Below are positions 1 through 64,000 of a stretch of 64,000 nucleotides of DNA, one piece after another (within the stretch, counting starts at the first letter, position 1; every line of letters begins with the position of its first letter). The notes beneath the pieces are model-generated. The model saw nothing but the letters and a program-made list of their open reading frames with translations, was not told where the DNA came from and made no database searches. The position numbers and the translations under genes are program-made. The DNA is from Luteolibacter yonseiensis (GTDB lineage Bacteria > Verrucomicrobiota > Verrucomicrobiia > Verrucomicrobiales > Akkermansiaceae): positions 372,001 to 436,000 of the forward strand of contig NZ_JAENIK010000012.1 of the NCBI RefSeq assembly GCF_016595465.1, read 5' to 3'.

Positions 1-1776
1 CACCCGCGTCAGATCGTCTTTCATCAGCGCGATGTCCGCTGTTTCGATGGCCGTGTCGCTGCCGATGGCTCCCATGGCGAAGCCGACCGTAGCGACCGCG
101 AGCGCCGGAGCATCATTCACTCCATCGCCGATCATGCCGACATGGGTGTACTGGCTGACCAGCTTGCGGACGTGATCCACTTTTTGGTCCGGCATGAGAT
201 CGCCGATGGCTTCATCGATACCCGCCTGCTTGGCGATGGCGGACGCGGTGCGTTGGTTGTCCCCGCTGAGCATGATGACCTTTTGAATCCCCGCCTTGTG
301 GATTTGGCGGAGTGCTTCCACGACTTCCGGGCGGAGGGTATCGGCAATGGCGATGATGCCTAAAATTCTTCCCCTGCATTCCCCATGGGGCAAATGTCCC
401 AGGACGGCGAGGGACTGGCCCTTGGCCTCGATGGTGGCGAGTATTTTTTCAACCTCGGGGGTGCAGACACCCGCTTCGTGGGCCATTCGATGGTTTCCAA
501 TGAAGTAAGGATGGCCGTCAACGGTGGCTTGCGCACCTTGCCCGGTGACGGAGACATAGTCTGCCGCAGGAGCGAACTCGATGTTCCGTGAGCGGGCGGT
601 TTCGACGATCGCGAACGCAAGAGGATGCTCCGAGTGGGTATTGATCGCGGCGGAAGAGCGGAGAACCTCTTCTTCGGAAAGCTCGCCAATGGGTATGATT
701 TCGACGACCTGTGGCTTCCCTTGCGTGATGGTGCCGGTCTTATCGACGGCGAGTGCTCGGAGTTTCCCGACAGACTCCAGATGCACGCCGCCCTTCACCA
801 ACACTCCACGGCGGGCCAGAGCGGTGAGACCTGAGACGATGCTCACCGGAGTTGCGATGACGAGAGCGCAGGGGCAGGAAATCACGAGGAGAACGAGCGA
901 GCGATAGATCCAGAATTGCCACGGCTGCTGGAAGAAAAGAGGCGGAATAAGAGCCACCAGGATCGCGACAACGAAGACGGCAGGAGTGTAAATCGCCGCG
1001 AAGCGATCGACGAAACGTTGCGTCGGAGGTTTGTTTTCCTCGGCCTCACCGACGAGTTGGATGATCCGGGCGAGGGTGGATTCCGCAGCGGGCTTGGTGA
1101 CCCGGACTGTCAGAGAGCCTTCGGCATTCACCGTGCCCGCGTAAACAGGATCGCCGGCTTTCTTTTCCACTGGCAGGGACTCGCCGGTGATAGGGGCTTG
1201 GTTGACACTGGAGTTTCCTGAAACCACCTCTCCATCCAGCGGGATGCGACTGCCGCTGCGGATCAGGATCTCCCGATCCACCGCAACATCTGCAACCGGA
1301 ATTTCCTGTTCGGTGCCATCCGCGTTTTTCACCAACGCGGTGGGAGGCGAGAGTTTGAGCAGGGAATCCACCGCCTTGCGCGCCCGACCGGATGCCCAGG
1401 ATTCCAGCAGTTCCGAAAGCGAAAAAAGGAAGACGACGCTGGCTGCCTCCGCTCCCTCGCCAATGATCCATGCACCTGTCACCGCGACGGCCATGAGGAC
1501 GTTGATGTCCAGTTTGAATTTTTTCAATGCTCCCCACGCAGCGGGAAAGACGAGCAGGCCACCAGCCAGTGTGGCGGCCGCAAAAGCTACGGTGGCGAGC
1601 CACCCGGGAGCGACATGGAGCCAGTTCAAAAGGAGGCCGATGCCTGTCAATACCCCCGATGCCACAACCAGCGCGCCCTGTGGCAAAGGGCTTTCATCGT
1701 GGCTGTGTTCGCAACTGGAGCAACCGGTCTTTTTGACGGGCTCTTGCTTATGATCCTGATGGTCGTGTTCGCTCAT
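1..1776 (-). CDS. cadA: Zn/Cd/Co-type heavy-metal P-type ATPase, 3' end cut by window edge
   Basis: Inner-membrane P1B ATPase that pumps divalent soft metals (Zn, Cd, Pb, perhaps Co) out of the cytoplasm. The frame is open from ATG 1776 to base 1, about 592 residues; the last part of the ATP-binding domain and the final helices lie outside. The N-terminus has no HMA domain but a short His/Cys stretch (two HDH-like clusters, then CSSCEHSHD). The metal-site motif is SCPCAL near residue 300, the phosphorylated DKTGT near 345, and the hinge GDGVNDAP lies at about bases 113-130. The TPVSIV context after CPC is the Zn/Cd type, unlike the GLATP context of the copper pump at 24-26 kb. It follows czcA by 120 bases on the same strand, with a palindrome in the gap, so it probably has its own metal-controlled promoter. 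Confidence 0.93.
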   Translation of the reverse strand, partial: MSEHDHQDHKQEPVKKTGCSSCEHSHDESPLPQGALVVASGVLTGIGLLLNWLHVAPGWLATVAFAAATLAGGLLVFPAAWGALKKFKLDINVLMAVAVTGAWIIGEGAEAASVVFLFSLSELLESWASGRARKAVDSLLKLSPPTALVKNADGTEQEIPVADVAVDREILIRSGSRIPLDGEVVSGNSSVNQAPITGESLPVEKKAGDPVYAGTVNAEGSLTVRVTKPAAESTLARIIQLVGEAEENKPPTQRFVDRFAAIYTPAVFVVAILVALIPPLFFQQPWQFWIYRSLVLLVISCPCALVIATPVSIVSGLTALARRGVLVKGGVHLESVGKLRALAVDKTGTITQGKPQVVEIIPIGELSEEEVLRSSAAINTHSEHPLAFAIVETARSRNIEFAPAADYVSVTGQGAQATVDGHPYFIGNHRMAHEAGVCTPEVEKILATIEAKGQSLAVLGHLPHGECRGRILGIIAIADTLRPEVVEALRQIHKAGIQKVIMLSGDNQRTASAIAKQAGIDEAIGDLMPDQKVDHVRKLVSQYTHVGMIGDGVNDAPALAVATVGFAMGAIGSDTAIETADIALMKDDLTRV

Positions 1777-1813
1777 AAAATTTGGAGGTTTGGTTTCGGC
1801 ACTCTATTCCATT

Positions 1814-1841
1814 ATATATAATCATTCAGCATATTATATAT
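1814..1841 (-). promoter_or_regulatory. AT-rich inverted repeat upstream of the Zn/Cd ATPase, possible ArsR/SmtB-type operator
   Basis: Two perfect 9-base arms (ATATATAAT and ATTATATAT) are separated by 10 bases containing TGAATG on the gene strand. Size and AT-richness resemble SmtB/CzrA operators, and the site sits 38 bases before the ATPase start. No ArsR gene is visible in the window, so the regulator is unknown. Confidence 0.4.
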
Positions 1842-1854
1842 TGTATTAGATGTA

Positions 1855-1886
1855 AACCGGCCCGCCTTGTTCGAGGCGAGCCGGTT
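1855..1886 (-). terminator. Hairpin after czcA, probable terminator
   Basis: AACCGGC and GCCGGTT form the outer stem, with GGCG/CGCC inside and a loop of about 8 bases. It lies just past the czcA stop and before the ATPase palindrome. There is only a weak T-rich tail on the minus strand. Confidence 0.5.
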
Positions 1887-1896
1887 CAAACGATTT

Positions 1897-4800
1897 TCAG
1901 TCTTCGACAGGCGCGTTGAAGTCGATTTCGCGATCACGTTCCTCCACGCTCTTGCGATGGAAGATCGCATAAAGCACGGGCAGAACGAACAGCGTTAGAA
2001 TCGTCGAGGTGATGATCCCGCCGATGACGACGGAGGCCAGCGGCTTCTGAACCTCCGCTCCACGGCCGTGAGCCAATGCCATGGGCACGAAGCCTAAGGC
2101 AGCAACGGCGGCAGTCATCAGCACCGGTCGGAGACGCAGGACGCTGCCTTCGATGACAGCATCCAACAGCTCCTTGCCTTGCTTGCGGAGGCTCTTGATG
2201 AAGCTGATCATTACGAGTCCGTTGAGCACGGCCACGCCGGACAGTGCGATGAATCCGACCGCGGCCGAGATCGATAGCGGAATGTCCCGTATCCACAGGG
2301 CGGCGATGCCTCCGGTGAGGGCGAGCGGCACCCCCGAGAAGACAAGCAAGGCATCCTTCACGCTGCCGAAGGTCATGAACAGCAACAGCAGGATCAGGAA
2401 CAGTGTGATCGGAATCACCAACTGAAGCCTCTTGGTGGCCGAGAGCAGTTGTTGGAACTGCCCGCCATACTCCACCCAGTAGCCGGCTGGAACCACTTTG
2501 GATGACTCGATCTTCTGTTGAACCTCGGTCACGAAAGAGCCGAGGTCACGACCCCGGACGTTTGAGGTTACCACGATGCGGCGCTTGCCGTTTTCACGGC
2601 TGATCTGGTTGGGTCCGTTGGCAAGTTCCAGCTTTGCCACGGAACCGAGAGTAACGAATCCTGGACCTGATCCGACGGGGTTCAGGGATTTGCTATCTTC
2701 ATCGGGTTCGGTTTTCTTGATCGGAATCGGCAGACGTCGGATGGCATCAAGATCCTTTCGCAGCGTTTCCGGGAGCCGCACGATGAGAGGCGAGCGCACG
2801 TCTCCTTCGTAAACAGTGCCCGCTTCCTTGCCGCCGATGGCGATTTCGACGGCTTCCTGCACCTCTGCGATGTCCAACCCGTAACGGCTGATCGCCTGAC
2901 GGTCGATGTTCACAGTGAGCATCGGCAATCCGGTAACTTGCTCCACTTTGACATCGGCGGCTCCGGTGACGCCATTGACGACCGCAGCGATCTTGTTGCC
3001 GGTGCCCAGCAGAACATCCATGTCGTCGCCGTAGATGAGAACGCCCAGATCGCTGCGCACACCCGAGATCAATTCATTGAAACGCAACTCGATGGGCTGG
3101 CTGATTTCATAGTTGGCTCCGAGTTGGGACGTCGCGACTTCGTTGATTTTATCCAGCACCTGAGCCTTGCCGATGGTTGGGTCGGGCCATTGGGACTGGG
3201 GCTTGAGCATCACGTATCCGTCCGAGATGCTCGGTGGCATCGGGTCGGTGGCGATTTCAGCCGAACCCGTGCGAGCAAACGCATGCGCGACCTCAGGGAT
3301 CTTGATGAGTGCCTTTTCAAGCTGTTTCTGCATTTCCACCGACTGGGTGATCCCCGTGGAAGGCATTCGCAACGCCTGCAATGCAACGTCGCCTTCGTCG
3401 AGGCTTGGAATGAACTCCGAACCCATGCGGCTGGCGAGCAAGCCGGACAGGATGAGGATCGCCATGGCGGCGGTGAGAACGAACACCCGGTGATCCAGCG
3501 CGGCCTTCAGCAACGGTTCATAAAGTCTCTTCACTCCTCGGACGACGAAGTTTTCCTTTTCGGAAATCTTTCCGCCGAGGAAAATGGCGACCGCCGCAGG
3601 AATGAAGGTGACGGAGAAAATCATCGCTCCGAGCAATGCGACGACCACGGTGAACGCCATCGGGTGGAACATCTTTCCTTCCACGCCTGTCAGCGCGGCG
3701 ATGGGCAGATAGACGACCATGATGATGAAGCTGCCGAAGAGGCTGGGAACGACGACTTCTTTGGTCGCATCACGAACGGTCCGCAATCGCTCCATCAGTG
3801 TTGCCAGACGTCCGCGACGGTGTTGCTCTTCCGCCAGACAACGGATGCAGTTTTCCACGATGATAACGGCTCCATCGACAATGATGCCGAAGTCGAGCGC
3901 GCCAAGGCTCATGAGGTTTCCGCTCACCTTGTTCTCCACCATGCCGGTGATCGTGAAGAGCATGGCCAGTGGAATAACGGCCGCTGCGATCAGTGCCGCG
4001 CGGATGTTTCCGAGGGCCAGACAAAGGATGACGATCACGAGGAGCGCTCCTTCAACCAGGTTCTTCTTGATGGTTTCAATGGTGGCATCCACAAGCGTGG
4101 TCCGGGTATAAACGGTCTTCAGATGGACGCCGTCGGGAAGGCTGCGGTTGATTTCGTCAATTTTGGATTCCACGCGTTGGGAAACCGTACGGCTGTTTTC
4201 GCCGATCAGCATCATGGTGGTACCCAGAACCACTTCCTCGCCATCAAGCGTGCCTGCGCCGGAGCGCAGTTCCTTGCCGAGGGAAACTTCCGCCACGTCG
4301 CCAATGCGGACGGGGATGCCGTCGCGAGTGGTCACCACGATGCTGGAAATATCATCCAGGGTTCTCACTTGTCCGGGTGAACGGACGATGAACTGCTCGC
4401 CGTTCTTCTCGATGAAGCCCGCGCCGGTGTTCTGGTTGTTGCGCGAGAGCGATCCCACCAAATCATTGAGTGATAGATCGTAAGCGTGAAGCTTCGCCGG
4501 ATCGGGCTGGACATGGAACTGTTTCACAAATCCACCGATGGCATTGACCTCGTTGACGCCCTTGACGTTCCGCAACTGGAACTTGACGACCCAGTCATGG
4601 ATGGTCCGAAGGTCCGTCGGTGTGTAAGGAGTACCGTCGGGCTTCTTCGCATCGGGATCAGCCTCGACGGAATACATGTAGATCTCACCAAGACCGGTGG
4701 AAATAGGGCCCATTTCCGGCTCGATGCCTTCTGGCATCTGACCGGAAACCTGGGTGAGGCGTTCGGCGATCTGTTGGCGAGCCCAGTAGATGTCGGTTCC

Positions 4801-5097
4801 CTCTTCAAAGGAGACGGTGATCTGCGAGAGGCCGTAACGGGAGAGCGAGCGGGTTTGTTCCAGAAAGGGGATACCCGCCATTGCGGTTTCCACAGGGTAG
4901 GTGATGCGCTGTTCCGTCTCGAAAGGGGAATAGCCCGGTGCGCTCGTATTGATCTGGACCTGGACATTGGTGATGTCAGGCACCGCGTCAATCGGCAGGC
5001 GGTTGAAATTATAAACACCGAGCGCGGCAATCGCCAAGGTGGCGAGTATTACCAGCCAGCGGTGGCGCAGTGAGGCTTCAAGAAGTTTGGTCAACAT
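1897..5097 (-). CDS. czcA: CzcA-type heavy-metal RND transporter
   Basis: Proton-driven inner-membrane pump of a tripartite CzcCBA efflux complex. At 1066 residues it has full family length, with a first membrane helix at about residues 14-32, two large periplasmic loops and a second helix block near 340-530 and 880-1040. The fourth helix carries DFGIIVDGAVIIVEN (about residues 402-416), the signature of the HME1 class associated with Zn, Co and Cd. It follows czcB by 47 bases and is last in the Cys-protein/czcC/czcB/czcA unit. The start ATG precedes LTKLLEASLRHRW, the usual N-terminus. Substrate is inferred from the motif only. Confidence 0.95.
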   Translation of the reverse strand: MLTKLLEASLRHRWLVILATLAIAALGVYNFNRLPIDAVPDITNVQVQINTSAPGYSPFETEQRITYPVETAMAGIPFLEQTRSLSRYGLSQITVSFEEGTDIYWARQQIAERLTQVSGQMPEGIEPEMGPISTGLGEIYMYSVEADPDAKKPDGTPYTPTDLRTIHDWVVKFQLRNVKGVNEVNAIGGFVKQFHVQPDPAKLHAYDLSLNDLVGSLSRNNQNTGAGFIEKNGEQFIVRSPGQVRTLDDISSIVVTTRDGIPVRIGDVAEVSLGKELRSGAGTLDGEEVVLGTTMMLIGENSRTVSQRVESKIDEINRSLPDGVHLKTVYTRTTLVDATIETIKKNLVEGALLVIVILCLALGNIRAALIAAAVIPLAMLFTITGMVENKVSGNLMSLGALDFGIIVDGAVIIVENCIRCLAEEQHRRGRLATLMERLRTVRDATKEVVVPSLFGSFIIMVVYLPIAALTGVEGKMFHPMAFTVVVALLGAMIFSVTFIPAAVAIFLGGKISEKENFVVRGVKRLYEPLLKAALDHRVFVLTAAMAILILSGLLASRMGSEFIPSLDEGDVALQALRMPSTGITQSVEMQKQLEKALIKIPEVAHAFARTGSAEIATDPMPPSISDGYVMLKPQSQWPDPTIGKAQVLDKINEVATSQLGANYEISQPIELRFNELISGVRSDLGVLIYGDDMDVLLGTGNKIAAVVNGVTGAADVKVEQVTGLPMLTVNIDRQAISRYGLDIAEVQEAVEIAIGGKEAGTVYEGDVRSPLIVRLPETLRKDLDAIRRLPIPIKKTEPDEDSKSLNPVGSGPGFVTLGSVAKLELANGPNQISRENGKRRIVVTSNVRGRDLGSFVTEVQQKIESSKVVPAGYWVEYGGQFQQLLSATKRLQLVIPITLFLILLLLFMTFGSVKDALLVFSGVPLALTGGIAALWIRDIPLSISAAVGFIALSGVAVLNGLVMISFIKSLRKQGKELLDAVIEGSVLRLRPVLMTAAVAALGFVPMALAHGRGAEVQKPLASVVIGGIITSTILTLFVLPVLYAIFHRKSVEERDREIDFNAPVED

Positions 5098-5144
5098 TTG
5101 GAATGCAGTTGAGTGTTAGTGAGGATGACAGAGCCGATATTCGC

Positions 5145-6101
5145 TCACTCCTCCTCCGCCATGGACTTGCCCAGCTCCGCCTTGAGCAGGAAGCTGTTGG
5201 CGGTCGCGTAGGTCTGCCCGGCCTTCAAGCCGGACAGGATTTCCGTGAAGGTTCCGTCAGTACGTCCGAGTTCCACCGTTATGGCCTTGAAGCCATCATC
5301 TTCCTTCACGAACACGACATCGTGCCCATCCCACGTCTGGAGTGCGGCATTGCTGACAGCGAGCGGAACATCTTCCTTGCCCACCTGGATGTTGCCTTCC
5401 GCGAACAAACCGGGACGAAGATGTTGGTCAGCATTCGACACGGTCGCCCTCGCGAGCATGGTCTGGGTTCCTTCGGTGCCGAACGGTGAGATGTAATCGA
5501 TTTTCGCATCCAGCGGCTTGTGCAGCGCGGTGGCCGTGATCTTGACCGGTTGGCCGAGTTTCAGGATATGGTAGTCCTCCGGATAGGCGCTGAGATCCAC
5601 CCACATGGTGGAAAGGTCGGCGACCGTCAGCAGACGTTGTCCTTCAGTGACCGCTTCGCCAGGTTGCGCGTCACGGAAGATCACGGTCCCGCTGATGAGG
5701 GATTTCACCTCGTAGGTTTCAAGGCTCTCGTTGGACTCGATGACCACGACAGTCTCTCCCTTTTCGACCTTTTCACCCAGCCGCTTGCTCACGGAATGGA
5801 TCACGCCGGGAAACCGTGGGGCGAGGTGGGCGAGCCCTTCCTCGTTCGCGCGGAACTGCCCGAACAAGGTGCGTTGGCGTTCCAGAACGCTGGGGCCGGT
5901 AATGGCGGTTTCGATTTTAGCCTGTTCGAGTTTTTCGTCGGTAATTTTAACGAAATCCGTAGCAGCGCCTTCGCCACCAGCCTCGGCGGCGGGCTCTTCT
6001 GCGGCGGCTTCATGTTTTTCCGTGTTGAGAATCATTCTGCCCAAGAAGAAGGCGACTGCGACAAGCGCGATGATGTTGAGAATTTTGAGAAGTTTGTTCA
6101 T
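5145..6101 (-). CDS. czcB: CzcB-like periplasmic adaptor of the RND pump
   Basis: Membrane-fusion protein joining CzcA to the outer-membrane channel. I place the start at 6101 (MNKLLKILNIIALVAVAFF), which gives an N-terminal membrane anchor at residues 6-24 and 318 residues; a longer frame to 6185 would run into czcC. Residues about 90-160 form the biotinyl-lipoyl-like domain (LAPRFPGVIHSV, then VKSLISGTVIFRDA) with almost nothing between the two halves, so the long alpha-hairpin is absent, as in several CzcB proteins. The beta-barrel and membrane-proximal domains follow. The C-terminus is acidic (SMAEEE). Confidence 0.9.
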   Translation of the reverse strand: MNKLLKILNIIALVAVAFFLGRMILNTEKHEAAAEEPAAEAGGEGAATDFVKITDEKLEQAKIETAITGPSVLERQRTLFGQFRANEEGLAHLAPRFPGVIHSVSKRLGEKVEKGETVVVIESNESLETYEVKSLISGTVIFRDAQPGEAVTEGQRLLTVADLSTMWVDLSAYPEDYHILKLGQPVKITATALHKPLDAKIDYISPFGTEGTQTMLARATVSNADQHLRPGLFAEGNIQVGKEDVPLAVSNAALQTWDGHDVVFVKEDDGFKAITVELGRTDGTFTEILSGLKAGQTYATANSFLLKAELGKSMAEEE

Positions 6102-6120
6102 GATGTGAAAATATTGGGAA

Positions 6121-7455
6121 TTACTTGGATGCGCTTTCTCCGGGCATTGGAGCGGTGAGTCCGGCGATTTCCGCAGCCGATTCATGGTAGGCGGCGTTTG
6201 CTGTCAGCAGTTGGACACGAGCTTCGGTGAGGTTGCGACGGGCCTCGATCAGATCCAAGTAGCCGAAGCGGCCTTTCGAGTAACCGTCCTGAACGCCATC
6301 AAAGGCCTCCTGTGCTCCGGGAAGCAGCTCGGATTTGATTGTCTCCACCTCACGGCGAACGGATGCCAACGTTTGCACCGATGCGTTCAGCTCGGCCCTC
6401 AACGAATTCATTTTCGCATCACGCTGTTTCTGAGCGACTTCGATTTCAGCTTTGGTGGAGGCGATTTCGCCCTGGTTCCAGTTGTTAAACGGGATCGGGA
6501 TGGAGAGTCCGACGACAAGCGCGACTTCGTCATTGCCTTCCCAGAAATGCTTCACGCCGCCTTGGACTGTCACATCGGATTTGCCATTTGCGATGGCCAG
6601 ACGGTTTTCCGCCACGGACTTTGAAACCTCCCGGGATTCCTTCTGATAGGCGGGATGGGAATAGAGGCGCTGTTCCAGCGACGCCTGATCGGAGAGGCTC
6701 GGCAACTCGCCGAGAGTGCCGGAAACTTTTGAGAAACCGGCAGTTGTGGAACCCCATGTAGCAGCGAGCCGAAGCGCCGCCGTGCGGAATTCACGCTGTG
6801 CTTGCTGGGTCGCGAGCCGAGCAGTGGTCACGGCGGTTTTTGCCCGAACCTTTTCAACGGCCGTGACTTTGCCAGCTTCGATCCGCTTATCGATCTCCGG
6901 AATGAAGGACTCGTTGAGTTCCACCAACTGCATGTAAAGGGCCACCTTTTCCTGTGCGGCTAAAGTCTGGGCGAATGCTTTGCTGACTTCGGCGAAAAGT
7001 TCCCTGCGGGCGATCTGGTAATCCGAGCGAACGAGAGCCTTCTCGGCGATTTCAACCTCACGCCGGGCTTCGAGCTTGCCGCCGTTTTCGATCAACTGGC
7101 TGATCGCGACGGTGGACTCGGCTGCGTCGAAGCCTCTGGTGGCGCCATTGCTCCCGAGAATATTCTCCATTCGCCCTTCCAAAGTGGGATTCGGCCGTAA
7201 GGAGGCTTGAAGAATCTTACCGTCAGCGGCGCGGAGAGCGGGGTTGAAAGGCTGGAGACCCGGGTTGTTTTCGAGAGCGAGCCACGCGGCCTGGCCGAAG
7301 CTGAGTGTCTCACCCGGTTTGGGCATGGGTGCCTTCGAGGAAACCTCAAGGCGAACAATTTTAGGTAAAGGCTGGTTCCCGGACAGGGGAACTCCCGATT
7401 GGCAGGCTGCCAGTGACAGCAAAGGAGATAGGAAAAAAAGACGACGATAGTACAT
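6121..7455 (-). CDS. czcC: TolC-like outer-membrane lipoprotein of the czc efflux system
   Basis: Outer-membrane channel component, 444 residues. It starts MYYRRLFFLSPLLSLAAC, a lipoprotein signal with the lipidated Cys at residue 18. Two OEP-family repeats of coiled-coil helices follow (roughly residues 55-235 and 240-430), rich in Ala, Glu and Arg. The gap to czcB is 19 bases, so the three genes are surely cotranscribed. The family is clear; metal specificity comes from its partners. Confidence 0.9.
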   Translation of the reverse strand: MYYRRLFFLSPLLSLAACQSGVPLSGNQPLPKIVRLEVSSKAPMPKPGETLSFGQAAWLALENNPGLQPFNPALRAADGKILQASLRPNPTLEGRMENILGSNGATRGFDAAESTVAISQLIENGGKLEARREVEIAEKALVRSDYQIARRELFAEVSKAFAQTLAAQEKVALYMQLVELNESFIPEIDKRIEAGKVTAVEKVRAKTAVTTARLATQQAQREFRTAALRLAATWGSTTAGFSKVSGTLGELPSLSDQASLEQRLYSHPAYQKESREVSKSVAENRLAIANGKSDVTVQGGVKHFWEGNDEVALVVGLSIPIPFNNWNQGEIASTKAEIEVAQKQRDAKMNSLRAELNASVQTLASVRREVETIKSELLPGAQEAFDGVQDGYSKGRFGYLDLIEARRNLTEARVQLLTANAAYHESAAEIAGLTAPMPGESASK

Positions 7456-7562
7456 GATAATGAGTGATTTGATTGAATTGAATGCACGGATCTACGATCC
7501 GAAATCATCGTTGGAACGCCCAACGACATCAGCCGGTCAAAGAGACCGGATCAAAATTCCAC

Positions 7563-7928
7563 TCAGTTCCGTGGCGGGCGCTCCAAACAGCCTAACGTCA
7601 AACCAGTCAGGACGGTGCTAGGAGGCATCTCCCAATGATGGGAGGTGGACAAGGGAATCAGTATTTCCAACGAAGCGCAGAGCACTGCCGGGCTGGTCGC
7701 ATGATGGCATGGACAAGGGCAGTGTTTCTCAGGGGCCTTGTGACTGTTTTCTTGCTGGGTTTCTTTCGTGCCCTCGTGCAGGGGACTTCCAAAATCAACA
7801 ATACAAACCTCCTCCGGCCCGTCTCCGCATGGAAACTCCGACGCGGCCGAGCGTTGGGTCGCAAGGATTCCCATCGCCACGAAAATGGCGAATGACAACC
7901 GTAGCCAATGGCTTTGCAGACCGAACAC
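7563..7928 (-). CDS. Small exported Cys/His-rich protein at the head of the czc operon
   Basis: I do not recognise a family. It has 121 residues from a GTG start at 7928, and a signal-like segment (LRLSFAIFVAMGILA, about residues 9-23) with likely cleavage near SAAS. The mature part has paired Cys near the N-terminus and a central cluster, HCPCPCHHATSPAVLC, well suited to soft-metal binding. It lies 107 bases before czcC on the same strand. Its position and size match CzcI-type proteins that precede czcCBA in Cupriavidus, but I claim only positional analogy. Similar small proteins head the other two RND operons here. Confidence 0.7.
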   Translation of the reverse strand: MFGLQSHWLRLSFAIFVAMGILATQRSAASEFPCGDGPEEVCIVDFGSPLHEGTKETQQENSHKAPEKHCPCPCHHATSPAVLCASLEILIPLSTSHHWEMPPSTVLTGLTLGCLERPPRN

Positions 7929-8163
7929 GGACGGCTTTTAAGGGGCGGCCAGCCTCATGGCAAGGCAAATTGGCCGGATTGATACGCGCTGGCAATTTCG
8001 AATGAACAGGGCCTCAAACATGCGATTTGATCGAACGAAAGGGTCTCGACATCGATTTTTCGAAACTCATTAAAATCGATCCTCCAGCGGAACAATGTAT
8101 ACAACTGGAACTGAAATAGCTTTGTCGTTAATGAGTGTGAAACGACTGCTGGCATTTCGAAAG

Positions 8164-8185
8164 GACTCTCATCTGAATGAGAGTC
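8164..8185 (-). terminator. Hairpin with 9-base perfect stem, possible terminator
   Basis: GACTCTCAT and ATGAGAGTC pair perfectly around a CTGA loop. On the minus strand it is followed by CCTTTCG. It may end transcription from the upstream Cys-peptide gene or serve as an operator for the czc operon. Confidence 0.4.
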
Positions 8186-8272
8186 TTCGGGCAACTTTGA
8201 GTAAGGTCAACGCTGGATCGGACGTCCAACAACCGTAGCCCCGTCAAATACGTCCAACTTGCCGATTATAGA

Positions 8273-8300
8273 CGCCCGCCGACCACAAGGCCGACGGGCG
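8273..8300 (-). terminator. 12-base-pair hairpin after the metallothionein-like gene
   Basis: CGCCCGCCGACC and GGCCGACGGGCG pair along 12 positions, two of them G-U in the minus-strand RNA, with a 4-base loop. It begins 13 bases after the stop of the 54-residue gene. There is no long T-run, so it could also stabilise the 3' end. Confidence 0.5.
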
Positions 8301-8313
8301 CGGGTTATTCCCT

Positions 8314-8478
8314 CTATTTGCAGGATGGGCAGGCCGAGCAATCGCAGCAGTTGCAATTGTCACAGCCGCACACGCCTGTGGTGCAGCAACCGCAGCACGC
8401 GGCACTCGACGTTACCGTGGTAATGGGCGAAGCTGCGGCAACCATGATGCTGGAGGCGATGAGAAGTAATGTTTTCAT
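8314..8478 (-). CDS. 54-residue exported Cys-rich peptide, metallothionein-like
   Basis: ATG 8478 opens a 54-codon frame ending TAG. Residues 1-25 form a signal peptide (MKTLLLIASSIMVAAA, then SPITTVTSS). The remaining residues contain 12 Cys, at positions 28, 29, 31, 32, 37, 39, 42, 44, 45, 47, 50 and 53, in CC, CXC and CXXC spacings, plus two Asp and two Asn. Such spacing is typical of metallothioneins, but these are normally cytoplasmic; here the signal implies periplasmic metal binding. I know no named family. It lies immediately after another small Cys protein (8489-8866), downstream of the second RND operon. Low sequence complexity is the main reason for doubt. Confidence 0.75.
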   Translation of the reverse strand: MKTLLLIASSIMVAAASPITTVTSSAACCGCCTTGVCGCDNCNCCDCSACPSCK

Positions 8479-8488
8479 TGTTTTTATT

Positions 8489-8866
8489 CTATGAGATTAA
8501 GATGGTGTTTTCCGGGCATTGAAAGGCCCGGCCGAAAGAAATCTCAAACGGCTTTGGTGGGGGAAGCAATGGCCGCGGACGCCAGCTGGTAAAATCCTTC
8601 GACTCCTCCATTCGTTCAGGGGGAAGTTTTCCTCGCAGCGCGTTTGCGACGTTGAGCCACAAACAAGCCATCTGATGCGGAGGAGCCAGGCAACAAGGAA
8701 GAGATTTTTTGCAGTCGCAATGCGGGCATCCTTGCTTTTCCGAGGATCGATCTCCGAACCGACAACAATTCCCGACCGGCTCCGAAGTCACGGGCACACG
8801 AGTTGGCATCGATGTCACAAACATCGAAAAAGCCAACAGGAATGCCAGAACGTAAGACACTATCAA
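8489..8866 (-). CDS. Small exported Cys-rich protein after the second RND operon
   Basis: Unrecognised protein of about 125 residues. The best start is TTG 8866 (or GTG 8860), because an in-frame stop lies at 8893 and the next Met falls inside the signal. Residues 2-17 (IVSYVLAFLLAFSMFV) are a signal or anchor. The mature N-terminal half holds CCRFGDRSSEKQGCPHCDC followed by PCCLAP, ten Cys in about 40 residues. The C-terminal half is Pro/Arg-rich. It starts 38 bases after the end of the 146-residue gene, so it may share its transcript. Confidence 0.6.
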   Translation of the reverse strand: MIVSYVLAFLLAFSMFVTSMPTRVPVTSEPVGNCCRFGDRSSEKQGCPHCDCKKSLPCCLAPPHQMACLWLNVANALRGKLPPERMEESKDFTSWRPRPLLPPPKPFEISFGRAFQCPENTILIS

Positions 8867-8904
8867 AGAATCGGCGAAGGTGATCGGAAGTCAAACTGGG
8901 ACGT

Positions 8905-9345
8905 TCATTCGTCACAGATGCATGCGTATTCAGCATTGCTGCATTTCTTACAAACCGAAAGATCAAGCGGGATGCGGAAATTCTTCGACTTCGCATCGGC
9001 TGCGGTTTTGACCTGAACGACGACCGTGTAATGCTCGCCTTCAGGAAGAGGTGTTCTTGATACGAACAATTCTCCTTTTTTCTCGAATTCCACCTTCACC
9101 TTGCCTGACGGGGCTTCCGCGGTGGCAGTCACCGTTTGTGCCGAAAGAGACTGGGGCTTCAGGTCGGCGTCATAAAACGCGATGCTGACGGTGCGGTCCT
9201 TCTCAACGAAGAATTCGGCATTCTGTTTTTCGAGTTCCAAGACCCGGCCTTTGCGCGGACCGGCCTTGACTGCTGCGTCCGCAAGAGCGCTGCCCGCACA
9301 GGCGAGGAACAACGCGGCGGAGAGGATTGTTTTCAGTGTTTTCAT
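8905..9345 (-). CDS. Periplasmic RND-operon protein with C-terminal Cys cluster
   Basis: 146 residues with a clear signal peptide (MKTLKTILSAALFLACAGSALA). The mature part begins with a KAGPRKGRVLEL segment and then beta-rich sequence, reminiscent of the small domains attached to copper adaptors, but I cannot assign a family. The C-terminus is CKKCSNAEYACICDE, four Cys in 15 residues. The start ATG overlaps the stop of the preceding RND pump by four bases (ATGA), so translation is coupled. It may deliver metal to, or accept it from, that pump. Confidence 0.8.
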   Translation of the reverse strand: MKTLKTILSAALFLACAGSALADAAVKAGPRKGRVLELEKQNAEFFVEKDRTVSIAFYDADLKPQSLSAQTVTATAEAPSGKVKVEFEKKGELFVSRTPLPEGEHYTVVVQVKTAADAKSKNFRIPLDLSVCKKCSNAEYACICDE

Positions 9346-12300
9346 GCTTCGATTGGTATTTGGTTTCTAGGTTTGGTTTTTCTCTCCAGCCACTCGTAGA
9401 GCAAGGGCACCACAAGCAGGGTGAGGAAAGTGGAGGTTACGATTCCGCCGATGACGACGGTTGCGATAGGCCGCTGGACCTCGGCACCCGCGCCAGTGGC
9501 TATCGCCATCGGCAGGAATCCGAGCGAGGCAACGAGCGCGGTCATCAATTTGGGTCGCAGGCGTGTCAGGGTGCCTTCAACCACCGCCTCACGAAGGCCT
9601 TTGCCTTCCTCGCGCAACTGGTTGATGAATGAAATCAGCATGATGCCATTGAGCACGGCGATTCCGCTGAGTGCGATGAAGCCGACCGCCGCCGATATTG
9701 TAAATGGCATCCCGCGCAGCCAGAGGGCGAAGATCCCGCCTGTCACTGCCAGCGGCACGCAGAAGAAGATCAGAACCGCCTGCCGCAGCGATCCGAAGCT
9801 CAGGAAGATCAGCACGAAGATCAAAACGAGGGCGAGGGGCACGACGATCATCAACCGCTGCTTGGCCTCCATCAGGTTCTTGAATTGGCCGCCGAATTCG
9901 AAGTAGTAGCCATCGGGGAATCTGACCCTTTCGTGAATCAGCTTGGAGGCTTCCGCGACGAAGCCCGCCGTATCACGCCCGCGCACATTGATCAGCACCG
10001 AGACCCGTCGCTGGGTATCTTCGCGAGCGATTTGATTTACCTGTTCCACCAGCTTGACCTTCGCAACCTGCCCCAGGGCGAGCATCGATCCATCTTCGGT
10101 GCGGAGCGGCAATCTTTCCATCGCTGCCATGTCCTCGCGGCGATCTTCTGCGAGACGCACAACAATAGGAGTCCGTTGATTGCCTTCGATCATCGTTCCG
10201 ACTTCACCACCAGCCAGCGCGGTTTCAATCAACCTGTTGAGATCGTCTGCGTGGACGTTGAATTTTTGCATCGCCTCGCGGTCAGGCTGGATCTCGATCA
10301 TCGGGACTTTGCCGATCGCATCAAATTCGGTTTCAGCACCGCCGGGCATGCTATTGAGAACCTGCCTTACTTCACCTGCGAGACGCTCCAACTCATCATA
10401 GCTGGGGCCATAAATTTTACAGAGAAGATCCGCCCGCGATCCGGCCATGATTTCGTTGAAGCGCATTTGAATGGGCTGCGAAACGAGAATGTTCTGTCCC
10501 GGCACTTGCTGGAGAAGCCGGCGACGCATCATTTCCCCCAGTTCCTCCTTCGTGATGGTTTTGCCATCAATGAGCGGCCACTTTTCCTTCGGATGCAGCA
10601 TCACGTAAGTGTCCGAGACGTTCGGTCCCATCGGATCTGATGCGACCTCGGCTGTTCCGATTCGTGAGAAAACGTCCCTGACTTCCGGAAACTCGCGTCG
10701 GATAATGGCCTCCGATTGCTTCTGCAAATCAACCGACGAAGTAAGCCCCGCACTGCTGCTTCGGATCAGTTGGAATGTGAAGTCACCCTCATCGAGTTGG
10801 GGAATGAACTCCGATCCGAGTTTTGAAAAGATGAAAAGTGAAAAGCCGAATAGCGCCACCATTGGCAGGACCACGAGCCAACGGAAACGCAGGCCGAAAT
10901 TCAGAAGTGGTGTGTAGATTCGCTTCACCAGCGTCACCAGCCAGTTGTCCTTTTCCTTGATATTGCCGCCGAGCAGAAAGGAACAGAGCACCGGCATCAG
11001 GGTCACGGCTAGAACCAGTGAACCGGCAAGGGCCAGCATCACAACAATCGCCATCGGTTTGAACATTTTCCCTTCAATCCCTTGGAGAGCGAGAATCGGC
11101 AGGTAGACAACCGTGATGATCAATACCCCGAAAAACATCGGGTTTGCCACCTCTTTGGCCGAACGTAGAACTTCACGCGTCCGTTCCGCTGGTGTCAGTT
11201 TCCTGCCGAGGCTGTGTTGTTTCTCTCCCAAGTGCCTGACGATGTTCTCCACCATCACGACCGCGCCATCGATGATGAGGCCGAAATCGACCGCTCCCAA
11301 GCTCATCAGGTTGCCGGAGACACCCATGCGGACCATGCCGGTCATTGCAAAGAGCATTGATAGCGGGATGACCAGTGCGACGATAAACGCGGCACGGAAG
11401 TTACCGAGCAACAGGAATAGAACGACAATTACGAGAATCGCACCTTCCGTGAGATTTCTCTCAACGGTGTGGATCGTGCGGTTGACGAGTTCGCTGCGGT
11501 CATAGACAGGCTTGATCATCACGCCCAGCGGTAGTTTCTCCTGAATTTCTTCGAGTTTGGCCCTTACCGATCCTGCAACCAAGCGGGTGTTTTCTCCGGC
11601 GAGCATGATTGCCGCGCCAATGAGTGCTTCATCGCCCTCGTGGGTGCTGGCTCCCGTTCTGAATGAAGATCCGATTCCCACGGTGGCGACGTCACTCAAA
11701 AGGATGGGTTTGATACCTGCTCCGAATTTAAGAGGGAGCTTGGCGATTTCCTCGGCGGACGTCACCCGTGTGGGGGCACGCACGATCAACTGTTCTCCGC
11801 CGATTTCCACATATCCGCCACCGGCATTGTTGGTATTCTGTTCTACGATCTCGGCAAGGTTGCTGAGTGAAAGGCCGGACGCCGCCAACTTGGCGGGATC
11901 GGGTTGGATCACCAGTTGCCGTTCGTAACCACCGCTGGTGTTCACTTCCGCCACACCCACCGTGCCGCGCAAAAGTGGTTTCACCGTGTATTCTTGGATC
12001 TGACGAAGCGCCATCAGCTGTTCATCCCGGCTGGCGGGTTTGTCCTGGGCGTCCGGTTTGTAGTCCAGAGTGTAGTAGAAGATTTCCCCAAGTCCGGTTG
12101 CGATGGGAGCCAGCTTTGGCGAAAGGCCTTTGGGCAGATCGTCCAAAACACCTTGCAGACGTTCGGTCACCAGTTGCCGTGTCCGGTAAAGATCCACCCC
12201 ATCCTTGAAAGTCATCGTCACCTGTGAGAGGCCGAATTTCGACAATGACCTGAGTTCGACCATTTCGGGTAGTCCGGCCATTTCACTTTCAATCGGGAAG

Positions 12301-12497
12301 CTTACCAGCTTCTCAACCTCTTCCGGAGCGAGAGCGGGAACAGCGGTATTGATCTGCACCTGCGGGTTGGTGATGTCCGGCACCGCGTCAATCGGCAGCC
12401 GGATCATCGCCCATACACCCACAGCCAGCAGGACAACGGTGCCAAGGAGCACTGCCACGCGCTGGCGCATGACAAAATCTAACAAATGGTTCAGCAT
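9342..12497 (-). CDS. Second heavy-metal RND transporter, CzcA/CnrA class
   Basis: 1051-residue inner-membrane RND pump. The fourth-helix motif reads DFGLIIDGAVVMVEN (about residues 404-418), which places it with the HME1/HME2 divalent-metal pumps (Zn, Co, Cd or Ni) and not with the Cu/Ag pumps. The N-terminus MLNHLLDFVMRQR and both periplasmic loops are intact. It starts 6 bases after the adaptor gene and its stop overlaps the downstream 146-residue gene. Its partners (a very short adaptor with a CTCGH tail and a Cys-tailed periplasmic protein) suggest a thiophilic substrate, so the metal is uncertain. Confidence 0.93.
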   Translation of the reverse strand: MLNHLLDFVMRQRVAVLLGTVVLLAVGVWAMIRLPIDAVPDITNPQVQINTAVPALAPEEVEKLVSFPIESEMAGLPEMVELRSLSKFGLSQVTMTFKDGVDLYRTRQLVTERLQGVLDDLPKGLSPKLAPIATGLGEIFYYTLDYKPDAQDKPASRDEQLMALRQIQEYTVKPLLRGTVGVAEVNTSGGYERQLVIQPDPAKLAASGLSLSNLAEIVEQNTNNAGGGYVEIGGEQLIVRAPTRVTSAEEIAKLPLKFGAGIKPILLSDVATVGIGSSFRTGASTHEGDEALIGAAIMLAGENTRLVAGSVRAKLEEIQEKLPLGVMIKPVYDRSELVNRTIHTVERNLTEGAILVIVVLFLLLGNFRAAFIVALVIPLSMLFAMTGMVRMGVSGNLMSLGAVDFGLIIDGAVVMVENIVRHLGEKQHSLGRKLTPAERTREVLRSAKEVANPMFFGVLIITVVYLPILALQGIEGKMFKPMAIVVMLALAGSLVLAVTLMPVLCSFLLGGNIKEKDNWLVTLVKRIYTPLLNFGLRFRWLVVLPMVALFGFSLFIFSKLGSEFIPQLDEGDFTFQLIRSSSAGLTSSVDLQKQSEAIIRREFPEVRDVFSRIGTAEVASDPMGPNVSDTYVMLHPKEKWPLIDGKTITKEELGEMMRRRLLQQVPGQNILVSQPIQMRFNEIMAGSRADLLCKIYGPSYDELERLAGEVRQVLNSMPGGAETEFDAIGKVPMIEIQPDREAMQKFNVHADDLNRLIETALAGGEVGTMIEGNQRTPIVVRLAEDRREDMAAMERLPLRTEDGSMLALGQVAKVKLVEQVNQIAREDTQRRVSVLINVRGRDTAGFVAEASKLIHERVRFPDGYYFEFGGQFKNLMEAKQRLMIVVPLALVLIFVLIFLSFGSLRQAVLIFFCVPLAVTGGIFALWLRGMPFTISAAVGFIALSGIAVLNGIMLISFINQLREEGKGLREAVVEGTLTRLRPKLMTALVASLGFLPMAIATGAGAEVQRPIATVVIGGIVTSTFLTLLVVPLLYEWLERKTKPRNQIPIEA

Positions 12498-12503
12498 GTG
12501 CGT

Positions 12504-13217
12504 TTAATGTCCGCAGGTGCAGGCCTTGCCACCGCGGAGCACTTGCAGCTCCGCCATCCAAAGCGATTTGACCGGTGTGGTGACGACTTGATCGCCCGCG
12601 TAGAGACCGTCAACGATCTCGATGGAACGGTCATTGCTTGCTCCGATTTTGACGGGGGTGCGAATGAAGAACTTGCCGTTGACCGTGTAAACGAAAGTGC
12701 CTTCCGCTGTTTTGAGAAGGGCGCTGGGTGGAATCACCGGGACCTCAGATTCACCAATCTTGTGAAGCTGCGCGCCAAGTGCTTCACCCGTCGTCAAATC
12801 ACTTTCGGTCGAAATGGTGATTTCATGGTCCGACAGTGAGGCGAGTGGCATTGACTGTACACGGGAGATTTTTCCTTTCCGGATTTCACCGGACGAAGTG
12901 TTTAGCTCTATTTCCATTCCCTCGGCGGCAATCGCAGCCTGTGCCGGTGTGATCCAGCCCGACGCTGAATTTTTTGAATTTGCCGTCAATTTGATGGAGG
13001 TGGACGAATCAACTTTATCCTCCGCAACATCCTCAACCTTCAGGCCGATGGATCTTTGCATTTGATCGGTCAGCGACAGGCCTTCGCCCGCCTTGAACTG
13101 TGCTCCGTTTTCGACGGGTTTCTCGGTCGCTGCCGCTTCGGACTTCTGGCATGAGGAATTGAGGGCCGCGGTGGAAACAATCGCGGCTACGGTGAGGATC
13201 AGTGAGTAATTTTTCAT
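12504..13217 (-). CDS. Abbreviated RND adaptor lipoprotein with CTCGH tail
   Basis: 237 residues from ATG 13217 (MKNYSLILTVAAIVSTAALN, then SSC, a lipoprotein signal). The upstream frame extension to 13448 lies inside the TolC-like gene and is rejected. The C-terminal half matches the beta-barrel and membrane-proximal domains of CzcB/CusB-type adaptors (VPPSALLKTAEG-like segment, then DGLYAGDQVVTT). The biotinyl-lipoyl and alpha-hairpin regions that normally fill the N-terminal half are missing or replaced by about 60 residues around GWITPAQAAIAAEGMEIEL. It ends GGKACTCGH, a likely metal ligand set. Position between the channel and pump genes supports the adaptor role. Confidence 0.8.
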   Translation of the reverse strand: MKNYSLILTVAAIVSTAALNSSCQKSEAAATEKPVENGAQFKAGEGLSLTDQMQRSIGLKVEDVAEDKVDSSTSIKLTANSKNSASGWITPAQAAIAAEGMEIELNTSSGEIRKGKISRVQSMPLASLSDHEITISTESDLTTGEALGAQLHKIGESEVPVIPPSALLKTAEGTFVYTVNGKFFIRTPVKIGASNDRSIEIVDGLYAGDQVVTTPVKSLWMAELQVLRGGKACTCGH

Positions 13218-13224
13218 GGTATGA

Positions 13225-14523
13225 TTATTTTGATTTGGCAACAAGAGCAGGCGCTCCAACGAGTTGTTCGAGATCAATGGAGGCACGAAGGACTTCAAGC
13301 CGTGTGGTGTTGATCGCTTCGGTCGCCTCCAGGTATTTCTCCTGCATTTCGAGGTAGGTCGTAAGCGGAACCGCGCCCAAACGATAATGGCGGTCTGCGA
13401 GTGTGGCAGCTTCGGCAAATGATTGGAGAGCGCCAGGTTTCCAACCATCGAGCCTCTTTTGCTGTGCGCCCAGCAGCATCCAGGCTTCGGTCAATTCACG
13501 CTCGACCTCGCGGAAGGTCGTTTGCAATGACGCTTCCGCTTGCATTTTCCGGGCCTCGCTTGAGGAGACCGCCGCTTTGCCGTTGTCCCAAACGGGAAGC
13601 GGCATCGACAAGGAAAGGCCGACCACGGTTTCCCGGTCGCCCGCCTTCTCTTGTGAAAAATTAGGCCCGACGGTGAAGGTGGGATATTGCTCGTTTTTCG
13701 AAAGGGCTACTTTCAAACCCTGTTGTTCTAGTTCGGCACGCCTCACACGGAGATCGAAGTTGTTCCGGGCCGCCTGGTTGAGAAGAGAAACCAGTTCTTG
13801 TTGCTTCGGCGCTGGAAACTCGGTGCGTTTCACCTGCAATGGCGAGTCAGCACGACGTCCCATCAGTTGGTTGAGTTCCAGAAGAGCCTTTTGCATTTCA
13901 ACCGCCGCTTCACCGGCCCGGCGTTGGATGGATACCTCGGAGGCTTCGATGATTTTCGCCTCCAGCATCGGAGCCACGCCGCCTGGTTCGCGTTGGACAA
14001 TCACCTCCTTAACTGCGGTGAAACGATCCGAAACCTCTGCCGCCGCCGAGGCATTTTCCTGCTGAGTGGCCAAAGCGTAAGCGAGGAATTTCACTCTTGC
14101 GGCAAGAAATGCCCTGAACCTATCAAGGCCCAGTTCGGCAAGCGCGGTGTCGCGGTTGGCAATCGCCTTGCGAAGTCCCAGCCTGCCTGGCCATTCAACG
14201 GGTTGCATCAGAGCGACGGAGTAGGCAAGGCCCTCTGATCGGGCATCGCCTCCTGAAACGCTCTTCCTGCCAAGGCTGAGGTCCAGTTCCGGATTGCCAA
14301 GGCGTCCCGCTGTCTTTTGAGACGATTTCGCGACATCGATTTCGGCGCGGTAAAACTGAATTTCGGGATTACGAGCCAAGGTGATGCTCACGAGTCCGTC
14401 GATTGTCATCGGGACTGGTTGCGGGTCGGCAAAGGCAACGGATGCCAGCGAAAAAATAGAGAGGATGCCATGCCAGAGCGGCAATCGTAGGCATCGGGAC
14501 GCGGAGAGATTATGAAGGTTCAT
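13225..14523 (-). CDS. TolC-like outer-membrane channel of the second RND system
   Basis: Outer-membrane efflux protein, 432 residues from ATG 14523. The N-terminal signal is around PLWHGILSIFSLASVAFA. Two OEP repeats of long Glu/Arg/Ala-rich helices follow (roughly residues 45-235 and 240-425), including ITLARNPEIQFYRAE at the start of the first. The stop lies 7 bases before the adaptor start. The frame also opens further upstream, but the extension lacks signal character. Confidence 0.88.
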   Translation of the reverse strand: MNLHNLSASRCLRLPLWHGILSIFSLASVAFADPQPVPMTIDGLVSITLARNPEIQFYRAEIDVAKSSQKTAGRLGNPELDLSLGRKSVSGGDARSEGLAYSVALMQPVEWPGRLGLRKAIANRDTALAELGLDRFRAFLAARVKFLAYALATQQENASAAAEVSDRFTAVKEVIVQREPGGVAPMLEAKIIEASEVSIQRRAGEAAVEMQKALLELNQLMGRRADSPLQVKRTEFPAPKQQELVSLLNQAARNNFDLRVRRAELEQQGLKVALSKNEQYPTFTVGPNFSQEKAGDRETVVGLSLSMPLPVWDNGKAAVSSSEARKMQAEASLQTTFREVERELTEAWMLLGAQQKRLDGWKPGALQSFAEAATLADRHYRLGAVPLTTYLEMQEKYLEATEAINTTRLEVLRASIDLEQLVGAPALVAKSK

Positions 14524-14650
14524 CAACGAACGAAATAAGATCAGGAATAATTGAAAAAGAAGGACATCCGGCAAAATTGCGGACACGATACGTCAAAAAT
14601 TTGACGTAAAAAAGAGCATGCCTCAACGATGAGGATGCTCCAGGCCTTTT

Positions 14651-15058
14651 TCAGATATTCCAGATTTCAAGCAACGCTCGTCGCAGCCCCGGCTTATCAG
14701 GGCCACGAATTGGTGCACCCGGAACAAATGCCGGCTCGATCTCCGCGATAGGGCAAACTGGGGCCACAATCAAAGAAGGAAGTTCAAAGAACAAGGTGGG
14801 TGGAAAAGGACGCGGCTGCGAGGCTTCGGGGGTGTGGGGCAGCCCCTCGACATCCATGCAGCACGATTCACCATCCTTGCCGCAATCCGGGCAACATTTC
14901 AGCTTGTGGTTAGAGGTTTCGCCGTAAGACGTGAAGCCTTCGTGAACCCCGTGCTCAAGGAAACAGACACGAATGGGCCCGGCTGCTGCGGGAATCATGA
15001 TCCCGAAACATACCAAAAGCAGCGTTGCCAGTAGCCGTTGCACTGAGACCCTTTTCAT
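14651..15058 (-). CDS. Small exported Cys-rich protein heading the second RND operon
   Basis: 135 residues from ATG 15058. The signal is QRLLATLLLVCFGIMIPAAAG. After it comes a Cys-rich stretch (LKCCPDCGKDGESCC) and then a Pro-rich C-terminal half ending RRALLEIWNI. No family recognised. It lies 127 bases before the TolC-like gene on the same strand. Its layout (signal, Cys cluster, Pro-rich tail) is shared with the proteins at 7563-7928 and 22112-22477, although the sequences are hardly alike. Confidence 0.7.
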   Translation of the reverse strand: MKRVSVQRLLATLLLVCFGIMIPAAAGPIRVCFLEHGVHEGFTSYGETSNHKLKCCPDCGKDGESCCMDVEGLPHTPEASQPRPFPPTLFFELPSLIVAPVCPIAEIEPAFVPGAPIRGPDKPGLRRALLEIWNI

Positions 15059-15076
15059 GCCTCTAGGAGGCGGAGG

Positions 15077-15490
15077 TCAAGAGGATATTCCGAAAATATT
15101 CAGCGGATAACTGCCGCCGGTTACAGCCTGCGAGATCCTCGCAAATTTAAACGGGCGGGCGACTTGCGCCGGGATTCCCTCCGTCACTTTGCTCTTAAAA
15201 GTCGTGCTCATGTTTCTTGCCCGAGTCGGGCTATGGCAAGTCTTCGCCTCGCTAGCTCTTTCTTTTCGGAGTCGATCGTTTTTGCGCGCCCTCGCGAAAT
15301 AGCGCTTCCGAAATTCTGTTCCCCCATTGTTGATTCCGCATTTCTTCAGACAGCGGAAGTCAATCGAATCTGAAGGATTGCGAAGAGCCTGTAAGAATTT
15401 CTTTCTCAGCGTCGCAGAATCGATCCCGGCTAAGTCGCAGACCATTTCGAGATCACTTCCCTCATCGTTCTGGTCCATCAGCCAATGCAC
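15077..15490 (-). CDS. Doubtful open frame between the two RND operons
   Basis: A 137-residue frame from GTG 15490. Only the first 40 residues or so (HWLMDQNDEGSDLEMVCDLA, then GIDSATLRKKF) look like protein; from memory they resemble a short helical motif in small phage and plasmid proteins (residue pattern WL-D-ED-VC-LGLD--R). The rest is basic and without structure. The frame extends upstream to a TGA at 15556 without an ATG. It may be a decayed fragment. The remainder of 15059-15674 shows nothing else I can support. Confidence 0.25.
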   Translation of the reverse strand: MHWLMDQNDEGSDLEMVCDLAGIDSATLRKKFLQALRNPSDSIDFRCLKKCGINNGGTEFRKRYFARARKNDRLRKERASEAKTCHSPTRARNMSTTFKSKVTEGIPAQVARPFKFARISQAVTGGSYPLNIFGISS

Positions 15491-15674
15491 GGCTTCGTCA
15501 CGCGCCTTGATCGCAGCCTTTTTCCGACTTTGGCTGGTGGCATTGATGATGCCTCAGGTGAATGACTTTGTGACCCACATTGAGCCCTTTCGTCCGTCCA
15601 CGCAGCCAATCTGGAGGAAAGTCAAAAAATATTGCGCGAACTACTTTCCCTCCAGGGATGCAATGTGGAATAAG

Positions 15675-18600
15675 TCACGGCTTTTCATGGATTGTGGTAT
15701 TGAGTGACGCGTGGAGAGTGCCTTTTTTTAACTCACGTCCGCGCAACCAGAGGAAAATCACCGGGGTAACGATGAGGATATGGAGCAAGCTGGAAATCAT
15801 ACCACCGATGACCGGCGTGGCTAATGGCTTCATGATTTCCGCACCCTGGCGATGGCTCCACATGATCGGCATCAGGCTCGCAACGATGGTGGCGACGGTC
15901 ATGACCTTCGGCCGAAGGCGCAGCCGGGCACCGTCTTTCACTGCTTGCACGAGGTCCTCGTAGGTGAAAGCCGCGCCCTTCTCCGCGAGGCGGGCTTTCA
16001 CTGTTTCCTCCAGATAGACGACCATCACGACGCCCGTTTGCACGGCGGTTCCGAACAATGCGATGTAGCCGACCCAAACCGCGCCATTGAAATTGTAGCC
16101 TAGCAGTTTCTGCAAGAGCACGCCACCGCTCAGGGCGAAGGGCACGGCGAGCATCACGTGAGCCGCTTCCAAGGCACTGTGGTAGACGAAGTAGAGAAGG
16201 ACGAATATCACAATCAGCACCAGCGGGAAGACGAGCACCATGGTCTTGGTGAAACGACGCTGGTTCTCGAACTCGCCGGTCATTTTGTAAGTCATGCCTT
16301 CCAAGTCGATGGTCTTGAGCTTCCGCTCGATTTCCTCGACGAAGCCGCCAAGATCGCGGTCTTGCACGTTGGCTTGGACATAGGAGCGAAGCAGGCCGTT
16401 CTCAGAGGCGATCTCATTTGCCCCGATCTCGCGGGTGATCTTGGCGACCATCCCGAGCGGTATGTAGGGAACCGTCTCGCTCCCTCCGCCGGTAGCCATG
16501 GCCGGGGCTGCCGCAGCCCCACCGCCACCGCCCATGCCTCCCATACCACCGGCAGGTGCGGATGGCGCGGCGCTCATGCCGGGCTTCGCCGCGACAAGTA
16601 TCCGGCTGAGTTTCTCGATGTCATCGCGCTCGCTGCGCTGGACCCGGATCTGGATGGGGAAACGTTCCCGACCTTCGATGGTGGTGCTGACGTTTTTCCC
16701 ACCGATGGAAATCTCGACGGCGTCCAGCACGTCCTTCGCGCTGAGGCCATAGCGTGCCATTGCCTGGCGATCCACCTTGATGTTGAGGTAGGGCTTTCCC
16801 TGCACGCGTGAGGCGGAAACTCCGGTGGCCCCGTCGATGCCATTCACAAGTTTCTCGATCTCGAAGGCCTTGCGTTGGATCTTGTCGAGATTGTCGCCGT
16901 AGATTTTCACACCGACTTGGGCGCGAATTCCCGTATAGAGCATGAGGATGCGGTTCTCGATGGGCTGGAGAAAAGCTGGAACGTAACCCGGGACCTCCTT
17001 CATTTTTTCAGTTAGCTCCGCCTTGAGCTTCTCGACGGTCATGCCGTCGCGCCAGTCAGGGTTGCGCTTCACCCGGAATTTGCCGTTCGGGATGTATTCC
17101 GGTTTGAGCATGATGGTGGTTTCCAACATTTCGGTGGGAGCTGGATCGGTGGCGGTTTCGAAACGACCGAGCTTACCCGCTACCGAGGCCACTTCGGGAA
17201 CTTCGCTGATGACCTTGTCCTGCCACGACATGACACGCTGGATTTCCTTGAGACCGGTCTTGGGCATCATCACCGGCATGTAGAGCAGGCTGCCCTCGTT
17301 GAGCGGCGGCATGAATTCCTTGCCGAAGCCAGTGACCAGATCGGCGGTGCGCTCATAACCCCTGTCGTGGATTCGTTTCACCCATGACCTAGGAAGACCG
17401 AAGGCGGTAATCAGAGAAACGGTCAGAATCAGCAATGCAGTGGTAACGACTGTTACCCGGTGCTTGAGCGCCCAGTTCAGCGTGGGTTCATAGAGACGGA
17501 GAAGGAACTTCATCACGATGTTCTTGTCCTCGGAATGGAAGGGTCCGCGCACGAGCAGCGAACAGAGCACCGGCACCAGGGTAACGGCTAACAGCGTGGA
17601 ACCGATCATCGCGAAGGTCTTGGTGAAGGCCAACGGATGGAAGAGTTTTCCTTCCTGTCCGGTGAGTGCGAACACTGGAACAAATGCGAGGATGATGATC
17701 GCCATAGCAAAGAAAATGGGCCTACCCACTTGCTTGCAGGCAACCAACGTGGTTTCCCACGTTTCCCTACGGGTGAGGACGCTGCCTTTTTCGTCCTCCG
17801 CCTTTTCGCAATGGCGCAAAACGTTTTCGGTCACGACGATGGCCGCGTCCACCAGCACGCCAATGGCGATCGCGATGCCGGTGAGTGACATGATGTTGCT
17901 GGTGATGTCGAATTCCTTCATCAATAGGAACGAGATCAGAATGGAGATCGGCAATGGCAGCGTGACGATGAGGATGCTCCGGAAGTGCCACAGGAAAATG
18001 ATGTGGGCCAGGGTCACCAAAATGATTTCCTCCAACAACGCGTGCTTCAGGGTGCCGATGGTGTTGTCGATGAGTTCACTGCGATCATAGAACGACCTGA
18101 TGGTGATACCGGGCGGCAGGCTCGGAGCGATCTGCGCGATCTTTTCCTTCACCCGCTCGATGACTGCCTTGGCGTTCTCACCGGTGCGCATGACCACCGT
18201 ACCGCCGACCGCTTCGTGGCCGTTGATGTCGAGTGCGCCACGCCGGAAGTCACCGCCGATCTGGACGGTCGCGATGTCCTTCAGATAGATCGGGGTGCCT
18301 TCCATGGCTTTGACCGTTACTAGCTCCAGGTCTTCGGGACTGGTGATGAGGCCGATGCCACGCAACACGAATTCCGCGCCGTTTTCCTCGACAACCTTTC
18401 CGCCGACGTTGAGGTTGGCGTTCTGGACGGCGGTCATGACCTCCATCATCGTGACGTTGGCGGCTCGCATCTTGGTTGATGAAAGCTCGATCTGATACTG
18501 CTTCACAAAGCCGCCGATGCTGGCGACTTCCGCCACGCCCTGCACGCTGGCGAGCTGATAGCGGACGTACCAATCCTGCACTGAGCGGAGCTTCGCAAGA

Positions 18601-19070
18601 TCGTAGCCGCCGTTTTCCGCCTTCCCGGGATCGACGTGGAGATAATACTGATAGACCCAGCCGAGACCCGAGGCGTCGGGGCCGAGTTGTGGCGTCACGC
18701 CTTGCGGCATCGCGCTCTGGAGGAAGTTCAACCGCTCCAGCACGCGGGTTCGCGCGAAGTAGGTGTCCACTCCCTCTTCGAAAATGATCGTGCTCAGCGA
18801 GAACCCGAACATGGACGTGGCGCGGACTTCCTTCACTCCGCTGAGACCTTGCAAGCCGGTGGTAAGCGGATAGGTCACCTGGTCCTCCACTTCCTGCGGA
18901 CCGCGCCCTGCCCAGTCAGCATAGACCAAAACCTGGTTCTCCGTAAGGTCTGGAATGGCATCCACGGGTGTCAGGTAAACCGCCCGGACTCCCATCGCGA
19001 TGAGCAGCAAGGTCCCGCAGGCGACGAGGAACCTGTTTTTCAGGCTCCATTCGATGATTCGTTCAATCAT
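15675..19070 (-). CDS. cusA: CusA-type copper/silver RND transporter
   Basis: Inner-membrane pump of a Cu(I)/Ag(I) tripartite system, 1131 residues. I choose ATG 19070 (MIERIIEWSLKNRF) because it overlaps the cusB stop by four bases (ATGA). The N-terminal helix is followed by the Cu-class signature TPVDAIPDLTENQV, and helix 4 carries AIAIGVLVDAAIVVTEN (about residues 395-411), the HME4 pattern. A Gly/Ala/Met-rich insertion (GGMGGMGGGGGAAAAPAM) sits at about residues 825-860 in the second periplasmic loop, where most CusA proteins have no such run. It ends about 185 bases before the doubtful frame at 15490. Confidence 0.95.
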   Translation of the reverse strand: MIERIIEWSLKNRFLVACGTLLLIAMGVRAVYLTPVDAIPDLTENQVLVYADWAGRGPQEVEDQVTYPLTTGLQGLSGVKEVRATSMFGFSLSTIIFEEGVDTYFARTRVLERLNFLQSAMPQGVTPQLGPDASGLGWVYQYYLHVDPGKAENGGYDLAKLRSVQDWYVRYQLASVQGVAEVASIGGFVKQYQIELSSTKMRAANVTMMEVMTAVQNANLNVGGKVVEENGAEFVLRGIGLITSPEDLELVTVKAMEGTPIYLKDIATVQIGGDFRRGALDINGHEAVGGTVVMRTGENAKAVIERVKEKIAQIAPSLPPGITIRSFYDRSELIDNTIGTLKHALLEEIILVTLAHIIFLWHFRSILIVTLPLPISILISFLLMKEFDITSNIMSLTGIAIAIGVLVDAAIVVTENVLRHCEKAEDEKGSVLTRRETWETTLVACKQVGRPIFFAMAIIILAFVPVFALTGQEGKLFHPLAFTKTFAMIGSTLLAVTLVPVLCSLLVRGPFHSEDKNIVMKFLLRLYEPTLNWALKHRVTVVTTALLILTVSLITAFGLPRSWVKRIHDRGYERTADLVTGFGKEFMPPLNEGSLLYMPVMMPKTGLKEIQRVMSWQDKVISEVPEVASVAGKLGRFETATDPAPTEMLETTIMLKPEYIPNGKFRVKRNPDWRDGMTVEKLKAELTEKMKEVPGYVPAFLQPIENRILMLYTGIRAQVGVKIYGDNLDKIQRKAFEIEKLVNGIDGATGVSASRVQGKPYLNIKVDRQAMARYGLSAKDVLDAVEISIGGKNVSTTIEGRERFPIQIRVQRSERDDIEKLSRILVAAKPGMSAAPSAPAGGMGGMGGGGGAAAAPAMATGGGSETVPYIPLGMVAKITREIGANEIASENGLLRSYVQANVQDRDLGGFVEEIERKLKTIDLEGMTYKMTGEFENQRRFTKTMVLVFPLVLIVIFVLLYFVYHSALEAAHVMLAVPFALSGGVLLQKLLGYNFNGAVWVGYIALFGTAVQTGVVMVVYLEETVKARLAEKGAAFTYEDLVQAVKDGARLRLRPKVMTVATIVASLMPIMWSHRQGAEIMKPLATPVIGGMISSLLHILIVTPVIFLWLRGRELKKGTLHASLNTTIHEKP

Positions 19071-20758
19071 GGCTTGATCTCCTTTCCGCATTCAGACATC
19101 GCGGCGCCGAAGAACGGGTTGTTTCCCGGTCTGCCGTTGGTTTGAATCCAACGCCCCTTTTTAGGTGCTCCGGGGACTGCCCGATCAACCATCGGACATT
19201 CCCAAACTTGCAGTTCCGGGAAACCTGTCGCATGGCGCATTGGTTCCAGGACGGACGTTGCGGCCATGATGAATTTGTGGAACGCCGCGCGTGCCGGCTT
19301 CAGGTCCACAAAGCCGTGGAAGTGCCTCGCGTTGCTTAAAGCTGCGAGGCTTTCTTTCGTGCCGGATATATTGGCGAGAGATTCCGTGAGACTGGCGGTC
19401 GTGCTCATCGCGGGTTCGCTGGCCTTGTTGAAAGCGGCAAGATCGTCGGCGGAAAGGGCCGCCGCCATGGCATCGGCAACCTTGATGAAATTTTGAATAG
19501 CCTCTCGTTGAGGGGTGGTCAGGGCTTCGGTCATCACTACCGGCATCTGCTCGGTGGCGGGTGACATGAAGGCGCGGTTCATTTCCGCCTGGCCGTCGAT
19601 GAGGAGGTTGCCGTTGGTGACGACCTTGTCTCCAGCCTTCAATCCTGATAGAATTTCGACGAGCTTGTCGCCGCGGCGGCCGAGTTTTACGGGCGTCTGG
19701 GCGTAGGCACCTCCATTCTGGTCGATGTAAACCACCGCTTCCGGACCCGTCTGGATGATCGACGAACGCGGAACGGTTAGCACCGGAGGCGCATCCACCT
19801 TCACCGCTCCGTCGGCGTAGAGCTTGTGCAAAAGTTCGCGACGGCCATCGACCTTGGGATTGGGCAGCTCCACGCGGACTTTCGTGGACCGGGTGGATTC
19901 CTCGAAGTTCGGGTCGATGAAAGTGATCTTTCCCTCGAAAGATTTTCCCGGAAGCGACGGAGTCGTGACGGTGACGGTTTGGCCGATCTTGATCCACGGC
20001 AAATCCTGTTCGTAGGCGCGGAACATAAACCACATGGTTGAAAAATCAGCGAGTTCAAACAGCTTTTCACCGGCGGTCACGTACTGTCCTTCATAGACAC
20101 TCTGACCGACGACGGTGCCACCGATGGGGGAGAGAATCTGAGAATTCAGGGAGTCGGCGGATTTGTCAGCAACGGCCTCGATCTGTTCGCGAGTGAGGCC
20201 CATCTGGCGGAGACGAAGTGCGGTGTTTTTCTTCAAATCACCGGTGAGCTGCCGGTATTCCCGCTCGGCTTGAAGTAGATTTGGGCTGTAGTAATCGACA
20301 AGCGGTTGGCCGCCCTCCACTTCGGCTCCCATGTAATTCACATGCAACTTGTCCACGCGGCCATCGACATAGGCGGAAATGATGCGATGCCGCGTTGCGT
20401 CGTCGTCAACCATCCCTGCGACTTGAAGCGTGTGGACCAAGGGCTGGACCTTCGCCTCATCCGTTTGGACGTGGAGAACCTGGATTTGTGTCTGCGTGAG
20501 AGCCACGGTGTTCCCCCCGCCTGTGGCATCGAAGCCCTTCTCACCGGCATATACCGGCGTGAGTTCCATGCCGCAAATGGTGCAGCGCCCGGGTTTGTCG
20601 CTCTTGATCCACGGGTGCATGGCACTTTGATAGAAGATCGGCTCGCGCTCGGCGGTGCCGGACGATGTGGCTGGATTCGGTGACATGCGCCCCCTGAGCA
20701 GCCAAGTCCCGCCGATCGCCAGCGTCGCGGTGATTAGAATAGTGATGAATGTTTTCAT
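19067..20758 (-). CDS. cusB: CusB-type adaptor with N-terminal metal-binding domain and DUF3347 tail
   Basis: Periplasmic adaptor for CusA, 563 residues from ATG 20758 (MKTFITILITATLAIGGTWL). Residues 43-70 are a heavy-metal-binding (YHS-like) domain with AMHPWI and CTICGMEL (Cys59, Cys62). The lipoyl, hairpin, beta-barrel and membrane-proximal domains occupy about residues 90-400. From about 420 to the end there is a DUF3347-type helical domain closing with VWECPMVDRAVPGAPKKGRW and a final Cys-Gly, the same type as the stand-alone protein at 23392-23859. It follows the channel gene by 7 bases and is translationally coupled to cusA. Confidence 0.93.
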   Translation of the reverse strand: MKTFITILITATLAIGGTWLLRGRMSPNPATSSGTAEREPIFYQSAMHPWIKSDKPGRCTICGMELTPVYAGEKGFDATGGGNTVALTQTQIQVLHVQTDEAKVQPLVHTLQVAGMVDDDATRHRIISAYVDGRVDKLHVNYMGAEVEGGQPLVDYYSPNLLQAEREYRQLTGDLKKNTALRLRQMGLTREQIEAVADKSADSLNSQILSPIGGTVVGQSVYEGQYVTAGEKLFELADFSTMWFMFRAYEQDLPWIKIGQTVTVTTPSLPGKSFEGKITFIDPNFEESTRSTKVRVELPNPKVDGRRELLHKLYADGAVKVDAPPVLTVPRSSIIQTGPEAVVYIDQNGGAYAQTPVKLGRRGDKLVEILSGLKAGDKVVTNGNLLIDGQAEMNRAFMSPATEQMPVVMTEALTTPQREAIQNFIKVADAMAAALSADDLAAFNKASEPAMSTTASLTESLANISGTKESLAALSNARHFHGFVDLKPARAAFHKFIMAATSVLEPMRHATGFPELQVWECPMVDRAVPGAPKKGRWIQTNGRPGNNPFFGAAMSECGKEIKP

Positions 20759-20765
20759 GATCGTG

Positions 20766-22010
20766 TTAGCGGCGGTTGGGAACGAGCAAGTTGAGTTCTT
20801 CGATCGCCGCAAGTTGCATAGCGACGAAGCGGCGTTGTTCGAGACGGATGGAAAAGAGCATGCGGTTGGAGTCGAGCAGATCGGTGAGTGGGGACTTGGA
20901 GCTGATCCAGGAACCTTCGACCGCCTGCGTGGCAGAGAGGGCGCGTTGGTAGATCTCGCCTGAGTAGGCGCGTGCCTGGGCGGCGGCGTTGGCGGCATCG
21001 GTGGCGGCGGCGAGCACACCGGACGCCACTTCCAGCCGAGTCGCCTCGATGTCCCTGACTGCGGCCTTCTCGCGAAGCTGCGAGGCTTCGATCTTGGCGG
21101 TGTAAGAACCACGGTTGAAATACGGCAGACTCATTTTCAAGCCCACCGAGGCGCTGCGGAAATCGCCACCGGAGTAGAGATCGGTATCGACTGCCACGGA
21201 GAATTGAGGGAGACGTTCACGGTCTGCGATCCGTGTTTCGGCGTTTGCCGCAGACGCCATTTCCTTCATCGAAAGGACTTTGGGATTGACATAAGGAATG
21301 CGTGCTATCTCCGCGCTGGCGACCGGCACCGGTGGGGGCGTGGCGGAGAGCCGCAGGGCGGGCCATGGCGATTCCAGTGGCCGACCGAGTCTCAGGTTGA
21401 GGCTCCGGGCAACGCTCTCACGGGTGCGGCGGGCAGCTTCCAAAATCTGTTTTTCACGGGCGAGTTCGCTTTCCAGGCGTAGCGCGTCGATACTGGTAGC
21501 GTCGGGATTTTGAGCCATCTGACGCGCGTTCTGAGTCATCGAATTGAGCCATTGGATCTGGGTGGTCTGAAGCGAGATGGATTCATCCGCGAGGGCCAAC
21601 TCGATGGCATCCCTCGCAGCAGCCGCGCCGACTTCGAGCGACGAAGAGCGGGAATTTTCCAGCTCAGCCCTCCGCATGGCTTCAGCTTTTGCGAGGTTGG
21701 CGGCAAACATTCCGGGCTTCGGCAACGGCTGTTCGAAACCAATGCGGATGTCGCCATCATCCTGACGCATCATCTTTTCGGCGGCCATTAAGGAAAGCCC
21801 CACCATCGGATCCTCCCATAGGCGGACACCCCGGATGTCGCGGGCTGCAGCGGTGGCGCGGAGTTTTGCGGAATTTGCCGCAGGATGGTTTTGCGCGGCC
21901 TCTTTGCGCAGCGACGAGAGGAATACCTCGTTAACGAGTTTGGATTCCTGCGCTTGCAGCAGGCTCCCGGCCAGGTAGAGACCAGTTAAAATGGGAATCA
22001 TTGATTTCAT
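20766..22010 (-). CDS. cusC: TolC-like outer-membrane channel of the cus system
   Basis: 414 residues beginning MKSMIPILTGLYLAGSLLQAQ, a standard signal peptide without a lipobox. Two outer-membrane efflux repeats follow, with long Ala/Arg/Glu-rich helices (for example ESELAREKQILEAARRTRES in type). Its order before cusB and cusA on one strand with 7-base spacing fixes its role as the channel of the copper efflux complex. It starts about 100 bases after the Cys-rich head gene. Confidence 0.88.
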   Translation of the reverse strand: MKSMIPILTGLYLAGSLLQAQESKLVNEVFLSSLRKEAAQNHPAANSAKLRATAAARDIRGVRLWEDPMVGLSLMAAEKMMRQDDGDIRIGFEQPLPKPGMFAANLAKAEAMRRAELENSRSSSLEVGAAAARDAIELALADESISLQTTQIQWLNSMTQNARQMAQNPDATSIDALRLESELAREKQILEAARRTRESVARSLNLRLGRPLESPWPALRLSATPPPVPVASAEIARIPYVNPKVLSMKEMASAANAETRIADRERLPQFSVAVDTDLYSGGDFRSASVGLKMSLPYFNRGSYTAKIEASQLREKAAVRDIEATRLEVASGVLAAATDAANAAAQARAYSGEIYQRALSATQAVEGSWISSKSPLTDLLDSNRMLFSIRLEQRRFVAMQLAAIEELNLLVPNRR

Positions 22011-22111
22011 AAGTCATGTGAGTCATTGGAGGAATTTCCAAATGCCCGTCCTCGACCGCGAATTGGGGCGGCGCAGATGGACGGGCGTAGTACGCCTGTC
22101 AGGACGCGGAC

Positions 22112-22477
22112 TCAGATGACAAATCGGCAGAAGGCCACGGAAAGCGGCACTCCTTCAAACGCACAACGGGTGTCGGTTTGAGAAGCAGCGAATACGACCA
22201 ATGTTTCCGACTGAGGATTAGTTGGCGAGTCCAAGCTCGCCGGCTCCGATACTTTTGAAACGAGCCATTTCAGATCAACTCCCGCAGGAATCAGCGGACT
22301 TGGCTTTTGATCCGGGTCGCTTTCCTTCGCACAAGGGCAAGATTGGAGACCGTCACAGCAACTCATGAACTGCCCGTTGTCGCAGGATTTCACTGGTTCC
22401 GCAGCCGGGCCAAGCTGGACTTGGGAAAGCTGGATAACCAGTCCCAGGAACAACGCGATGATTGACTTGATGGCCAT
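22112..22477 (-). CDS. Small exported Cys-rich protein heading the cus operon
   Basis: I set the start at ATG 22477 (MAIKSIIALFLGLVIQ), giving a signal peptide and 121 residues; the longer frame to 22675 would run through the promoter-like site at 22531-22560 and into the next gene. The mature N-terminus has KSCDNGQFMSCCDGLQSCPC, six Cys within 19 residues. The rest is Pro/Ser-rich and ends VPLSVAFCRFVI. No family recognised. It is the first gene after the putative copper-regulon promoter and so is likely made with the pump. Confidence 0.7.
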   Translation of the reverse strand: MAIKSIIALFLGLVIQLSQVQLGPAAEPVKSCDNGQFMSCCDGLQSCPCAKESDPDQKPSPLIPAGVDLKWLVSKVSEPASLDSPTNPQSETLVVFAASQTDTRCAFEGVPLSVAFCRFVI

Positions 22478-22530
22478 TGCTACGGCAAAAATGATTTTGT
22501 GAGAGGTCGGGCAAACAACCGACAACAGTG

Positions 22531-22560
22531 GTAATACTCCGGCACCGGCAAAAACCCTTG
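22531..22560 (-). promoter_or_regulatory. Putative ECF-sigma promoter of the cus operon (site 1)
   Basis: On the minus strand CAAGGGTTT (22560-22552) is followed after exactly 15 bases by TATTAC (22536-22531). It lies about 54 bases before the ATG of the head gene. The same 9-mer and spacing recur at 23910-23939, 26865-26894 and 28956-28985. Confidence 0.65.
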
Positions 22561-22610
22561 GAATAATTCGAAAAATTTCAACTGCCGGAAACCAGACTCC
22601 GGACAGCTGG

Positions 22611-23231
22611 CTAGAATTTTTTGAGGAAGTCGGCTCCATAAACGAGGCTGGCACCGAAGTGCGCAGCGGCGGCAACGAGCCCGGCGCAAATCGTCAACGC
22701 AAAAGCCAACGCCTTCGGACCCAGCCGCTTTCTCGCGAGGGCTACCACGACAGATACAACTGCCGTGCCAGTTCCCAGCCATCGGTGCCAAAGAAGGATT
22801 TGTTCGTCGTCTCCGAAATACACGGAATCGTAAGCGTACATCCAGCCCAACGCCGCGGCGGCAATGGCACCGAAGGTTCCGAACCAAAGAAGGACGGCGA
22901 CAGTGGCACTGCCACGGCCGGTGACGAGTGCATACCAGTGCACCACCATCGCCGCGAGGAGGAAGGCTATCGGGAAATGAAGCACCATTAGATGGTATTT
23001 CCCGACGTATTTGATGCTCCGATGGAGCACTGGTTCAGCGGTCACTGCCGAAGGCTCCTCCTCCAACTTATCCGTTGCAAGCGATTCCCCTGCACCGAAT
23101 GCGGAGTGGCGCTGCGCAACCTCCACCTCCCCCCCTTGGCCAGCAGGTGCTCGGAATGCAAATATCAGCGCTATCAGAAACATCAGACTCAATGCCAACA
23201 GACGAGTGGGAAAATGATGGGTGGAAATCAT
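22611..23231 (-). CDS. DUF2231-type inner-membrane protein
   Basis: 206 residues from ATG 23231 (MISTHHFPTRLLALSLMFLI). There are five predicted membrane segments: one N-terminal, then four after residue 80 starting with YVGKYHLMVLHFPIAFLLAA, the His-Phe-Pro-Ile signature of DUF2231-type proteins, and a conserved WHRWLGTGTA segment. Such proteins often accompany cytochrome or copper genes; the conserved His could bind heme or metal. The function here is unknown. It lies between the DUF3347 gene and the cus operon on the same strand. Confidence 0.75.
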   Translation of the reverse strand: MISTHHFPTRLLALSLMFLIALIFAFRAPAGQGGEVEVAQRHSAFGAGESLATDKLEEEPSAVTAEPVLHRSIKYVGKYHLMVLHFPIAFLLAAMVVHWYALVTGRGSATVAVLLWFGTFGAIAAAALGWMYAYDSVYFGDDEQILLWHRWLGTGTAVVSVVVALARKRLGPKALAFALTICAGLVAAAAHFGASLVYGADFLKKF

Positions 23232-23334
23232 GGAAACCGGGGATAGGGCCGAATGAACAAGGGCGGATTTCACGTTGGAGTCGCGCCCGCCGAATGAACC
23301 GGAGTTTTGCTTGGACGGACTACTCCTGAAAGGT

Positions 23335-23353
23335 GGTCGGGTTTACCCCGACC
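23335..23353 (-). terminator. Short hairpin after the DUF3347 gene
   Basis: GGTCGGG and CCCGACC pair around a 5-base loop, 39 bases past the stop at 23392. There is no T-run, so it may be a weak terminator. Confidence 0.35.
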
Positions 23354-23391
23354 GCTGATCATACCTTGCGGATTGTCTTTCGGTGATGTGG

Positions 23392-23859
23392 CTATTTCGA
23401 CATCACCATTTTTCCACAATGAGGCATCTTGGCACCAAGGTAGGGATTCTGGACTTCATCAGCCGACTTCTGAAGCCAGTTGGCTCCTTTGTCGCCGAAG
23501 GCCATCGGGCAGTTCATTTCGTGCATCATCTTTTTCTCCTTCGCAACAGGGATGGCGGCATCGCTCAGCGCTTTGAAATGAGTGCGAGCTTCCTCGATGT
23601 TCTTGCTGTCGACGATGGATTGGCAATGTTTGGCCATCGCGCTGTCCTTGTCGTGCTTCACCATGCCGTCAGCCGCCTTCTTCGCCGCTGCCAGATCATC
23701 TTTATAAAGCGCGGTCGATACGGCCGCATAGCCTTCCAGCATGTGATCCGCGTGACCTTCCTTGGTGGTTCCTTCGTGTTGGGGTTCCGCTGCTGATAGC
23801 GTCGGGTTCGCGAGAACGAATCCAAGCAGACTGAATGCAAGTGCTAATGTCGGTTTCAT
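23392..23859 (-). CDS. Stand-alone DUF3347 periplasmic protein
   Basis: 155 residues with a signal peptide (MKPTLALAFSLLGFVLANPTLSAA). A helical domain follows, with HADHMLEGYAAVSTALYKDD and the DUF3347 closing block MMHEMNCPMAFGDKGANWLQ, then a C-terminal MPHCGKMVMSK. Met, His and Cys residues suggest copper binding; DUF3347 proteins are regularly found with copper efflux genes and as tails of CusB. The start is 51 bases after a copy of the putative ECF promoter, so it appears to be expressed by itself as part of the copper response. Confidence 0.85.
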   Translation of the reverse strand: MKPTLALAFSLLGFVLANPTLSAAEPQHEGTTKEGHADHMLEGYAAVSTALYKDDLAAAKKAADGMVKHDKDSAMAKHCQSIVDSKNIEEARTHFKALSDAAIPVAKEKKMMHEMNCPMAFGDKGANWLQKSADEVQNPYLGAKMPHCGKMVMSK

Positions 23860-23909
23860 TTTGATAATGGTTGTTGGTTTTTCCCGCCTCTTTGGATGGG
23901 CGGTTTCCC

Positions 23910-23939
23910 GTAATAACCCGCCCTGCTCGGAAACCCTTG
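23910..23939 (-). promoter_or_regulatory. Putative ECF-sigma promoter of the DUF3347 gene (site 2)
   Basis: CAAGGGTTT (23939-23931) and TATTAC (23915-23910) on the minus strand with 15 bases between them, preceded by AATTTT. The ATG is at 23859. The site lies in the gap between the copper ATPase and this gene. Confidence 0.65.
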
Positions 23940-23972
23940 AAAATTATATCTCAGTCTCCACAATCGCCCGCA

Positions 23973-26333
23973 TCACTCCCGGATATGCCTCAGACGAAGT
24001 GCGTTCGCGATTACCGAAACGCTGCTAAGGGCCATCGCCGCTCCTGCTACCATCGGATTGAGCAGCCAGCCCGTCAGCGGGTAGAGCAGTCCGGCGGCAA
24101 TCGGTATCCCGAGCGCGTTATAGACGAACGCAAAGAAGAGATTCTGCCGGATGTTGCGCATCACCTCGCGACTGAGCTCCAAGGCACGACCGATTCCACG
24201 GAGATCGCCTTTGACCAAGGTTAATCCGGCACTGCGAATGGCGACATCGGTCCCGGTGCCCATGGCGATACCCACATCCGCCTCAGCGAGAGCGGGGGCA
24301 TCATTGATACCGTCGCCCGCCATCGCCACCACAGCTCCTCCGGCACGCAGCTCGCGAGCAATGCGCTGTTTGTCCGCTGGCGTGAGTTCCGCGCGGATGT
24401 CATCGATCCCCAGCTCGCGGCCGACGGCTTCGGCGGTCTGACGATTGTCGCCGGTCAGCATCACCAGGCGCAGGCCCATCGCATGCAGGGCCGCCACGGC
24501 TTCGGGGGTCGAGGCCTTGATCGGATCCGCCACCGCAATAAAGCCGCCAATCACCTGGTCTTCCGCGATCCAGATGACGGTGTGGGCTTTTTTTTGAAGT
24601 GCCTCGGCGGAGGAAACGAGGTCCTGCGGGATGCCGATGCCTTCCGTCTCCAACCACGCACGTTTTCCGACCCGGACGACTTTGCCTTCGATTCGTCCCA
24701 TGATGCCCGCGCCGGTGACTGACTCGAAGAATTCAACGCGCGAAAGCGGAAGCCCTTTTTCTTTGGCCCGGTTGACCACCGCTTGCGCGAGAGGGTGCTC
24801 GCTGAGGTGCTCCAGCGAAGCGGCAAGTATCAAGATATGATCCTCCTTGTCCGCCTCCACGGGGACAATCTGCTTCGCCACCGGCCTTCCTTCGGTGAGC
24901 GTTCCGGTCTTGTCGGTGATGAGATGCGTCACCTTCTCGGCGCACTCCAGTGCGGCGGCGTCGCGAACAAGAACGCCCATTAGCGCGCCTTTGCCCACGC
25001 CGACCATGATAGACATCGGCGTCGCCAGCCCCAAAGCACAAGGGCAGGCAATGATCAAAACCGCCACACTGTTAGCGATGGCGAAGGCAAGCCGCGGCTC
25101 GGGGCCCAAAAACATCCAGCCCGCGAATGTGAGGATCGTAATCATAACCACGGCGGGCACGAACCATCCCGCAACCTGATCGGCCAGCCTTTGAATGGGC
25201 GCACGGCTGCGCTGGGCGTCCGCGACCATTTGGACGATCTGGGACAGCAAGGTTTCCGAACCCACTTTCTCAGCACGCATTAGGAACGCACCGGTCTGAT
25301 TGATCGTCGCTCCCACCACGCGGTCTTCCATCTTTTTGAAAACGGGCAACGGTTCGCCGGTAATCATCGACTCATCCACCATGCTCTCGCCTTCCGTGAG
25401 CACTCCATCGACCGGGATTTTCTCGCCAGGACGGACGCGGAGCACGTCGCCGATCCGGACGTCATCCAGCGGGACATCTTCCTCATTTCCGTCTGTCACC
25501 CGGCGGGCCGTCTTGGCGGCCAGGCCTAGCAGGGCTTGCACCGCTTGGCCGGTCTTGCTGCGTGCCTTGGCCTCCAACCATTGGCCTAGGATAACCAGTG
25601 CGGTGATCACGGCGGCAGCCTCGAAATAGAGCGGCACACGCCCGCCATGGCGCAGCGAATGCGGAAAGAGTCCGGGCACAAAAACAGCGACGGAGCTGTA
25701 AAGCCATGCGGTACCGACCCCGAGTGCGATCAGAGTGAACATGTTGAGGCTCTGGTGCTGGAGCGAACGCCATGCCTTGGCGAAAATAAAGCCGCCGGGG
25801 CCGAAGACTACGAGCGTTGCCAACACGAGTTGAACCCACCCGAAAACCGGTTCCGGCATCCATCGGCTCATTTGCACCGCTGGCAGCATTTCACCCATCG
25901 CCATAAGGAAAACTGGAAAGGCAAGAGCCGCGCTCAGCCAGAGCTTTCGCTGCAAGGAGACCACCTCATGATTCTCATCGGCCGGCGACACCGTCTTCGG
26001 TTCGAGCGCCATCCCACACTTCGGGCAATTCCCCGGGTGGTCCTGTTCGATTTCCGGGTGCATCGGACACGTGTAGATCGTCTGGGATGCAGGGGCCTTC
26101 CAAGTCGGATTCCGCTCCAGCGCCATGCCGCATTTCGGGCAGTCGCCGGGGCTGTCTGACTCCACGCCCGGACACATTGGGCAGAAATACTTCGCCCCCA
26201 CAGGCGGCTTCACATCGCCGTGATGATGATCGTGACAGCAAGAGGAAGCTGGCTTTTCGGCAGCGGGTGGTTCGGTACAGCAGCTTTTCTTCTTCTCTGG
26301 ATCAGGCTTGGGGTCATGGCAACAATCATTCAT
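23973..26333 (-). CDS. copA: Copper-exporting P-type ATPase with two N-terminal metal-binding domains
   Basis: Inner-membrane Cu(I)/Ag(I) pump, 786 residues from ATG 26333 ([10 protein letters not shown]). The N-terminus has three CC pairs and an HDHHHGD run, then two YHS-like heavy-metal-binding domains at about residues 49-73 and 87-111, each with CPMxP and CPKCGMALE. There is no classical HMA domain. The membrane part carries [11 protein letters not shown] near residue 430, DKTGT near 474 and [10 protein letters not shown] later, all intact, in the copper-type context. The gene overlaps the 3' end of the MerR-family gene by 8 bases, so the two are cotranscribed. A start at 26372 is possible but would lengthen the overlap. 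Confidence 0.94.
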
Positions 26334-26778
26334 GGCAGTGTGTGTTATCTTTGGTTTCAAAATTTTCTCCATCGAGGAATTCCACGATGGGGCATCCTTG
26401 CAGCGCGCCCTTCCCGTCGCACTGCGTCACAAGACTTCCGAGGGCACGTTCCATCGACCGCAAGTCACGGATTTTTTGACGGATCAGGGTGAGTCTTGCC
26501 TCGGCGAAGGTCCTCACCTTCTGCCGCGAGGTCTTGATGCTTCCGGTGAGTTGCAGGAGCTGTTTAATGTCGTTCAAGCTGAATCCCAGCTCTTGGGACC
26601 GCCGGATGAACTGCAATCTCGTAAGATCCTCGTCCTTATAAATCCGGTATCCCGAGTCGTTGCGACGGGGAGTCTGCAAAAGACCTTTCTGCTCATAGAA
26701 TCGCAACGTCTCCGGTCCTACCCCTGCCTTTTTGGCGAGTGCGGCGCGAGTCCAGGTCGAAGCAACTTCTCTTTTCAT
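26326..26778 (-). CDS. MerR-family metal-responsive regulator, CueR-like
   Basis: Transcription activator of about 150 residues. The start is ATG 26778 ([20 protein letters not shown]); the longer GTG start at 26793 lies within the operator. The winged-helix region contains [15 protein letters not shown] and SGYRIY. The metal loop is [11 protein letters not shown] with two Cys, and the dimer helix has KTSRQKV at the position where CueR has Ser and ZntR has Cys, which favours a monovalent metal. It ends THCHE. It directly precedes and overlaps copA and should activate both genes from the upstream operator. Confidence 0.9.
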
Positions 26779-26784
26779 GGGATA

Positions 26785-26816
26785 CCCATACACCTTGTAG
26801 CAAGATACAGGGTCAA
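26785..26816 (-). promoter_or_regulatory. MerR-type operator/promoter of merR-copA
   Basis: The dyad ACCTTGTA (26792-26799) and TACAGGGT (26806-26813), 7 of 8 matching, lies between a -35 TTGACC (26816-26811) and a -10 TATGGG (26790-26785) on the minus strand. The spacer is 20 bases, the over-long spacing typical of MerR-activated promoters. The start site would fall at about the ATG 26778, so the transcript may be leaderless. Confidence 0.75.
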
Positions 26817-26864
26817 TCGATTTTTTTAAGGAAATTCACGACGGCCGAAAATAATCCATTTCTT

Positions 26865-26894
26865 CAAGGGTTTTCGCCCAAGTTGGTGTGATAC
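26865..26894 (+). promoter_or_regulatory. Putative ECF-sigma promoter of the sensor/sigma operon (site 3)
   Basis: CAAGGGTTT (26865-26873), 15 bases, then TGATAC (26889-26894). It lies 51 bases before the GTG of the first gene, the same distance as at site 2. It would make the sigma operon autoregulated. Confidence 0.65.
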
Positions 26895-26945
26895 GAAGTA
26901 GAGCGCGGTGAAAAGCGCTCATTTAAAAGACAACCAAACAAAGTC

Positions 26946-27269
26946 GTGAAAACCAAAGCATTCAGCATTCTCCTCGCCGTCCTGACCTTGGCATCAATGA
27001 TCCCCGTCGCTTCCGCACAGCGCGCAAACGGGAATTTGGCTCCGCAGCGGATCGACAAGGGCGCATCCACCCAAGTGGCGGAATCGGCAACCCGGGCACT
27101 TCCTAAGACGTGCGTCAGCCAGGCCTGCTGCATCACCAAGTCCCAAGTTCAAACTGCGGAAGGTCGCTCAACCAGGATCACCTCCACGAAAGTAAAGGCT
27201 TGCAACACCGCCTGCCAAATCGCCAGCAATGATCAGCGGGCCGCCTGTGGCAAAGGAAAACGGGCCTGA
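26946..27269 (+). CDS. Small exported Cys protein, first gene of the sigma-factor operon
   Basis: 107 residues from GTG 26946. It has a signal peptide (TKAFSILLAVLTLASMIPVASA). The mature part has CVSQACC, then CNTACQ and a C-terminal CGKGKRA, six Cys in the last 55 residues with many Lys, Thr and Gln. No family recognised. It lies 38 bases before the anti-sigma gene and just after a putative copper promoter, so a role in periplasmic metal binding or sensing is likely but unproven. Confidence 0.75.
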   Translation: MKTKAFSILLAVLTLASMIPVASAQRANGNLAPQRIDKGASTQVAESATRALPKTCVSQACCITKSQVQTAEGRSTRITSTKVKACNTACQIASNDQRAACGKGKRA

Positions 27270-27307
27270 TATTATGGCCGGGATTCCGGCATTTTAACTA
27301 ACGGACC

Positions 27308-27610
27308 ATGAAAAATATCGATTTCGATGACCTGTTACGCTCGGCTGGGGAAGACTTTCCCTTGCCGCCATCATTCCATGCGGATGTGTGGAACCGGATC
27401 GAATCCGCGGAAGCGATTCGCTCAAAACTCGAAACTCCGTGGCATCACAATATCATCAGCATGATCGCAAGACCATGGGCAGCCGCTTCCGGCTTCGCCG
27501 CGATGGTGGCCTTGGGATTATGGCTCGGCGCGCTGAGCATTCCCGATAACTTCCGCACGGAAACGGCTTACGCTCGTTCCATCAGTCCGTTCGCTCAATC
27601 CCATCGATGA
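27308..27610 (+). CDS. CnrY-like membrane anti-sigma factor
   Basis: 100 residues with one membrane segment (about residues 56-76, WAAASGFAAMVALGLWLGAL). The N-terminal 50 residues are cytoplasmic and helical (FDDLLRSAGEDFPLPPSFHA), as expected of a short sigma-binding region like that of CnrY; the periplasmic tail is about 24 residues. There is no detectable classical zinc anti-sigma motif. Identification rests on gene order (before a CnrX-like sensor and an ECF sigma) and topology. Its stop overlaps the next start (ATGA at 27607-27610). Confidence 0.7.
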   Translation: MKNIDFDDLLRSAGEDFPLPPSFHADVWNRIESAEAIRSKLETPWHHNIISMIARPWAAASGFAAMVALGLWLGALSIPDNFRTETAYARSISPFAQSHR

Positions 27611-28080
27611 AAACCAAGGCTCTATATGTTCTCATGGCGATTCTGGCTGCCGGAGTCCTGGCATTTTGCCTAATGAGGAATCACCGGATGCCCAGCCGTG
27701 GGGATGCACTGCTCGATAAAATGCCCGAACTCGGGTGGGTCCGCAGCGAGCTGAAGCTCACGGACGAACAGTTCAAAAAAGTGGCCCAGTTGCATGTCGA
27801 TTACCGCCCGGAATGCGTTGAAATGTGCCACCGGATCTCGCAAGCACATGAGCAAATCGAAGAACTCGCAAAGACCGGGCGTGGCATGACCCCCGAACTG
27901 GATGCCGCCCTCCGGGAGCATGCCGCGATTCACCTTGAGTGCCAGCAGACGATGCTGGGTCACATCTATCGGACGGCCGCGTTGATGGATCCTCGCCAAT
28001 CCGAAAGGTATCTCGAAAAGGTGCTGCCTTACGCTCTCGACTTCACCCACAGCGAGACCGGGAATCTTCACGAGAGGTAG
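27607..28080 (+). CDS. CnrX-like periplasmic metal sensor
   Basis: 157 residues with an N-terminal anchor (LYVLMAILAAGVLAFCLM) and an all-helical periplasmic domain of the CnrX/ZraP heavy-metal-sensor type: LTDEQFKKVAQLHVDYRP, HEQIEEL, then EHAAIHLECQQTMLGHIYR and MDPRQSERY. CnrX binds Ni/Co with His, Glu and Met. Here the same helices carry Cys70, Cys74, His75, His81, His105, His109, Cys112, Met116 and His119, a softer set that would suit copper. It is translationally coupled to the anti-sigma gene and lies 12 bases before the sigma gene. Confidence 0.82.
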   Translation: MKTKALYVLMAILAAGVLAFCLMRNHRMPSRGDALLDKMPELGWVRSELKLTDEQFKKVAQLHVDYRPECVEMCHRISQAHEQIEELAKTGRGMTPELDAALREHAAIHLECQQTMLGHIYRTAALMDPRQSERYLEKVLPYALDFTHSETGNLHER

Positions 28081-28092
28081 AAATGATCCCCG

Positions 28093-28662
28093 ATGGAAAT
28101 TCCTGACTGCGATTTGATGGCAAGCCTTGCCGGGGGCGATGATCTGGCGCTGGACCGGCTGATGGAGCGTTGGGCCAGCCGCGTTGCAGCCTTTCTTTAC
28201 CGTATGACCGGGCAACGCGAAATCGCTGCGGACCTTGCTCAGGAAACCTTCGTGAAGCTTTATCAGGCAAGAGACCGCTATCGGGCGGACGGAAATTTCT
28301 CCACCTATCTTTTCGCGATCGCCTCAAACCTCGCCAAGAACCACGCAAGATGGAGAAAGCGACATCCCACTGTCTCGCTCGATGCGTCTTCGGATGAAGT
28401 CAACGGTCCCGCCCTCCATTTGGTCGATCCCCGGGCTGGCCCCGGGGAGACGGCGCAAAAAATGGAGACAATGACGGCGGTGTCTAAAGCTTTCCAAGCT
28501 CTTCCTCCGGACCTGCGCGAAGCCATGTCGCTTTTCATCTATGAAGGTATGGGCTACGCCGAGATCGGAGTGCTAATGGGATGCACCGGCAAGGCGGTGG
28601 AAACGCGTATCTATCGGGCGCGACAAATCCTGAAAGAACAACTCAAGGAAATATGCCCATGA
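28093..28662 (+). CDS. ECF sigma factor, CnrH-like
   Basis: 189-residue RNA polymerase sigma factor with only regions 2 and 4. Region 2 spans about residues 15-95 (DLAQETFVKLYQARDRYRAD, then FSTYLFAIASNLAKNHARW). A linker of about 40 residues follows, and region 4 lies at about 130-185 (LPPDLREAMSLFIYEGMGYA, and a helix-turn-helix ending ETRIYRARQILKEQL). It is third in a Y-X-H-type operon, so it is probably held by the 100-residue membrane protein until the periplasmic sensor binds metal. The four CAAGGGTTT sites nearby are its best candidate targets. Confidence 0.93.
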   Translation: MEIPDCDLMASLAGGDDLALDRLMERWASRVAAFLYRMTGQREIAADLAQETFVKLYQARDRYRADGNFSTYLFAIASNLAKNHARWRKRHPTVSLDASSDEVNGPALHLVDPRAGPGETAQKMETMTAVSKAFQALPPDLREAMSLFIYEGMGYAEIGVLMGCTGKAVETRIYRARQILKEQLKEICP

Positions 28663-28955
28663 TGTTACCGCAGATTCATTGGATCGAATGGAGTGCCATT
28701 CGCCTGCTGCGGTCATTTCCCCAGCAAGAGGCGAAAGGGCTTGGGTGCTGGACTGGAAGCAACACCGGCTTGCCATTCCGCCGGCGATAGCTGCGGCGCC
28801 ACTCTATCTATCGACTTTGAGTCTTTCCGGATTGATCGCTGATGCGGGAGAAGAAATCCGATACAACGCGCTGGGTGGCGTGACCGGCCCGACGGGTGAG
28901 GAAAATGAACAGCACAGCAATTTATCAGTGACTCGGAAAATTCTTGGGAAATTTT
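28663..28955. other. Stretch after the sigma gene without a supported gene
   Basis: Open frames exist on both strands (for example 28679-28984 plus, 28713-29081 minus), but neither has a plausible start context, composition or motif. I see no hairpin with a T-run. Confidence 0.45.
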
Positions 28956-28985
28956 CAAGGGTTTGCACCAGCTTTGAACATTAAC
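28956..28985 (+). promoter_or_regulatory. Putative ECF-sigma promoter before the multicopper oxidase unit (site 4)
   Basis: AATTTT then CAAGGGTTT (28956-28964), 15 bases, then ATTAAC (28980-28985). The -10-like hexamer is the weakest of the four and the next start codon is 160 bases away, leaving a long leader. Confidence 0.45.
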
Positions 28986-29145
28986 CAGCAACAGTGGGTA
29001 ATTCCCCCGGCAAACGGGCATGAAGTGAAATTCTGCTGCCGCCCCTGCGTCGCTAAGCCCGAGGTAGATCCTTCGAAACATCTCGCCAAACTGTGATATA
29101 CCTGATAGGCCAAAACTTCTCTATAACCGCCAACACCCCATTAAA

Positions 29146-29286
29146 ATGAAAACCATCCTCCTTCTCACACTCGCCGCCACCGCACTCCTTTTAAACAGCT
29201 GTGCCACCGGAAACTCAAATGCCGACCAACAGGACAGCACCATGCCCGGCATGAGTAAGGAGGATCACGCCAACATGAAGATGTGA
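29146..29286 (+). CDS. 46-residue Met-rich lipoprotein
   Basis: ATG 29146 opens 46 codons ending TGA. Residues 1-19 are a lipoprotein signal (MKTILLLTLAATALLL, NSC), leaving a mature peptide of 28 residues, lipidated at Cys19. It ends MPGMSKEDHANMKM: four Met and one His in 14 residues, a Cu(I)-like ligand set. The Met/His spacing is like that of the linker in the multicopper oxidase that starts 93 bases downstream. Probably a periplasmic copper carrier; no known family. Confidence 0.65.
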   Translation: MKTILLLTLAATALLLNSCATGNSNADQQDSTMPGMSKEDHANMKM

Positions 29287-29379
29287 TCTTTTCCTGCATT
29301 CCAACGGAATTTCTAACTGCCAGGCGATGATCACCCCTGATCGCCGCGGCTTCCTAATGCCACGCATCCCACATCGCTC

Positions 29380-31578
29380 ATGAAAACCCTGCTTTACTCT
29401 ATCCTCCTGCTGGCCGGTCTCCCAGCACTCGCAAAAACGGTCCGATACGATCTGAACCTTTCGAAAATCGAGGTGAATCTGGGTAAAAAAACCAAGCCGG
29501 CCATGGCGATCAACGGCAGCATTCCCGGCCCCGTCCTCCGCTTCGTGGAAGGTGACTACGCGATCATCAATGTCCGAAACGATCTCCGCGAGGAAACCTC
29601 CATCCATTGGCACGGTCTTCTTGTTCCAAACGACCAGGACGGAGTTCCACACGTAAACATGGCCCCGATCGAGCCAGGGGAGACGCGTGAATACCGCTTT
29701 CCGCTCCGCCAGTCCGGCACCTACTGGTATCACTCTCACAGCGTTCTTCAGGAGCAGCTCGGCATCTACGGCGGCATCGTGATTTCGCCGGAAGGCGGTG
29801 AAAGGGTTTCATCCAATCGTGATTTCGTCGCCGTTCTCTCCGACTGGACCGATGAAACGCCGTTCGATGCACTGACCCAGCTTCGGGCGGGACGCGAATG
29901 GCAGCAGATCAAAAAAGGTACAGCCCAAAGCGTCAGTGGAGCGATCAAGGACGGTTCCTTAGGCGAATATTTCAAACGCTCCATGACGCGGATGCCTCCC
30001 ATGGATCTCTCGGACATTGCTTACGACCGCTTCCTCATCAATGGCAGCCCGTCCGCAGCCGTATCGGCACAGCCTGGGGAGACGGTCCGCCTTCGGCTCA
30101 TCAATGCTTCGGCCATGACCTACTACTTCATTGAATTCGCGGGCGGCCCAGTACGAATCATCGGTGCGGACGGTATGGATGTCCGGCCGGTCAACCAAGG
30201 ACGGTTCTTGATGGCCATCGCCGAAACCTACGACCTCCAGGTGAAAGTGCCAAAAGGCGGAGCCTACGAACTTCGAGCAACCTCCCAAGACGGCACCGGC
30301 TCCAGCAGCATATTCATCGGCACCGGCGAACAGGTCAAAGCGCCCGACGTGCCTCGCGCCAATCCTTACAAAGGACACGCCATGATGGGCGGCATGGAAG
30401 GGATGTCCGGCATGGACCACAGCACCATGAAAATGCCGATGAGTGGCAAGATGGATGGTGACGCGATGGAGTCCATGGACCATTCCATGCACGGCGGCGA
30501 GGCTGCGCCGGCGATGGAAGGAATGGATCATTCCAAAATGAAGCCCGCTGCCTCCACCGACCACTCACAAATCGGGCATGCCATGCCGGGCCACTCCATG
30601 GATTCGGACGGACGCCCGGGTAGCCCTTATGAAAGCCTCAAAGCTATCAGCTCCACCGCATTGTCACCTGGACGCCCCCTGCGCTCCTACACATTCCGAC
30701 TCCAGGGTGACATGATCCGCTACGTCTGGACCATTAATGGCAGGACCTTCACCGAAGCGGACATGGTAAATATCCGCAAAGGCGAGCGCGTTCGCTTCAA
30801 CTTCATCAACGAAACCATGATGCACCATCCCATGCATCTTCACGGCCACTTTTTCCGGCTGCTCACCGCGGCAGGTATTTTTTCTCCGCTCAAGCACACG
30901 GTCGATGTCCCCCCGATGTCGAGCAGAACCATCGAATTCGCGGCCGACGAGCCGGGGGACTGGCTGATGCACTGCCACGTACTCTATCACGCAGAGGTCG
31001 GCATGGGCCGGATCGTCCACTACGAAGACGCACCGCCTAATCCAAACCTGATGGTCGGGCACGGGGCATGGGATATGACGAAGATGCACGACCCTCTTTT
31101 TTTCTTCGGTGAAGTCGCCGCACTCTCCAACATGACCGAGGGCTTTGTCGCATTCGAAAACAACCGGAACGGTCTGAGCGCCGCTTGGGAAGCGGGTTGG
31201 GGCGAGGTGGACGAGACCGGATACGAGATCAATCTCGCCTACGACCGTTATCTCAACAGCTTCACCAGTGTCTTCGCGGGAGCAAATTTGACGGACGGTG
31301 AATCCCAAGACCGGGGCGTACTCGGCGTCCGCTATCTGCTGCCTTTCCTGATTCGCTCGCAGGCCTGGGTGGATACCGATGGTGAGTTCCGCGTCGGCCT
31401 TTCCCAAAGCATCGCCCTCACCGCCAGACTCTCTATTTACGGTGGGGCCGAGTACGACACGCTCACCGATTGGGAGACCGTCGCCGGCCTCGAATACGTG
31501 GTGGACAAGCGGTTTTCGCTGATCGGCCAGTGGCATAGCGAATACGGCTGGGGTGGCGGCGTCGGCTTCCGATTCTAG
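29380..31578 (+). CDS. Multicopper oxidase fused to a CopB-like outer-membrane barrel
   Basis: 732 residues. The signal is MKTLLYSILLLAGLPALA. Residues about 20-555 are a CopA/PcoA-type multicopper oxidase with all copper motifs: HWHG at 76-79, HSHS at 118-121, HHPMHLHGH at 482-490 and HCHVLYHAEVGM at 531-542. Residues about 330-410 are a Met/His-rich insert (repeats like GMDHS and MSGKMDGD). From about 556 (GHGAWDMTKMHDP) to the final Phe the sequence alternates like a small outer-membrane barrel and resembles CopB/PcoB (YEINLAYDRYLNSF, then GVRYLLPFLIRSQAW, ending GGGVGFRF). PcoA and PcoB are normally separate proteins. The role is oxidation of periplasmic Cu(I), here perhaps tethered to the outer membrane. 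Confidence 0.92.
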   Translation: MKTLLYSILLLAGLPALAKTVRYDLNLSKIEVNLGKKTKPAMAINGSIPGPVLRFVEGDYAIINVRNDLREETSIHWHGLLVPNDQDGVPHVNMAPIEPGETREYRFPLRQSGTYWYHSHSVLQEQLGIYGGIVISPEGGERVSSNRDFVAVLSDWTDETPFDALTQLRAGREWQQIKKGTAQSVSGAIKDGSLGEYFKRSMTRMPPMDLSDIAYDRFLINGSPSAAVSAQPGETVRLRLINASAMTYYFIEFAGGPVRIIGADGMDVRPVNQGRFLMAIAETYDLQVKVPKGGAYELRATSQDGTGSSSIFIGTGEQVKAPDVPRANPYKGHAMMGGMEGMSGMDHSTMKMPMSGKMDGDAMESMDHSMHGGEAAPAMEGMDHSKMKPAASTDHSQIGHAMPGHSMDSDGRPGSPYESLKAISSTALSPGRPLRSYTFRLQGDMIRYVWTINGRTFTEADMVNIRKGERVRFNFINETMMHHPMHLHGHFFRLLTAAGIFSPLKHTVDVPPMSSRTIEFAADEPGDWLMHCHVLYHAEVGMGRIVHYEDAPPNPNLMVGHGAWDMTKMHDPLFFFGEVAALSNMTEGFVAFENNRNGLSAAWEAGWGEVDETGYEINLAYDRYLNSFTSVFAGANLTDGESQDRGVLGVRYLLPFLIRSQAWVDTDGEFRVGLSQSIALTARLSIYGGAEYDTLTDWETVAGLEYVVDKRFSLIGQWHSEYGWGGGVGFRF

Positions 31579-32100
31579 CTCTTATTCCCCTATGATACCA
31601 ACCGCATTGCAATGAATCCTGGAGCTCGGCGCATGTCGCCGGGTCCCTTGAGCCAGTCGAAACACTTCTGCATCCATAGACAGAATGAGAGGGTTCTCAG
31701 TGTTAGCTACTGAAGTTTGGAACATGCGCACACCACCCTTCACCCGTGTCAGCAACCGCGAACGCCCTGCCGAGGCCGAAGCCACCACAGGCTAACGATG
31801 GCGATGGCCTCGGGTTTGGGAGCTTCGAGCCTCTGTATCACTTTCCTGAATCTGTCAGTGAGTCTGATTTTCGCGTGCGTTGCTTTCGCCATTTGCAGCT
31901 TGATTCTCGTGTGGCTGGGTATGTTGTGCGGCGAAAGCGTGCCACCAAATGGTTAACACTCGCGACGATCTGGCCGACCTCCTTGACGACTTAGGTTCCT
32001 GTAATCTTGGCGAAACATGTATGACCTAAAAAAATGACATTACCTCACATACACACACGTAATGTAGGTTCATCAGAATGCCGGTTTTGGAAATGAAAAT
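31579..32100. other. Long intergenic stretch between the copper genes and the accessory island
   Basis: Short open frames on both strands (31717-31956 plus, 31582-31788 minus) show no motif or start context. The composition around 31880-32030 is mixed and could be decayed coding sequence. This is the probable left boundary of the island, but I see no repeat or integrase marking it. Confidence 0.4.
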
Positions 32101-32180
32101 GGCCGCCACGAAACATCTCCGAATGTTTCATGGCGGCCCTTTGTTACCCCGGTCACGCTTGGACGTGTCGTGTGACCGGG
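32101..32180. repeat. 80-base double-hairpin element, copy 1
   Basis: Stem 1 pairs 32101-32116 with 32123-32138 (16 positions, one mismatch; lower part GGCCGCCA/TGGCGGCC). Stem 2 pairs CCCGGTCAC (32148-32156) with GTGACCGGG (32172-32180) around ACGCTTGGACGTGTCG-like sequence. A second copy of the same length lies at 33341-33420, the other side of the ligase gene. On the minus strand it follows the ligase stop and could end its transcript. Confidence 0.75.
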
Positions 32181-32212
32181 CTTTCCTCTGGGGTTGCCTT
32201 CCCGAAATGGAA

Positions 32213-33295
32213 TCATGCGGCGGCCGGTTCAACTTTGTATTTAAGCTGATCGGTCGTGCAGTCGCTTGCGTGAATGTCGTCGCGCTTGCCGAGATACACG
32301 GGCTGATAGATCGAGCCGCTTTCTCTGAACGCATACAAATATTTCACTTCCACGACAGTCCCCATTTGGGGAATTTCGTGATTCGGTGGAATCGTGACAT
32401 TGCCGGCGCCGACCAGTTCGCCTCCATCGAACAAGCAGAGCGAGACGCTTCGCTTGGAGTTGACCGCGGTGACGATGAATGAAGCACTTTCGACGAACTT
32501 GTATTTCAACTGGCTACCTCCCGAGGCCGGGCGGCCGCTGTTGAACGGTGCCTCGGTGTCTTTGAAGACGACGCCCTCCCGACCGGCCTGCTTGAGCTGG
32601 CCGAATACCCGGAGTTTGTCTTCCGGGCGGATGAGCGTGCCCACCGGGCGGAGGTGTTTTGATTTGGAGGGAAGGACCTGGAGCAATCCTGCGAAACGGT
32701 CGATGTAACGGCGTTGGCGCAGGTCGTTTCCTTTCAGTTCCAGTAGGTCAAATGCGTGCAGCGTGTCGCCGAGCGCCTCTCCATCGATGAGAACATCGAA
32801 GGGGATTTTCTTAACCGCCATACGGATCGGCTCAGGGATGGCGATGACGAGTCCCCGGCGGTTGATGCCGGTGATTTCGTCCCCTTGTTTTCGAACGAGC
32901 ATACGCCGTCCGTCGTGCTTTTCCTGAAGGCAGTGCCGACTGTCGTTGAGCAGTTCGGTGAGTTTGATCTCATCCACCGGGTTGAGGAGCTGGCAGCGGA
33001 TGCCGCTGTCGTTTCCTTCTTTACCGAATGTCTGGTAAGCGGTTGCGGGTTCACTATCAAGTTTGTAGCCTTTGCTGACTTTCGAGGCGACGAGCTTGTC
33101 ATGGATGTCATGCGCCTGCTGGAGCGTGACGATGTGCGGGGTTTTGGTACCGGTGCTCAGGGTGCTGCCGCGTCGGCCATAGGCGAAGGTGACGATGTAG
33201 CCGTCGTCCTTCGGTTCGATGGTGACTTGGTAGACCTTGTCGGAAACTCCCTCGCTGAAATGGAGGGAGGTGGATTTGATACATGGGGTGTTCAT
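32213..33295 (-). CDS. WGR-domain protein fused to an ATP-dependent DNA ligase core
   Basis: 360 residues. Residues about 1-85 are a WGR domain (LHFSEGVSDKVYQVTIEPKD, then VTFAYGRRGSTLSTGTK), a nucleic-acid-binding module best known from PARPs. Residues about 115-350 are a nucleotidyltransferase core of the ATP-dependent ligase type: motif I EKHDGRR (catalytic Lys), motif III DGEALGD, motif IV EGVVFKD and motif V LKYKFV, followed by a short OB-like region ending VKYLYAFRESG. It is compact and has no N-terminal DNA-binding domain. Likely a DNA repair or end-joining ligase of an accessory element. It follows the AAA+ gene, with a double hairpin between. Confidence 0.85.
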   Translation of the reverse strand: MNTPCIKSTSLHFSEGVSDKVYQVTIEPKDDGYIVTFAYGRRGSTLSTGTKTPHIVTLQQAHDIHDKLVASKVSKGYKLDSEPATAYQTFGKEGNDSGIRCQLLNPVDEIKLTELLNDSRHCLQEKHDGRRMLVRKQGDEITGINRRGLVIAIPEPIRMAVKKIPFDVLIDGEALGDTLHAFDLLELKGNDLRQRRYIDRFAGLLQVLPSKSKHLRPVGTLIRPEDKLRVFGQLKQAGREGVVFKDTEAPFNSGRPASGGSQLKYKFVESASFIVTAVNSKRSVSLCLFDGGELVGAGNVTIPPNHEIPQMGTVVEVKYLYAFRESGSIYQPVYLGKRDDIHASDCTTDQLKYKVEPAAA

Positions 33296-33340
33296 GGTTG
33301 ACGGGATTGTTTTGTTTGGTTGTTTGGGTGAAAAGAATCA

Positions 33341-33420
33341 GGCCGCCACGGACAGTCCTTCTGTCCATGGCGGCCTGTGTGTTTGGTCCCGCCGACGCTT
33401 GAGCGTGTCGTGCCGGCGGG
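33341..33420. repeat. 80-base double-hairpin element, copy 2
   Basis: Stem 1 pairs 33341-33355 with 33361-33375; stem 2 pairs CCCGCCG (33388-33394) with CGGCGGG (33414-33420) around ACGCTTGAGCGTGTCGTG. Compared with copy 1, the upper part of stem 1 and the lower part of stem 2 differ in sequence but stay paired. It lies between the AAA+ gene and the ligase gene. Confidence 0.75.
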
Positions 33421-33461
33421 ATGGTCCTCCGGTTGGGGAGGACGGTGTTGATACAAATGTT

Positions 33462-35000
33462 TCAGTTGGATTCCGCCACACGCCGGGCGTTGCGCGGCGG
33501 CTTGCTGGTGGAACTACTGGGCGAAACTCCATTGGAGCTGGCGTTTCTGGCCCTGCCATTCGCCCATTGGCGGAGTGCGGTGATCTGGGTGTCCATCAGC
33601 CGGGCCAGCGGAACCGTGCGGGTGATCGCCTCGGTGACATATCCAGGTTTCGGTTCATCACCCTCGGCATAGGACTCGAACATGGCATCGACGAAAGCCG
33701 CCTCGATCTCGGCTCCCGTGAACTGGTCACAGGCACGTGCAAGTTGGGTGATGTCGTAGGCACCCCGATCGCGGCCATGTCGGCGGATGACGATCTCCCA
33801 GATTTGGGAGCGCTCCGCTTGGCTGGGAAGATCGATGAAAAACATTTCGTCAAACCGTCCCTTCCGCAGGAATTCGGGCGGGAGTTTCGAGACATCGTTC
33901 GCTGTTGCCACCACGAACACGGGCTTCTGCTTCTCCTGCATCCACGACAGGAAACTGCCGAAGACGCGGGATGAGGTACCGCCGTCCGAACCACCGGACT
34001 GGCTGCCGGAAAAACCTTTCTCGATCTCGTCGATCCACAGAACGCACGGAGCGATGGCCTCAGCGGTCTGGATGACCGAGCGGAGGTTCGCTTCCGATTG
34101 CCCGACAATGCCGCCAAAGACTCGTCCCATGTCGAGCCGCAGCAACGGCAGACCGAACGCGGATGAGACTGCCTTGGCCGTCAGGGATTTGCCGGTGCCG
34201 GGGATACCGACAATCAGCAGACCCTTTGGTGCGGGTAGTCCGTATTCTTTGGCGGATGCGCTGAAGGCTCCGGCCCGGCGGTTGAGCCATTCCTTCAATG
34301 GATCGTGGCCGCCGATGTCAGCCAATGACGGAGGGGACTCGATCACTTCCACGAGACCGCCGCGTTTCAGCGTGTGGGCTTTTTCCCGGGCGACGATCCG
34401 ATGGTCCATGCCGCCTTTTTCAACAACGGAGAGGGCGAAAGCGTTCTCCGCCTCTACGGTGGTGAGTCCCAGCGCAGCCTGGAGCACGCTTTCGAGAGCC
34501 ACCTCGTCAGGGGCTTCCATTCGGTTTGCCTCCAGAATGCCCTGGAGGACGGCATCGAGTTGGATGATGTCCGGGAGTTTGAAGTCGAGATGGGTGATCT
34601 CGTGTTCCAGTTCGGGGGACAGCTTCAACCGGCAGCCCAACAGGATGATCGAATGGCCCCGGGATTTTGCCAGCCGTAGCAGGTCCTTCATTCGGCGGAG
34701 CAGGAGGAGGTCGATTTGATCAAGGTGGGGCTGAATGTCGCGCATCACGATGACATGACGTCCGCTGTCGTCGCCGAACAGTGTCTCGATCAACGGCAGT
34801 GCCTCCAATGGATCGGAACAGGATTGGACCCTGCCTCCGGCAATGGTGACGAGTCCCTCGGAGGAGGACCAGGCGTGGAGATGGTGACCGGTTGTGGTGC
34901 AGGCGGCGGAGATCTCGGCTTCCGCACGAGCTTCCTCCGGAGTGATGATCGCGAGCCCCGGATAGCCGGCCCGCAGGTAGGTGGTGAGTTGGTGTTGCAT
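33462..35000 (-). CDS. Ycf46-like AAA+ ATPase
   Basis: 512 residues from ATG 35000 ([20 protein letters not shown]). Residues 1-220 form the degenerate N-terminal region typical of Ycf46 (a Rossmann-like segment with [20 protein letters not shown]). The AAA+ core starts near 240 with [15 protein letters not shown]; Walker A GIPGTGKS lies near 265, Walker [10 protein letters not shown] near 322, sensor VATAND near 375 and the arginine motif RKGRFDE near 390. All catalytic residues are present. The C-terminal 40 residues are Ser/Asn/Arg-rich. It shares a strand and close spacing with the DUF1257 and DUF2997 genes; the client is unknown. Confidence 0.88.
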
Positions 35001-35045
35001 GGATGGAGTTTGCTGGTTTGGAGTTTTCAGTTCAGGAAAGAGAAA

Positions 35046-35070
35046 CCCGGTTCTCACGCGGAGAACCGGG
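35046..35070 (-). terminator. Terminator after the small lipoprotein gene
   Basis: CCCGGTTCTC and GAGAACCGGG pair perfectly around a 5-base loop, followed on the minus strand by TTTCTCTTTCC. It lies 26 bases after the stop at 35096 and before the AAA+ start. Confidence 0.75.
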
Positions 35071-35095
35071 GCTGGATGATGGTGGTTGATGCGGC

Positions 35096-35449
35096 TCAGT
35101 TCAGTTGCGTGACGATTTCCGTCCGCCGTGTGGCGAGGGTGTCGTAACGTTGCTTCAGCTGCTCGTGGGAGTACTTGGAGACATCGTATTGGCGCGACGA
35201 ATCGACCGCTGTTCCAACGCCGTCCTTGGCCAGTTCGTAGTCACCGGACGTCGCGCCGTATCCGGCGGCGAAGGATCCGATGAATACGTTGAACTCGGCT
35301 TGGTCCATCTGGGCACGCTGCTGTTCCGCCGCGATGCGCAGCTGGACCATTTCGGCTTCGATGGATTGAAGTTCCGTCCGCAGCCGGGCCCTGTCGGGAC
35401 CGCAGGCGACGAACAGGAAGGTGCATGCGATGATAAGGATTTGTTTCAT
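35096..35449 (-). CDS. Small lipoprotein with coiled coil
   Basis: 117 residues. Lipoprotein signal MKQILIIACTFLFVAC with the lipidated Cys at 16. Residues 20-50 are a charged helix (RARLRTELQSIEAEMVQLRI), then a Gly/Ala-rich stretch (FIGSFAAGYGATSGDYELA) and a second helix ending RRTEIVTQLN. Family unknown. It lies inside the DUF1257/DUF2997/AAA+ block, followed by its own terminator. Confidence 0.75.
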   Translation of the reverse strand: MKQILIIACTFLFVACGPDRARLRTELQSIEAEMVQLRIAAEQQRAQMDQAEFNVFIGSFAAGYGATSGDYELAKDGVGTAVDSSRQYDVSKYSHEQLKQRYDTLATRRTEIVTQLN

Positions 35450-35482
35450 GATGTTTTTAATAGATGGGGTTTGGACAGGGAA

Positions 35483-35731
35483 TCAGTTGGGTGACGGGTT
35501 GCCGGGCTGGAGGTGGGTTTGTTCCCATCGCAGGCATTCGTCGCGGGAAGCGTGGAAAAACAACACTCCACCGGTATCGGCATCGTGGACGTCCCACTCC
35601 TGGCTGGAGCCGTTGAAACGGATGTCCGTGGCCCGGACGACTTGGAGCCGTCCGAGGTCACGAAGATCAATCGCTTCGGTGTAGAGGCAGTCGATGGAAC
35701 CGCCGGGTGTGAAGCGGAGGGTCGATTTCAT
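35483..35731 (-). CDS. Small conserved protein with the LYTEAIDLRDLGRL motif
   Basis: 82 residues starting MKSTLRFTPGGSIDCLYTEA. The N-terminal motif and the WDVHDADTGGVLFFHASRDE segment recall, from memory, a small family on plasmids and in planctomycete genomes; I know no function. Its ATG overlaps the DUF2997 stop by four bases, so it is made together with that protein. It ends WEQTHLQPGNPSPN. Confidence 0.78.
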   Translation of the reverse strand: MKSTLRFTPGGSIDCLYTEAIDLRDLGRLQVVRATDIRFNGSSQEWDVHDADTGGVLFFHASRDECLRWEQTHLQPGNPSPN

Positions 35732-35934
35732 GAATCTCCCCCGCCGAGGGTTTGCTGGTTCTGACGGGTGATGTCCTGGCTCCAGTAGTCGGACTTGCGG
35801 CGGCTCGATACTTTCGCGCCAAGCGCCTCCTCAATCGCCTTGGTGGCGGCCTCGCAACCGTTGCCCTTGAAGCCGTAAGCCTCGACAAGCACATCTCCGG
35901 TCGGCGACACCTTGACGCGGATCTGGCGGCTCAC
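35728..35934 (-). CDS. DUF2997 protein
   Basis: 68 residues from GTG 35934 (SRQIRVKVSPTGDVLVEAYG). The sequence (then KGNGCEAATKAIEEALGAKV) matches the DUF2997 pattern: a beta-beta-alpha fold with an invariant GxxC followed by a helix. The start overlaps the DUF1257 stop (GTGA) and the stop overlaps the next ATG, so three genes are translationally linked. The longer frame to 36102 lies inside DUF1257 and is a shadow. Confidence 0.82.
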   Translation of the reverse strand: MSRQIRVKVSPTGDVLVEAYGFKGNGCEAATKAIEEALGAKVSSRRKSDYWSQDITRQNQQTLGGGDS

Positions 35935-36320
35935 AGCGAACCTCCTTCCAACGTGAGCAGGATCGAGCCATCGGCTTCGACCTTGCGCGTCGTGCGGAGG
36001 CCCCGCTGGGTGGCGGCGCGGATGGTCCGATGCACGCCGTAGGATTGCAGCAGCCGGCCGTAGCCTGCTCCCACCTCCCTCGCGACGTGGCCGTCCCACC
36101 AATCGGCGGTAAGGCCGTAGCCGCCATCGTTTTCCGCCGAGTGATCGACGGCGATGTCATACGGGCCTTTCAGCTTGATGACGTAGGGGGCCGCGCGGCT
36201 GACACCGGCGTAACCCCGGCAATAGGAATCAGGAACAAGACGGAGGTCGAGTTCGACACAGGCATCGACCAGCGAAGGGATGTCGCGGATCTGGGTTTTG
36301 ATCGTGGTGAAATGGCTCAT
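35931..36320 (-). CDS. DUF1257 / Ycf35-like protein
   Basis: 129 residues, MSHFTTIKTQIRDIPSLVDA, the DUF1257 signature start, with a GYDIAV-like segment (GPYDIAVDHS), GLTADWWDG and a final helix-strand (HRTIRAATQRGLRTTRKVEA). Ycf35 is the plastid/cyanobacterial member of this family, and Ycf46 is also a plastid/cyanobacterial family; their joint presence here is a real association, though the activity is unknown. It is the first gene of the block. Confidence 0.85.
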   Translation of the reverse strand: MSHFTTIKTQIRDIPSLVDACVELDLRLVPDSYCRGYAGVSRAAPYVIKLKGPYDIAVDHSAENDGGYGLTADWWDGHVAREVGAGYGRLLQSYGVHRTIRAATQRGLRTTRKVEADGSILLTLEGGSL

Positions 36321-36367
36321 GGAATGGATGGTTGGTTTTCAGTTGGATGGTTTGAGAGGTGGATGCA

Positions 36368-36401
36368 CCAAGGGCGGCCCCTGTGAGAGGGCCGCCCTTG
36401 G
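36368..36401. other. Perfect 13-base-pair hairpin upstream of the DUF1257 gene
   Basis: CCAAGGGCGGCCC and GGGCCGCCCTTGG around an 8-base loop, 48 bases before the DUF1257 start. There is no T-run on the minus strand. It could be a leader structure or an operator. Confidence 0.5.
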
Positions 36402-36423
36402 CGCGGAGTTCAGGTGGTTATTT

Positions 36424-36524
36424 GGCGTGTCGGGTGATGGTATTGGCTTTCGAGGAAGTGGGAGTGGTGGTGGTTTAAAATATGGCTGGTGAGGAATAAA
36501 TCGGCGTGTCGGGTGTGGGTATTG
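36424..36524. repeat. Pair of 22-base direct repeats 79 bases apart
   Basis: GGCGTGTCGGGTGATGGTATTG (20 of 22 identical in the second copy, at 36503-36524, which reads TG for AT). They lie upstream of the DUF1257 block and may be regulator sites or iteron-like repeats. Listed by position: copy 1 is 36424-36445. Confidence 0.5.
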
Positions 36525-36570
36525 CGTGACGTGTGGAAAGGGAATGGACGCCCGGGATCGGAGCACGAAA

Positions 36571-36598
36571 AAGCCCGCGCGGAATTCCGGGCGGGCTT
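36571..36598 (-). terminator. Terminator after the 168-residue CxxC gene
   Basis: AAGCCCGC and GCGGGCTT form the outer stem, with GGAATTCC in the middle. On the minus strand it ends in TTTTTCGTG. It is 60 bases after the stop at 36658. Confidence 0.75.
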
Positions 36599-36657
36599 GA
36601 AAATGTGCTGTAAATCTTCGAGGTCGGCCTCGATTAATTAGCTGGAAGAATTTCCAG

Positions 36658-37164
36658 TCAGTTCTGTGCCGGGTCGAGCCCATTCACGCTGGGTCCGTTG
36701 TCCCGGATTTTATTGTGACAAATCCCACAGAAGTAGCGGTATCGATCATCCAGGTGGGCAGAGTCGATTTTTCGCTGCGCTGTAGTCATAGCGTCTTTTA
36801 CTACCGGCAGCCCGAGCTTATGCGTGAAATAGCTCAAACCACTAAAATTATCTGGAGAAATATCCTCGTTAAAACTGGTGCCGGCAATCCAGTGCAATCT
36901 AATCGTCAAGAGAGCGCAGTCATCAGAAGTTAAATCCAGGCCATACTCAAAATGATCCCACTGAGATAGCCGTTTTAGGAATTCTGGCAGTCCCCCAAGT
37001 GTTCGCAGTCGATGACTCTTCGCTGCCTGACACTCCCGGATTCGCGGATTTTTCCCCCGAACGTCGAACTCAAGTCCAAACCCATCCAATGCGCGGATGA
37101 ACGCGACGAACGATTCAGTCGCAAGGGCTGAGCGGAAGCGGGCAAGAATATCAGTCGTCGTCAC
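36658..37164 (-). CDS. Hypothetical protein with C-terminal CxxC
   Basis: About 168 residues if translation begins at GTG 37164 (TTTDILARFRSALATESFVA); the frame opens further to a TTG at 37221. No family recognised. The C-terminal region has FCGICHNKIRDNG, a CxxCH that could bind zinc or be a nuclease-type finger. The sequence is more AT-rich than its neighbours, which suggests recent acquisition. It lies between DUF3150 and the DUF1257 block. Confidence 0.6.
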   Translation of the reverse strand: MTTTDILARFRSALATESFVAFIRALDGFGLEFDVRGKNPRIRECQAAKSHRLRTLGGLPEFLKRLSQWDHFEYGLDLTSDDCALLTIRLHWIAGTSFNEDISPDNFSGLSYFTHKLGLPVVKDAMTTAQRKIDSAHLDDRYRYFCGICHNKIRDNGPSVNGLDPAQN

Positions 37165-37255
37165 AGGCTTCAGGTCCTTATGGCGGTAAATCCGAAACTG
37201 TGTCAAGAGCGAGCGGAACAAGCTTCGGAGTCATCACGCCCCCGAAGCTCTGAAT

Positions 37256-38275
37256 TCAGCCGACGGCGGCGAGCTTGCGCGCGCCCATCTGACCAAAGCG
37301 GGAAACCACCTCTCGCGCGTCACTGCGGGCGAGCTGCACAGCGGTTTCGCGCAAGCGTGACAAGCCGTCGGTCAGGCTGGCCATGGCACCGCTGTTGTTG
37401 CGGTAGTCCTCGGCGCTCCGGCCCAGCAGGTCGCGGCGGAACCGTTCTAGTGTCTGCTCCAACTGTTGGTCGCCCGCGAAATTCAGGGTGCGGAAGCTGT
37501 CGATGAATCCGGTGAGCCGGTTCAACGTGCGCTGGTGCACCCCATTTTCGCTGCTGTTGATCGTGGTGAGAACGTCCTGGGCAAGCCGGGCCGTCTCGTC
37601 ACGCATGGAGGCCACACTCTCGCGGATGAACTCGTCGATGCCGGAGTTGAGACGCCGTGAGGCATCTTCCGAAATGCGACGGCGGTTCTCGGCGACTTCT
37701 AGCTGTTCCACGCCTTCGACGACCTCCAGACGGATGCTGTCGGGCGCGGCGATCTGGAACAACCGGGTGTCGAACCCGAAGCGTTTGGCGATTTCACCAG
37801 CAGGTGGGAACGACTGCTCGATGGTGGCGATCAATCGTTCGGCACTGCCGTTGAGGTTCTGCGCGGCATCCCGCCATTCGATCATCGCGGCTTCCCGCAA
37901 CGATGAGTAGCGGGCGACGAAATCAAGTGTGGCTTCGCGGAATTCATCACGAAGCTTTTCGAGCTTGTCGGTGATGTCCGCAAGGCGGGCGTTCGGCACG
38001 AAACGTCCGATGCCACCCAAGAACGGGAAGCTCGAACTTTCGACCGTAGCCTGCACTCGGGATTCGATGAGAGCGAAGGCCTGCAGGGCATCGCGTGGGA
38101 TCAGGCGTTTCTGGCCTAAGAGGATGAGCCGGTCGCTGACACGGGCGGGATCAAGACCGAGGTCCTCTGGAGTGAGCCGCTTGCAACCGCGCCAATAGCG
38201 GACGGAGGTGGAGACGAGCACTCCCCGGCGGCAGATGCCGTCGAGGAGCGATTGATTGGAGTTTGTTGGATTCAT
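37256..38275 (-). CDS. DUF3150 protein
   Basis: 339 residues, ATG 38275. The N-terminus RRGVLVSTSVRYWRGCKRLT followed by EDLGLDPA is the typical start of DUF3150. Most of the rest (residues 75-320) is long charged helix, for example LEKLRDEFREATLDFVARYS and DEFIRESVASMRDETARL, suggesting a coiled-coil scaffold. DUF3150 genes occur on plasmids and phages, usually near AAA+ ATPases and nuclease genes, as here. The biochemical activity is unknown. A strong terminator separates it from the genes upstream. Confidence 0.82.
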   Translation of the reverse strand: MNPTNSNQSLLDGICRRGVLVSTSVRYWRGCKRLTPEDLGLDPARVSDRLILLGQKRLIPRDALQAFALIESRVQATVESSSFPFLGGIGRFVPNARLADITDKLEKLRDEFREATLDFVARYSSLREAAMIEWRDAAQNLNGSAERLIATIEQSFPPAGEIAKRFGFDTRLFQIAAPDSIRLEVVEGVEQLEVAENRRRISEDASRRLNSGIDEFIRESVASMRDETARLAQDVLTTINSSENGVHQRTLNRLTGFIDSFRTLNFAGDQQLEQTLERFRRDLLGRSAEDYRNNSGAMASLTDGLSRLRETAVQLARSDAREVVSRFGQMGARKLAAVG

Positions 38276-38320
38276 GATGATGTCGGGTGGTTGGGGTTGT
38301 GGTGTGTTTTTGATGAGAAT

Positions 38321-38356
38321 AAAAAACGCCCGCCCAGTCGGATGACCGGGCGGGCG
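38321..38356 (-). terminator. Strong terminator after the nuclease operon
   Basis: CGCCCGCCC (38327-38335) and GGGCGGGCG (38348-38356) pair perfectly; on the minus strand six T follow. It lies 19 bases past the stop of the 46-residue gene. Confidence 0.85.
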
Positions 38357-38374
38357 TGTGGGGATTTTTTGGGT

Positions 38375-38515
38375 TCACCGCCGCAGGATCACGGCGGCGA
38401 AGAACATCGCCACCGCGCCGATCACCACGGGCACCCAGAAATCCGTAAAAATCTGGAGGCTGAGCGCGGTGATCGAAATGACGGCGAAGATATGGAGGTA
38501 GGGAACCGGTTTCAT
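38375..38515 (-). CDS. 46-residue membrane protein
   Basis: ATG 38515 opens 46 codons ending TGA. The product MKPVPYLHIFAVISITALSL continues with VVIGAVAMFFAAVIL before ending RR: two membrane helices separated by a short IFTDFW loop. The family is unknown. It is the last gene before the terminator and starts 12 bases after the stop of the 55-residue gene, so both are probably translated from the same message. Confidence 0.6.
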   Translation of the reverse strand: MKPVPYLHIFAVISITALSLQIFTDFWVPVVIGAVAMFFAAVILRR

Positions 38516-38527
38516 ATCTGATGGATG

Positions 38528-38695
38528 CTAGCGGATGGAACGTCCCGCGGTGATGACCACCGCCATGCCGATGAGGGCGTAGCCGATGACCTTCAACCCG
38601 TCGCCGATCGGTCCCATATCTGGAGCGGTCGGAGCGACGGGCGCGGAGCATGCCCCCAGCAGGGACGTGAATATCGTGGCGAGGATGATCTTCAT
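38528..38695 (-). CDS. 55-residue lipoprotein with a membrane helix
   Basis: ATG 38695 overlaps the nuclease stop by four bases (ATGA). The product has a lipoprotein signal MKIILATIFTSLLGAC with lipidated Cys at 16, then SAPVAPTAP and one membrane helix (LKVIGYALIGMAVVITAG) ending RSIR. No family recognised. Two tiny membrane proteins coupled to a nuclease gene resemble lysis or toxin-like modules, but this is only a suggestion. Confidence 0.6.
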   Translation of the reverse strand: MKIILATIFTSLLGACSAPVAPTAPDMGPIGDGLKVIGYALIGMAVVITAGRSIR

Positions 38696-39543
38696 GCGGC
38701 CTTCCTTTCCTCCTCATGGACCGGAAGCCAGGCCATGCATTCGTTCCGGAACTGGCACCACGAGCATTGCATCCCCGGTTGGGGGTGGAAGCGGTTGCTC
38801 GCGATTCCCTCGACAGCGGTTTCCAACAGGGCGACAACCCTGCGCTTGCGATGGGCATCGGCCGGTTTGCTCGTCACGCGGATGGTCTGCGGTTTTTTGG
38901 TCTTCACCAAAAACACGAGGTCCAGCGACGGCGGGGTTTCACCGATGGCGGCTTCCAGGAGGAGTTGGTAGCTCACCAGCTGGATTTCATGATCGAACGC
39001 GGCGTGCGACTTGTCGGGTTTGGCCGCGCTCGATTTGAAATCCACCGGGGTGAAATTCCCTTCGATCAGATCCATCGCACCTGTCAGCGGGACGGAGAGA
39101 CCGGGGATCGTTTCTGTCAGCAACACCTCGACGGCGCGCGGCTTGTCCTTCAGCGCCTCCGGGGAGTCGAGGTAGGCGGCGATCACGCGAAGTCCGTCGA
39201 TACGGGTCTTCTCGCGTTTTTGCTCGCTGCCGTAATTCACCGGACCTTCGTCGCGTTCGAGATCCCTGAAAGATTTGTCAAACGCCGCGGCGACCGTTTC
39301 CGGCGAATCGTCTCCGCCCCTCCACCGTGCGAGATGGAAGGCCTGAAGCGCCGCGTGCACCGCCTTTCCCAAGTGAAGGCTCACCGGGGTCTTGCGTTTG
39401 ATGCAGGCGACCCGCTCGAAGTAGAACATCAGCGAACAGCTGAGATAGGCCTTCGCCGCCGTCGGACTGATGTGGTCCGGCAGGGACTGCGCCCACTTGC
39501 TGAGACCGGTGGAAAAGGGCGCATCCTGGACCGCCGCGATCAT
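38692..39543 (-). CDS. PD-(D/E)XK nuclease, probable Fe-S type
   Basis: 283 residues from ATG 39543 (MIAAVQDAPFSTGLSKWAQS), which overlaps the previous stop (ATGA). Conserved features of the RecB/Cas4/AddB nuclease family: a SPTAAKAYLSC N-terminal motif, LHLGKAVHAALQ, the active-site pair GAMDLIEG and PVDFKSS (Asp, Asp-x-Lys), and QLVSYQLLL. The single Cys of the N-terminal motif plus CSWCQFRNEC at the C-terminus would complete a four-Cys iron-sulfur site as in AddB and Cas4. Likely a DNA-end-processing exonuclease. No helicase gene is adjacent. Confidence 0.87.
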   Translation of the reverse strand: MIAAVQDAPFSTGLSKWAQSLPDHISPTAAKAYLSCSLMFYFERVACIKRKTPVSLHLGKAVHAALQAFHLARWRGGDDSPETVAAAFDKSFRDLERDEGPVNYGSEQKREKTRIDGLRVIAAYLDSPEALKDKPRAVEVLLTETIPGLSVPLTGAMDLIEGNFTPVDFKSSAAKPDKSHAAFDHEIQLVSYQLLLEAAIGETPPSLDLVFLVKTKKPQTIRVTSKPADAHRKRRVVALLETAVEGIASNRFHPQPGMQCSWCQFRNECMAWLPVHEEERKAA

Positions 39544-40088
39544 GCCGCCCTCCTGTGGTTGGATCCCTGATAGGCGGAGCCGTTGCGACGTCTGCCGCCC
39601 TGGTGATCCGCACCACCGTGGGTGTCGAACAATTCGTCGATCAGCCCGGAGGCCTCGACCTTGTTGAGCAGCCGCACGCCTTTGCCGAAGCGCTCGACGG
39701 CGAGCGCCTCGACATCCGCTTTGTCGAGTAGATGTTCTTCGACCAGTTTCAGAATGAGATCCTTCTGCTTGTCGGAACATTTCCACGCCGGACCCTGCCG
39801 CCAGTTTCCTTGGGTGCTGCCCCCGGATTTCGGAGAGCTGCCGGCATCCCGCTGGATGACGTTCTTAGCCTCCGGCGGATCCATCCCGTAGTCGGCGGGA
39901 GGAACAAAACCGGTGTGCAGGATCTGCTCGTCCACGGTGGATTGCAGACGATGATAGAGACGCTCGGATTCGCCCGCCACATCGTCGGTGGTCACCAGTT
40001 CGGTCTCGACGGAGACGGAGAACTGGTGTGACGAGTAACCGGGAAGCCCGAGACGCTTGGAGTAATTTGCGATGAGTTTGATAGCCAT
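39540..40088 (-). CDS. Conserved hypothetical protein paired with the nuclease
   Basis: 182 residues, MAIKLIANYSKRLGLPGYSS then HQFSVSVETELVTTDDVAGE. The N-terminal part (residues 1-60) looks like a conserved, structured domain, and VEEHLLDKADVEALAVERFG looks like a helical second domain; the C-terminal 30 residues are Gly/Arg/Asn-rich. I recall similar proteins next to PD-(D/E)XK nucleases in planctomycete-type plasmids but no function. The stop overlaps the nuclease start, so they are coexpressed and may form one complex, for example an annealing protein with a nuclease. Confidence 0.7.
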   Translation of the reverse strand: MAIKLIANYSKRLGLPGYSSHQFSVSVETELVTTDDVAGESERLYHRLQSTVDEQILHTGFVPPADYGMDPPEAKNVIQRDAGSSPKSGGSTQGNWRQGPAWKCSDKQKDLILKLVEEHLLDKADVEALAVERFGKGVRLLNKVEASGLIDELFDTHGGADHQGGRRRNGSAYQGSNHRRAA

Positions 40089-40115
40089 GGTATTGGGTGG
40101 TTTGATGTTGAAACG

Positions 40116-40143
40116 AAAAAGCCCGCACCTTGCGGCACGGGCT
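40116..40143 (-). terminator. Terminator after the RHH-protein gene
   Basis: On the minus strand CCCGTGCC, a GCAA tetraloop and GGTGCGGG form an 8-base-pair stem (two wobble pairs), extended by AG/CT, followed by five T. The stop of the gene at 40174 is 30 bases away. Confidence 0.75.
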
Positions 40144-40173
40144 TGGGTTTTGGGTTGATGAGAAAAATCCGGA

Positions 40174-40377
40174 TCACGCGGCGTCCGGGAAACGTACGAT
40201 CACGGACTCAGGATCGGCGGCAACTTCCTCCGGCACGACTAATTGCTCAGCACGGAGACCGCAGCGGAGCAATTCATCAGCCAGGCGGGTCATGGGCATC
40301 CGACGGCGTTTCCCTTCCTGATAAAGCAGGCGGACAACGTCATCGGACAAGCGTGGTGAATACAGGGTTCTGGACAT
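40174..40377 (-). CDS. Small ribbon-helix-helix-type protein
   Basis: 67 residues from ATG 40377 (MSRTLYSPRLSDDVVRLLYQ). The layout beta-strand (TLYSPRLS), helix (DDVVRLLYQEGKRRRM), turn and helix (MTRLADELLRCGLRA) is that of Arc/CopG ribbon-helix-helix DNA-binding proteins. It is an antitoxin-sized protein but no toxin partner is visible next to it. The longer frame to 40620 crosses a hairpin and is not credible. Probably a local transcriptional regulator. Confidence 0.7.
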   Translation of the reverse strand: MSRTLYSPRLSDDVVRLLYQEGKRRRMPMTRLADELLRCGLRAEQLVVPEEVAADPESVIVRFPDAA

Positions 40378-40406
40378 GGTGGTTTGGTTTTGTGGGTTCC
40401 AAGACA

Positions 40407-40433
40407 AGCCATGCGCCATCGAAGCGCATGGCT
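40407..40433 (-). terminator. Hairpin after the GYF/zinc-finger gene
   Basis: AGCCATGCGC and GCGCATGGCT, perfect 10-base stem, 7-base loop, in the gap between the genes at 40377 and 40545. There is no T-run after it on the minus strand (GTCTTGG follows). Confidence 0.5.
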
Positions 40434-40544
40434 GTCCATGTAAAACCAAAACCGCCGCCCGACGCGAGTGGCGGAATGACGGAACGAAACCGTCTATCAA
40501 ATATTTATAACACCAAGGGGTCGGCCATTGCAGGCCCCGCACGT

Positions 40545-41207
40545 TCACCAACCCAGAACATAACCTCTCCCCTGGCAGCTCCGGCATGTCGTCGTTTTCC
40601 TGCCTCCGAGGCCTCCGCATGTGGGGCAGACGGCATCATATCCCGAGGGCGTGCGGAACGAGCCGTTTCCGTGGCACGTGTCGCACTGCCCCTCGGAGGA
40701 ACCGGTGAGTCCGGTCCTCGGTCTCACCGTTGTGTTGGCGACCTCGCCTGTCCCACCGCAGACGGTACAGGTGTGCTGCTTGTTCGGCAGGGTTGCCATC
40801 GCTTTCCGATACATCGCCTCGCTTTCTTCCTCCGTCATCCTTTCGGACCCTGAATTCCCACGCACGGTCTCTGATGAAGGTTCATGTGATTTAAAAACTG
40901 AAAACAGTGCCAGCAGCGCAAGTCCCACCAAGGCCAGCCTCCACCGAAACTTCAATTGAGAAAACCACCCGAGAAGCGAAACCGTGACGCTCAGGAGCTT
41001 GGCCACATAGTCGACTTGCTGAGGAAGTGGCGGAGGGACTGTCGAACTTACCGGGATAACAGATTTCAGAGCGCGCCACTCTTGTTCCCCTTCGGCAGCC
41101 ACCATAGTGTCGGGAGTAAGCTTTCCGTCGGAAAACAACCGGACGAGATCATCCAGAATTATTGGCCCTTCAACGGTTTGTCCATCGCGGCAGTAATACC
41201 ATTGCAT
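40545..41207 (-). CDS. GYF_2-domain membrane protein with DnaJ-type zinc finger
   Basis: 220 residues. Residues 1-50 are a GYF_2 domain (MQWYYCRDGQTVEGPIILDD, with EQEWRAL). A membrane helix follows at about residues 89-108 (WRLALVGLALLALFSVFK). Residues about 140-215 hold four CxxCxG-type elements (CTVCGGTGE, CDTCHGNGS, CPTCGGLGG, CRSCQGRGY), the cysteine-rich zinc-binding module of DnaJ. Proteins combining these parts are common in Verrucomicrobia and Planctomycetes. Function unknown, perhaps membrane-bound protein folding or quality control. Confidence 0.8.
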   Translation of the reverse strand: MQWYYCRDGQTVEGPIILDDLVRLFSDGKLTPDTMVAAEGEQEWRALKSVIPVSSTVPPPLPQQVDYVAKLLSVTVSLLGWFSQLKFRWRLALVGLALLALFSVFKSHEPSSETVRGNSGSERMTEEESEAMYRKAMATLPNKQHTCTVCGGTGEVANTTVRPRTGLTGSSEGQCDTCHGNGSFRTPSGYDAVCPTCGGLGGRKTTTCRSCQGRGYVLGW

Positions 41208-41272
41208 GGTGAGTGATTCTAACGAGTGATGACGGATTAAAATATTTCAATGGGACCAGCTCTCAGCAAACT

Positions 41273-41728
41273 TCAGAAACGGAACATGCGCGGGCACGTG
41301 ATGGCTCCATTCATGCCTCCCCATTTGCAGTGATGGATGGGGCCGGTATTCTCTTCCCCCCCCACCGGTTTAAGACGATACCGCAGAGACCAGATAATCC
41401 CCGTGAGCGCGAATGCCACTCCAACCAACAATCGATACATTCCAACGTTTTGGATTTTTTGCTGCTGCAAGGGCGTGGTCATGGCGGTGGAAAGCAAGAG
41501 GAACACGATCAGAAAAGCGACGGTTGAAACGATCCACCCGCCGTTGGAGCGCCAGAACCACAGCGTCGAGGTTAGAGCAAGGGCCAAAGGGAACCCCATC
41601 GCCGTCGCGGTCATATCCGACACAAATTGCTGGCCAACGATTCCGAAGACCACCCACAGCGCCGAGGATGTCACTACAAAGAGCAAGAAAGAGAGGAGGA
41701 ATTCCAACGTTGGGGAACGGCGTTTCAT
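41273..41728 (-). CDS. Four-helix membrane protein
   Basis: 151 residues from ATG 41728 (MKRRSPTLEFLLSFLLFVVT). Four predicted membrane helices (LEFLLSFLLFVVTSSALWVV, MGFPLALALTSTLWF, GGWIVSTVAFLIVFLLLSTA, MYRLLVGVAFALTGIIWSL). No conserved motif recognised. It is divergent from the XRE regulator, and the two operators lie between them, so it may be controlled by it. Confidence 0.6.
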   Translation of the reverse strand: MKRRSPTLEFLLSFLLFVVTSSALWVVFGIVGQQFVSDMTATAMGFPLALALTSTLWFWRSNGGWIVSTVAFLIVFLLLSTAMTTPLQQQKIQNVGMYRLLVGVAFALTGIIWSLRYRLKPVGGEENTGPIHHCKWGGMNGAITCPRMFRF

Positions 41729-41770
41729 TTGCAAGAAGGGGGTAGGAAAGATCTGACGACAAAAGGAGAA

Positions 41771-41790
41771 GTGCTCCGATTTCGGAGCAC
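41771..41790. promoter_or_regulatory. XRE-type operator 1
   Basis: GTGCTCCGATTTCGGAGCAC, a 20-base palindrome with only a central mismatch. The same core recurs at 41819-41834, next to the start of the XRE gene, so the gene is probably autoregulated. Confidence 0.7.
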
Positions 41791-41818
41791 TTACATGATT
41801 TAGAGCCGCTAGCGTCAA

Positions 41819-41834
41819 GCTCCGAAATCGGAGC
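41819..41834. promoter_or_regulatory. XRE-type operator 2
   Basis: GCTCCGAAATCGGAGC, identical to the core of operator 1 on the other strand, ending 1 base before the ATG of the XRE gene. Binding here would block translation start or transcription of that gene. Confidence 0.7.
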
Positions 41835-41835
41835 A

Positions 41836-42105
41836 ATGGCAGAAAAATCCCAGAACCTTGTAGGCCCCCAGATCCGTCGGCTCAGACGAGCCGCTGGCAT
41901 GTCCCAAAATGACCTGGCCATCAAGTTACAGGTCAAAGGCTGGGACATCAGCCGCGGCGGAGTTTCCAAAATCGAATCACGCCTGCGCCTGGTGAACGAC
42001 GCCGAAATTTTCCTGTTAGCTGCGGTGCTTGGACACGAAATCAAGGAGCTCTTCCCCAATCGCCCAGCCAGGATCAAAGATGTCTTGAGACAGGGTCGGG
42101 ATTAG
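41836..42105 (+). CDS. XRE-family helix-turn-helix repressor
   Basis: 89 residues, MAEKSQNLVGPQIRRLRRAA. A complete helix-turn-helix follows (RRAAGMSQNDLAIKLQVKGW, with SRGGVSKIESR as the recognition region) and a LLAAVLGHEIKELFP tail typical of short phage-type repressors. It has no ligand domain. Its ATG directly abuts a palindromic operator with a second copy 48 bases upstream, so it should repress itself and perhaps the divergent membrane gene. Confidence 0.88.
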   Translation: MAEKSQNLVGPQIRRLRRAAGMSQNDLAIKLQVKGWDISRGGVSKIESRLRLVNDAEIFLLAAVLGHEIKELFPNRPARIKDVLRQGRD

Positions 42106-42178
42106 CCACACCCCTCAAATACGGATCTCAGAATCCCCCCACGTCGGCAGGTATGTGTTCAACGCTCTTGAACCCGCT

Positions 42179-42688
42179 TCACCGGAAGGTGCCGTTTTCG
42201 ATTCTTTCAAGATCGGCTTGGGCATGCAGCATTCCAGCTCCAGCTGCGATCTTTTCCTGATAAGTTGGCAATGCGTCAATATCAGCACGAATCATTTGTG
42301 CGAGCAGTGCCGCATGCTCCTCTTCGATACGACAATTTTCGCCACCATTTAGGTACCAAGAAGGCATCATAAACAAAGAAGAATCGATCATCCATAGAGC
42401 CAGTCGAAGAATATCCTCGGAAGTGCGCTTGGCTATTTGCCCAGGGGGGTGGGGAACCTCACGTAATCCCAAACGACTCAGCGACTCGTTAAGGCGGTAA
42501 AACCCTTTAGGTTCCTTCAACGGCACGATGATCCCCTTGTCTACCAAATCGTAAAATGTGCTGCTCGCCATAGGAGGATCGAAAAAATTACAGATGGCTT
42601 CGCGGCGAACAGCGAACTCAGGGAAACCGGAGGGAGGAACTTTGGACGAAGGCTTGCTCACGGAGGGATGATCCACCCTCACCGTCAA
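42179..42688 (-). CDS. Hypothetical protein with possible winged-helix/excisionase-like region
   Basis: 169 residues from ATG 42688. The middle of the N-terminal half (STFYDLVDKGIIVPLKEPKG then FYRLNESLSRLGL) resembles a MerR/excisionase-type winged helix (strand-turn-helix with a wing) without a clear match. The C-terminal part contains EEEHAALLAQMIRADIDALP and is acidic and helical. It may be a DNA-binding protein of the mobile element. It lies at the island edge, next to possible IS ends and tRNA-Thr. Confidence 0.5.
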   Translation of the reverse strand: MTVRVDHPSVSKPSSKVPPSGFPEFAVRREAICNFFDPPMASSTFYDLVDKGIIVPLKEPKGFYRLNESLSRLGLREVPHPPGQIAKRTSEDILRLALWMIDSSLFMMPSWYLNGGENCRIEEEHAALLAQMIRADIDALPTYQEKIAAGAGMLHAQADLERIENGTFR

Positions 42689-42726
42689 ATGGCACGGATA
42701 AACTCGAACCAGATTTCTGTTTTAGA

Positions 42727-42861
42727 GGGGGTGTCCGACGATTCCGCCGGGGAGCTGACGGTCGGCGATCCCTCAAAAAAGTTGTCCGTTTAGTTGTCCA
42801 AATTGCACCGTTTTTTCGGATTCCAGCGGAATGTCCCGGACTCTGGCGGAATGGACTAAAT
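42727..42861. mobile_element. Possible terminal-repeat remnant of an IS21-type element
   Basis: The short region contains repeats of an ATTCCGCCGG-like unit (GATTCCGCCGGGG, GATTCCAGCGGAATG and TCTGGCGGAATGG) interspersed with TGTCC motifs, as in the multi-repeat ends of IS21-family elements. No transposase gene lies nearby, so this would be a solo end. Low confidence. Confidence 0.35.
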
Positions 42862-42912
42862 TTGCCTTAGCAGCCCAAAGCCCTGAATTTGCTACAATTA
42901 ACGTAGTTTCAA

Positions 42913-42988
42913 TGGAGCCGAGTGTCGGACTCGAACCGACGACCTACTGATTACAAATCAGTTGCTCTACCAACTGAGCTAACCCGGC
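42913..42988 (-). tRNA. tRNA-Thr (anticodon UGU)
   Basis: A 76-base cloverleaf with encoded CCA (42913-42915). Acceptor GCCGGGT pairs ACTCGGC (one G-U), D arm GCTC-AGTTGGTA-GAGC, anticodon stem ACTGA/TCAGT with loop TTTGTAA, T arm GTCGG-TTCGAGT-CCGAC. The anticodon TGT reads ACA (Thr). It marks the right edge of the accessory island, a common integration point. Confidence 0.95.
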
Positions 42989-43185
42989 AATGACCCTTTC
43001 AGGTCGGGGCGGAGTATCTTGATTCTCGTCGCTGCGGGAAGCTCAAATTTCAATGTAGTGAAATTTTATTTCGCGGGATACCCAGGATGCCTGGAAGCTT
43101 GAAGTGGTTCCGTCGTTTTCACCGTTGCCAGGAAAGCTCCTATCAGCCGCGGGATCGCGATGAAAACATTCCCCCCTGCGGTCCC

Positions 43186-44292
43186 TCAGCCCTCGTGCTT
43201 CGCATGCCACTCCGCATAGACCTTCGGTGAGATCTCGGACGGCTTGATCTCGGAACGACCGCCCCAGAAGACGTTGGTGTAGCTGACCGGAATGCCAGCT
43301 TCGGCGAGATGTTTGTCGATGGCGGCCTTGTGTTCCAAAACCCGTGGTTTCTCGGTGCCGTGCATGACGCCCATGATGTTGACGTTGCCGAACTGGGGGC
43401 CTCCCTCGCGCCAGTAGGCGTGGGTCATGCAGAAATGGCGGCCCACTTCTCCGCCGGCTTCCTGCTCGCGGCCTTTCGGCACGGCCCAGTGGAAGAGGCC
43501 GTTGAAACGGGTGACGCGTTCGCCGGTCGCGGAGGGTTTCACATGTTCGAGGAAAGTGGAGAAGCGGCCGATGACTTTCTTCGCGTTCAGCGTCTCCGCC
43601 ACCTCGCAGAAGCGGTCGAGACTGACGCCTGCGATTTCCGCGCGCTTGTCCCATGGCGTCTCACAGATTTCATCCAGCGTGAGCTCTTCCTTCAGCGCGA
43701 GGAGGACCTCCCATTCTTCGGTGGTGAGATCCACGGCGGTGGTGGTCATCATCGACGCGGGTTCGTCGGCCCGGTCGCCCGGTTCCAACACCTTCCGACG
43801 TGTGTGGCCCACGCCGAGGGCGAAAACGCCATTGGCCGGCATGAGCAGGTATTCCGTGGCACCCGTCAGACGGACCAGCGCGGACGCATGGAAGTCCAGC
43901 GACTCACCGACCGGCACTTTCAGCGTGGTCCAGAGGCGGTAGCCGGAGCCGGAGACCTCGGTGTCGGTCGAACGGATCACGACGTGACCGGAGAAAGGAT
44001 CGTCCTTCGCCATGAAATCAAACGCCGCGTTGAGCTTTTCCTCAGGCACTTTCCACGCGACCAGCGCGCCGTGGGCGAGTTTGGTGGAGAGCAGCGTCTG
44101 CCGGACGCGGCGGACGATTCCCGCCTCCACCATCGCGCGGATGCGCTCGATCACCGTCTCAAGAGGCACACCGGATTTTTCCGCGATCACATGGAACGGC
44201 TGGCGTTGGAAGCCGGACACCAGGTCCTCGGAAATCGCGAGGATCTGTGCGTTGATGGGATCGGTATGCTCGACAGGGATGGTGGAATTCAT
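43186..44292 (-). CDS. Tandem Lrp/AsnC-type protein, siroheme-decarboxylase-like
   Basis: 368 residues from ATG 44292. It has two repeats of an Lrp-type unit: residues about 10-65 (DPINAQILAISEDLVSGFQR, a winged helix start) with a ligand domain to about 170, and a second at about 180-340 (LTTEEWEVLLALKEELTLDE). The layout resembles a fusion of AhbA and AhbB, siroheme decarboxylase subunits that act in heme and heme d1 biosynthesis, rather than a DNA-binding regulator; the His-rich stretch RHFCMTHAYWREGG fits that family. It ends the lipA/EVE/cca operon. Enzyme or regulator cannot be decided here. Confidence 0.65.
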   Translation of the reverse strand: MNSTIPVEHTDPINAQILAISEDLVSGFQRQPFHVIAEKSGVPLETVIERIRAMVEAGIVRRVRQTLLSTKLAHGALVAWKVPEEKLNAAFDFMAKDDPFSGHVVIRSTDTEVSGSGYRLWTTLKVPVGESLDFHASALVRLTGATEYLLMPANGVFALGVGHTRRKVLEPGDRADEPASMMTTTAVDLTTEEWEVLLALKEELTLDEICETPWDKRAEIAGVSLDRFCEVAETLNAKKVIGRFSTFLEHVKPSATGERVTRFNGLFHWAVPKGREQEAGGEVGRHFCMTHAYWREGGPQFGNVNIMGVMHGTEKPRVLEHKAAIDKHLAEAGIPVSYTNVFWGGRSEIKPSEISPKVYAEWHAKHEG

Positions 44293-44354
44293 GGATGAAA
44301 AATGATGGGGAATGGCCGGATTTGCTACGCCGATCTTACCGGATACCGCGCGGA

Positions 44355-45680
44355 TCATGCGGAATTTTCAACGGCGAGCGCCCTGAGGTAATCCAGAGCA
44401 GGCTCACGATCAAGGATTCGTCCTTCGAGTTGCTCGGTTTGGATCAGTTCCAGGATCTCCTTGAAGCGAGGGCCGGGAGCCAGTCCGAGCGCGATCAGGT
44501 CCCTTCCCGTCACAAGCGGTTGGGGAATGAGCGGCTCGACGGCGAATTCCTCGCCCTTGGCCTGGAGAAACTCGTAGTTGTCGGTGAATCCATTGGATGA
44601 CCCGCAATCCACCCGGTGCAGCTCCATTTCCTCGGTGAAGGTCGGCGAGGCCATGAAGCGTTTCAGCTTCGCGGTCCGCATCTGCTGCACGTTCATGAAC
44701 TGCATGTGGCGCGCGACCATTGGAACGACCGCGTCGACGACATCGTTCGGGTAGCGCAAGCGGCGCAGGATGACATCTGACATTTCCGCACCCATCGCGT
44801 CGTGACCGTTGAAACGGATGCGTCCGGTGTCCTCGTCGATGGTGCGGCAGGGTGGTTTCGCGATGTCGTGCAGCAGTACGGCGAGGCAGAGTTCCAGCGG
44901 CGCGTCCGGTTTCAGCATCTCCAGCATGATGCATGTGTGAACGTAGACATCGCCCTCCGGGTGCCACTCCGGTGGCTGGTCGCAGCCCAGGGTGTCCAGG
45001 AATTCCGGCACGATGTGGGCCATCAGTCCGGTTTCGACCAACAGTTCGACGCCCTTGCGGCGGCGTGGGGCGGTCAGGATTTTTGAGAATTCGTCGCGGA
45101 TCCGTTCGGGCGAAATTTTCGCCAGGAGATGGGCGCATTCGGCGAGCGCGGCACGTGTCCCCGGATCGAGCGTGAAGTCCAGCACCGTGGCGAATCTCAC
45201 CGCCCGCAGCAGGCGAAGCGCGTCTTCGGTGAAGCGCTCCGACGGATTTCCCACCGCCCGCAGCACTCCGGCACGGAGGTCCGTCAAACCACCGACATGG
45301 TCGATGACCTCACCCGTCACAGGATTTTCAAACAGAGCGTTCACCGTGAAGTCCCGTCGCAGCGCGTCTTCTTCCGGTGTGGAAAAAGTCACCGCCTCCG
45401 GCCTCCGGCCATCCTTGTAGGAACCGTCCGTTCGGAATGTCGCGATCTCGACGTGGTGTCCGGCGTGTTTCGCGATGACCACACCGAAGTGCGCGCCGAC
45501 TTCGTTCGAGCCGGGAAAAATTTCCAATACCTCGCTTGGTCTCGCCGACGTGGCGATGTCGAAATCCTTCGGTTCACGGTCCAGCAGCTTGTCCCGGACA
45601 CAGCCGCCGGCGAAAAGCGCCACATGCCCGGCTGCGGTCAGGCGGCTGGCGAGTTTCAGTGCGGCATCACGAGGAGACAT
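44355..45680 (-). CDS. cca: CCA tRNA nucleotidyltransferase / poly(A)-polymerase-type enzyme
   Basis: 441 residues from ATG 45680. The nucleotidyltransferase core starts with LFAGGCVRDKLLDREPKDFD (GG-x9-DxD type), followed by RRDFTVNAL, an RRAVRF-like segment and FSKILTAPRR, the usual class II tRNA-nucleotidyltransferase motifs. An HD domain (CLAVLLHDIAKP, FNGHD) follows in the second half at about residues 250-340. Class II enzymes either add CCA or poly(A). It is part of an operon with 14 bases to the EVE gene. Confidence 0.9.
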   Translation of the reverse strand: MSPRDAALKLASRLTAAGHVALFAGGCVRDKLLDREPKDFDIATSARPSEVLEIFPGSNEVGAHFGVVIAKHAGHHVEIATFRTDGSYKDGRRPEAVTFSTPEEDALRRDFTVNALFENPVTGEVIDHVGGLTDLRAGVLRAVGNPSERFTEDALRLLRAVRFATVLDFTLDPGTRAALAECAHLLAKISPERIRDEFSKILTAPRRRKGVELLVETGLMAHIVPEFLDTLGCDQPPEWHPEGDVYVHTCIMLEMLKPDAPLELCLAVLLHDIAKPPCRTIDEDTGRIRFNGHDAMGAEMSDVILRRLRYPNDVVDAVVPMVARHMQFMNVQQMRTAKLKRFMASPTFTEEMELHRVDCGSSNGFTDNYEFLQAKGEEFAVEPLIPQPLVTGRDLIALGLAPGPRFKEILELIQTEQLEGRILDREPALDYLRALAVENSA

Positions 45681-45694
45681 GGGGACAATGTGCC

Positions 45695-46153
45695 TCACGC
45701 ACCCGCGAGCTTGCAAACCCTCTTGTAGTGGACGGCTTCCACGGGCGTGATGGAAAGCCGCGTGCCACGCTGGCAGACGAGCATTTCCGAAAGCAGGGAA
45801 TCCGCCTTGAGTGCTTCCAGAGTCAGCATTTCATCGAATTTTTTGACGAATTCAAAATCCCTCAGCCACCAGCGGGGATTCTCCGGCGTGGATTTCGGGT
45901 CATGATATTCGCTTTTTTCATCGAACTGCGTCGGATCCGGATAAGGCTCTCCGACGACCCGGGCGATGCCGGTCACTCCGGGTGGCTTGGCGTTCGAGTG
46001 GTAGAAGAGCGCGAGATCGCCCGCCTTCATGTCCTTCCACATATAGTTGCGCGCCTGGTAATTCCTCACCCCGCTCCACGGCTCCCGTTTCACCGCGGCG
46101 AGGTGGTCGATGCCGAAGACGTCAGGTTCGGACTTGATGAGCCAGTGGTGCAT
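45695..46153 (-). CDS. EVE-domain protein
   Basis: 152 residues, MHHWLIKSEPDVFGIDHLAA, the EVE start, with WSGVRNYQARNYMWKDMKAG, LALFYHSN and GITGIARV-like (GVTGIARVVGEPYPDPT) as in the family. EVE domains of this size bind modified bases in DNA or RNA. It starts 4 bases after the lipA stop, so it is in the lipA operon. The frame further upstream, to 46297, overlaps lipA and has no domain. Confidence 0.88.
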   Translation of the reverse strand: MHHWLIKSEPDVFGIDHLAAVKREPWSGVRNYQARNYMWKDMKAGDLALFYHSNAKPPGVTGIARVVGEPYPDPTQFDEKSEYHDPKSTPENPRWWLRDFEFVKKFDEMLTLEALKADSLLSEMLVCQRGTRLSITPVEAVHYKRVCKLAGA

Positions 46154-46157
46154 CCTG

Positions 46158-47168
46158 TCAGGCGATTGCTTTGATGAGTGCGGGCTTGATGGCGGGCAGG
46201 GAAAGGTGCTCCGGTCCGAGCTCCAGGCCTTGGGCCGCACGGACGTCCGCCTCGATGGCTTCCAGGACATCCAGCTCCGGGCGGAAATCCGCCGCATGGT
46301 AGGAGCTTCTCACCAGCGGTCCGCTGGCGACGTGGCGGAAGCCTTTCGCCAGGGCGATGGCTTTGTATTCGTCGAAGGCATCCGGCGTGATGTAATCCAC
46401 CACCGGCAGGTGTTTCGGCGTGGGACGCAGATATTGGCCGAGCGTGAGCACGGTGACATCCGCGGACAGCAGGTCATCCATCGCCCGCAGGATTTCCTCA
46501 TGGCGTTCGCCGAGGCCGAGCATGATGCCGCTCTTGGTGGCCACCTTGCCATTCACCATCGCCTTCGCTTTTTTCAAGACGGTGAGGCTGCGCTGGTATT
46601 GCGCGCGGGAACGGACCAGCGGGGTGAGCCGCTCGACGGTTTCCAGGTTGTGGTTGAAAATGTGCGGACGGGCGTCCATCACCATGGAGAGCGCCCAGTC
46701 ACGGTCGTTGAAATCCGGCACCAGCACCTCGATGATGATCTCCGGATTCGCCTGGCGGACGGCGTCGATGGTGAGCTTGAAATGCTCCGCTCCGCCGTCG
46801 CGCAAATCATCGCGCGCCACCGCGGTGATGACGACGTGGCGCAGGTTCATGCGGCGGGTGGCCTCGGCGACGCGGGCGGGCTCGTCGGATTCCAGTGCGT
46901 TCGGTTTCGCCGTTTTCACCGCGCAGAAGCCGCAGGCGCGGGTGCACTTGTCACCGGCGATCATGAAGGTGGCGGTGCCTTGTCCCCAGCATTCCCAACG
47001 GTTCGGGCACTGGGCTTCCTCGCAAACGGTCACCAGTTTCAGGTCGGTGATCAGCGATTTGGTGGACCAGAACGCCGGATTGTTCGGCAGCCGGACCTTG
47101 ATCCAGGAAGGTTTCTTGTCCCGGTGCAATGCCGGATCCATCTTCATTTTCGGGCCACAACTGCTCAT
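46158..47168 (-). CDS. lipA: Lipoyl synthase
   Basis: Radical-SAM enzyme inserting sulfur into octanoyl groups to make lipoamide. 336 residues from ATG 47168 (MSSCGPKMKMDPALHRDKKP); a later Met is possible. The two iron-sulfur motifs are complete: CEEAQCPNRWEC for the auxiliary cluster and CTRACGFC for the SAM cluster. The C-terminal RSS of the auxiliary cluster is present in GPLVRSSYHAAD. It is the first gene of the lipA/EVE/cca/Lrp operon, divergent from the large exported gene. Confidence 0.95.
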   Translation of the reverse strand: MSSCGPKMKMDPALHRDKKPSWIKVRLPNNPAFWSTKSLITDLKLVTVCEEAQCPNRWECWGQGTATFMIAGDKCTRACGFCAVKTAKPNALESDEPARVAEATRRMNLRHVVITAVARDDLRDGGAEHFKLTIDAVRQANPEIIIEVLVPDFNDRDWALSMVMDARPHIFNHNLETVERLTPLVRSRAQYQRSLTVLKKAKAMVNGKVATKSGIMLGLGERHEEILRAMDDLLSADVTVLTLGQYLRPTPKHLPVVDYITPDAFDEYKAIALAKGFRHVASGPLVRSSYHAADFRPELDVLEAIEADVRAAQGLELGPEHLSLPAIKPALIKAIA

Positions 47169-47418
47169 CTGGCGGGAAACTAATCCCGCGAACCACGCCG
47201 GGAAAGCGGAAAACATGGGGGAGTGAAAATGGAAGGTTTGATGTCGCCCGACCGGCGGGAGGATCAACGGATGTCACATGACAGATTCCCCCCATTGTTG
47301 GGGGGAGGGGGCGGGGGTGTTTGACGCTGAGCGGGAAACGACGTTTCATTGCCGTTCACCCATGAGTTTTTGCCGGAGCCCGCACCGGCATCGTCCCCTC
47401 AGGAAGCTCCAAACCCAC

Positions 47419-50400
47419 ATGATCCGCCATTTTTTCCTGCTTGCTTGTGCCGTGCTGTTCTTCAGCGGCCACGTTCACGGCCATACACTCACGCTGGCCA
47501 ATGACAGCCAGTCGTTTGCGACGTTGTCCGGCACGACCGTGACCATGACGGGCCGTTCGGAACTTCGCATCACCGGGAACACCGCCCCGATCACAGGCTG
47601 CGTCATCCACCTCAATTCACCCGATTCGTGGTTTTTCATGACCACCGTCCGTCCGGCGACGGTGAGTTCCTCCTACCTCAGCCAGGTCCGGGTGAATGGG
47701 GCCGCGGCGGTACTGAACACCAACTGCCGCGTGGTCGAATACGGCGACGGCACGGTGGTGATTCCGCACGCCTCCACCTTCGCGCCGTTGCAGGTTTTTT
47801 CGGGCAGCTATTTCACCGGATCCTCGATGCAGCTGACGAATTACACCGCCTACAACGACTCCAGCCTTGGAGTCCTGGCCAACAACGTCAGTTCGTTCAA
47901 ATTGAAACGAGGCTACACCGCCACCCTCGCGCAGAACGCGAGCGGCACCGGCATGAGCCGGAACTACGTGGCTCAGGATGGAGACATCGAGGTCGCGGTG
48001 ATGCCCTCCGGGATGAACGACTCCGTGAGCTTCATCCGCATCTTCCCATGGAGATGGGTGACGAAAAAAGGCTCGTGCGACGTCGATCCCACCGCGCTCA
48101 ACGCCACATGGCATTACAACTGGAACATCGATAAGAATTCCGCGTTGAATTGGGAATACGTCGCCATCAAACAACAACCTCACTGGCCCAGCCTCGCGCA
48201 GGATTGGAAAGCGCGGGGGGTGAACCATGTGCTCGGCCTGAACGAACCGAACAACCCGGTCGAGGATTCCTACAAAAACCTCACCCCGGTCGGTTCCGTG
48301 GACGACGCCGTCGCCCGCATGCCGGATCTGCTCGGCACCGGCCTGCGTGTCGGCGCGCCGGCCGTCACGGACGGCGGCTATTCGTGGATCGTGGATTTTG
48401 TGAACAAGGCGAACACCGCCGGGCATCGCATCGATTTCGTCCCGGTGCATTACTACCGTTCCTCATCCGGGAACAATCCGACCACGGCGGCCAACAGCAT
48501 GTATGCCTTCCTGAAGAGCATCCATGATGCCACGGGCAAGCCCATCTGGGTCACCGAATTCAACAACGGCGCGAACTGGACCGACAACGCGCACGATCCC
48601 AACACCGACCAGAACAAGAACGTCATCGAGGCGATGATGAACATGATGGACTCCACGCCGTGGATCGAGCGCTACGCCGTTTATAGTAATGTCGAGTGGT
48701 TCCGCAAGACGAACTACGACGACGGCTCCCTCACGCCCATGGGGGTGATGTATCGCGACCGGGCTGCACCGATCGCCTATTTGCAGGAAATCCCGGTCGT
48801 CTCCACCTCATCCGGCGCGTTCCACTCATTCGAAAACAACGCGCAGGACGGTTCCGCCTACGGAAACTCCGCCATCCTCAAGGGACAGGCTAACTTTGAT
48901 GCCGGCCACACGGGCCAGGCCCTGGAACTCAGCGGCGCCGCCGCAAACAACGATCATGTCCTGCTTTCCGACCGCTTGGGAGACAGCACGGACTTCAGCT
49001 TCGGCGCATGGGTTTATCCGACGTCGGGCAGCCAGTGGCAGCGGATTTTCGATCTCGGCAGCGGCACGGAGACCTACATGTTCCTTTCTCCGATTTCCGG
49101 GTCCGGGAATCTCCGCTTCGCCATGCGGTCGAATGGCGGCAGCGAGCAACAGCTCAACCATACCGTGCCGCTGCCGCTGAACACGTGGACCCACGTCGCG
49201 GTCACCATCAGCGGGAACACCGGCAAACTCTTCGTGAACGGCGCGCTCGTGAACACGAACACCGCCATGACCATCAATCCCGTCGATCTCGGCACCAATG
49301 CGAACTACCTCGGGAAAAGCCAGTTCGCCGCGGATCCGCTTTTCGCCGGGAAACTCGACGATGTCGCGTTTTACCCCCACGCCCTCACCGACGCACAGGT
49401 CGCGGCGATGCCGGCGAACACACCACCCGAGTTCACGAATCCCACCATCAATGGCGGTGCCGCCACCCAGTCGGTGGCATACACCGGCAACATCGCGGGT
49501 TCCGCCACGGATGCCGACGCGGGGGAAGCCTTGGTTTACACCAAGATCTCCGGCCCTGCCTGGCTCAATGTCGCCACCAATGGAGCGCTTTCCGGGACGC
49601 CGACCATGAATGACGCGGGTGCCGAGGAATTCGTGCTGCATGTCACGGACCGTGCGGGGGCGAACGACGTGGCCGTGCTCACCATCACGCTGCCCGTCAT
49701 CATCGGGAACGGAACCTGGGCCACGGACGCGGACGGGACATGGAGCGACGCCACCAAATGGACCGGCGCCTTCCCTGCGAACGGAGAGACCTACAGTGCC
49801 AATTTCAGCACTCTGAACATCACCGCCGACCGGACCGTCATGCTTGATACCTCGCGGAGCATCGGCAGCCTTGTTTTCGGCGATACCTCGGGCGCGCAGA
49901 ATTGGACGCTGCTCTCGTCCGAAGGCAAGGATCTCAGGCTCGCCACGACGCCGGTCATCACCGTTGTCCAAAACACCGCCACCATCTCCGCGTCGCTCGC
50001 CGGCACCGCGGGCTTTACCAAGACCGGGACCGGCACGCTTGTTTTGAATGGAGACAATTCGCTGGCTGGCACTCTGAACATCGACACCAGCAGCACGACC
50101 GTGAACGAAGGCGTCGTCCGCCTCGCGAATCCGAACGCAGCCTCCAGCCTCACCGGCATCCAGATCCGCAACAACAACTCCGGAGCATCCACCCTTGAAC
50201 TCGACGGCACGTCGGGTGACGTCACCACTCTTCCCGCCGCCGCCTTGTCACTGAGCGGACGCGGAAACATCATTCCCGCCATCAGGAATCTCGCGGGAGA
50301 CAATACCCTCGGCGGCACCATCACTCTTCAATCCGGAGGAGGCACCTATACCTTCCAGTCGGATGCGGGTGTGCTCAATCTGGCGGCGATCACCTCGAAC

Positions 50401-52044
50401 GCGCCAGCCTCCGCCCGCGCGCTCACTTTCCAAGGGGCGGGAAATTTTTCTATCGGTGGTCTCATCTCCAATGGCACGACCACCGCAGGTATCGCCGTGG
50501 TGAAAACCGGTACCGGCGGTCTCCATCTCGGCGGGACCAATACCTTCACCGGGGATCTCACCATCGGCGGCGGCATCGTCACCGCCGGGACAGGGCAGGG
50601 GAGCACACCCGCCGCGAGCAACCTCGGTGCCTTGCAACCTGCTGCGAACCGCAACATCACCGTGAACGCCGGAGCCACGCTGTCACTCATCGGAGGAAAT
50701 GTGCTGGGCACAGGAGGCAGCACGAACACCCTCGCCAACAATACCCTCGTCCTGAATGCGGGCGGTCTTTTCCTCACCGGGCTGGATGGTCCTGACACCG
50801 GTTGGTGGAACAAGATCGGCTCGGTCAATTTGAACGGGGGCACGATGCGGATCGGAAGCGGAGCGAATCCCACGAATTTCCAAGGCCTGGCACTCGTCGG
50901 CACCGTCACCGCCGGTGGCTCCACACCATCGCTGATTGAAAACCTCCCCTCGTCCAACGCCACGGCGAACGGCATCCACCTCGGACAGAACGCCACCGCC
51001 GGACAATCCATCACCTTCAACGTAGCCGACGTCACGGCCGGTCCGGCAGCCGATCTCACGATTTCCGCCAAACTGCTCAACACCTCCGCAAATCTCGTGG
51101 CCAGCGGGCTGGTGAAATCCGGCGCGGGAACCCTGCTGCTCGCGGGGGAGAATGCTTATACAGGTCCCACCACCGTCAGCGCTGGCGCGTTGTATGTGGG
51201 TGGGGGTACGACCACCAGCTCCACGACCGTTGCCAGCTCCGCCACCCTGGGGGGCTCCGGCACCGTCGGGGGTGTGACTCTCCAGTCAGGGGCGAATCTC
51301 GCTCCCGGCGTGAACGGGATCGGGACCCTCGCCGCCAATGGCAACGTCGTCCTCCAATCCGGCTCGGCCACCCGGATGGAGCTGAACAAGATCACGGCAA
51401 CCGCCGACAAACTCACCGTGAACGGAACGCTCACATTGGGAGGGGGCCTTCATGTCACGAATCTCGGCGGGACACTCGCGGGTGGGGACAGTTTCACGCT
51501 TTTCCAGGCCAACACCATCGCGGGAAGTTTTTCATCCGTCAGTCTGCCCGCTCTGGCCACCGGTCTGACCTGGAACACCAGCGCGTTGACGAGCGGTGTC
51601 ATCCGGATCGACTCCGACTATTCGTATTGGTCCGCCTCCCACCCGTTCGGCCCCGGAGAGAACGGTCCTGCATCCGACCCGGACGCGGACGGCATGGTCA
51701 ATTCCATCGAATGGTTGCTGGGTGCGGACCCGCTTGGTCCGGATTCTTCCCTTTTGCCGAAATCCGGTATCCGGACGCTCACCACCGCCGAGTATCCTGC
51801 CGCCGCAGCCGGGAAAACCTACCTCACGCTGACCGCCCGTGTCCGGAAAAGTCTTCCCGGCCACATGCTCATCCCACAGGCCAACACGGACCTCGAACAA
51901 CTGGATACTCCGGCTTCAAGCGGAAACGTCGCCTCTTTTCTTGTCCGGGATCTGGGGGAGTTCGAAGAGCGTACGTGGATTTTCACGCAGGACGTGACCG
52001 GGGGACGTGGCTTCATGAGGTTGAAACTGGTAGGGCAGGATTGA
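47419..52044 (+). CDS. Large exported GH128-like glycosidase with LamG and autotransporter-type repeats
   Basis: 1541 residues from ATG 47419 (MIRHFFLLACAVLFFSGHVH). After a signal and a beta region, residues about 210-430 form a glycoside-hydrolase core of the PF11790/GH128 type (beta-1,3-glucanases), with acid/base Glu in LGLNEPNNP and nucleophile Glu in WVTEFNNG. Residues about 465-665 are a LamG/concanavalin-like domain (FGAWVYPTSGSQWQRIFDLG), then a cadherin-like domain (about 670-760, ATNGALSGTPTMNDAG), then a long series of autotransporter-associated beta-strand repeats (GTGTLVLNGDN, GAGTLLLAGENAYTG) to about 1370, and a Verrucomicrobia-type C-terminal segment (SDPDADGMVNSIEWLLGADP). 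There is no classical autotransporter barrel. It probably degrades polysaccharide at the surface. Confidence 0.85.
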   Translation: MIRHFFLLACAVLFFSGHVHGHTLTLANDSQSFATLSGTTVTMTGRSELRITGNTAPITGCVIHLNSPDSWFFMTTVRPATVSSSYLSQVRVNGAAAVLNTNCRVVEYGDGTVVIPHASTFAPLQVFSGSYFTGSSMQLTNYTAYNDSSLGVLANNVSSFKLKRGYTATLAQNASGTGMSRNYVAQDGDIEVAVMPSGMNDSVSFIRIFPWRWVTKKGSCDVDPTALNATWHYNWNIDKNSALNWEYVAIKQQPHWPSLAQDWKARGVNHVLGLNEPNNPVEDSYKNLTPVGSVDDAVARMPDLLGTGLRVGAPAVTDGGYSWIVDFVNKANTAGHRIDFVPVHYYRSSSGNNPTTAANSMYAFLKSIHDATGKPIWVTEFNNGANWTDNAHDPNTDQNKNVIEAMMNMMDSTPWIERYAVYSNVEWFRKTNYDDGSLTPMGVMYRDRAAPIAYLQEIPVVSTSSGAFHSFENNAQDGSAYGNSAILKGQANFDAGHTGQALELSGAAANNDHVLLSDRLGDSTDFSFGAWVYPTSGSQWQRIFDLGSGTETYMFLSPISGSGNLRFAMRSNGGSEQQLNHTVPLPLNTWTHVAVTISGNTGKLFVNGALVNTNTAMTINPVDLGTNANYLGKSQFAADPLFAGKLDDVAFYPHALTDAQVAAMPANTPPEFTNPTINGGAATQSVAYTGNIAGSATDADAGEALVYTKISGPAWLNVATNGALSGTPTMNDAGAEEFVLHVTDRAGANDVAVLTITLPVIIGNGTWATDADGTWSDATKWTGAFPANGETYSANFSTLNITADRTVMLDTSRSIGSLVFGDTSGAQNWTLLSSEGKDLRLATTPVITVVQNTATISASLAGTAGFTKTGTGTLVLNGDNSLAGTLNIDTSSTTVNEGVVRLANPNAASSLTGIQIRNNNSGASTLELDGTSGDVTTLPAAALSLSGRGNIIPAIRNLAGDNTLGGTITLQSGGGTYTFQSDAGVLNLAAITSNAPASARALTFQGAGNFSIGGLISNGTTTAGIAVVKTGTGGLHLGGTNTFTGDLTIGGGIVTAGTGQGSTPAASNLGALQPAANRNITVNAGATLSLIGGNVLGTGGSTNTLANNTLVLNAGGLFLTGLDGPDTGWWNKIGSVNLNGGTMRIGSGANPTNFQGLALVGTVTAGGSTPSLIENLPSSNATANGIHLGQNATAGQSITFNVADVTAGPAADLTISAKLLNTSANLVASGLVKSGAGTLLLAGENAYTGPTTVSAGALYVGGGTTTSSTTVASSATLGGSGTVGGVTLQSGANLAPGVNGIGTLAANGNVVLQSGSATRMELNKITATADKLTVNGTLTLGGGLHVTNLGGTLAGGDSFTLFQANTIAGSFSSVSLPALATGLTWNTSALTSGVIRIDSDYSYWSASHPFGPGENGPASDPDADGMVNSIEWLLGADPLGPDSSLLPKSGIRTLTTAEYPAAAAGKTYLTLTARVRKSLPGHMLIPQANTDLEQLDTPASSGNVASFLVRDLGEFEERTWIFTQDVTGGRGFMRLKLVGQD

Positions 52045-52160
52045 ATCCATGCGACTCTCCGGTTTCCCCATCGACCGCTGTCCCGGGAATGGGGAGAATG
52101 CTTCCCACAACCTTCCTGTTTGCACTTGGCGCGGGCATCGGCTCTGTCACAATCGCGCCA

Positions 52161-52964
52161 GTGAATTCGGCACCTCTTGGATTTTTTGACTCCGGCGTCG
52201 GCGGCCTGACCGTCGTGCGGGCGGCGCAGGAGCTTTTGCCTGCGGAAGACATTCTCTATCTGGGGGATACCGCACGACTGCCCTATGGGTCCAAAAGCCC
52301 GGAAACCATCCGACAGTTCGCCGATGAGGACGTCCGTTTCCTGATCTCCAAGGGCGTGAAGGCCATCGTCGTCGCTTGCAATACCGCCACCGCGCATGCC
52401 TTGCCACAGCTCCGGGAGCAGTATCGTGTTCCCATTCTCGGTGTGATCGAGCCGGGGGTGGATGCGGCCGTGTCCTGTCCGAATGTCGAGCGTGTCGGCA
52501 TCATCGCCACCCGCGGCACCATCGGTTCGCACGCTTATCAACACGCCCTCGCGCTGCGGAAGACGGGGCTCATCATTCACGGACAGGCCACACCGCTTCT
52601 CGTTCCGCTGATCGAGGAAAACTGGATCGACCATCCCGCGACGCGGCAGATATTGAAAAGCTATCTGTACCCGTTGGTGGAAAAAGGGATCGATACCCTG
52701 ATGCTCGCCTGCACGCATTACCCATTGTTGATTCCCGTTCTGAAGGATCTGCTGCCGGCGGAAATCCGGCTGGTGGATTCCGCTACGACCTGTGCCGAGC
52801 ACCTGAAGACCGAGCTCACCCGCCTTGACCTGCTCAATCCCGAAGCTCGTGACGGCACCTTGGAAATCCACCTAACGGACCTTTCCGACGAGTTTGAATC
52901 TTTGGCGAAACAGTTCCTCAAGAAATCGCCCGGGCGCATACGGCGCGCGGTTTTAGGTAGCTAG
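52161..52964 (+). CDS. murI: Glutamate racemase
   Basis: Makes D-glutamate for peptidoglycan. 267 residues from GTG 52161 (NSAPLGFFDSGVGGLTVVRA); the frame opens to ATG 52089/52098, but those codons add a hydrophobic stretch not seen in the family. Both catalytic Cys motifs are present (VVACNTATA and LACTHYPLL), as are the DSGVGG and GDTARLPYG loops. It follows the large exported gene by 116 bases on the same strand. No MurI-coupled partner is adjacent. Confidence 0.93.
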   Translation: MNSAPLGFFDSGVGGLTVVRAAQELLPAEDILYLGDTARLPYGSKSPETIRQFADEDVRFLISKGVKAIVVACNTATAHALPQLREQYRVPILGVIEPGVDAAVSCPNVERVGIIATRGTIGSHAYQHALALRKTGLIIHGQATPLLVPLIEENWIDHPATRQILKSYLYPLVEKGIDTLMLACTHYPLLIPVLKDLLPAEIRLVDSATTCAEHLKTELTRLDLLNPEARDGTLEIHLTDLSDEFESLAKQFLKKSPGRIRRAVLGS

Positions 52965-53113
52965 GATTTTCTTGTTCAGCCGGACTGTGGTGACCGGTTT
53001 GAGTCTCCACAGGCAATTGCTTTCTGCACGGTGATGGAGGCTATCGTGCATTATGTTTCCAGGTTTGGGAAACCGTATGCATGATTTCATTGGAAAAGCC
53101 GCGTTAAGGCGGG

Positions 53114-53129
53114 TGGCACAACCGTTGCT
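53114..53129 (+). promoter_or_regulatory. Sigma-54 (-24/-12) promoter
   Basis: TGGCAC, five bases, TTGCT: an exact match to the sigma-54 core, with GG and GC 12 bases apart. Transcription would begin at about 53140, four bases before the GTG start at 53144, so the message would be almost leaderless. An inverted repeat (GTTTCC and GGAAAC) lies about 50 bases upstream. Confidence 0.6.
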
Positions 53130-53143
53130 AAAGTAAGCGACAC

Positions 53144-54778
53144 GTGAAAATCGCTCCTTCCCATCTCAAACGTTATAAGGATGTCGCACTCCTTTTTTAC
53201 AAGTATGGTCGGTCGGACATCTTTAAGGATGCGGATCTGGGGACACCGGAAATAGAACGGACCAACAAAGGCGGACCCGACGAACTGACCGACGATCTGG
53301 AAAAACTCGGACCCACGTTCGTCAAGATCGGCCAGCTTCTTTCCACACGTGCCGATCTCCTTCCCCAGCCATACCTCGACGCGCTCAGCAGGCTGCAGGA
53401 CAAGGTCGGCCCGTTGCCTTATGAAGAGATCGAGAAAGTCGTCCAGGACCAGTTGGGTGTCAGGATTTCAAAGGCGTTCGAGAGTTTCGAAAAAAAGCCG
53501 TTGGGGGCAGCTTCACTGGGTCAGGTCCATCTGGCGACGCTGCGCGGGGGCCGGACGGTCGCCGTAAAGGTGCAGAGACCGGGAATCCGGGCACAAATCG
53601 TCGAGGATCTGGCCAGCCTGGCGGATATCGCGGAGTTCATCGACTCCCACACCGATTTTGGCAAGCGCTATGAGACCGCACGCATCGTGGAGCATTTCCG
53701 ATCCACCCTGATGCGCGAGCTGGACTATCAGAAGGAAGCTCTCCACCTCAGCGAACTCCGCAGGAATCTCAAGGAGTTCCACCGGCTGCGCATTCCCACC
53801 GTCGTCGATGACTATTCGACGAGCCAGGTTCTGACAATGGAGTATCTTTCCGGCACCAAGGTCACCTCGCTGGCCGGGACCGTGTTGGTGGATCTGGATG
53901 GCGACGTGCTGGCGGAGGAACTTTTCCGCGCCTATCTCCAACAGATCCTGGTGGATGGTTTTTTCCATGCTGATCCCCATCCGGGCAACCTGTTGCTTAC
54001 GCCGGAGCGGAACATCGCCATCCTTGATCTGGGAATGATCGGCCGCATGAACCAGAGAATGCGGGATCATCTTCTTCATCTGCTCGCCGGAATCGCCGAT
54101 GGCGACGGCGTCCAGACCGCGGAGGCCGCCATGAAGATCGGCGAACCGCGCGGGGAGACTATCGATCGCAAGCTTTTCATCAATTCCATTGAGGAAATCG
54201 TCGGGTCCATCAAGACGAGGAGTATGGACAACCTCCAGGTGGGAGCCATCGTGCTTCTGGTCATGCAGGCGTGCGCGGATGCCGGAATCCGCATTCCATC
54301 GGAAATCAGCCTGCTGGGAAAAACCCTGATGAATCTCGACCGCGTGGGCATCGCCTTGTCCCCGAATTTCAACCCCAACGAATCGATCCGCCGCCACCTC
54401 TCAGAGTTCGCCAGCAAGCGTCTCAAGGAATCCCTCACCTCCGCGAACATGCTCGGCGCGCTCACCGAGACGAAGGAATTCCTCGGTGAGCTGCCTTTCC
54501 GGATGAACCGCATTCTGGAAATGGTCGCCGACAACAAGCTCAGCGTGAAGGTGGACTCCGTGGACGAACACAAGCTTGTCCAGGGCCTGCAGAAGGTCGC
54601 CAACCGGATCACCACCGGGCTGATCCTGGCGGCGTTCATCGTGGGATCTTCCATGCTCGCGCGGGTGGAGACCTCGTTCAGGATTTTCGGCTATCCCGGG
54701 CTGGCGATGATATTCTTTTTATTCGCCCTCGTCGGCGCCGCGCTGTTGATGGTGCAAATCCTCTGGAAAGACGAGTGA
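53144..54778 (+). CDS. ubiB: UbiB/AarF (ABC1) family atypical kinase
   Basis: 544 residues from GTG 53144. It has the family-specific KxGQ motif (FVKIGQLLSTRADLLP), an Ala-rich loop instead of the Gly-rich loop (PLGAASLGQVHLA), VAVKVQRPG, and the catalytic/metal block YLSGTKVTSLAG, HADPHPGNLLL and ILDLGMIG. Two membrane helices end the protein (about residues 495-540, LILAAFIVGSSMLAR and MIFFLFALVGAALLM). UbiB proteins support ubiquinone/prenyl-lipid metabolism. No ubi genes are adjacent, and an upstream sigma-54 promoter suggests conditional expression. Confidence 0.9.
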   Translation: MKIAPSHLKRYKDVALLFYKYGRSDIFKDADLGTPEIERTNKGGPDELTDDLEKLGPTFVKIGQLLSTRADLLPQPYLDALSRLQDKVGPLPYEEIEKVVQDQLGVRISKAFESFEKKPLGAASLGQVHLATLRGGRTVAVKVQRPGIRAQIVEDLASLADIAEFIDSHTDFGKRYETARIVEHFRSTLMRELDYQKEALHLSELRRNLKEFHRLRIPTVVDDYSTSQVLTMEYLSGTKVTSLAGTVLVDLDGDVLAEELFRAYLQQILVDGFFHADPHPGNLLLTPERNIAILDLGMIGRMNQRMRDHLLHLLAGIADGDGVQTAEAAMKIGEPRGETIDRKLFINSIEEIVGSIKTRSMDNLQVGAIVLLVMQACADAGIRIPSEISLLGKTLMNLDRVGIALSPNFNPNESIRRHLSEFASKRLKESLTSANMLGALTETKEFLGELPFRMNRILEMVADNKLSVKVDSVDEHKLVQGLQKVANRITTGLILAAFIVGSSMLARVETSFRIFGYPGLAMIFFLFALVGAALLMVQILWKDE

Positions 54779-54832
54779 CGCGGGTTTCCTTCAGTCGTGA
54801 CGGAGGCTGGAGAATCTGGGAGCATGACATAC

Positions 54833-55630
54833 ATGAAATCGAAATGGCCGGTTATCTGCGTCTTCGCCGCAGCGGGTTCGTTCTTCGCCGGACGACTTAC
54901 GACCGGTCCCACGGTCAAAGCCTCTCCACTTCCAACCCAGGTGAAATTACACAGGGAGGGCTTCAACTCCGTCATCAGTACCCAAGAGGACAATCCCAAT
55001 TCCGATTCCCGCCGCCGGGTTTCACGTTCGGACAGGACAGCCGGTGAAAAGGAGCCACGCGTTTCAATCCCTTTGAAAGCCGTCACCGAGATCTTGAAAG
55101 AGAGCCAGTTCTCATACAGTGACTTCGAAGTGATCATTCGGAAAATGCCTGATGCCCTGACGATGTTAGGGGTCGGCGATTCTGATAAAAAAGCGGCGCT
55201 TGAAGTGATGGAGGCGAGCTATCGGCAGATTCTAGACGAGGAGAAAAAACATGTCCGGGTCACGATGGCCGATGAGACCGGAATTTCGCTGGACCGGACC
55301 GGAATGGACGAACCATCCAAACAGGTGATCGCCACCACACAGGAAGGCTTGCGCGGCAGCCTGCCGTCCGATGTCGCGGAAGCCCTGATCGGCAGCATCG
55401 ATTGGGATCGGTATTATTTCAACACGACCAAAACCACCTCATTCCGGATCACCCGAAACCCCAGTGGTTCTCTGGCCGCCACGACCACCACCGGGACGGG
55501 TGCAATGAGCAGCGGTCTCCTTCCAACCGAATATCCGGACGACGGGACTCCCATTTCCGCCGAGGCGGTTTTTGACAAACGCTGGTCGCACCACCTGAAA
55601 GGAAAGACCTTGCTGCCGGTTGACAAGTGA
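54833..55630 (+). CDS. Exported or membrane-anchored hypothetical protein
   Basis: 265 residues from ATG 54833 (MKSKWPVICVFAAAGSFFAG), an N-terminal signal or anchor. The mature part is rather charged, with KKAALEVMEASYRQILDEEK as a helical segment and a Thr-rich, beta-like region (TGTGAMSSGLLPTEYP). No family recognised. It follows ubiB by about 54 bases, so it may share the transcript. An earlier ATG at 54824 is nearly equal. Confidence 0.6.
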   Translation: MKSKWPVICVFAAAGSFFAGRLTTGPTVKASPLPTQVKLHREGFNSVISTQEDNPNSDSRRRVSRSDRTAGEKEPRVSIPLKAVTEILKESQFSYSDFEVIIRKMPDALTMLGVGDSDKKAALEVMEASYRQILDEEKKHVRVTMADETGISLDRTGMDEPSKQVIATTQEGLRGSLPSDVAEALIGSIDWDRYYFNTTKTTSFRITRNPSGSLAATTTTGTGAMSSGLLPTEYPDDGTPISAEAVFDKRWSHHLKGKTLLPVDK

Positions 55631-55660
55631 GCGGTGGCCTCTGTTGGATCCGGAGTTTCG

Positions 55661-57565
55661 TCAATCCGCTTTCTTGCCGTCGTCCTCGTCTTGCTGAAAC
55701 AATCGGAAAGGCAATTTCACTCCCTCGGCGAGAACCGTGCCCATGACCTTGCCGGTTTCCTCAATGGTGTCCACCGCCACGCCCACCACGCCGGAAGCCG
55801 TGTTGGAGGCAAGCTTCGCCGGCCCGAGCGGTTTGACACGGATGTCCTCGTAAGGTCCGGCGACCTCCATTTCCAACAAACGGCTCAGCGGGCTGGTGAC
55901 AACACCCGGCAGCCCGACAAGTTTTCCCCGGGCCCGTCCTGATACCCGGTGTGCGTCAAGGTCCACCGTTCCCACCGCGGTGACCGTGAGGGAACCACCC
56001 CGCGCCTCGAAGTCGGTCACTTCTACAGTCTTTCCCCTTACCCGGAACCCGGCGTCGAACGTGCCTTCATCCGCACGTTTGACTCCGGGGATCAACTCCA
56101 TGAAAATGTCGTAAACCTGATCCAGCAACGGCACCTCTAGTACCGGAGCGTTCTCAAGGCGCATCGTCCCCTTGCCATCGGCAAGCTTGGTTCGGAAATC
56201 GATGTCTCCCCTATAGTCGGCGCTCAACACTCCCGGACCGCTCCTCTTCTTGCCGGTGCCGATCATCTGCTTGATCTCCGCAAGCTTGATGCTCTCGATG
56301 CCGATTCGCGCGTCGCGCAACCCTCCATCCCGATAGGTGCCGGCGAGGTTGACCCTGCCATTGAAAACTCCGGCAGTTGATTTCCTGACGACCAACCGGT
56401 CGCCATCGTGGGTGGCATCGACGGACAAATCGCGTAATTCCAGGTCCTTCCCATCTGCGGTGATGGTGACGTTTTCTTTCGTCCGGACCGCGAGGGAGTC
56501 GAATGACCAGCGGGGAGTTCCTGATGAGAAATCGAAGATCAGCCCCCGCAGATCCACCATGGGAAAGGTTTCAAATGACACTCCCCGGGGACGCAGTGGA
56601 GCGAGTGCCGGAATGTCCTGTGAAAGAAGAAAGAGGTCCGCTTCGCCCTCAAGGCCTTGAACCGTCAACACGCGGTTGTGGTGGTTGCCGTGATATTCGT
56701 CCTTGTGCCCTTTGGAGTCGCCCAGTTCTCCCTTGAATGTGAAAGGGGAGTCGTGCCATCCGGCCTTTGAGACGTTCCCCTGCGTGAAACCATTGGCGGT
56801 GGCGAGATCGTATCGGATTTCAGAGACTGTGGAGGACATGGTGGCCCGTGCGTTCGCGGAGGTCCATCGCACGCCTTTCCATTCCAGATCACGCCCGGTG
56901 CCGGCCAGGTTCGCAAGCCAATGCCGTTCGCCGTTCCTGAGGTCGACGGTGAAATTTCCCGTAACGTGGAAGGTGCCGGTTTCACGCCTGACATCCAAGG
57001 TCGCCAGCGTGGCCCTTACCGGGCGCAGATCGAGAGCGCGGTGGACCGAAGGGCTTGTCCGGAACCGGCTGAAAATGATCTTTCCCGTCAAATCGGTTCT
57101 GAGACCTTCCTTGCCGCCCTTGAAACTGAGCACCTTGATCTCACCGTTGCTGGCCCGGATCTCCAGCGAAACCCGTTCCAAGTTCACCGTCCCGGCTGTG
57201 TCGCGAAGAACCACGTTCGAATCCTTGACGGACCAACGGGTCTCTCTCGCGCTTCCGGCGAACAACTGACCCAGCGGCAGGTCGAGATTGAGGTTCTCCA
57301 ACTCGGCGATGGCTGATCCGCCATCGGCCCGTTCGCTCAGTCGCAGCCCGGTGAGGTGGAGACCGCGCCATGGATCCCATGACGAGGTTTTCCACTCCAG
57401 CAGCATGCCTCTTTTGGCGGCTCCGGAAGTAAGGGATTTTTCCAAACCGGAGGCGATCAGACTGTTGCCGGCCCACCAGCCGATGATGGCGACGGCGAGA
57501 CACCCCACGATCCATTTTCCCTTGCGGGAGGATGTGACCCTGCGGGCATGGTCTGTCAGATTCAT
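55661..57565 (-). CDS. AsmA-like protein
   Basis: 634 residues. N-terminal membrane helix at about residues 18-38 (WIVGCLAVAIIGWWAGN), then a long periplasmic beta-rich region without repeats of clear type. The C-terminal third (TFDAGFRVRGKTVEVTDFEA and GKLVGLPGVVTSPLSRLLEM) has the AsmA-C/DUF3971-like pattern of lipid-transport proteins of the AsmA/TamB superfamily. Such proteins are frequent in Verrucomicrobia. It is the last gene of the stress-type operon, 18 bases after the amylase. Confidence 0.75.
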   Translation of the reverse strand: MNLTDHARRVTSSRKGKWIVGCLAVAIIGWWAGNSLIASGLEKSLTSGAAKRGMLLEWKTSSWDPWRGLHLTGLRLSERADGGSAIAELENLNLDLPLGQLFAGSARETRWSVKDSNVVLRDTAGTVNLERVSLEIRASNGEIKVLSFKGGKEGLRTDLTGKIIFSRFRTSPSVHRALDLRPVRATLATLDVRRETGTFHVTGNFTVDLRNGERHWLANLAGTGRDLEWKGVRWTSANARATMSSTVSEIRYDLATANGFTQGNVSKAGWHDSPFTFKGELGDSKGHKDEYHGNHHNRVLTVQGLEGEADLFLLSQDIPALAPLRPRGVSFETFPMVDLRGLIFDFSSGTPRWSFDSLAVRTKENVTITADGKDLELRDLSVDATHDGDRLVVRKSTAGVFNGRVNLAGTYRDGGLRDARIGIESIKLAEIKQMIGTGKKRSGPGVLSADYRGDIDFRTKLADGKGTMRLENAPVLEVPLLDQVYDIFMELIPGVKRADEGTFDAGFRVRGKTVEVTDFEARGGSLTVTAVGTVDLDAHRVSGRARGKLVGLPGVVTSPLSRLLEMEVAGPYEDIRVKPLGPAKLASNTASGVVGVAVDTIEETGKVMGTVLAEGVKLPFRLFQQDEDDGKKAD

Positions 57566-57583
57566 CGGTACGGAGGGAGCGGG

Positions 57584-59059
57584 TTACCTTGGAAGCCAGA
57601 CCGAAACGCTTCCGGCATTGCTGCGGAACTCGGCCCACCCTTCGGAGTCGGTCCGGATGACCTCGTCGATGTTCCCCAGCACGTCATAGAATTCGTGATC
57701 GACGAGCGAGGTTTCCATCCGCTTGGTTCCCGCTTCGCCGTTGCTCAGGACCACCGCGAGTCCTCCCGGATGCTCCTCCGTTCCGAGGCGGGTCCATCCG
57801 ATGGTATTGGGATGATCGAAATAATCATACTGATCTCCATAGGAATGGGTGCCCCGTACGCGCATGAGGTCGTCGATGGTCTTCCGATGGCAGAGGATTT
57901 CGATCTGATAGGTATTCCCGTCCCTGCCGACGTCCTCGTAGCTGACCCCGTAGTAATCCGCATAAAAAACGCAGGGGTAGCCTTCGCGGCGGAGGAGGAT
58001 CAACGCGTAGGCCAGAGGTTTGAACCACTCCTCGACCACGGATTCCAACGCCTGCAATGGCTGGGTGTCGTGATTGGCCACGATGGTCACCGCGAGCTCC
58101 GGTTCGTTCTTTACCAACGTGTTTTCGAAAATGGCGGACATGTCGAAGCTGTTTCCAGCCTTGCTCGCTTCGGAAAAATTGCGGTGCAGCGGCGCGTCGA
58201 AGAGGGCGACATCTCCGTTGGTCACGGAAATGAAGTGGTGCAGCGCTTCGATTTCATAAGACCAGTATTCACCCACCGCGAAGATCTTCCGCTGCGCGTA
58301 GTTCCGGACGTGGTCCAACCACTCGGGGAAGAATCCCGCCTGCACGTGTTTCACCGCGTCGAAACGGACACCGTCCATCCCGACCGTATCCAGGAACCAT
58401 TCGCCCCAGTGTTTGATCTCATTCTTAACCTCCTCGTTCTTCACATCCACATCGCATCCCATGAGATAGTCGAACGAACCTTTCTCAAGGTCCACCTCCG
58501 TGTCGAACTCCTTCCCGTCGAAAAGGAAGATGTCGTTGCTGTCGGGATTGTTCGCGTCGTAGTCGCAACTGGTGAAGTGCCACCAATGCCACTCCATCTC
58601 CGAATATTTCTTCTTGCGGCCGGGGAAGGTGTAGTGGGTGTAGGATTTGATGGTCCGCGGTTCTCCGGCCTGTTCGTTGCGGTTTTCATCATTATAAGGA
58701 GTGGCCGTGAATTCCTCCTCCTCGTCTCCACCCATGCGGTGGTTCAGCACCACATCCCAGTAGATGTGGATGCCGGCCCGGCGTGCCTCCGCCACGGCGC
58801 AGAGAAGCTCGTCCCGCGTGCCGTATTTGGTGCGGACGGATCCTTTCTGGTCGAACTCGCCGAGGTCGTACATGTCATAGACCGAATAGCCCACGTCCAT
58901 GCCGCCTGCCGCTCCCTTGTAAGCCGGTGGCAGCCATACGGCGGTAAACCCGGCTTCCACCAGAGAAGGAATCTCCTTCTTGAATTCGTTCCACAGCGAT
59001 CCATCCGGCGCATTGTACCAGTGGAAGAACTGCATCATCACTCCGTTGATATTTTCCAT
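57584..59059 (-). CDS. Cytoplasmic alpha-amylase, GH13_5 type
   Basis: 491 residues starting MENINGVMMQFFHWYNAPDG without a signal peptide, as in AmyS/GH13_5 enzymes. The (beta/alpha)8 barrel carries DVVLNHRMGGD (region I), GVRFDAVKH (nucleophile Asp, region II), AVGEYWS (acid/base Glu, region III) and IVANHDTQPLQ (region IV). A short all-beta C-domain ends the protein. It probably recycles internal alpha-glucans. It starts 28 bases after the alcohol dehydrogenase gene. Confidence 0.93.
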   Translation of the reverse strand: MENINGVMMQFFHWYNAPDGSLWNEFKKEIPSLVEAGFTAVWLPPAYKGAAGGMDVGYSVYDMYDLGEFDQKGSVRTKYGTRDELLCAVAEARRAGIHIYWDVVLNHRMGGDEEEEFTATPYNDENRNEQAGEPRTIKSYTHYTFPGRKKKYSEMEWHWWHFTSCDYDANNPDSNDIFLFDGKEFDTEVDLEKGSFDYLMGCDVDVKNEEVKNEIKHWGEWFLDTVGMDGVRFDAVKHVQAGFFPEWLDHVRNYAQRKIFAVGEYWSYEIEALHHFISVTNGDVALFDAPLHRNFSEASKAGNSFDMSAIFENTLVKNEPELAVTIVANHDTQPLQALESVVEEWFKPLAYALILLRREGYPCVFYADYYGVSYEDVGRDGNTYQIEILCHRKTIDDLMRVRGTHSYGDQYDYFDHPNTIGWTRLGTEEHPGGLAVVLSNGEAGTKRMETSLVDHEFYDVLGNIDEVIRTDSEGWAEFRSNAGSVSVWLPR

Positions 59060-59087
59060 AATCGTTTTTAAAAATTACAAATCCCAA

Positions 59088-60374
59088 TCATGCCAATACC
59101 GGAGGCATCCCACCGTCACGCGACAAACCGGCTTGCAGGCCGATGCTCTCGGTCTCGTCCCGCAGTGTGTCGGCCGCCGGAGTCAGGTCGCTGCCATCCA
59201 TGCCGGGCTTGATGACCACCTTGATGCAGCCATCCGTTTTGTCCCGGAATTTTTCGTATGCGGCAGGGGCGTGTTCGAGGGGAATGCGGTGTGTGACCAC
59301 AAACGAAGGGTCGATCTCGCCCGCTTCGATCTTGTTGAGGAGCGGTGCCAGATAGCGTTGGACGTGTGTCTGGCCGGATTTGACCGTCAACCCCTTGCCG
59401 ACAATCGCACCGAAGGGGACCTTGTCCAGAAGTCCGATGTAAACACCAGGGATCGACAGCGTGCCTGCTTTCCTGCACGCCATGATCGCCTGGCGCAAGG
59501 CATGGGGGCGGTCCATCGTGAGTCCCACCGCCTGTTTCGCCCTGTCGATCACGGCATCGAGGGAGCCGGCGCCGTGGGCTTCCGCACCCACCGCATCGAT
59601 GCACCTGTCCGGGCCACGGCCTCCGGTCATCTCCATCAGGCGTTCGTGGATGGGATCGTTATCAAAATTCAGGATCTCCGCCTTGCCGTGAACCCGTGCC
59701 ATTTCGAGACGTTCGGGCACGCGGTCTATGGCGATCACCCGGCCGGCACCCAACATCCATGAGCACTGGATCGCGAACTGGCCCACAGGGCCGCAGCCCC
59801 AGATGGCGACGGTGTCACCGGGCTCGATCCCGGCGTTTTCCGCCGCCATGTAGCCGGTCGGGAAAATATCGGATAGGAAGAGGACCTTCTCGTCGGACAG
59901 ATCGGACTCGATCTTGATAGGTCCCACATCCGCATGCGGCACGCGGAGATACTCCGCCTGGCCGCCGGGATAACGACCCATCATCCCGGAATAGCCAAAC
60001 AGTCCGGCAGGAGCCTGGCCCATCGCCGCTTTTGCCAAGTCGGCCCCGGGATTGGTGGTGTCGCAACAGGAGAACAAGGTTTTCTCGCAGAAATAACAAC
60101 TGCCGCAGGCGATGACAAACGGCACCACGACGCGGTCGCCTTTTTTGAATTTTCGCACGTCCCGCCCGGTTTCCACCACGATGCCCATCGGTTCGTGGCC
60201 GATGATGTCACCGGCCTCCATCGTCGGAGTGACGCCGTCGTAGAGATGTAGATCTGAGCCACAGATGCCGGTGGCGGTGATGCGGATGATGATGTCACGG
60301 GGATCGAGAATCTCGGGATCGGACACCGTGTCGACGCGGACGTCGCTTTTTCCATGCCAGCAAAGAGCTTTCAT
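59088..60374 (-). CDS. Zinc-dependent alcohol dehydrogenase (formaldehyde-dehydrogenase-like)
   Basis: 428 residues. The medium-chain dehydrogenase fold is complete: catalytic zinc ligands Cys in [13 protein letters not shown] and GHEPMG, a structural zinc cluster [15 protein letters not shown] and a Rossmann motif GCGPVGQFA. The internal insertion after the zinc cluster ([20 protein letters not shown]) is like that of glutathione-independent formaldehyde dehydrogenases, suggesting aldehyde detoxification. The C-terminal 40 residues ([20 protein letters not shown]) are an extra tail. It lies between hydrolase and amylase genes in an operon. Confidence 0.9.
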
Positions 60375-60402
60375 TATCGTAATGTGTTATGGGTGAGGTT
60401 GA

Positions 60403-61185
60403 TCAGGATCTCGTCGCGGCGAGGTGGGATTCGAGCCAGTTGGCGATGTGCAGCGCGACTTCTTCCCAGCCGTTCTGGCCGCAGATGAAATGGCCGCGGC
60501 CGGAGAATCCGAAGTATTCGGAGTGGGATCTCTCATCGGTGTAGGCATGGGCGTTTCGCGCGACCAAGGTGTTCGGGATGATCTCGTCTTCCAACGCTCC
60601 CAGAAAGAGCAGTGGAACGTGCGGCTGGTCGACATCCACTTGCCCGTCCTCGCCCATGATGTTGCGCAGGACCTGTCGGCTTTCGTGGACGGCGAAGTCC
60701 CGATACGCGGAGTTGCTGTCCTCTTCCGTCATCGTGTTTCCGAAGTTCTGGTGGAAAAGCTCCGGAGTCATCTCGTAAGGCTCATCTCCGGCGAATGGAT
60801 TCGTGATCGATGCGCTGTTGCGGAGGAATCCCCAGTCTGCGGCAAGCATCCTGTTAGGAGCAACGGAACAGATCCCCACACCCGCACGGATCAATCCTGC
60901 CGCGGCGAGCTTCTGCATCAGCAGCCCGCCCATGGAGTGGCCGATTACGACAGGCGGTGTGAGCTGTTTTTCCAACAACGCCGCGTGGTGGCGATAGAGA
61001 GTCGCCAGCCCGAGGCTGCCGAGATCGGCAGGGATGTTTTCCCTGAGCAACGCAGGTTCCTGCTCATGCATCGGCCAGGCCGGAGCATGGCATTCGTAGC
61101 CGAGGTTCTCAAAATAGCCGACCCATTTCTCCCAACTTTTGGGAGTGAGGAACATGCCGTGGATGAAGATGATTTTCGGTTTCAT
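60403..61185 (-). CDS. Alpha/beta-hydrolase
   Basis: 260 residues, MKPKIIFIHGMFLTPKSWEK. The nucleophile elbow is GHSMGG (Ser near residue 84), with a likely catalytic Asp/Glu in the DEII segment and the catalytic His in RGHFICG. No signal peptide. The reaction is not defined; it may act on an ester or epoxide. It starts 25 bases after the catalase stop, in the same operon. Confidence 0.82.
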   Translation of the reverse strand: MKPKIIFIHGMFLTPKSWEKWVGYFENLGYECHAPAWPMHEQEPALLRENIPADLGSLGLATLYRHHAALLEKQLTPPVVIGHSMGGLLMQKLAAAGLIRAGVGICSVAPNRMLAADWGFLRNSASITNPFAGDEPYEMTPELFHQNFGNTMTEEDSNSAYRDFAVHESRQVLRNIMGEDGQVDVDQPHVPLLFLGALEDEIIPNTLVARNAHAYTDERSHSEYFGFSGRGHFICGQNGWEEVALHIANWLESHLAATRS

Positions 61186-61209
61186 GAATTGCGTGGTTGG
61201 ATTGCCGCA

Positions 61210-63303
61210 TCAGCCGATGCTTCTGAGCTTGGGCTCCCGTTCCCAGCGGCGTCCGCCACGGGCCGCAGCGATATAGGTGGTGAGGTCCTTTCGACCGGTG
61301 ATGGGCACGATTCCTTCATCGGCCACAACAGCCGACGCATCGAGCAGGGGAAGGGCGGCGGGAACATGGCCGATAACCTTCAAATGGCCGAATGCGTCGC
61401 GGACCCAATTGACCGCGGCGGCTTCTTCCAGCAGTTCCGCGCAGCCTGATTCGGACAAGAGCAGGATGACAGTGTCGAAAAAGAACGAGGGGCCGCCGGA
61501 CAAAGCGAAGTCCACTTCCAGGTGCACGCCATCGGATCCGGTGGCTCCGCCGATCTTGGGGGCGATCAGAGCGATGGCCGCCCGCTCTTTTTTCAACGTG
61601 GATCTGATACTCGCGAGCAGCGTGGAGTCGAAGCCATCGCTCAAAAGGATGCCGACCTTCCGGCCTTTGAGCGTAGCTGGATCCTTCGCAAGCAGACTGA
61701 GTGATTGCGAGGCAGGAAGATCGCGGGGAGTCACCGCAGGGCTCACCTCTTCCGTCTGGCCTTCCATTCCGAGCGCCGCCGCGACGGTGTCATGGAGGGC
61801 GGTGTCGATATTTTTCAAATGACCCAGCATCTTGCGGCGGATCGGTTTGATCTCAACGTGTGCCAGTTCGAATGCGAGCGCTGAAGCGATGTGGTTTTGT
61901 TCCGGCGGTGTCATCGAGCGGAAGAACATGCGGGCCTGCGAGTAGTGGTCCGCGAAGGTCTCGGCACGCTTGCGGAGTTTGGTGCCGTCGACCGGTTCCG
62001 GTGGAGTACGGAAGCCGTGCATCGGGCATTCACGCGGGGCCTGTGGTTCCAAACTGTTCGGTTCGTATGCGACGCGGCCTTTTGGCACGTCCATCTGGCG
62101 GAGACCGTCGCGTTGGAAATTCCTCATCGGGCAGCGCGGCGCGTTGATGGGTATCTGATGGAAGTTGGGTCCGCCGAGGCGGCTGAGCTGGGTATCAAGA
62201 TAGGAGAAGAGGCGCCCTTGTAACAGGGGATCGTCTGAAAAACCGATGCCAGGGACGATGTGGCTGGGACAGAAGGCCACCTGTTCGGTCTCAGCGAAAT
62301 GATTGTCGGGATTCCGGTTGAGGACCATTTTTCCGACCATGCGCAATGGCACTATTTCCTCTGGAATGAGTTTGGTCGGATCCAGCACGTCGAAGTCCAG
62401 CGAAGCCGCGGTCTTCTCATCAAAGATCTGCAAACCGAGCTCCCATTCCGGGAAATCCCCGCGATCAATGGCTTCCCACAGATCGCGCCGGTGGAAGTCC
62501 GGATCCGCCCCGCTGATTTTCACCGCCTCGTCCCAGACAACGGCCGAGGCTCCGATGGTCGGACGCCAGTGGAATTTCACGAAACGTGACTCGCCCTGTT
62601 CGTTGATCAGCCGGAAAGTGTGGACCCCGAAGCCTTCGATCATTCTCAGCGAACGCGGGATCGCCCGGTCCGACATGGCCCACATGACCATGTGCATGCT
62701 CTCCGGCGTGAGGGAGATAAAGTCCCAGAAAGTGGCATGTGCGGATGCCGCTTGGGGAAATCCGCGATCCGGTTCCATTTTCACGGCGTGGATCACATCC
62801 GGAAATTTCATCGCATCTTGGATGAAGAAGACCGGGATGTTGTTTCCCACGAGGTCGAAATTTCCCTCCTCGGTGTAGAACTTCACCGCGAACCCGCGCA
62901 CATCCCGTGGGAGATCCACCGATCCTGCTCCGCCTGCGACAGTGGAGAACCGCGCGAAAACCTCGGTGCGTTTCTTTGGATCCTGAAGGAACTTGGCCTT
63001 GGTCACATCCGCTTGGGACTCGTAAGGTTGGAAGTAGCCGTGTGCCCCGGAGCCGCGGGCATGGACGATACGTTCCGGGATGCGCTCGTGGTCGAAATGT
63101 GTGATCTTCTCCCGCAGGATGAAGTCTTCCAACAGAACGGGGCCGCGTTCGCCAACCTTGAGCGAGTTCTGGTTGTCGGAGATCGGAAGACCTTGATTGG
63201 TGGTGAGCACCACCTGGCTTTCGGAAGCCGTCTGATGGGTTTCCGCAGGAAGTTTCGCCTGCTCGGGAGTGGTAGGACGTGGGGTTTTTTTATGAGTGGC
63301 CAT
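61210..63303 (-). CDS. katE: Monofunctional catalase, large-subunit HPII type
   Basis: 697 residues from ATG 63303 ([20 protein letters not shown]). The heme pocket motifs are present: catalytic His in [13 protein letters not shown], Asn in [13 protein letters not shown], and the proximal Tyr in [15 protein letters not shown]. After about residue 540 comes the C-terminal flavodoxin/DJ-1-like domain typical of large-subunit catalases ([20 protein letters not shown]). It removes hydrogen peroxide in the cytoplasm. It is the first gene of the operon, with a palindrome about 80 bases upstream. Confidence 0.95.
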
Positions 63304-63379
63304 GGATTCTGAGGACGGTCGCGGCGTCCTCGCAGGCGGCATACCATGAGTGGCGGGGGAAGCGGGATGAACTCAGAAC

Positions 63380-63393
63380 GCTTGTAAACAAGC
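63380..63393. promoter_or_regulatory. Palindrome upstream of katE
   Basis: GCTTGT, AA, ACAAGC: a perfect 14-base palindrome in the 256-base divergent gap between katE and the HD-domain gene. It lies 77 bases before the katE ATG. It may be an operator for either gene; no regulator is adjacent. Confidence 0.4.
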
Positions 63394-63559
63394 CCGGAAG
63401 GAGTAACATGACGGGAAACCTCTCCTAAGGAGTGATCGGATCCAGCTGTATTTTGCACTGCTGTTCCTGTTCCATCGTGCAGACCCGCATGACGTGTGGA
63501 ATCCGCAGCTTGAGATTTGACGTGATTGGACGGTCCTCCGGATGGTATGATAACTGCGA

Positions 63560-64000
63560 ATGGCTTCAGCGATGAGCTTTGATTCCGTCAACACCCTCCA
63601 GACCGCGGCCGCCCTCGCGGCGAAAGCACATGCCGGACAGACAATCCGGAACACTGACATTCCCTACATCGCGCATGCCATGGGCGTTTCAATGGCGGTG
63701 ACCTGCCTCTTCGGTTGCACCGATCCCGAGGTGGCGGCCGCCGCGCTGCTCCACGACACTTTGGAAAAAACCCGTCTGACAGGTGCCGAGATCAGGGAGA
63801 CCCTTGGACCGCGGGTGCTCCATCTGGTGGTCGCGATGACCAAGGATGATGGATATGCGAAAGCCGAATATTGGGAACGGTTGTATGATGAGGTGTGGGA
63901 GGCCCGCCTGATCAAGATGGCGGACGCCCTCGATCATCTCGATTGTCCGGCCGACGAACTGCCGAGGAGGATCAAAAGCGGTAGACGGGCTCTGGAGCTG
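63560..64000 (+). CDS. HD-domain (SpoT-like) phosphohydrolase, partial
   Basis: Runs off the right edge; 147 residues are visible from ATG 63560 (or 63572). The sequence AAKAHAGQTIRNTDIPYIAH, then AAAALLHDTLEKT matches the HD hydrolase domain of RelA/SpoT-type enzymes (His and the HD pair), with MADALDHLD further on. It may be a small alarmone hydrolase or another HD phosphohydrolase, given that no synthetase domain is visible so far. It is divergent from katE. Confidence 0.78.
   Translation, partial: MASAMSFDSVNTLQTAAALAAKAHAGQTIRNTDIPYIAHAMGVSMAVTCLFGCTDPEVAAAALLHDTLEKTRLTGAEIRETLGPRVLHLVVAMTKDDGYAKAEYWERLYDEVWEARLIKMADALDHLDCPADELPRRIKSGRRALEL

Follow-up and report, generated by a model that had tools for sequence, protein, structure and literature searches.

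A repeated promoter motif in a copper cluster of Luteolibacter yonseiensis, very probably read by the neighbouring metal-sensing ECF sigma factor

The window analysed here, a 64,000-nucleotide stretch of Luteolibacter yonseiensis DNA, contains four copies of a two-part motif which, judged from sequence, are very probably promoters of a neighbouring metal-sensing ECF sigma factor for copper-defence genes. Comparison within the bacterial class indicates that such a switch recurs in many relatives. The complete explanation, in which the sigma factor encoded at 28093-28662 reads all four sites and is released by way of an anti-sigma factor and a CnrX-type sensor to serve a copper regulon, seems to us quite likely. 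By this mechanism, the 100-aa protein encoded from 27308 would keep the sigma factor at the membrane until the periplasmic sensor encoded from 27607 took up metal. The ligands would be Cys70, Cys74 and Cys112, with Met116, His63 and His119 nearby, and the metal most likely Cu(I) (or Ag(I)). Once freed, the sigma factor would transcribe its own operon and a periplasmic arm made up of CusCBA efflux, the DUF3347 protein, small secreted proteins rich in Cys and, probably, the multicopper oxidase. CopA, as the cytoplasmic arm, would be run by a separate MerR-type regulator.

The four motif sites and their specificity

An earlier note on this DNA had described four copies of CAAGGGTTT. We recovered the same copies on the same strands (Table 1) and none elsewhere in the window, against an expectation of 0.39; a count of four was reached in 0 of 100 shuffles. 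As had also been described, a T/A-rich hexamer follows every copy after exactly 15 bases. At sites 1, 2 and 3, the start codon comes 53, 50 and 51 nt after the hexamer. Site 1, which has a CGG upstream of its -10 element, presumably drives the small secreted Cys-rich gene and the cus genes behind it. Site 2 would drive the DUF3347 gene. Site 3 would drive the sensor-sigma operon, and the autoregulation that had been proposed fits, since the sigma operon is of the cnrYXH type. The first gene of this operon, for a 107-aa Cys-rich protein, has look-alikes at the equivalent place in loci L082 and L083.

Table 1. Features of the cluster, in window positions.
Feature	Position	Strand	Remarks
CusA-type RND pump	15675..19070	-	267-aa part: CusA E 2e-57, ZneA E 1e-25
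CusB-like adaptor with HMBD	19067..20749	-	
CusC-like outer membrane efflux protein	20766..22010	-	
Small secreted Cys-rich protein	22112..22477	-	start 22477; first after site 1; no Pfam match
Candidate promoter site 1	22531..22560	-	-35 CAAGGGTTT 22552-22560; -10 TATTAC 22531-22536
DUF2231-like membrane protein	22611..23273	-	below cut-off; possibly part of DUF3347 unit
DUF3347 secreted protein	23392..23859	-	
Candidate promoter site 2	23910..23939	-	-35 23931-23939; -10 TATTAC 23910-23915; before DUF3347 gene
Copper P-type ATPase with HMBDs (copA)	23973..26372	-	no ECF motif in front
MerR-family regulator	26326..26793	-	MerR/ZntR/CueR relatives
MerR-type promoter before merR-copA	26785..26816	-	TTGACC-N20-TATGGG and CCTTGTA/TACAGGG dyad
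Candidate promoter site 3	26865..26894	+	-35 26865-26873; -10 TGATAC 26889-26894; before sensor-sigma operon
Small secreted Cys-rich protein, 107 aa	26946..27269	+	first sigma-operon gene; no Pfam match
Predicted anti-sigma factor, 100 aa	27308..27610	+	CnrY position; topology read from sequence
Periplasmic metal sensor, CnrX/NccX family, 157 aa	27607..28080	+	PF13801 Metal_resist; Cys70, Cys74, Cys112
ECF sigma factor, 189 aa	28093..28662	+	regions 2 and 4; recognition helix KAVETRIYRAR
Candidate promoter site 4	28956..28985	+	-35 28956-28964; -10 ATTAAC 28980-28985
YHS-like secreted gene relic	29016..29096	+	last 26 codons and stop left (GHEVKFCCRPC...AKL*); front gone
Lipoprotein-like ORF, 46 aa	29146..29286	+	tail with Met/His; from sequence
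Multicopper oxidase, CopA-type	29380..31578	+	TIGR01480 435 bits, under cut-off 479

The earlier note had placed site 4 before the multicopper oxidase. This site directly precedes the truncated YHS-like gene (tblastn E 1e-6 to locus L162) and not the oxidase, which follows after the 46-aa ORF; a position upstream of a broken gene counts against our reading. This site is also absent among the strict family-consensus matches, and fits a looser family pattern. The proposal of a copper regulon is supported by the genes at the motif sites, but copA, in the middle of the cluster, lies together with merR behind a MerR-type promoter. This corresponds to the known MerR/CueR control of copA, and its promoter type is distinct from the ECF motif.

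The bare 9-mer was rejected as evidence on its own, as there are 56 copies of it in the 5.73-Mb genome (the reversed 9-mer has 38). Among the 52 copies outside the window, none has [TA][ATG][TA][TA]AC at +15, and three have a hexamer there that is within two mismatches of TATTAC, TTTTAC or ATTAAC. When the pattern with TTTTAC was searched in the genome at up to two mismatches, it gave 11 matches, namely the four window sites and seven scattered ones, against 7 in the reversed control. The family consensus CAAGGGTTT-N10-CGGNGTTTTAC, built on 14 sites of which 4 come from the window itself, gave three matches in 5.73 Mb at up to three mismatches, all of them in the window (reversed control, 1). 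With two family patterns that include GG, every match in the genome falls within the 22.5-29 kb cluster, so the genome does not hold the many good matches regardless of copper genes that the earlier note had named as speaking against its reading.

Recurrence of the candidate promoter in relatives

Relative loci were drawn from 147 search matches (summed). The first were the best 20 of the 147, two copies from one genome included; the next 20 were taken mostly by score, with some matches skipped and four of the 20 (G139, G119, G325 and G141) coming from lower down. A later set of 40 loci, in which matches were skipped too, included further copies from genomes already used (e.g. G291) and two genomes twice. 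Scanning genome contigs with the sensor turned up a single named relative, an Akkermansiaceae MAG, and in PLSDB plasmids the sensor had no match.

We observed the same -35/-10 pair, with the same spacing, in the relatives. Across the 14 training sites of a weight matrix (PWM), bases that had not been selected for are conserved: G at +20 in 14/14, G at +21 in 13/14 and C after AC in 11/14. A fifteenth training site, in L102, was left out as a near copy of that in L100. In the 41 relative loci and the window, 41 matches score at least 18, 14 of them being the training sites, versus 0 in the reversed control; one of the 41, at window position 6731, looks like chance. Among the 31 loci outside the training set, a site of at least 18 lies no farther than 3 kb from the sensor in 14, versus none in the control.

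A relaxed pattern occurs on the sensor strand, no more than 1.3 kb upstream of the sensor, in 27 of the 41 loci versus 0 in the control. This pattern was shaped on those same loci, and only the 40 further loci had no part in shaping it. In the latter it was found on the sensor strand in 13 loci and on the other strand in 5, which makes 15 distinct loci, and it was missing in 25; the reversed control gave 0 on both strands and the Markov control (sensor strand) a mean of 0.04 loci. Of the 14 fetched relative loci that lack the relaxed pattern directly upstream of the sensor, three (L082, L098 and L110) have a PWM site that scores in that place, and four (L100, L102, L101 and L111) have theirs in another part of the locus. 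In the other seven (L087, L088, L092, L096, L107, L116 and L119) no PWM site reaches 17.4, though L107 has a site scoring 16.8 at a distance of about 8 kb.

Two wider pattern searches speak in part against our reading. A one-mismatch pattern gave 49 matches in 76 genomes against 41 in the reversed control; by our assignment, 25 are at sensor loci and 24 are not. Of the latter, 16 are not at metal genes; the other eight, unlinked to a fetched operon, precede copA-like, cusA-like, DUF3347, YHS-like or Cys/His-rich genes. For one of the 16 (G172:C188) the contig runs on for just 179 bases, and another (L197) falls within a DUF3347 gene that belongs to a sensor locus. Exact AAGGGTTT-N15-WTTWAC was rejected as a class-wide test, with 34 sites, spread over 30 of 384 genomes, versus about 58 reversed (summed); nine of the 34 are at sensor loci. 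The ECF -35/-10 interpretation gains from the relatives with the same sensor-sigma operon, in which the same promoter often appears to stand before the sigma operon and metal-handling genes.

Sensor, predicted anti-sigma and sigma proteins

The sensor is a homologue of CnrX and NccX. Its profile has NccX (E 2e-7) and CnrX (E 4e-6) as best PDB matches, and direct blastp against CnrX gives 25% over 73 aa (E 0.002). The metal ligands of CnrX include His42, His46, Glu63 and His119. Met123 is reported as a further ligand (PMC7689651). At these positions the window sensor has Leu42, Arg46, His63, His119 and Thr123, and retains His119 alone. Our alignments, window included, hold 37 of 42 sensor, 34 of 41 sigma and 18 of 19 anti-sigma sequences, near copies and doubtful reads being omitted. 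In the other aligned sensors, C70 and C112 are each present in 36/36 and C74 in 35/36, suggesting that the three near-invariant cysteines form a copper(I)/silver(I) site. By a helix-spacing argument, we infer that Cys70, Cys74 and Cys112 would be close to one another. A structure model made from a two-sequence alignment (mean pLDDT 70) matches the CnrX fold with Z 7.9-9.1, a range that helical proteins can reach through their arrangement alone; its top-ranked match is a designed bundle (Z 10.0).

The 100-aa protein is presumed to be the anti-sigma factor from its position and topology: it has an N-terminal PLPxxFxxxVWxRIE, one hydrophobic segment and a short tail. Eighteen aligned sequences with this N-terminal motif form its family, and tblastn found a relative at only 18 of 41 loci. 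Neither profile nor blastp matched it to CnrY. The sigma factor aligns with CnrH by blastp (29% identity over 140 aa, E 1.5e-11), and by profile at E 1e-24, with RpoE/SigH/SigW-type factors scoring higher. Its region 4 ends at residue 178 of 189, and no Cys-rich stretch comes after. When sigma columns were compared with the -35 variant (T, A or G after AGGG), none in the recognition helix stood out, in a comparison where clade and variant are confounded.

Known systems, alternative readings and meaning

The closest parallel is cnrYXH of Cupriavidus metallidurans pMOL28, in which the order short membrane protein-sensor-sigma is as at 27308-28662. CnrH and the sigma factor here share the helix KAVExRIxRAR, an AGGG -35 and a GTATA -10 are alike in both systems, and both have a second promoter directly behind the sigma gene. 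Upstream of cnrY stands CAAGGGG...CCGTATA and upstream of cnrC CGAGGGG...CCGTATA, each with a spacing 1 nt longer than here; in the window, site 1 has GTATTA and sites 2-4 only variants, and our weight matrix gives the cnr sites no score. The cnrY and cnrC transcripts are reported to start 24 and 25 nt upstream of their genes (PMC9045368), which would place AGGG at -33 to -30 and GTATA at -11 to -7. The system here differs from cnrYXH in that three cysteines replace the Ni/Co ligands of CnrX, the anti-sigma sequences cannot be aligned with CnrY, the apparent targets are copper genes and the operon begins with an additional gene for a secreted Cys-rich protein.

In Myxococcus xanthus, cuoB, copB and copA encode a multicopper oxidase and ATPases. 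The copper-dependent ECF sigma factor CorE of this organism is reported to control cuoB, copB and perhaps copA (PMC3107203) and to bind copper itself via a Cys-rich C-terminal extension (PMC10141476). CorE would resemble the factor here in its link to copper, whereas the latter lacks such an extension and has a sensor and presumed anti-sigma factor instead. SigAb-AabA of Acinetobacter baumannii would likewise be similar as an ECF sigma and anti-sigma pair for copper stress; in its report the anti-sigma factor is likened to CnrY, the promoter is GTCAAC / CGTT, the direct regulon is sigAb, relA and a small RNA, and the sigma gene is followed by the anti-sigma genes (PMC12153292), so that promoter, regulon and anti-sigma gene place all differ from those here. 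Among the open-licence papers listed by our literature searches, none was seen to describe a copper system of cnrYXH type from Verrucomicrobia.

The same sigma factor and promoters might answer to a signal other than copper, such as a different soft metal, a broad mixture of metals or disulfide oxidation of the three cysteines. The nearest solved relatives, CnrX and NccX, belong to Ni/Co/Cd systems (PMC7689651), periplasmic cysteines can form disulfides, and some relative loci have RND pumps that are only distantly CusA-like. We nevertheless regard such a signal as unlikely, in view of a loss of His42, His46 and Met123 of CnrX and of copper-type units in the window, where the searched part of the pump favours CusA over ZneA and the oxidase is CopA-type. 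That the motif is instead the operator of a conventional transcription factor appears very improbable: activators too can have two-part motifs with fixed spacing, and a MerR regulator is encoded in the cluster, but that regulator has its own dyad, and the motif is non-palindromic, fixed in spacing, similar to the mapped cnrY and cnrC upstream regions and placed 3-83 nt before the start codon at 28 of 29 sites (start codons located by hand). Chance repetition of a short word, for which the genome copies of the bare 9-mer might speak, has next to no probability, being contradicted by the genome-wide specificity, the conserved unselected bases and the recurrence of PWM and relaxed-pattern sites in relatives.

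For the class as a whole, we lean, by a small measure, towards a broader proposal built on the reading of the motif as a sigma promoter. A CnrX-type sensor, in which a Ni/Co site would have been rebuilt so that thiolates of Cys70, Cys74 and Cys112 bind Cu(I)/Ag(I), and a conserved promoter code of about RAGGGDTT-N11-GGNGTNTTA may together constitute a main regulon of periplasmic copper stress in Verrucomicrobiae. Its core would consist of small secreted proteins of the YHS-like, HMBD, DUF3347 and Cys-rich kinds. For a bacterial class that has been little studied, this would provide a promoter code that can be read, and also a case of metal specificity altered within one sensor fold, from Ni/Co in CnrX to a predicted Cu(I) here. 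It would also offer a route to listing copper-defence genes, including unnamed small secreted proteins, by sequence alone.

Promoter-like motif copies in the window and its genome

The earlier note described four copies of the 9-mer CAAGGGTTT, each followed after 15 bases by a T/A-rich hexamer, and we find all four copies with this spacing exactly where it placed them. Shuffling yields an expectation of 0.39 copies in the window, and four copies were reached in 0 of 100 shuffles. Taken alone, the 9-mer is little proof, because the genome (5.73 Mb, 13 contigs) contains 56 copies of it versus 38 for the reversed control, the same search with pattern or sequences reversed. How the 9-mer alone misleads is shown by an inverted repeat of two copies with A/T runs on its flanks (contig C11 of this genome, 547366-547387), which is probably a terminator hairpin. 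Another 52 copies lie outside the window, and none has the hexamer [TA][ATG][TA][TA]AC 15 bases downstream. Three of them have a hexamer within two mismatches of TATTAC, TTTTAC or ATTAAC, and all three lack the GG of the family consensus. The consensus CAAGGGTTT-N10-CGGNGTTTTAC with up to three mismatches matches only sites 1, 2 and 3 in the genome, and YRAGGGTTT-N11-GGNNWTTWAC with up to one mismatch matches only sites 1, 2 and 4 (reversed control 1 in each case). Thus, the genome-wide count that had been proposed bears out the motif, as both GG-containing family patterns match window sites only.

Features of the copper cluster and its surroundings in the window
Feature	Position	Strand	Remark
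Site 1	22531-22560	-	Promoter-like motif
Site 2	23910-23939	-	Promoter-like motif
MerR-type promoter, merR-copA	26785-26816	-	20-base spacer and dyad
Site 3	26865-26894	+	Promoter-like motif
Sensor-sigma operon	26946-28662		Secreted Cys-rich protein, 100-aa protein, PF13801 sensor, ECF sigma factor
Sensor	27607-28080		CnrX/NccX-type
Sigma gene	28093-28662		ECF sigma factor
Site 4	28956-28985	+	Promoter-like motif
Frame after site 4	29016-29096		Ends GHEVKFCCRPCVAKPEVDPSKHLAKL and stop; without usual start codon
Oxidase	29380		CopA-type, score below family cut-off

The motif family in relatives and across the class

For comparison, 40 sensor matches were fetched with up to 19 kb around each, together with one named Akkermansiaceae contig (L162). 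Scanning with the -35 word (up to one mismatch) and the hexamer [TA][ATG][TA][TA]AC gave 11 sites in relatives, which with the four window sites, less a near copy (L102), formed a training set of 14. Bases that had not been selected were kept in these sites: all 14 have G at +20, 13 have G at +21, and 11 have C right after the hexamer, for a consensus of approximately TTYAAGGGTTT-N11-GG-N2-TTTTAC-C. At a score of at least 18, a weight matrix finds 41 matches in the 41 relative loci and the window, 14 of which are the training sites themselves, versus 0 in reversed sequences, where one match appears at score 17. Outside training, such a match lies within 3 kb of the sensor in 14 of 31 loci (control 0). 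A window match at 6731 (score 18.5), inside a long reading frame, looks like chance.

The relaxed pattern RAGGGDT-N12-GGNGT lies upstream of the sensor, on its strand and no more than 1.3 kb away, in 27 of 41 loci (control 0), and on both strands of all 41 loci it gives 56 matches versus 1 in the control. Since this pattern was shaped on these same loci, 40 further, more distant sensor loci were fetched. Among these, 15 distinct loci carry the pattern, 13 with it on the sensor strand and 5 with it on the opposite one; the reversed control has none, and Markov resampling for the sensor strand averages 0.04 loci (maximum 2). The pattern was not found on either strand in 25 of the 40. G replaces T after AGGG (GAGGGGT...) in five loci (L084, L085, L117, L118 and L120), and therefore the promoter code drifts between clades. 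Four loci (L097, L089, L090 and L115) contain opposite-strand motif pairs spanning no more than about 60 bases; each pair apparently serves two units from a single gap.

Across 76 genomes, YRAGGGTTT-N11-GGNNWTTWAC with up to one mismatch gives 49 matches, 41 in 38 sensor-bearing genomes and 8 in 38 without the sensor; the corresponding counts for the reversed control are 18 and 23. It is absent from all eight sensor-less genomes of the window's genus. Counted from positions, sensor loci account for 25 of the 49 matches, including all ten that are mismatch-free. Eight of the 24 matches elsewhere precede metal genes. Two of the eight stand 53 nt ahead of copA-like ATPases, and one is 7 nt ahead of a cusA-like pump in a genome where no sensor was detected. 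Another lies 8 nt before a DUF3347 gene, two precede YHS-like secreted proteins and one a small secreted protein rich in Cys and His; the last is before a Cys/His-rich gene that has an outer-membrane-type gene and cusB/cusA-like genes behind it. The remaining 16 have no metal gene behind them. A strict class-wide pattern without the GG gave 34 sites, below its reversed control (about 58), and exact matching without the GG is therefore unusable as a test.

The sensor-sigma operon and its relation to CnrYXH

After its first gene, the operon has the same gene order as cnrY-cnrX-cnrH. The 100-aa protein has a conserved PLPxxFxxxVWxRIE and one hydrophobic segment, and tblastn finds a relative in 18 of 41 loci. 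Of the 384 genomes searched from the class, 118 contain sensor matches; L. yonseiensis is the only one to do so among the nine in this set that belong to its genus. Small secreted proteins also head the sigma operon in relatives (L082:8603, L083:8867, L098:3169, L108:10154, L099:8902, L093:10254); their sequence is strongly variable and their position kept, and the three scanned (L082, L098, L108) have no Pfam match. One genome (G291; contigs C16, C23, C30 and C20) has four sensor matches, each in a separate neighbourhood. The sigma gene at L114:9989-10532 may be broken or misassembled, since it is matched as two overlapping pieces in different frames.

Searched against solved structures, the sensor profile matches NccX first (E 2e-7) and then CnrX (E 4e-6). 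In a structure model built from two sequences (mean pLDDT 70), 130 residues superpose on NccX at Z 9.9 and rmsd 5.0, and 103-105 residues on the CnrX entries listed, at Z 7.9-9.1 and rmsd 2.1-3.5. The best-ranked match is a designed helical bundle (Z 10.0), and therefore the fold alone would be weak evidence. The metal ligands of CnrX are His42, His46, Glu63 and His119. Aligned with pMOL28 CnrX, the sensor retains His119 and Tyr135, and His63 takes the place of Glu63. His42, His46 and Met123 are missing from it, Met123 being a CnrX ligand according to excerpts of PMC7689651. Among 36 other aligned sensors, Cys70 and Cys112 are conserved in 36, Cys74 in 35, His63 in 33, His119 in 31 and Met116 in 30. 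Provided that positions 63 and 119 bind the metal jointly in CnrX, residues 70 and 112, each seven positions away on antiparallel helices, would be expected to meet one heptad along. With three thiolates in the periplasm, the metal would most likely be Cu(I) or Ag(I).

In C. metallidurans pMOL28, RAGGGG and CCGTATA are found upstream of cnrY (CAAGGGGGAGTCCTTCGCGCAGCCGTATAAG) and cnrC (CGAGGGGAAGCATCGACCTGGTCCGTATAGAG), at L246:8250-8290 and L246:9620-9660. This pair, whose spacing exceeds that of the window sites by one base, resembles the motif family of Verrucomicrobiae; the weight matrix gives it no score. Primer extension, in excerpts of PMC9045368, maps the transcription starts of cnrY and cnrC 24 and 25 nt ahead of the genes, so that AGGG spans -33 to -30 and GTATA spans -11 to -7 in each case. 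The window sigma factor is 29% identical to CnrH over 140 aa (E 1.5e-11) and has the recognition-helix pattern KAVExRIxRAR in common with it; K167, E170, Y174 and A176 are invariant in 34 aligned sigmas of this family. By profile score, RpoE/SigH/SigW-type factors are nearer to the window sigma factor than CnrH is.

Copper and the proposed layout of the regulon

The genes predicted to be controlled through the window motif are of copper type: they include the CopA-type oxidase, scoring below its family cut-off, and a CusA pump that, in the part searched, matches CusA with E 2e-57 versus 1e-25 for ZneA. Copper is the predicted inducer. The cnrYXH-type ECF system is already known, and CorE (PMC3107203) and SigAb (PMC12153292) are described in excerpts of these reports as copper-answering ECF factors. 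In the open-licence literature searched, we found no cnrYXH-type system in which a cysteine sensor goes together with copper targets and with this promoter code; the 2021 ECF classification may contain this group.

Site 4 had been assigned to the multicopper oxidase. Its motif and position stand, and the oxidase as direct target does not, as a truncated YHS-like gene lies between. The frame after site 4 matches the C terminus of a secreted protein of YHS-like type (tblastn E 1e-6 for L162, 5e-6 for L081), which is why we read this site as the predicted promoter of the truncated gene; the same motif precedes intact YHS-like genes in L081, L162, L101, L082 and L112. Read-through from site 4 to the oxidase is plausible, since L081 has sigma gene, motif, YHS-like gene and multicopper oxidase in this order.

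The copper regulon of the earlier note largely holds: the ECF sites elsewhere in the cluster agree with it, and merR-copA falls outside, with its own MerR-type promoter, divergent from the ECF promoter at 26865. Because merR-copA has this promoter and no ECF motif before it in the window, the cluster looks split, with a cytoplasmic MerR sensor in charge of CopA export and the ECF system in charge of periplasmic detoxification.
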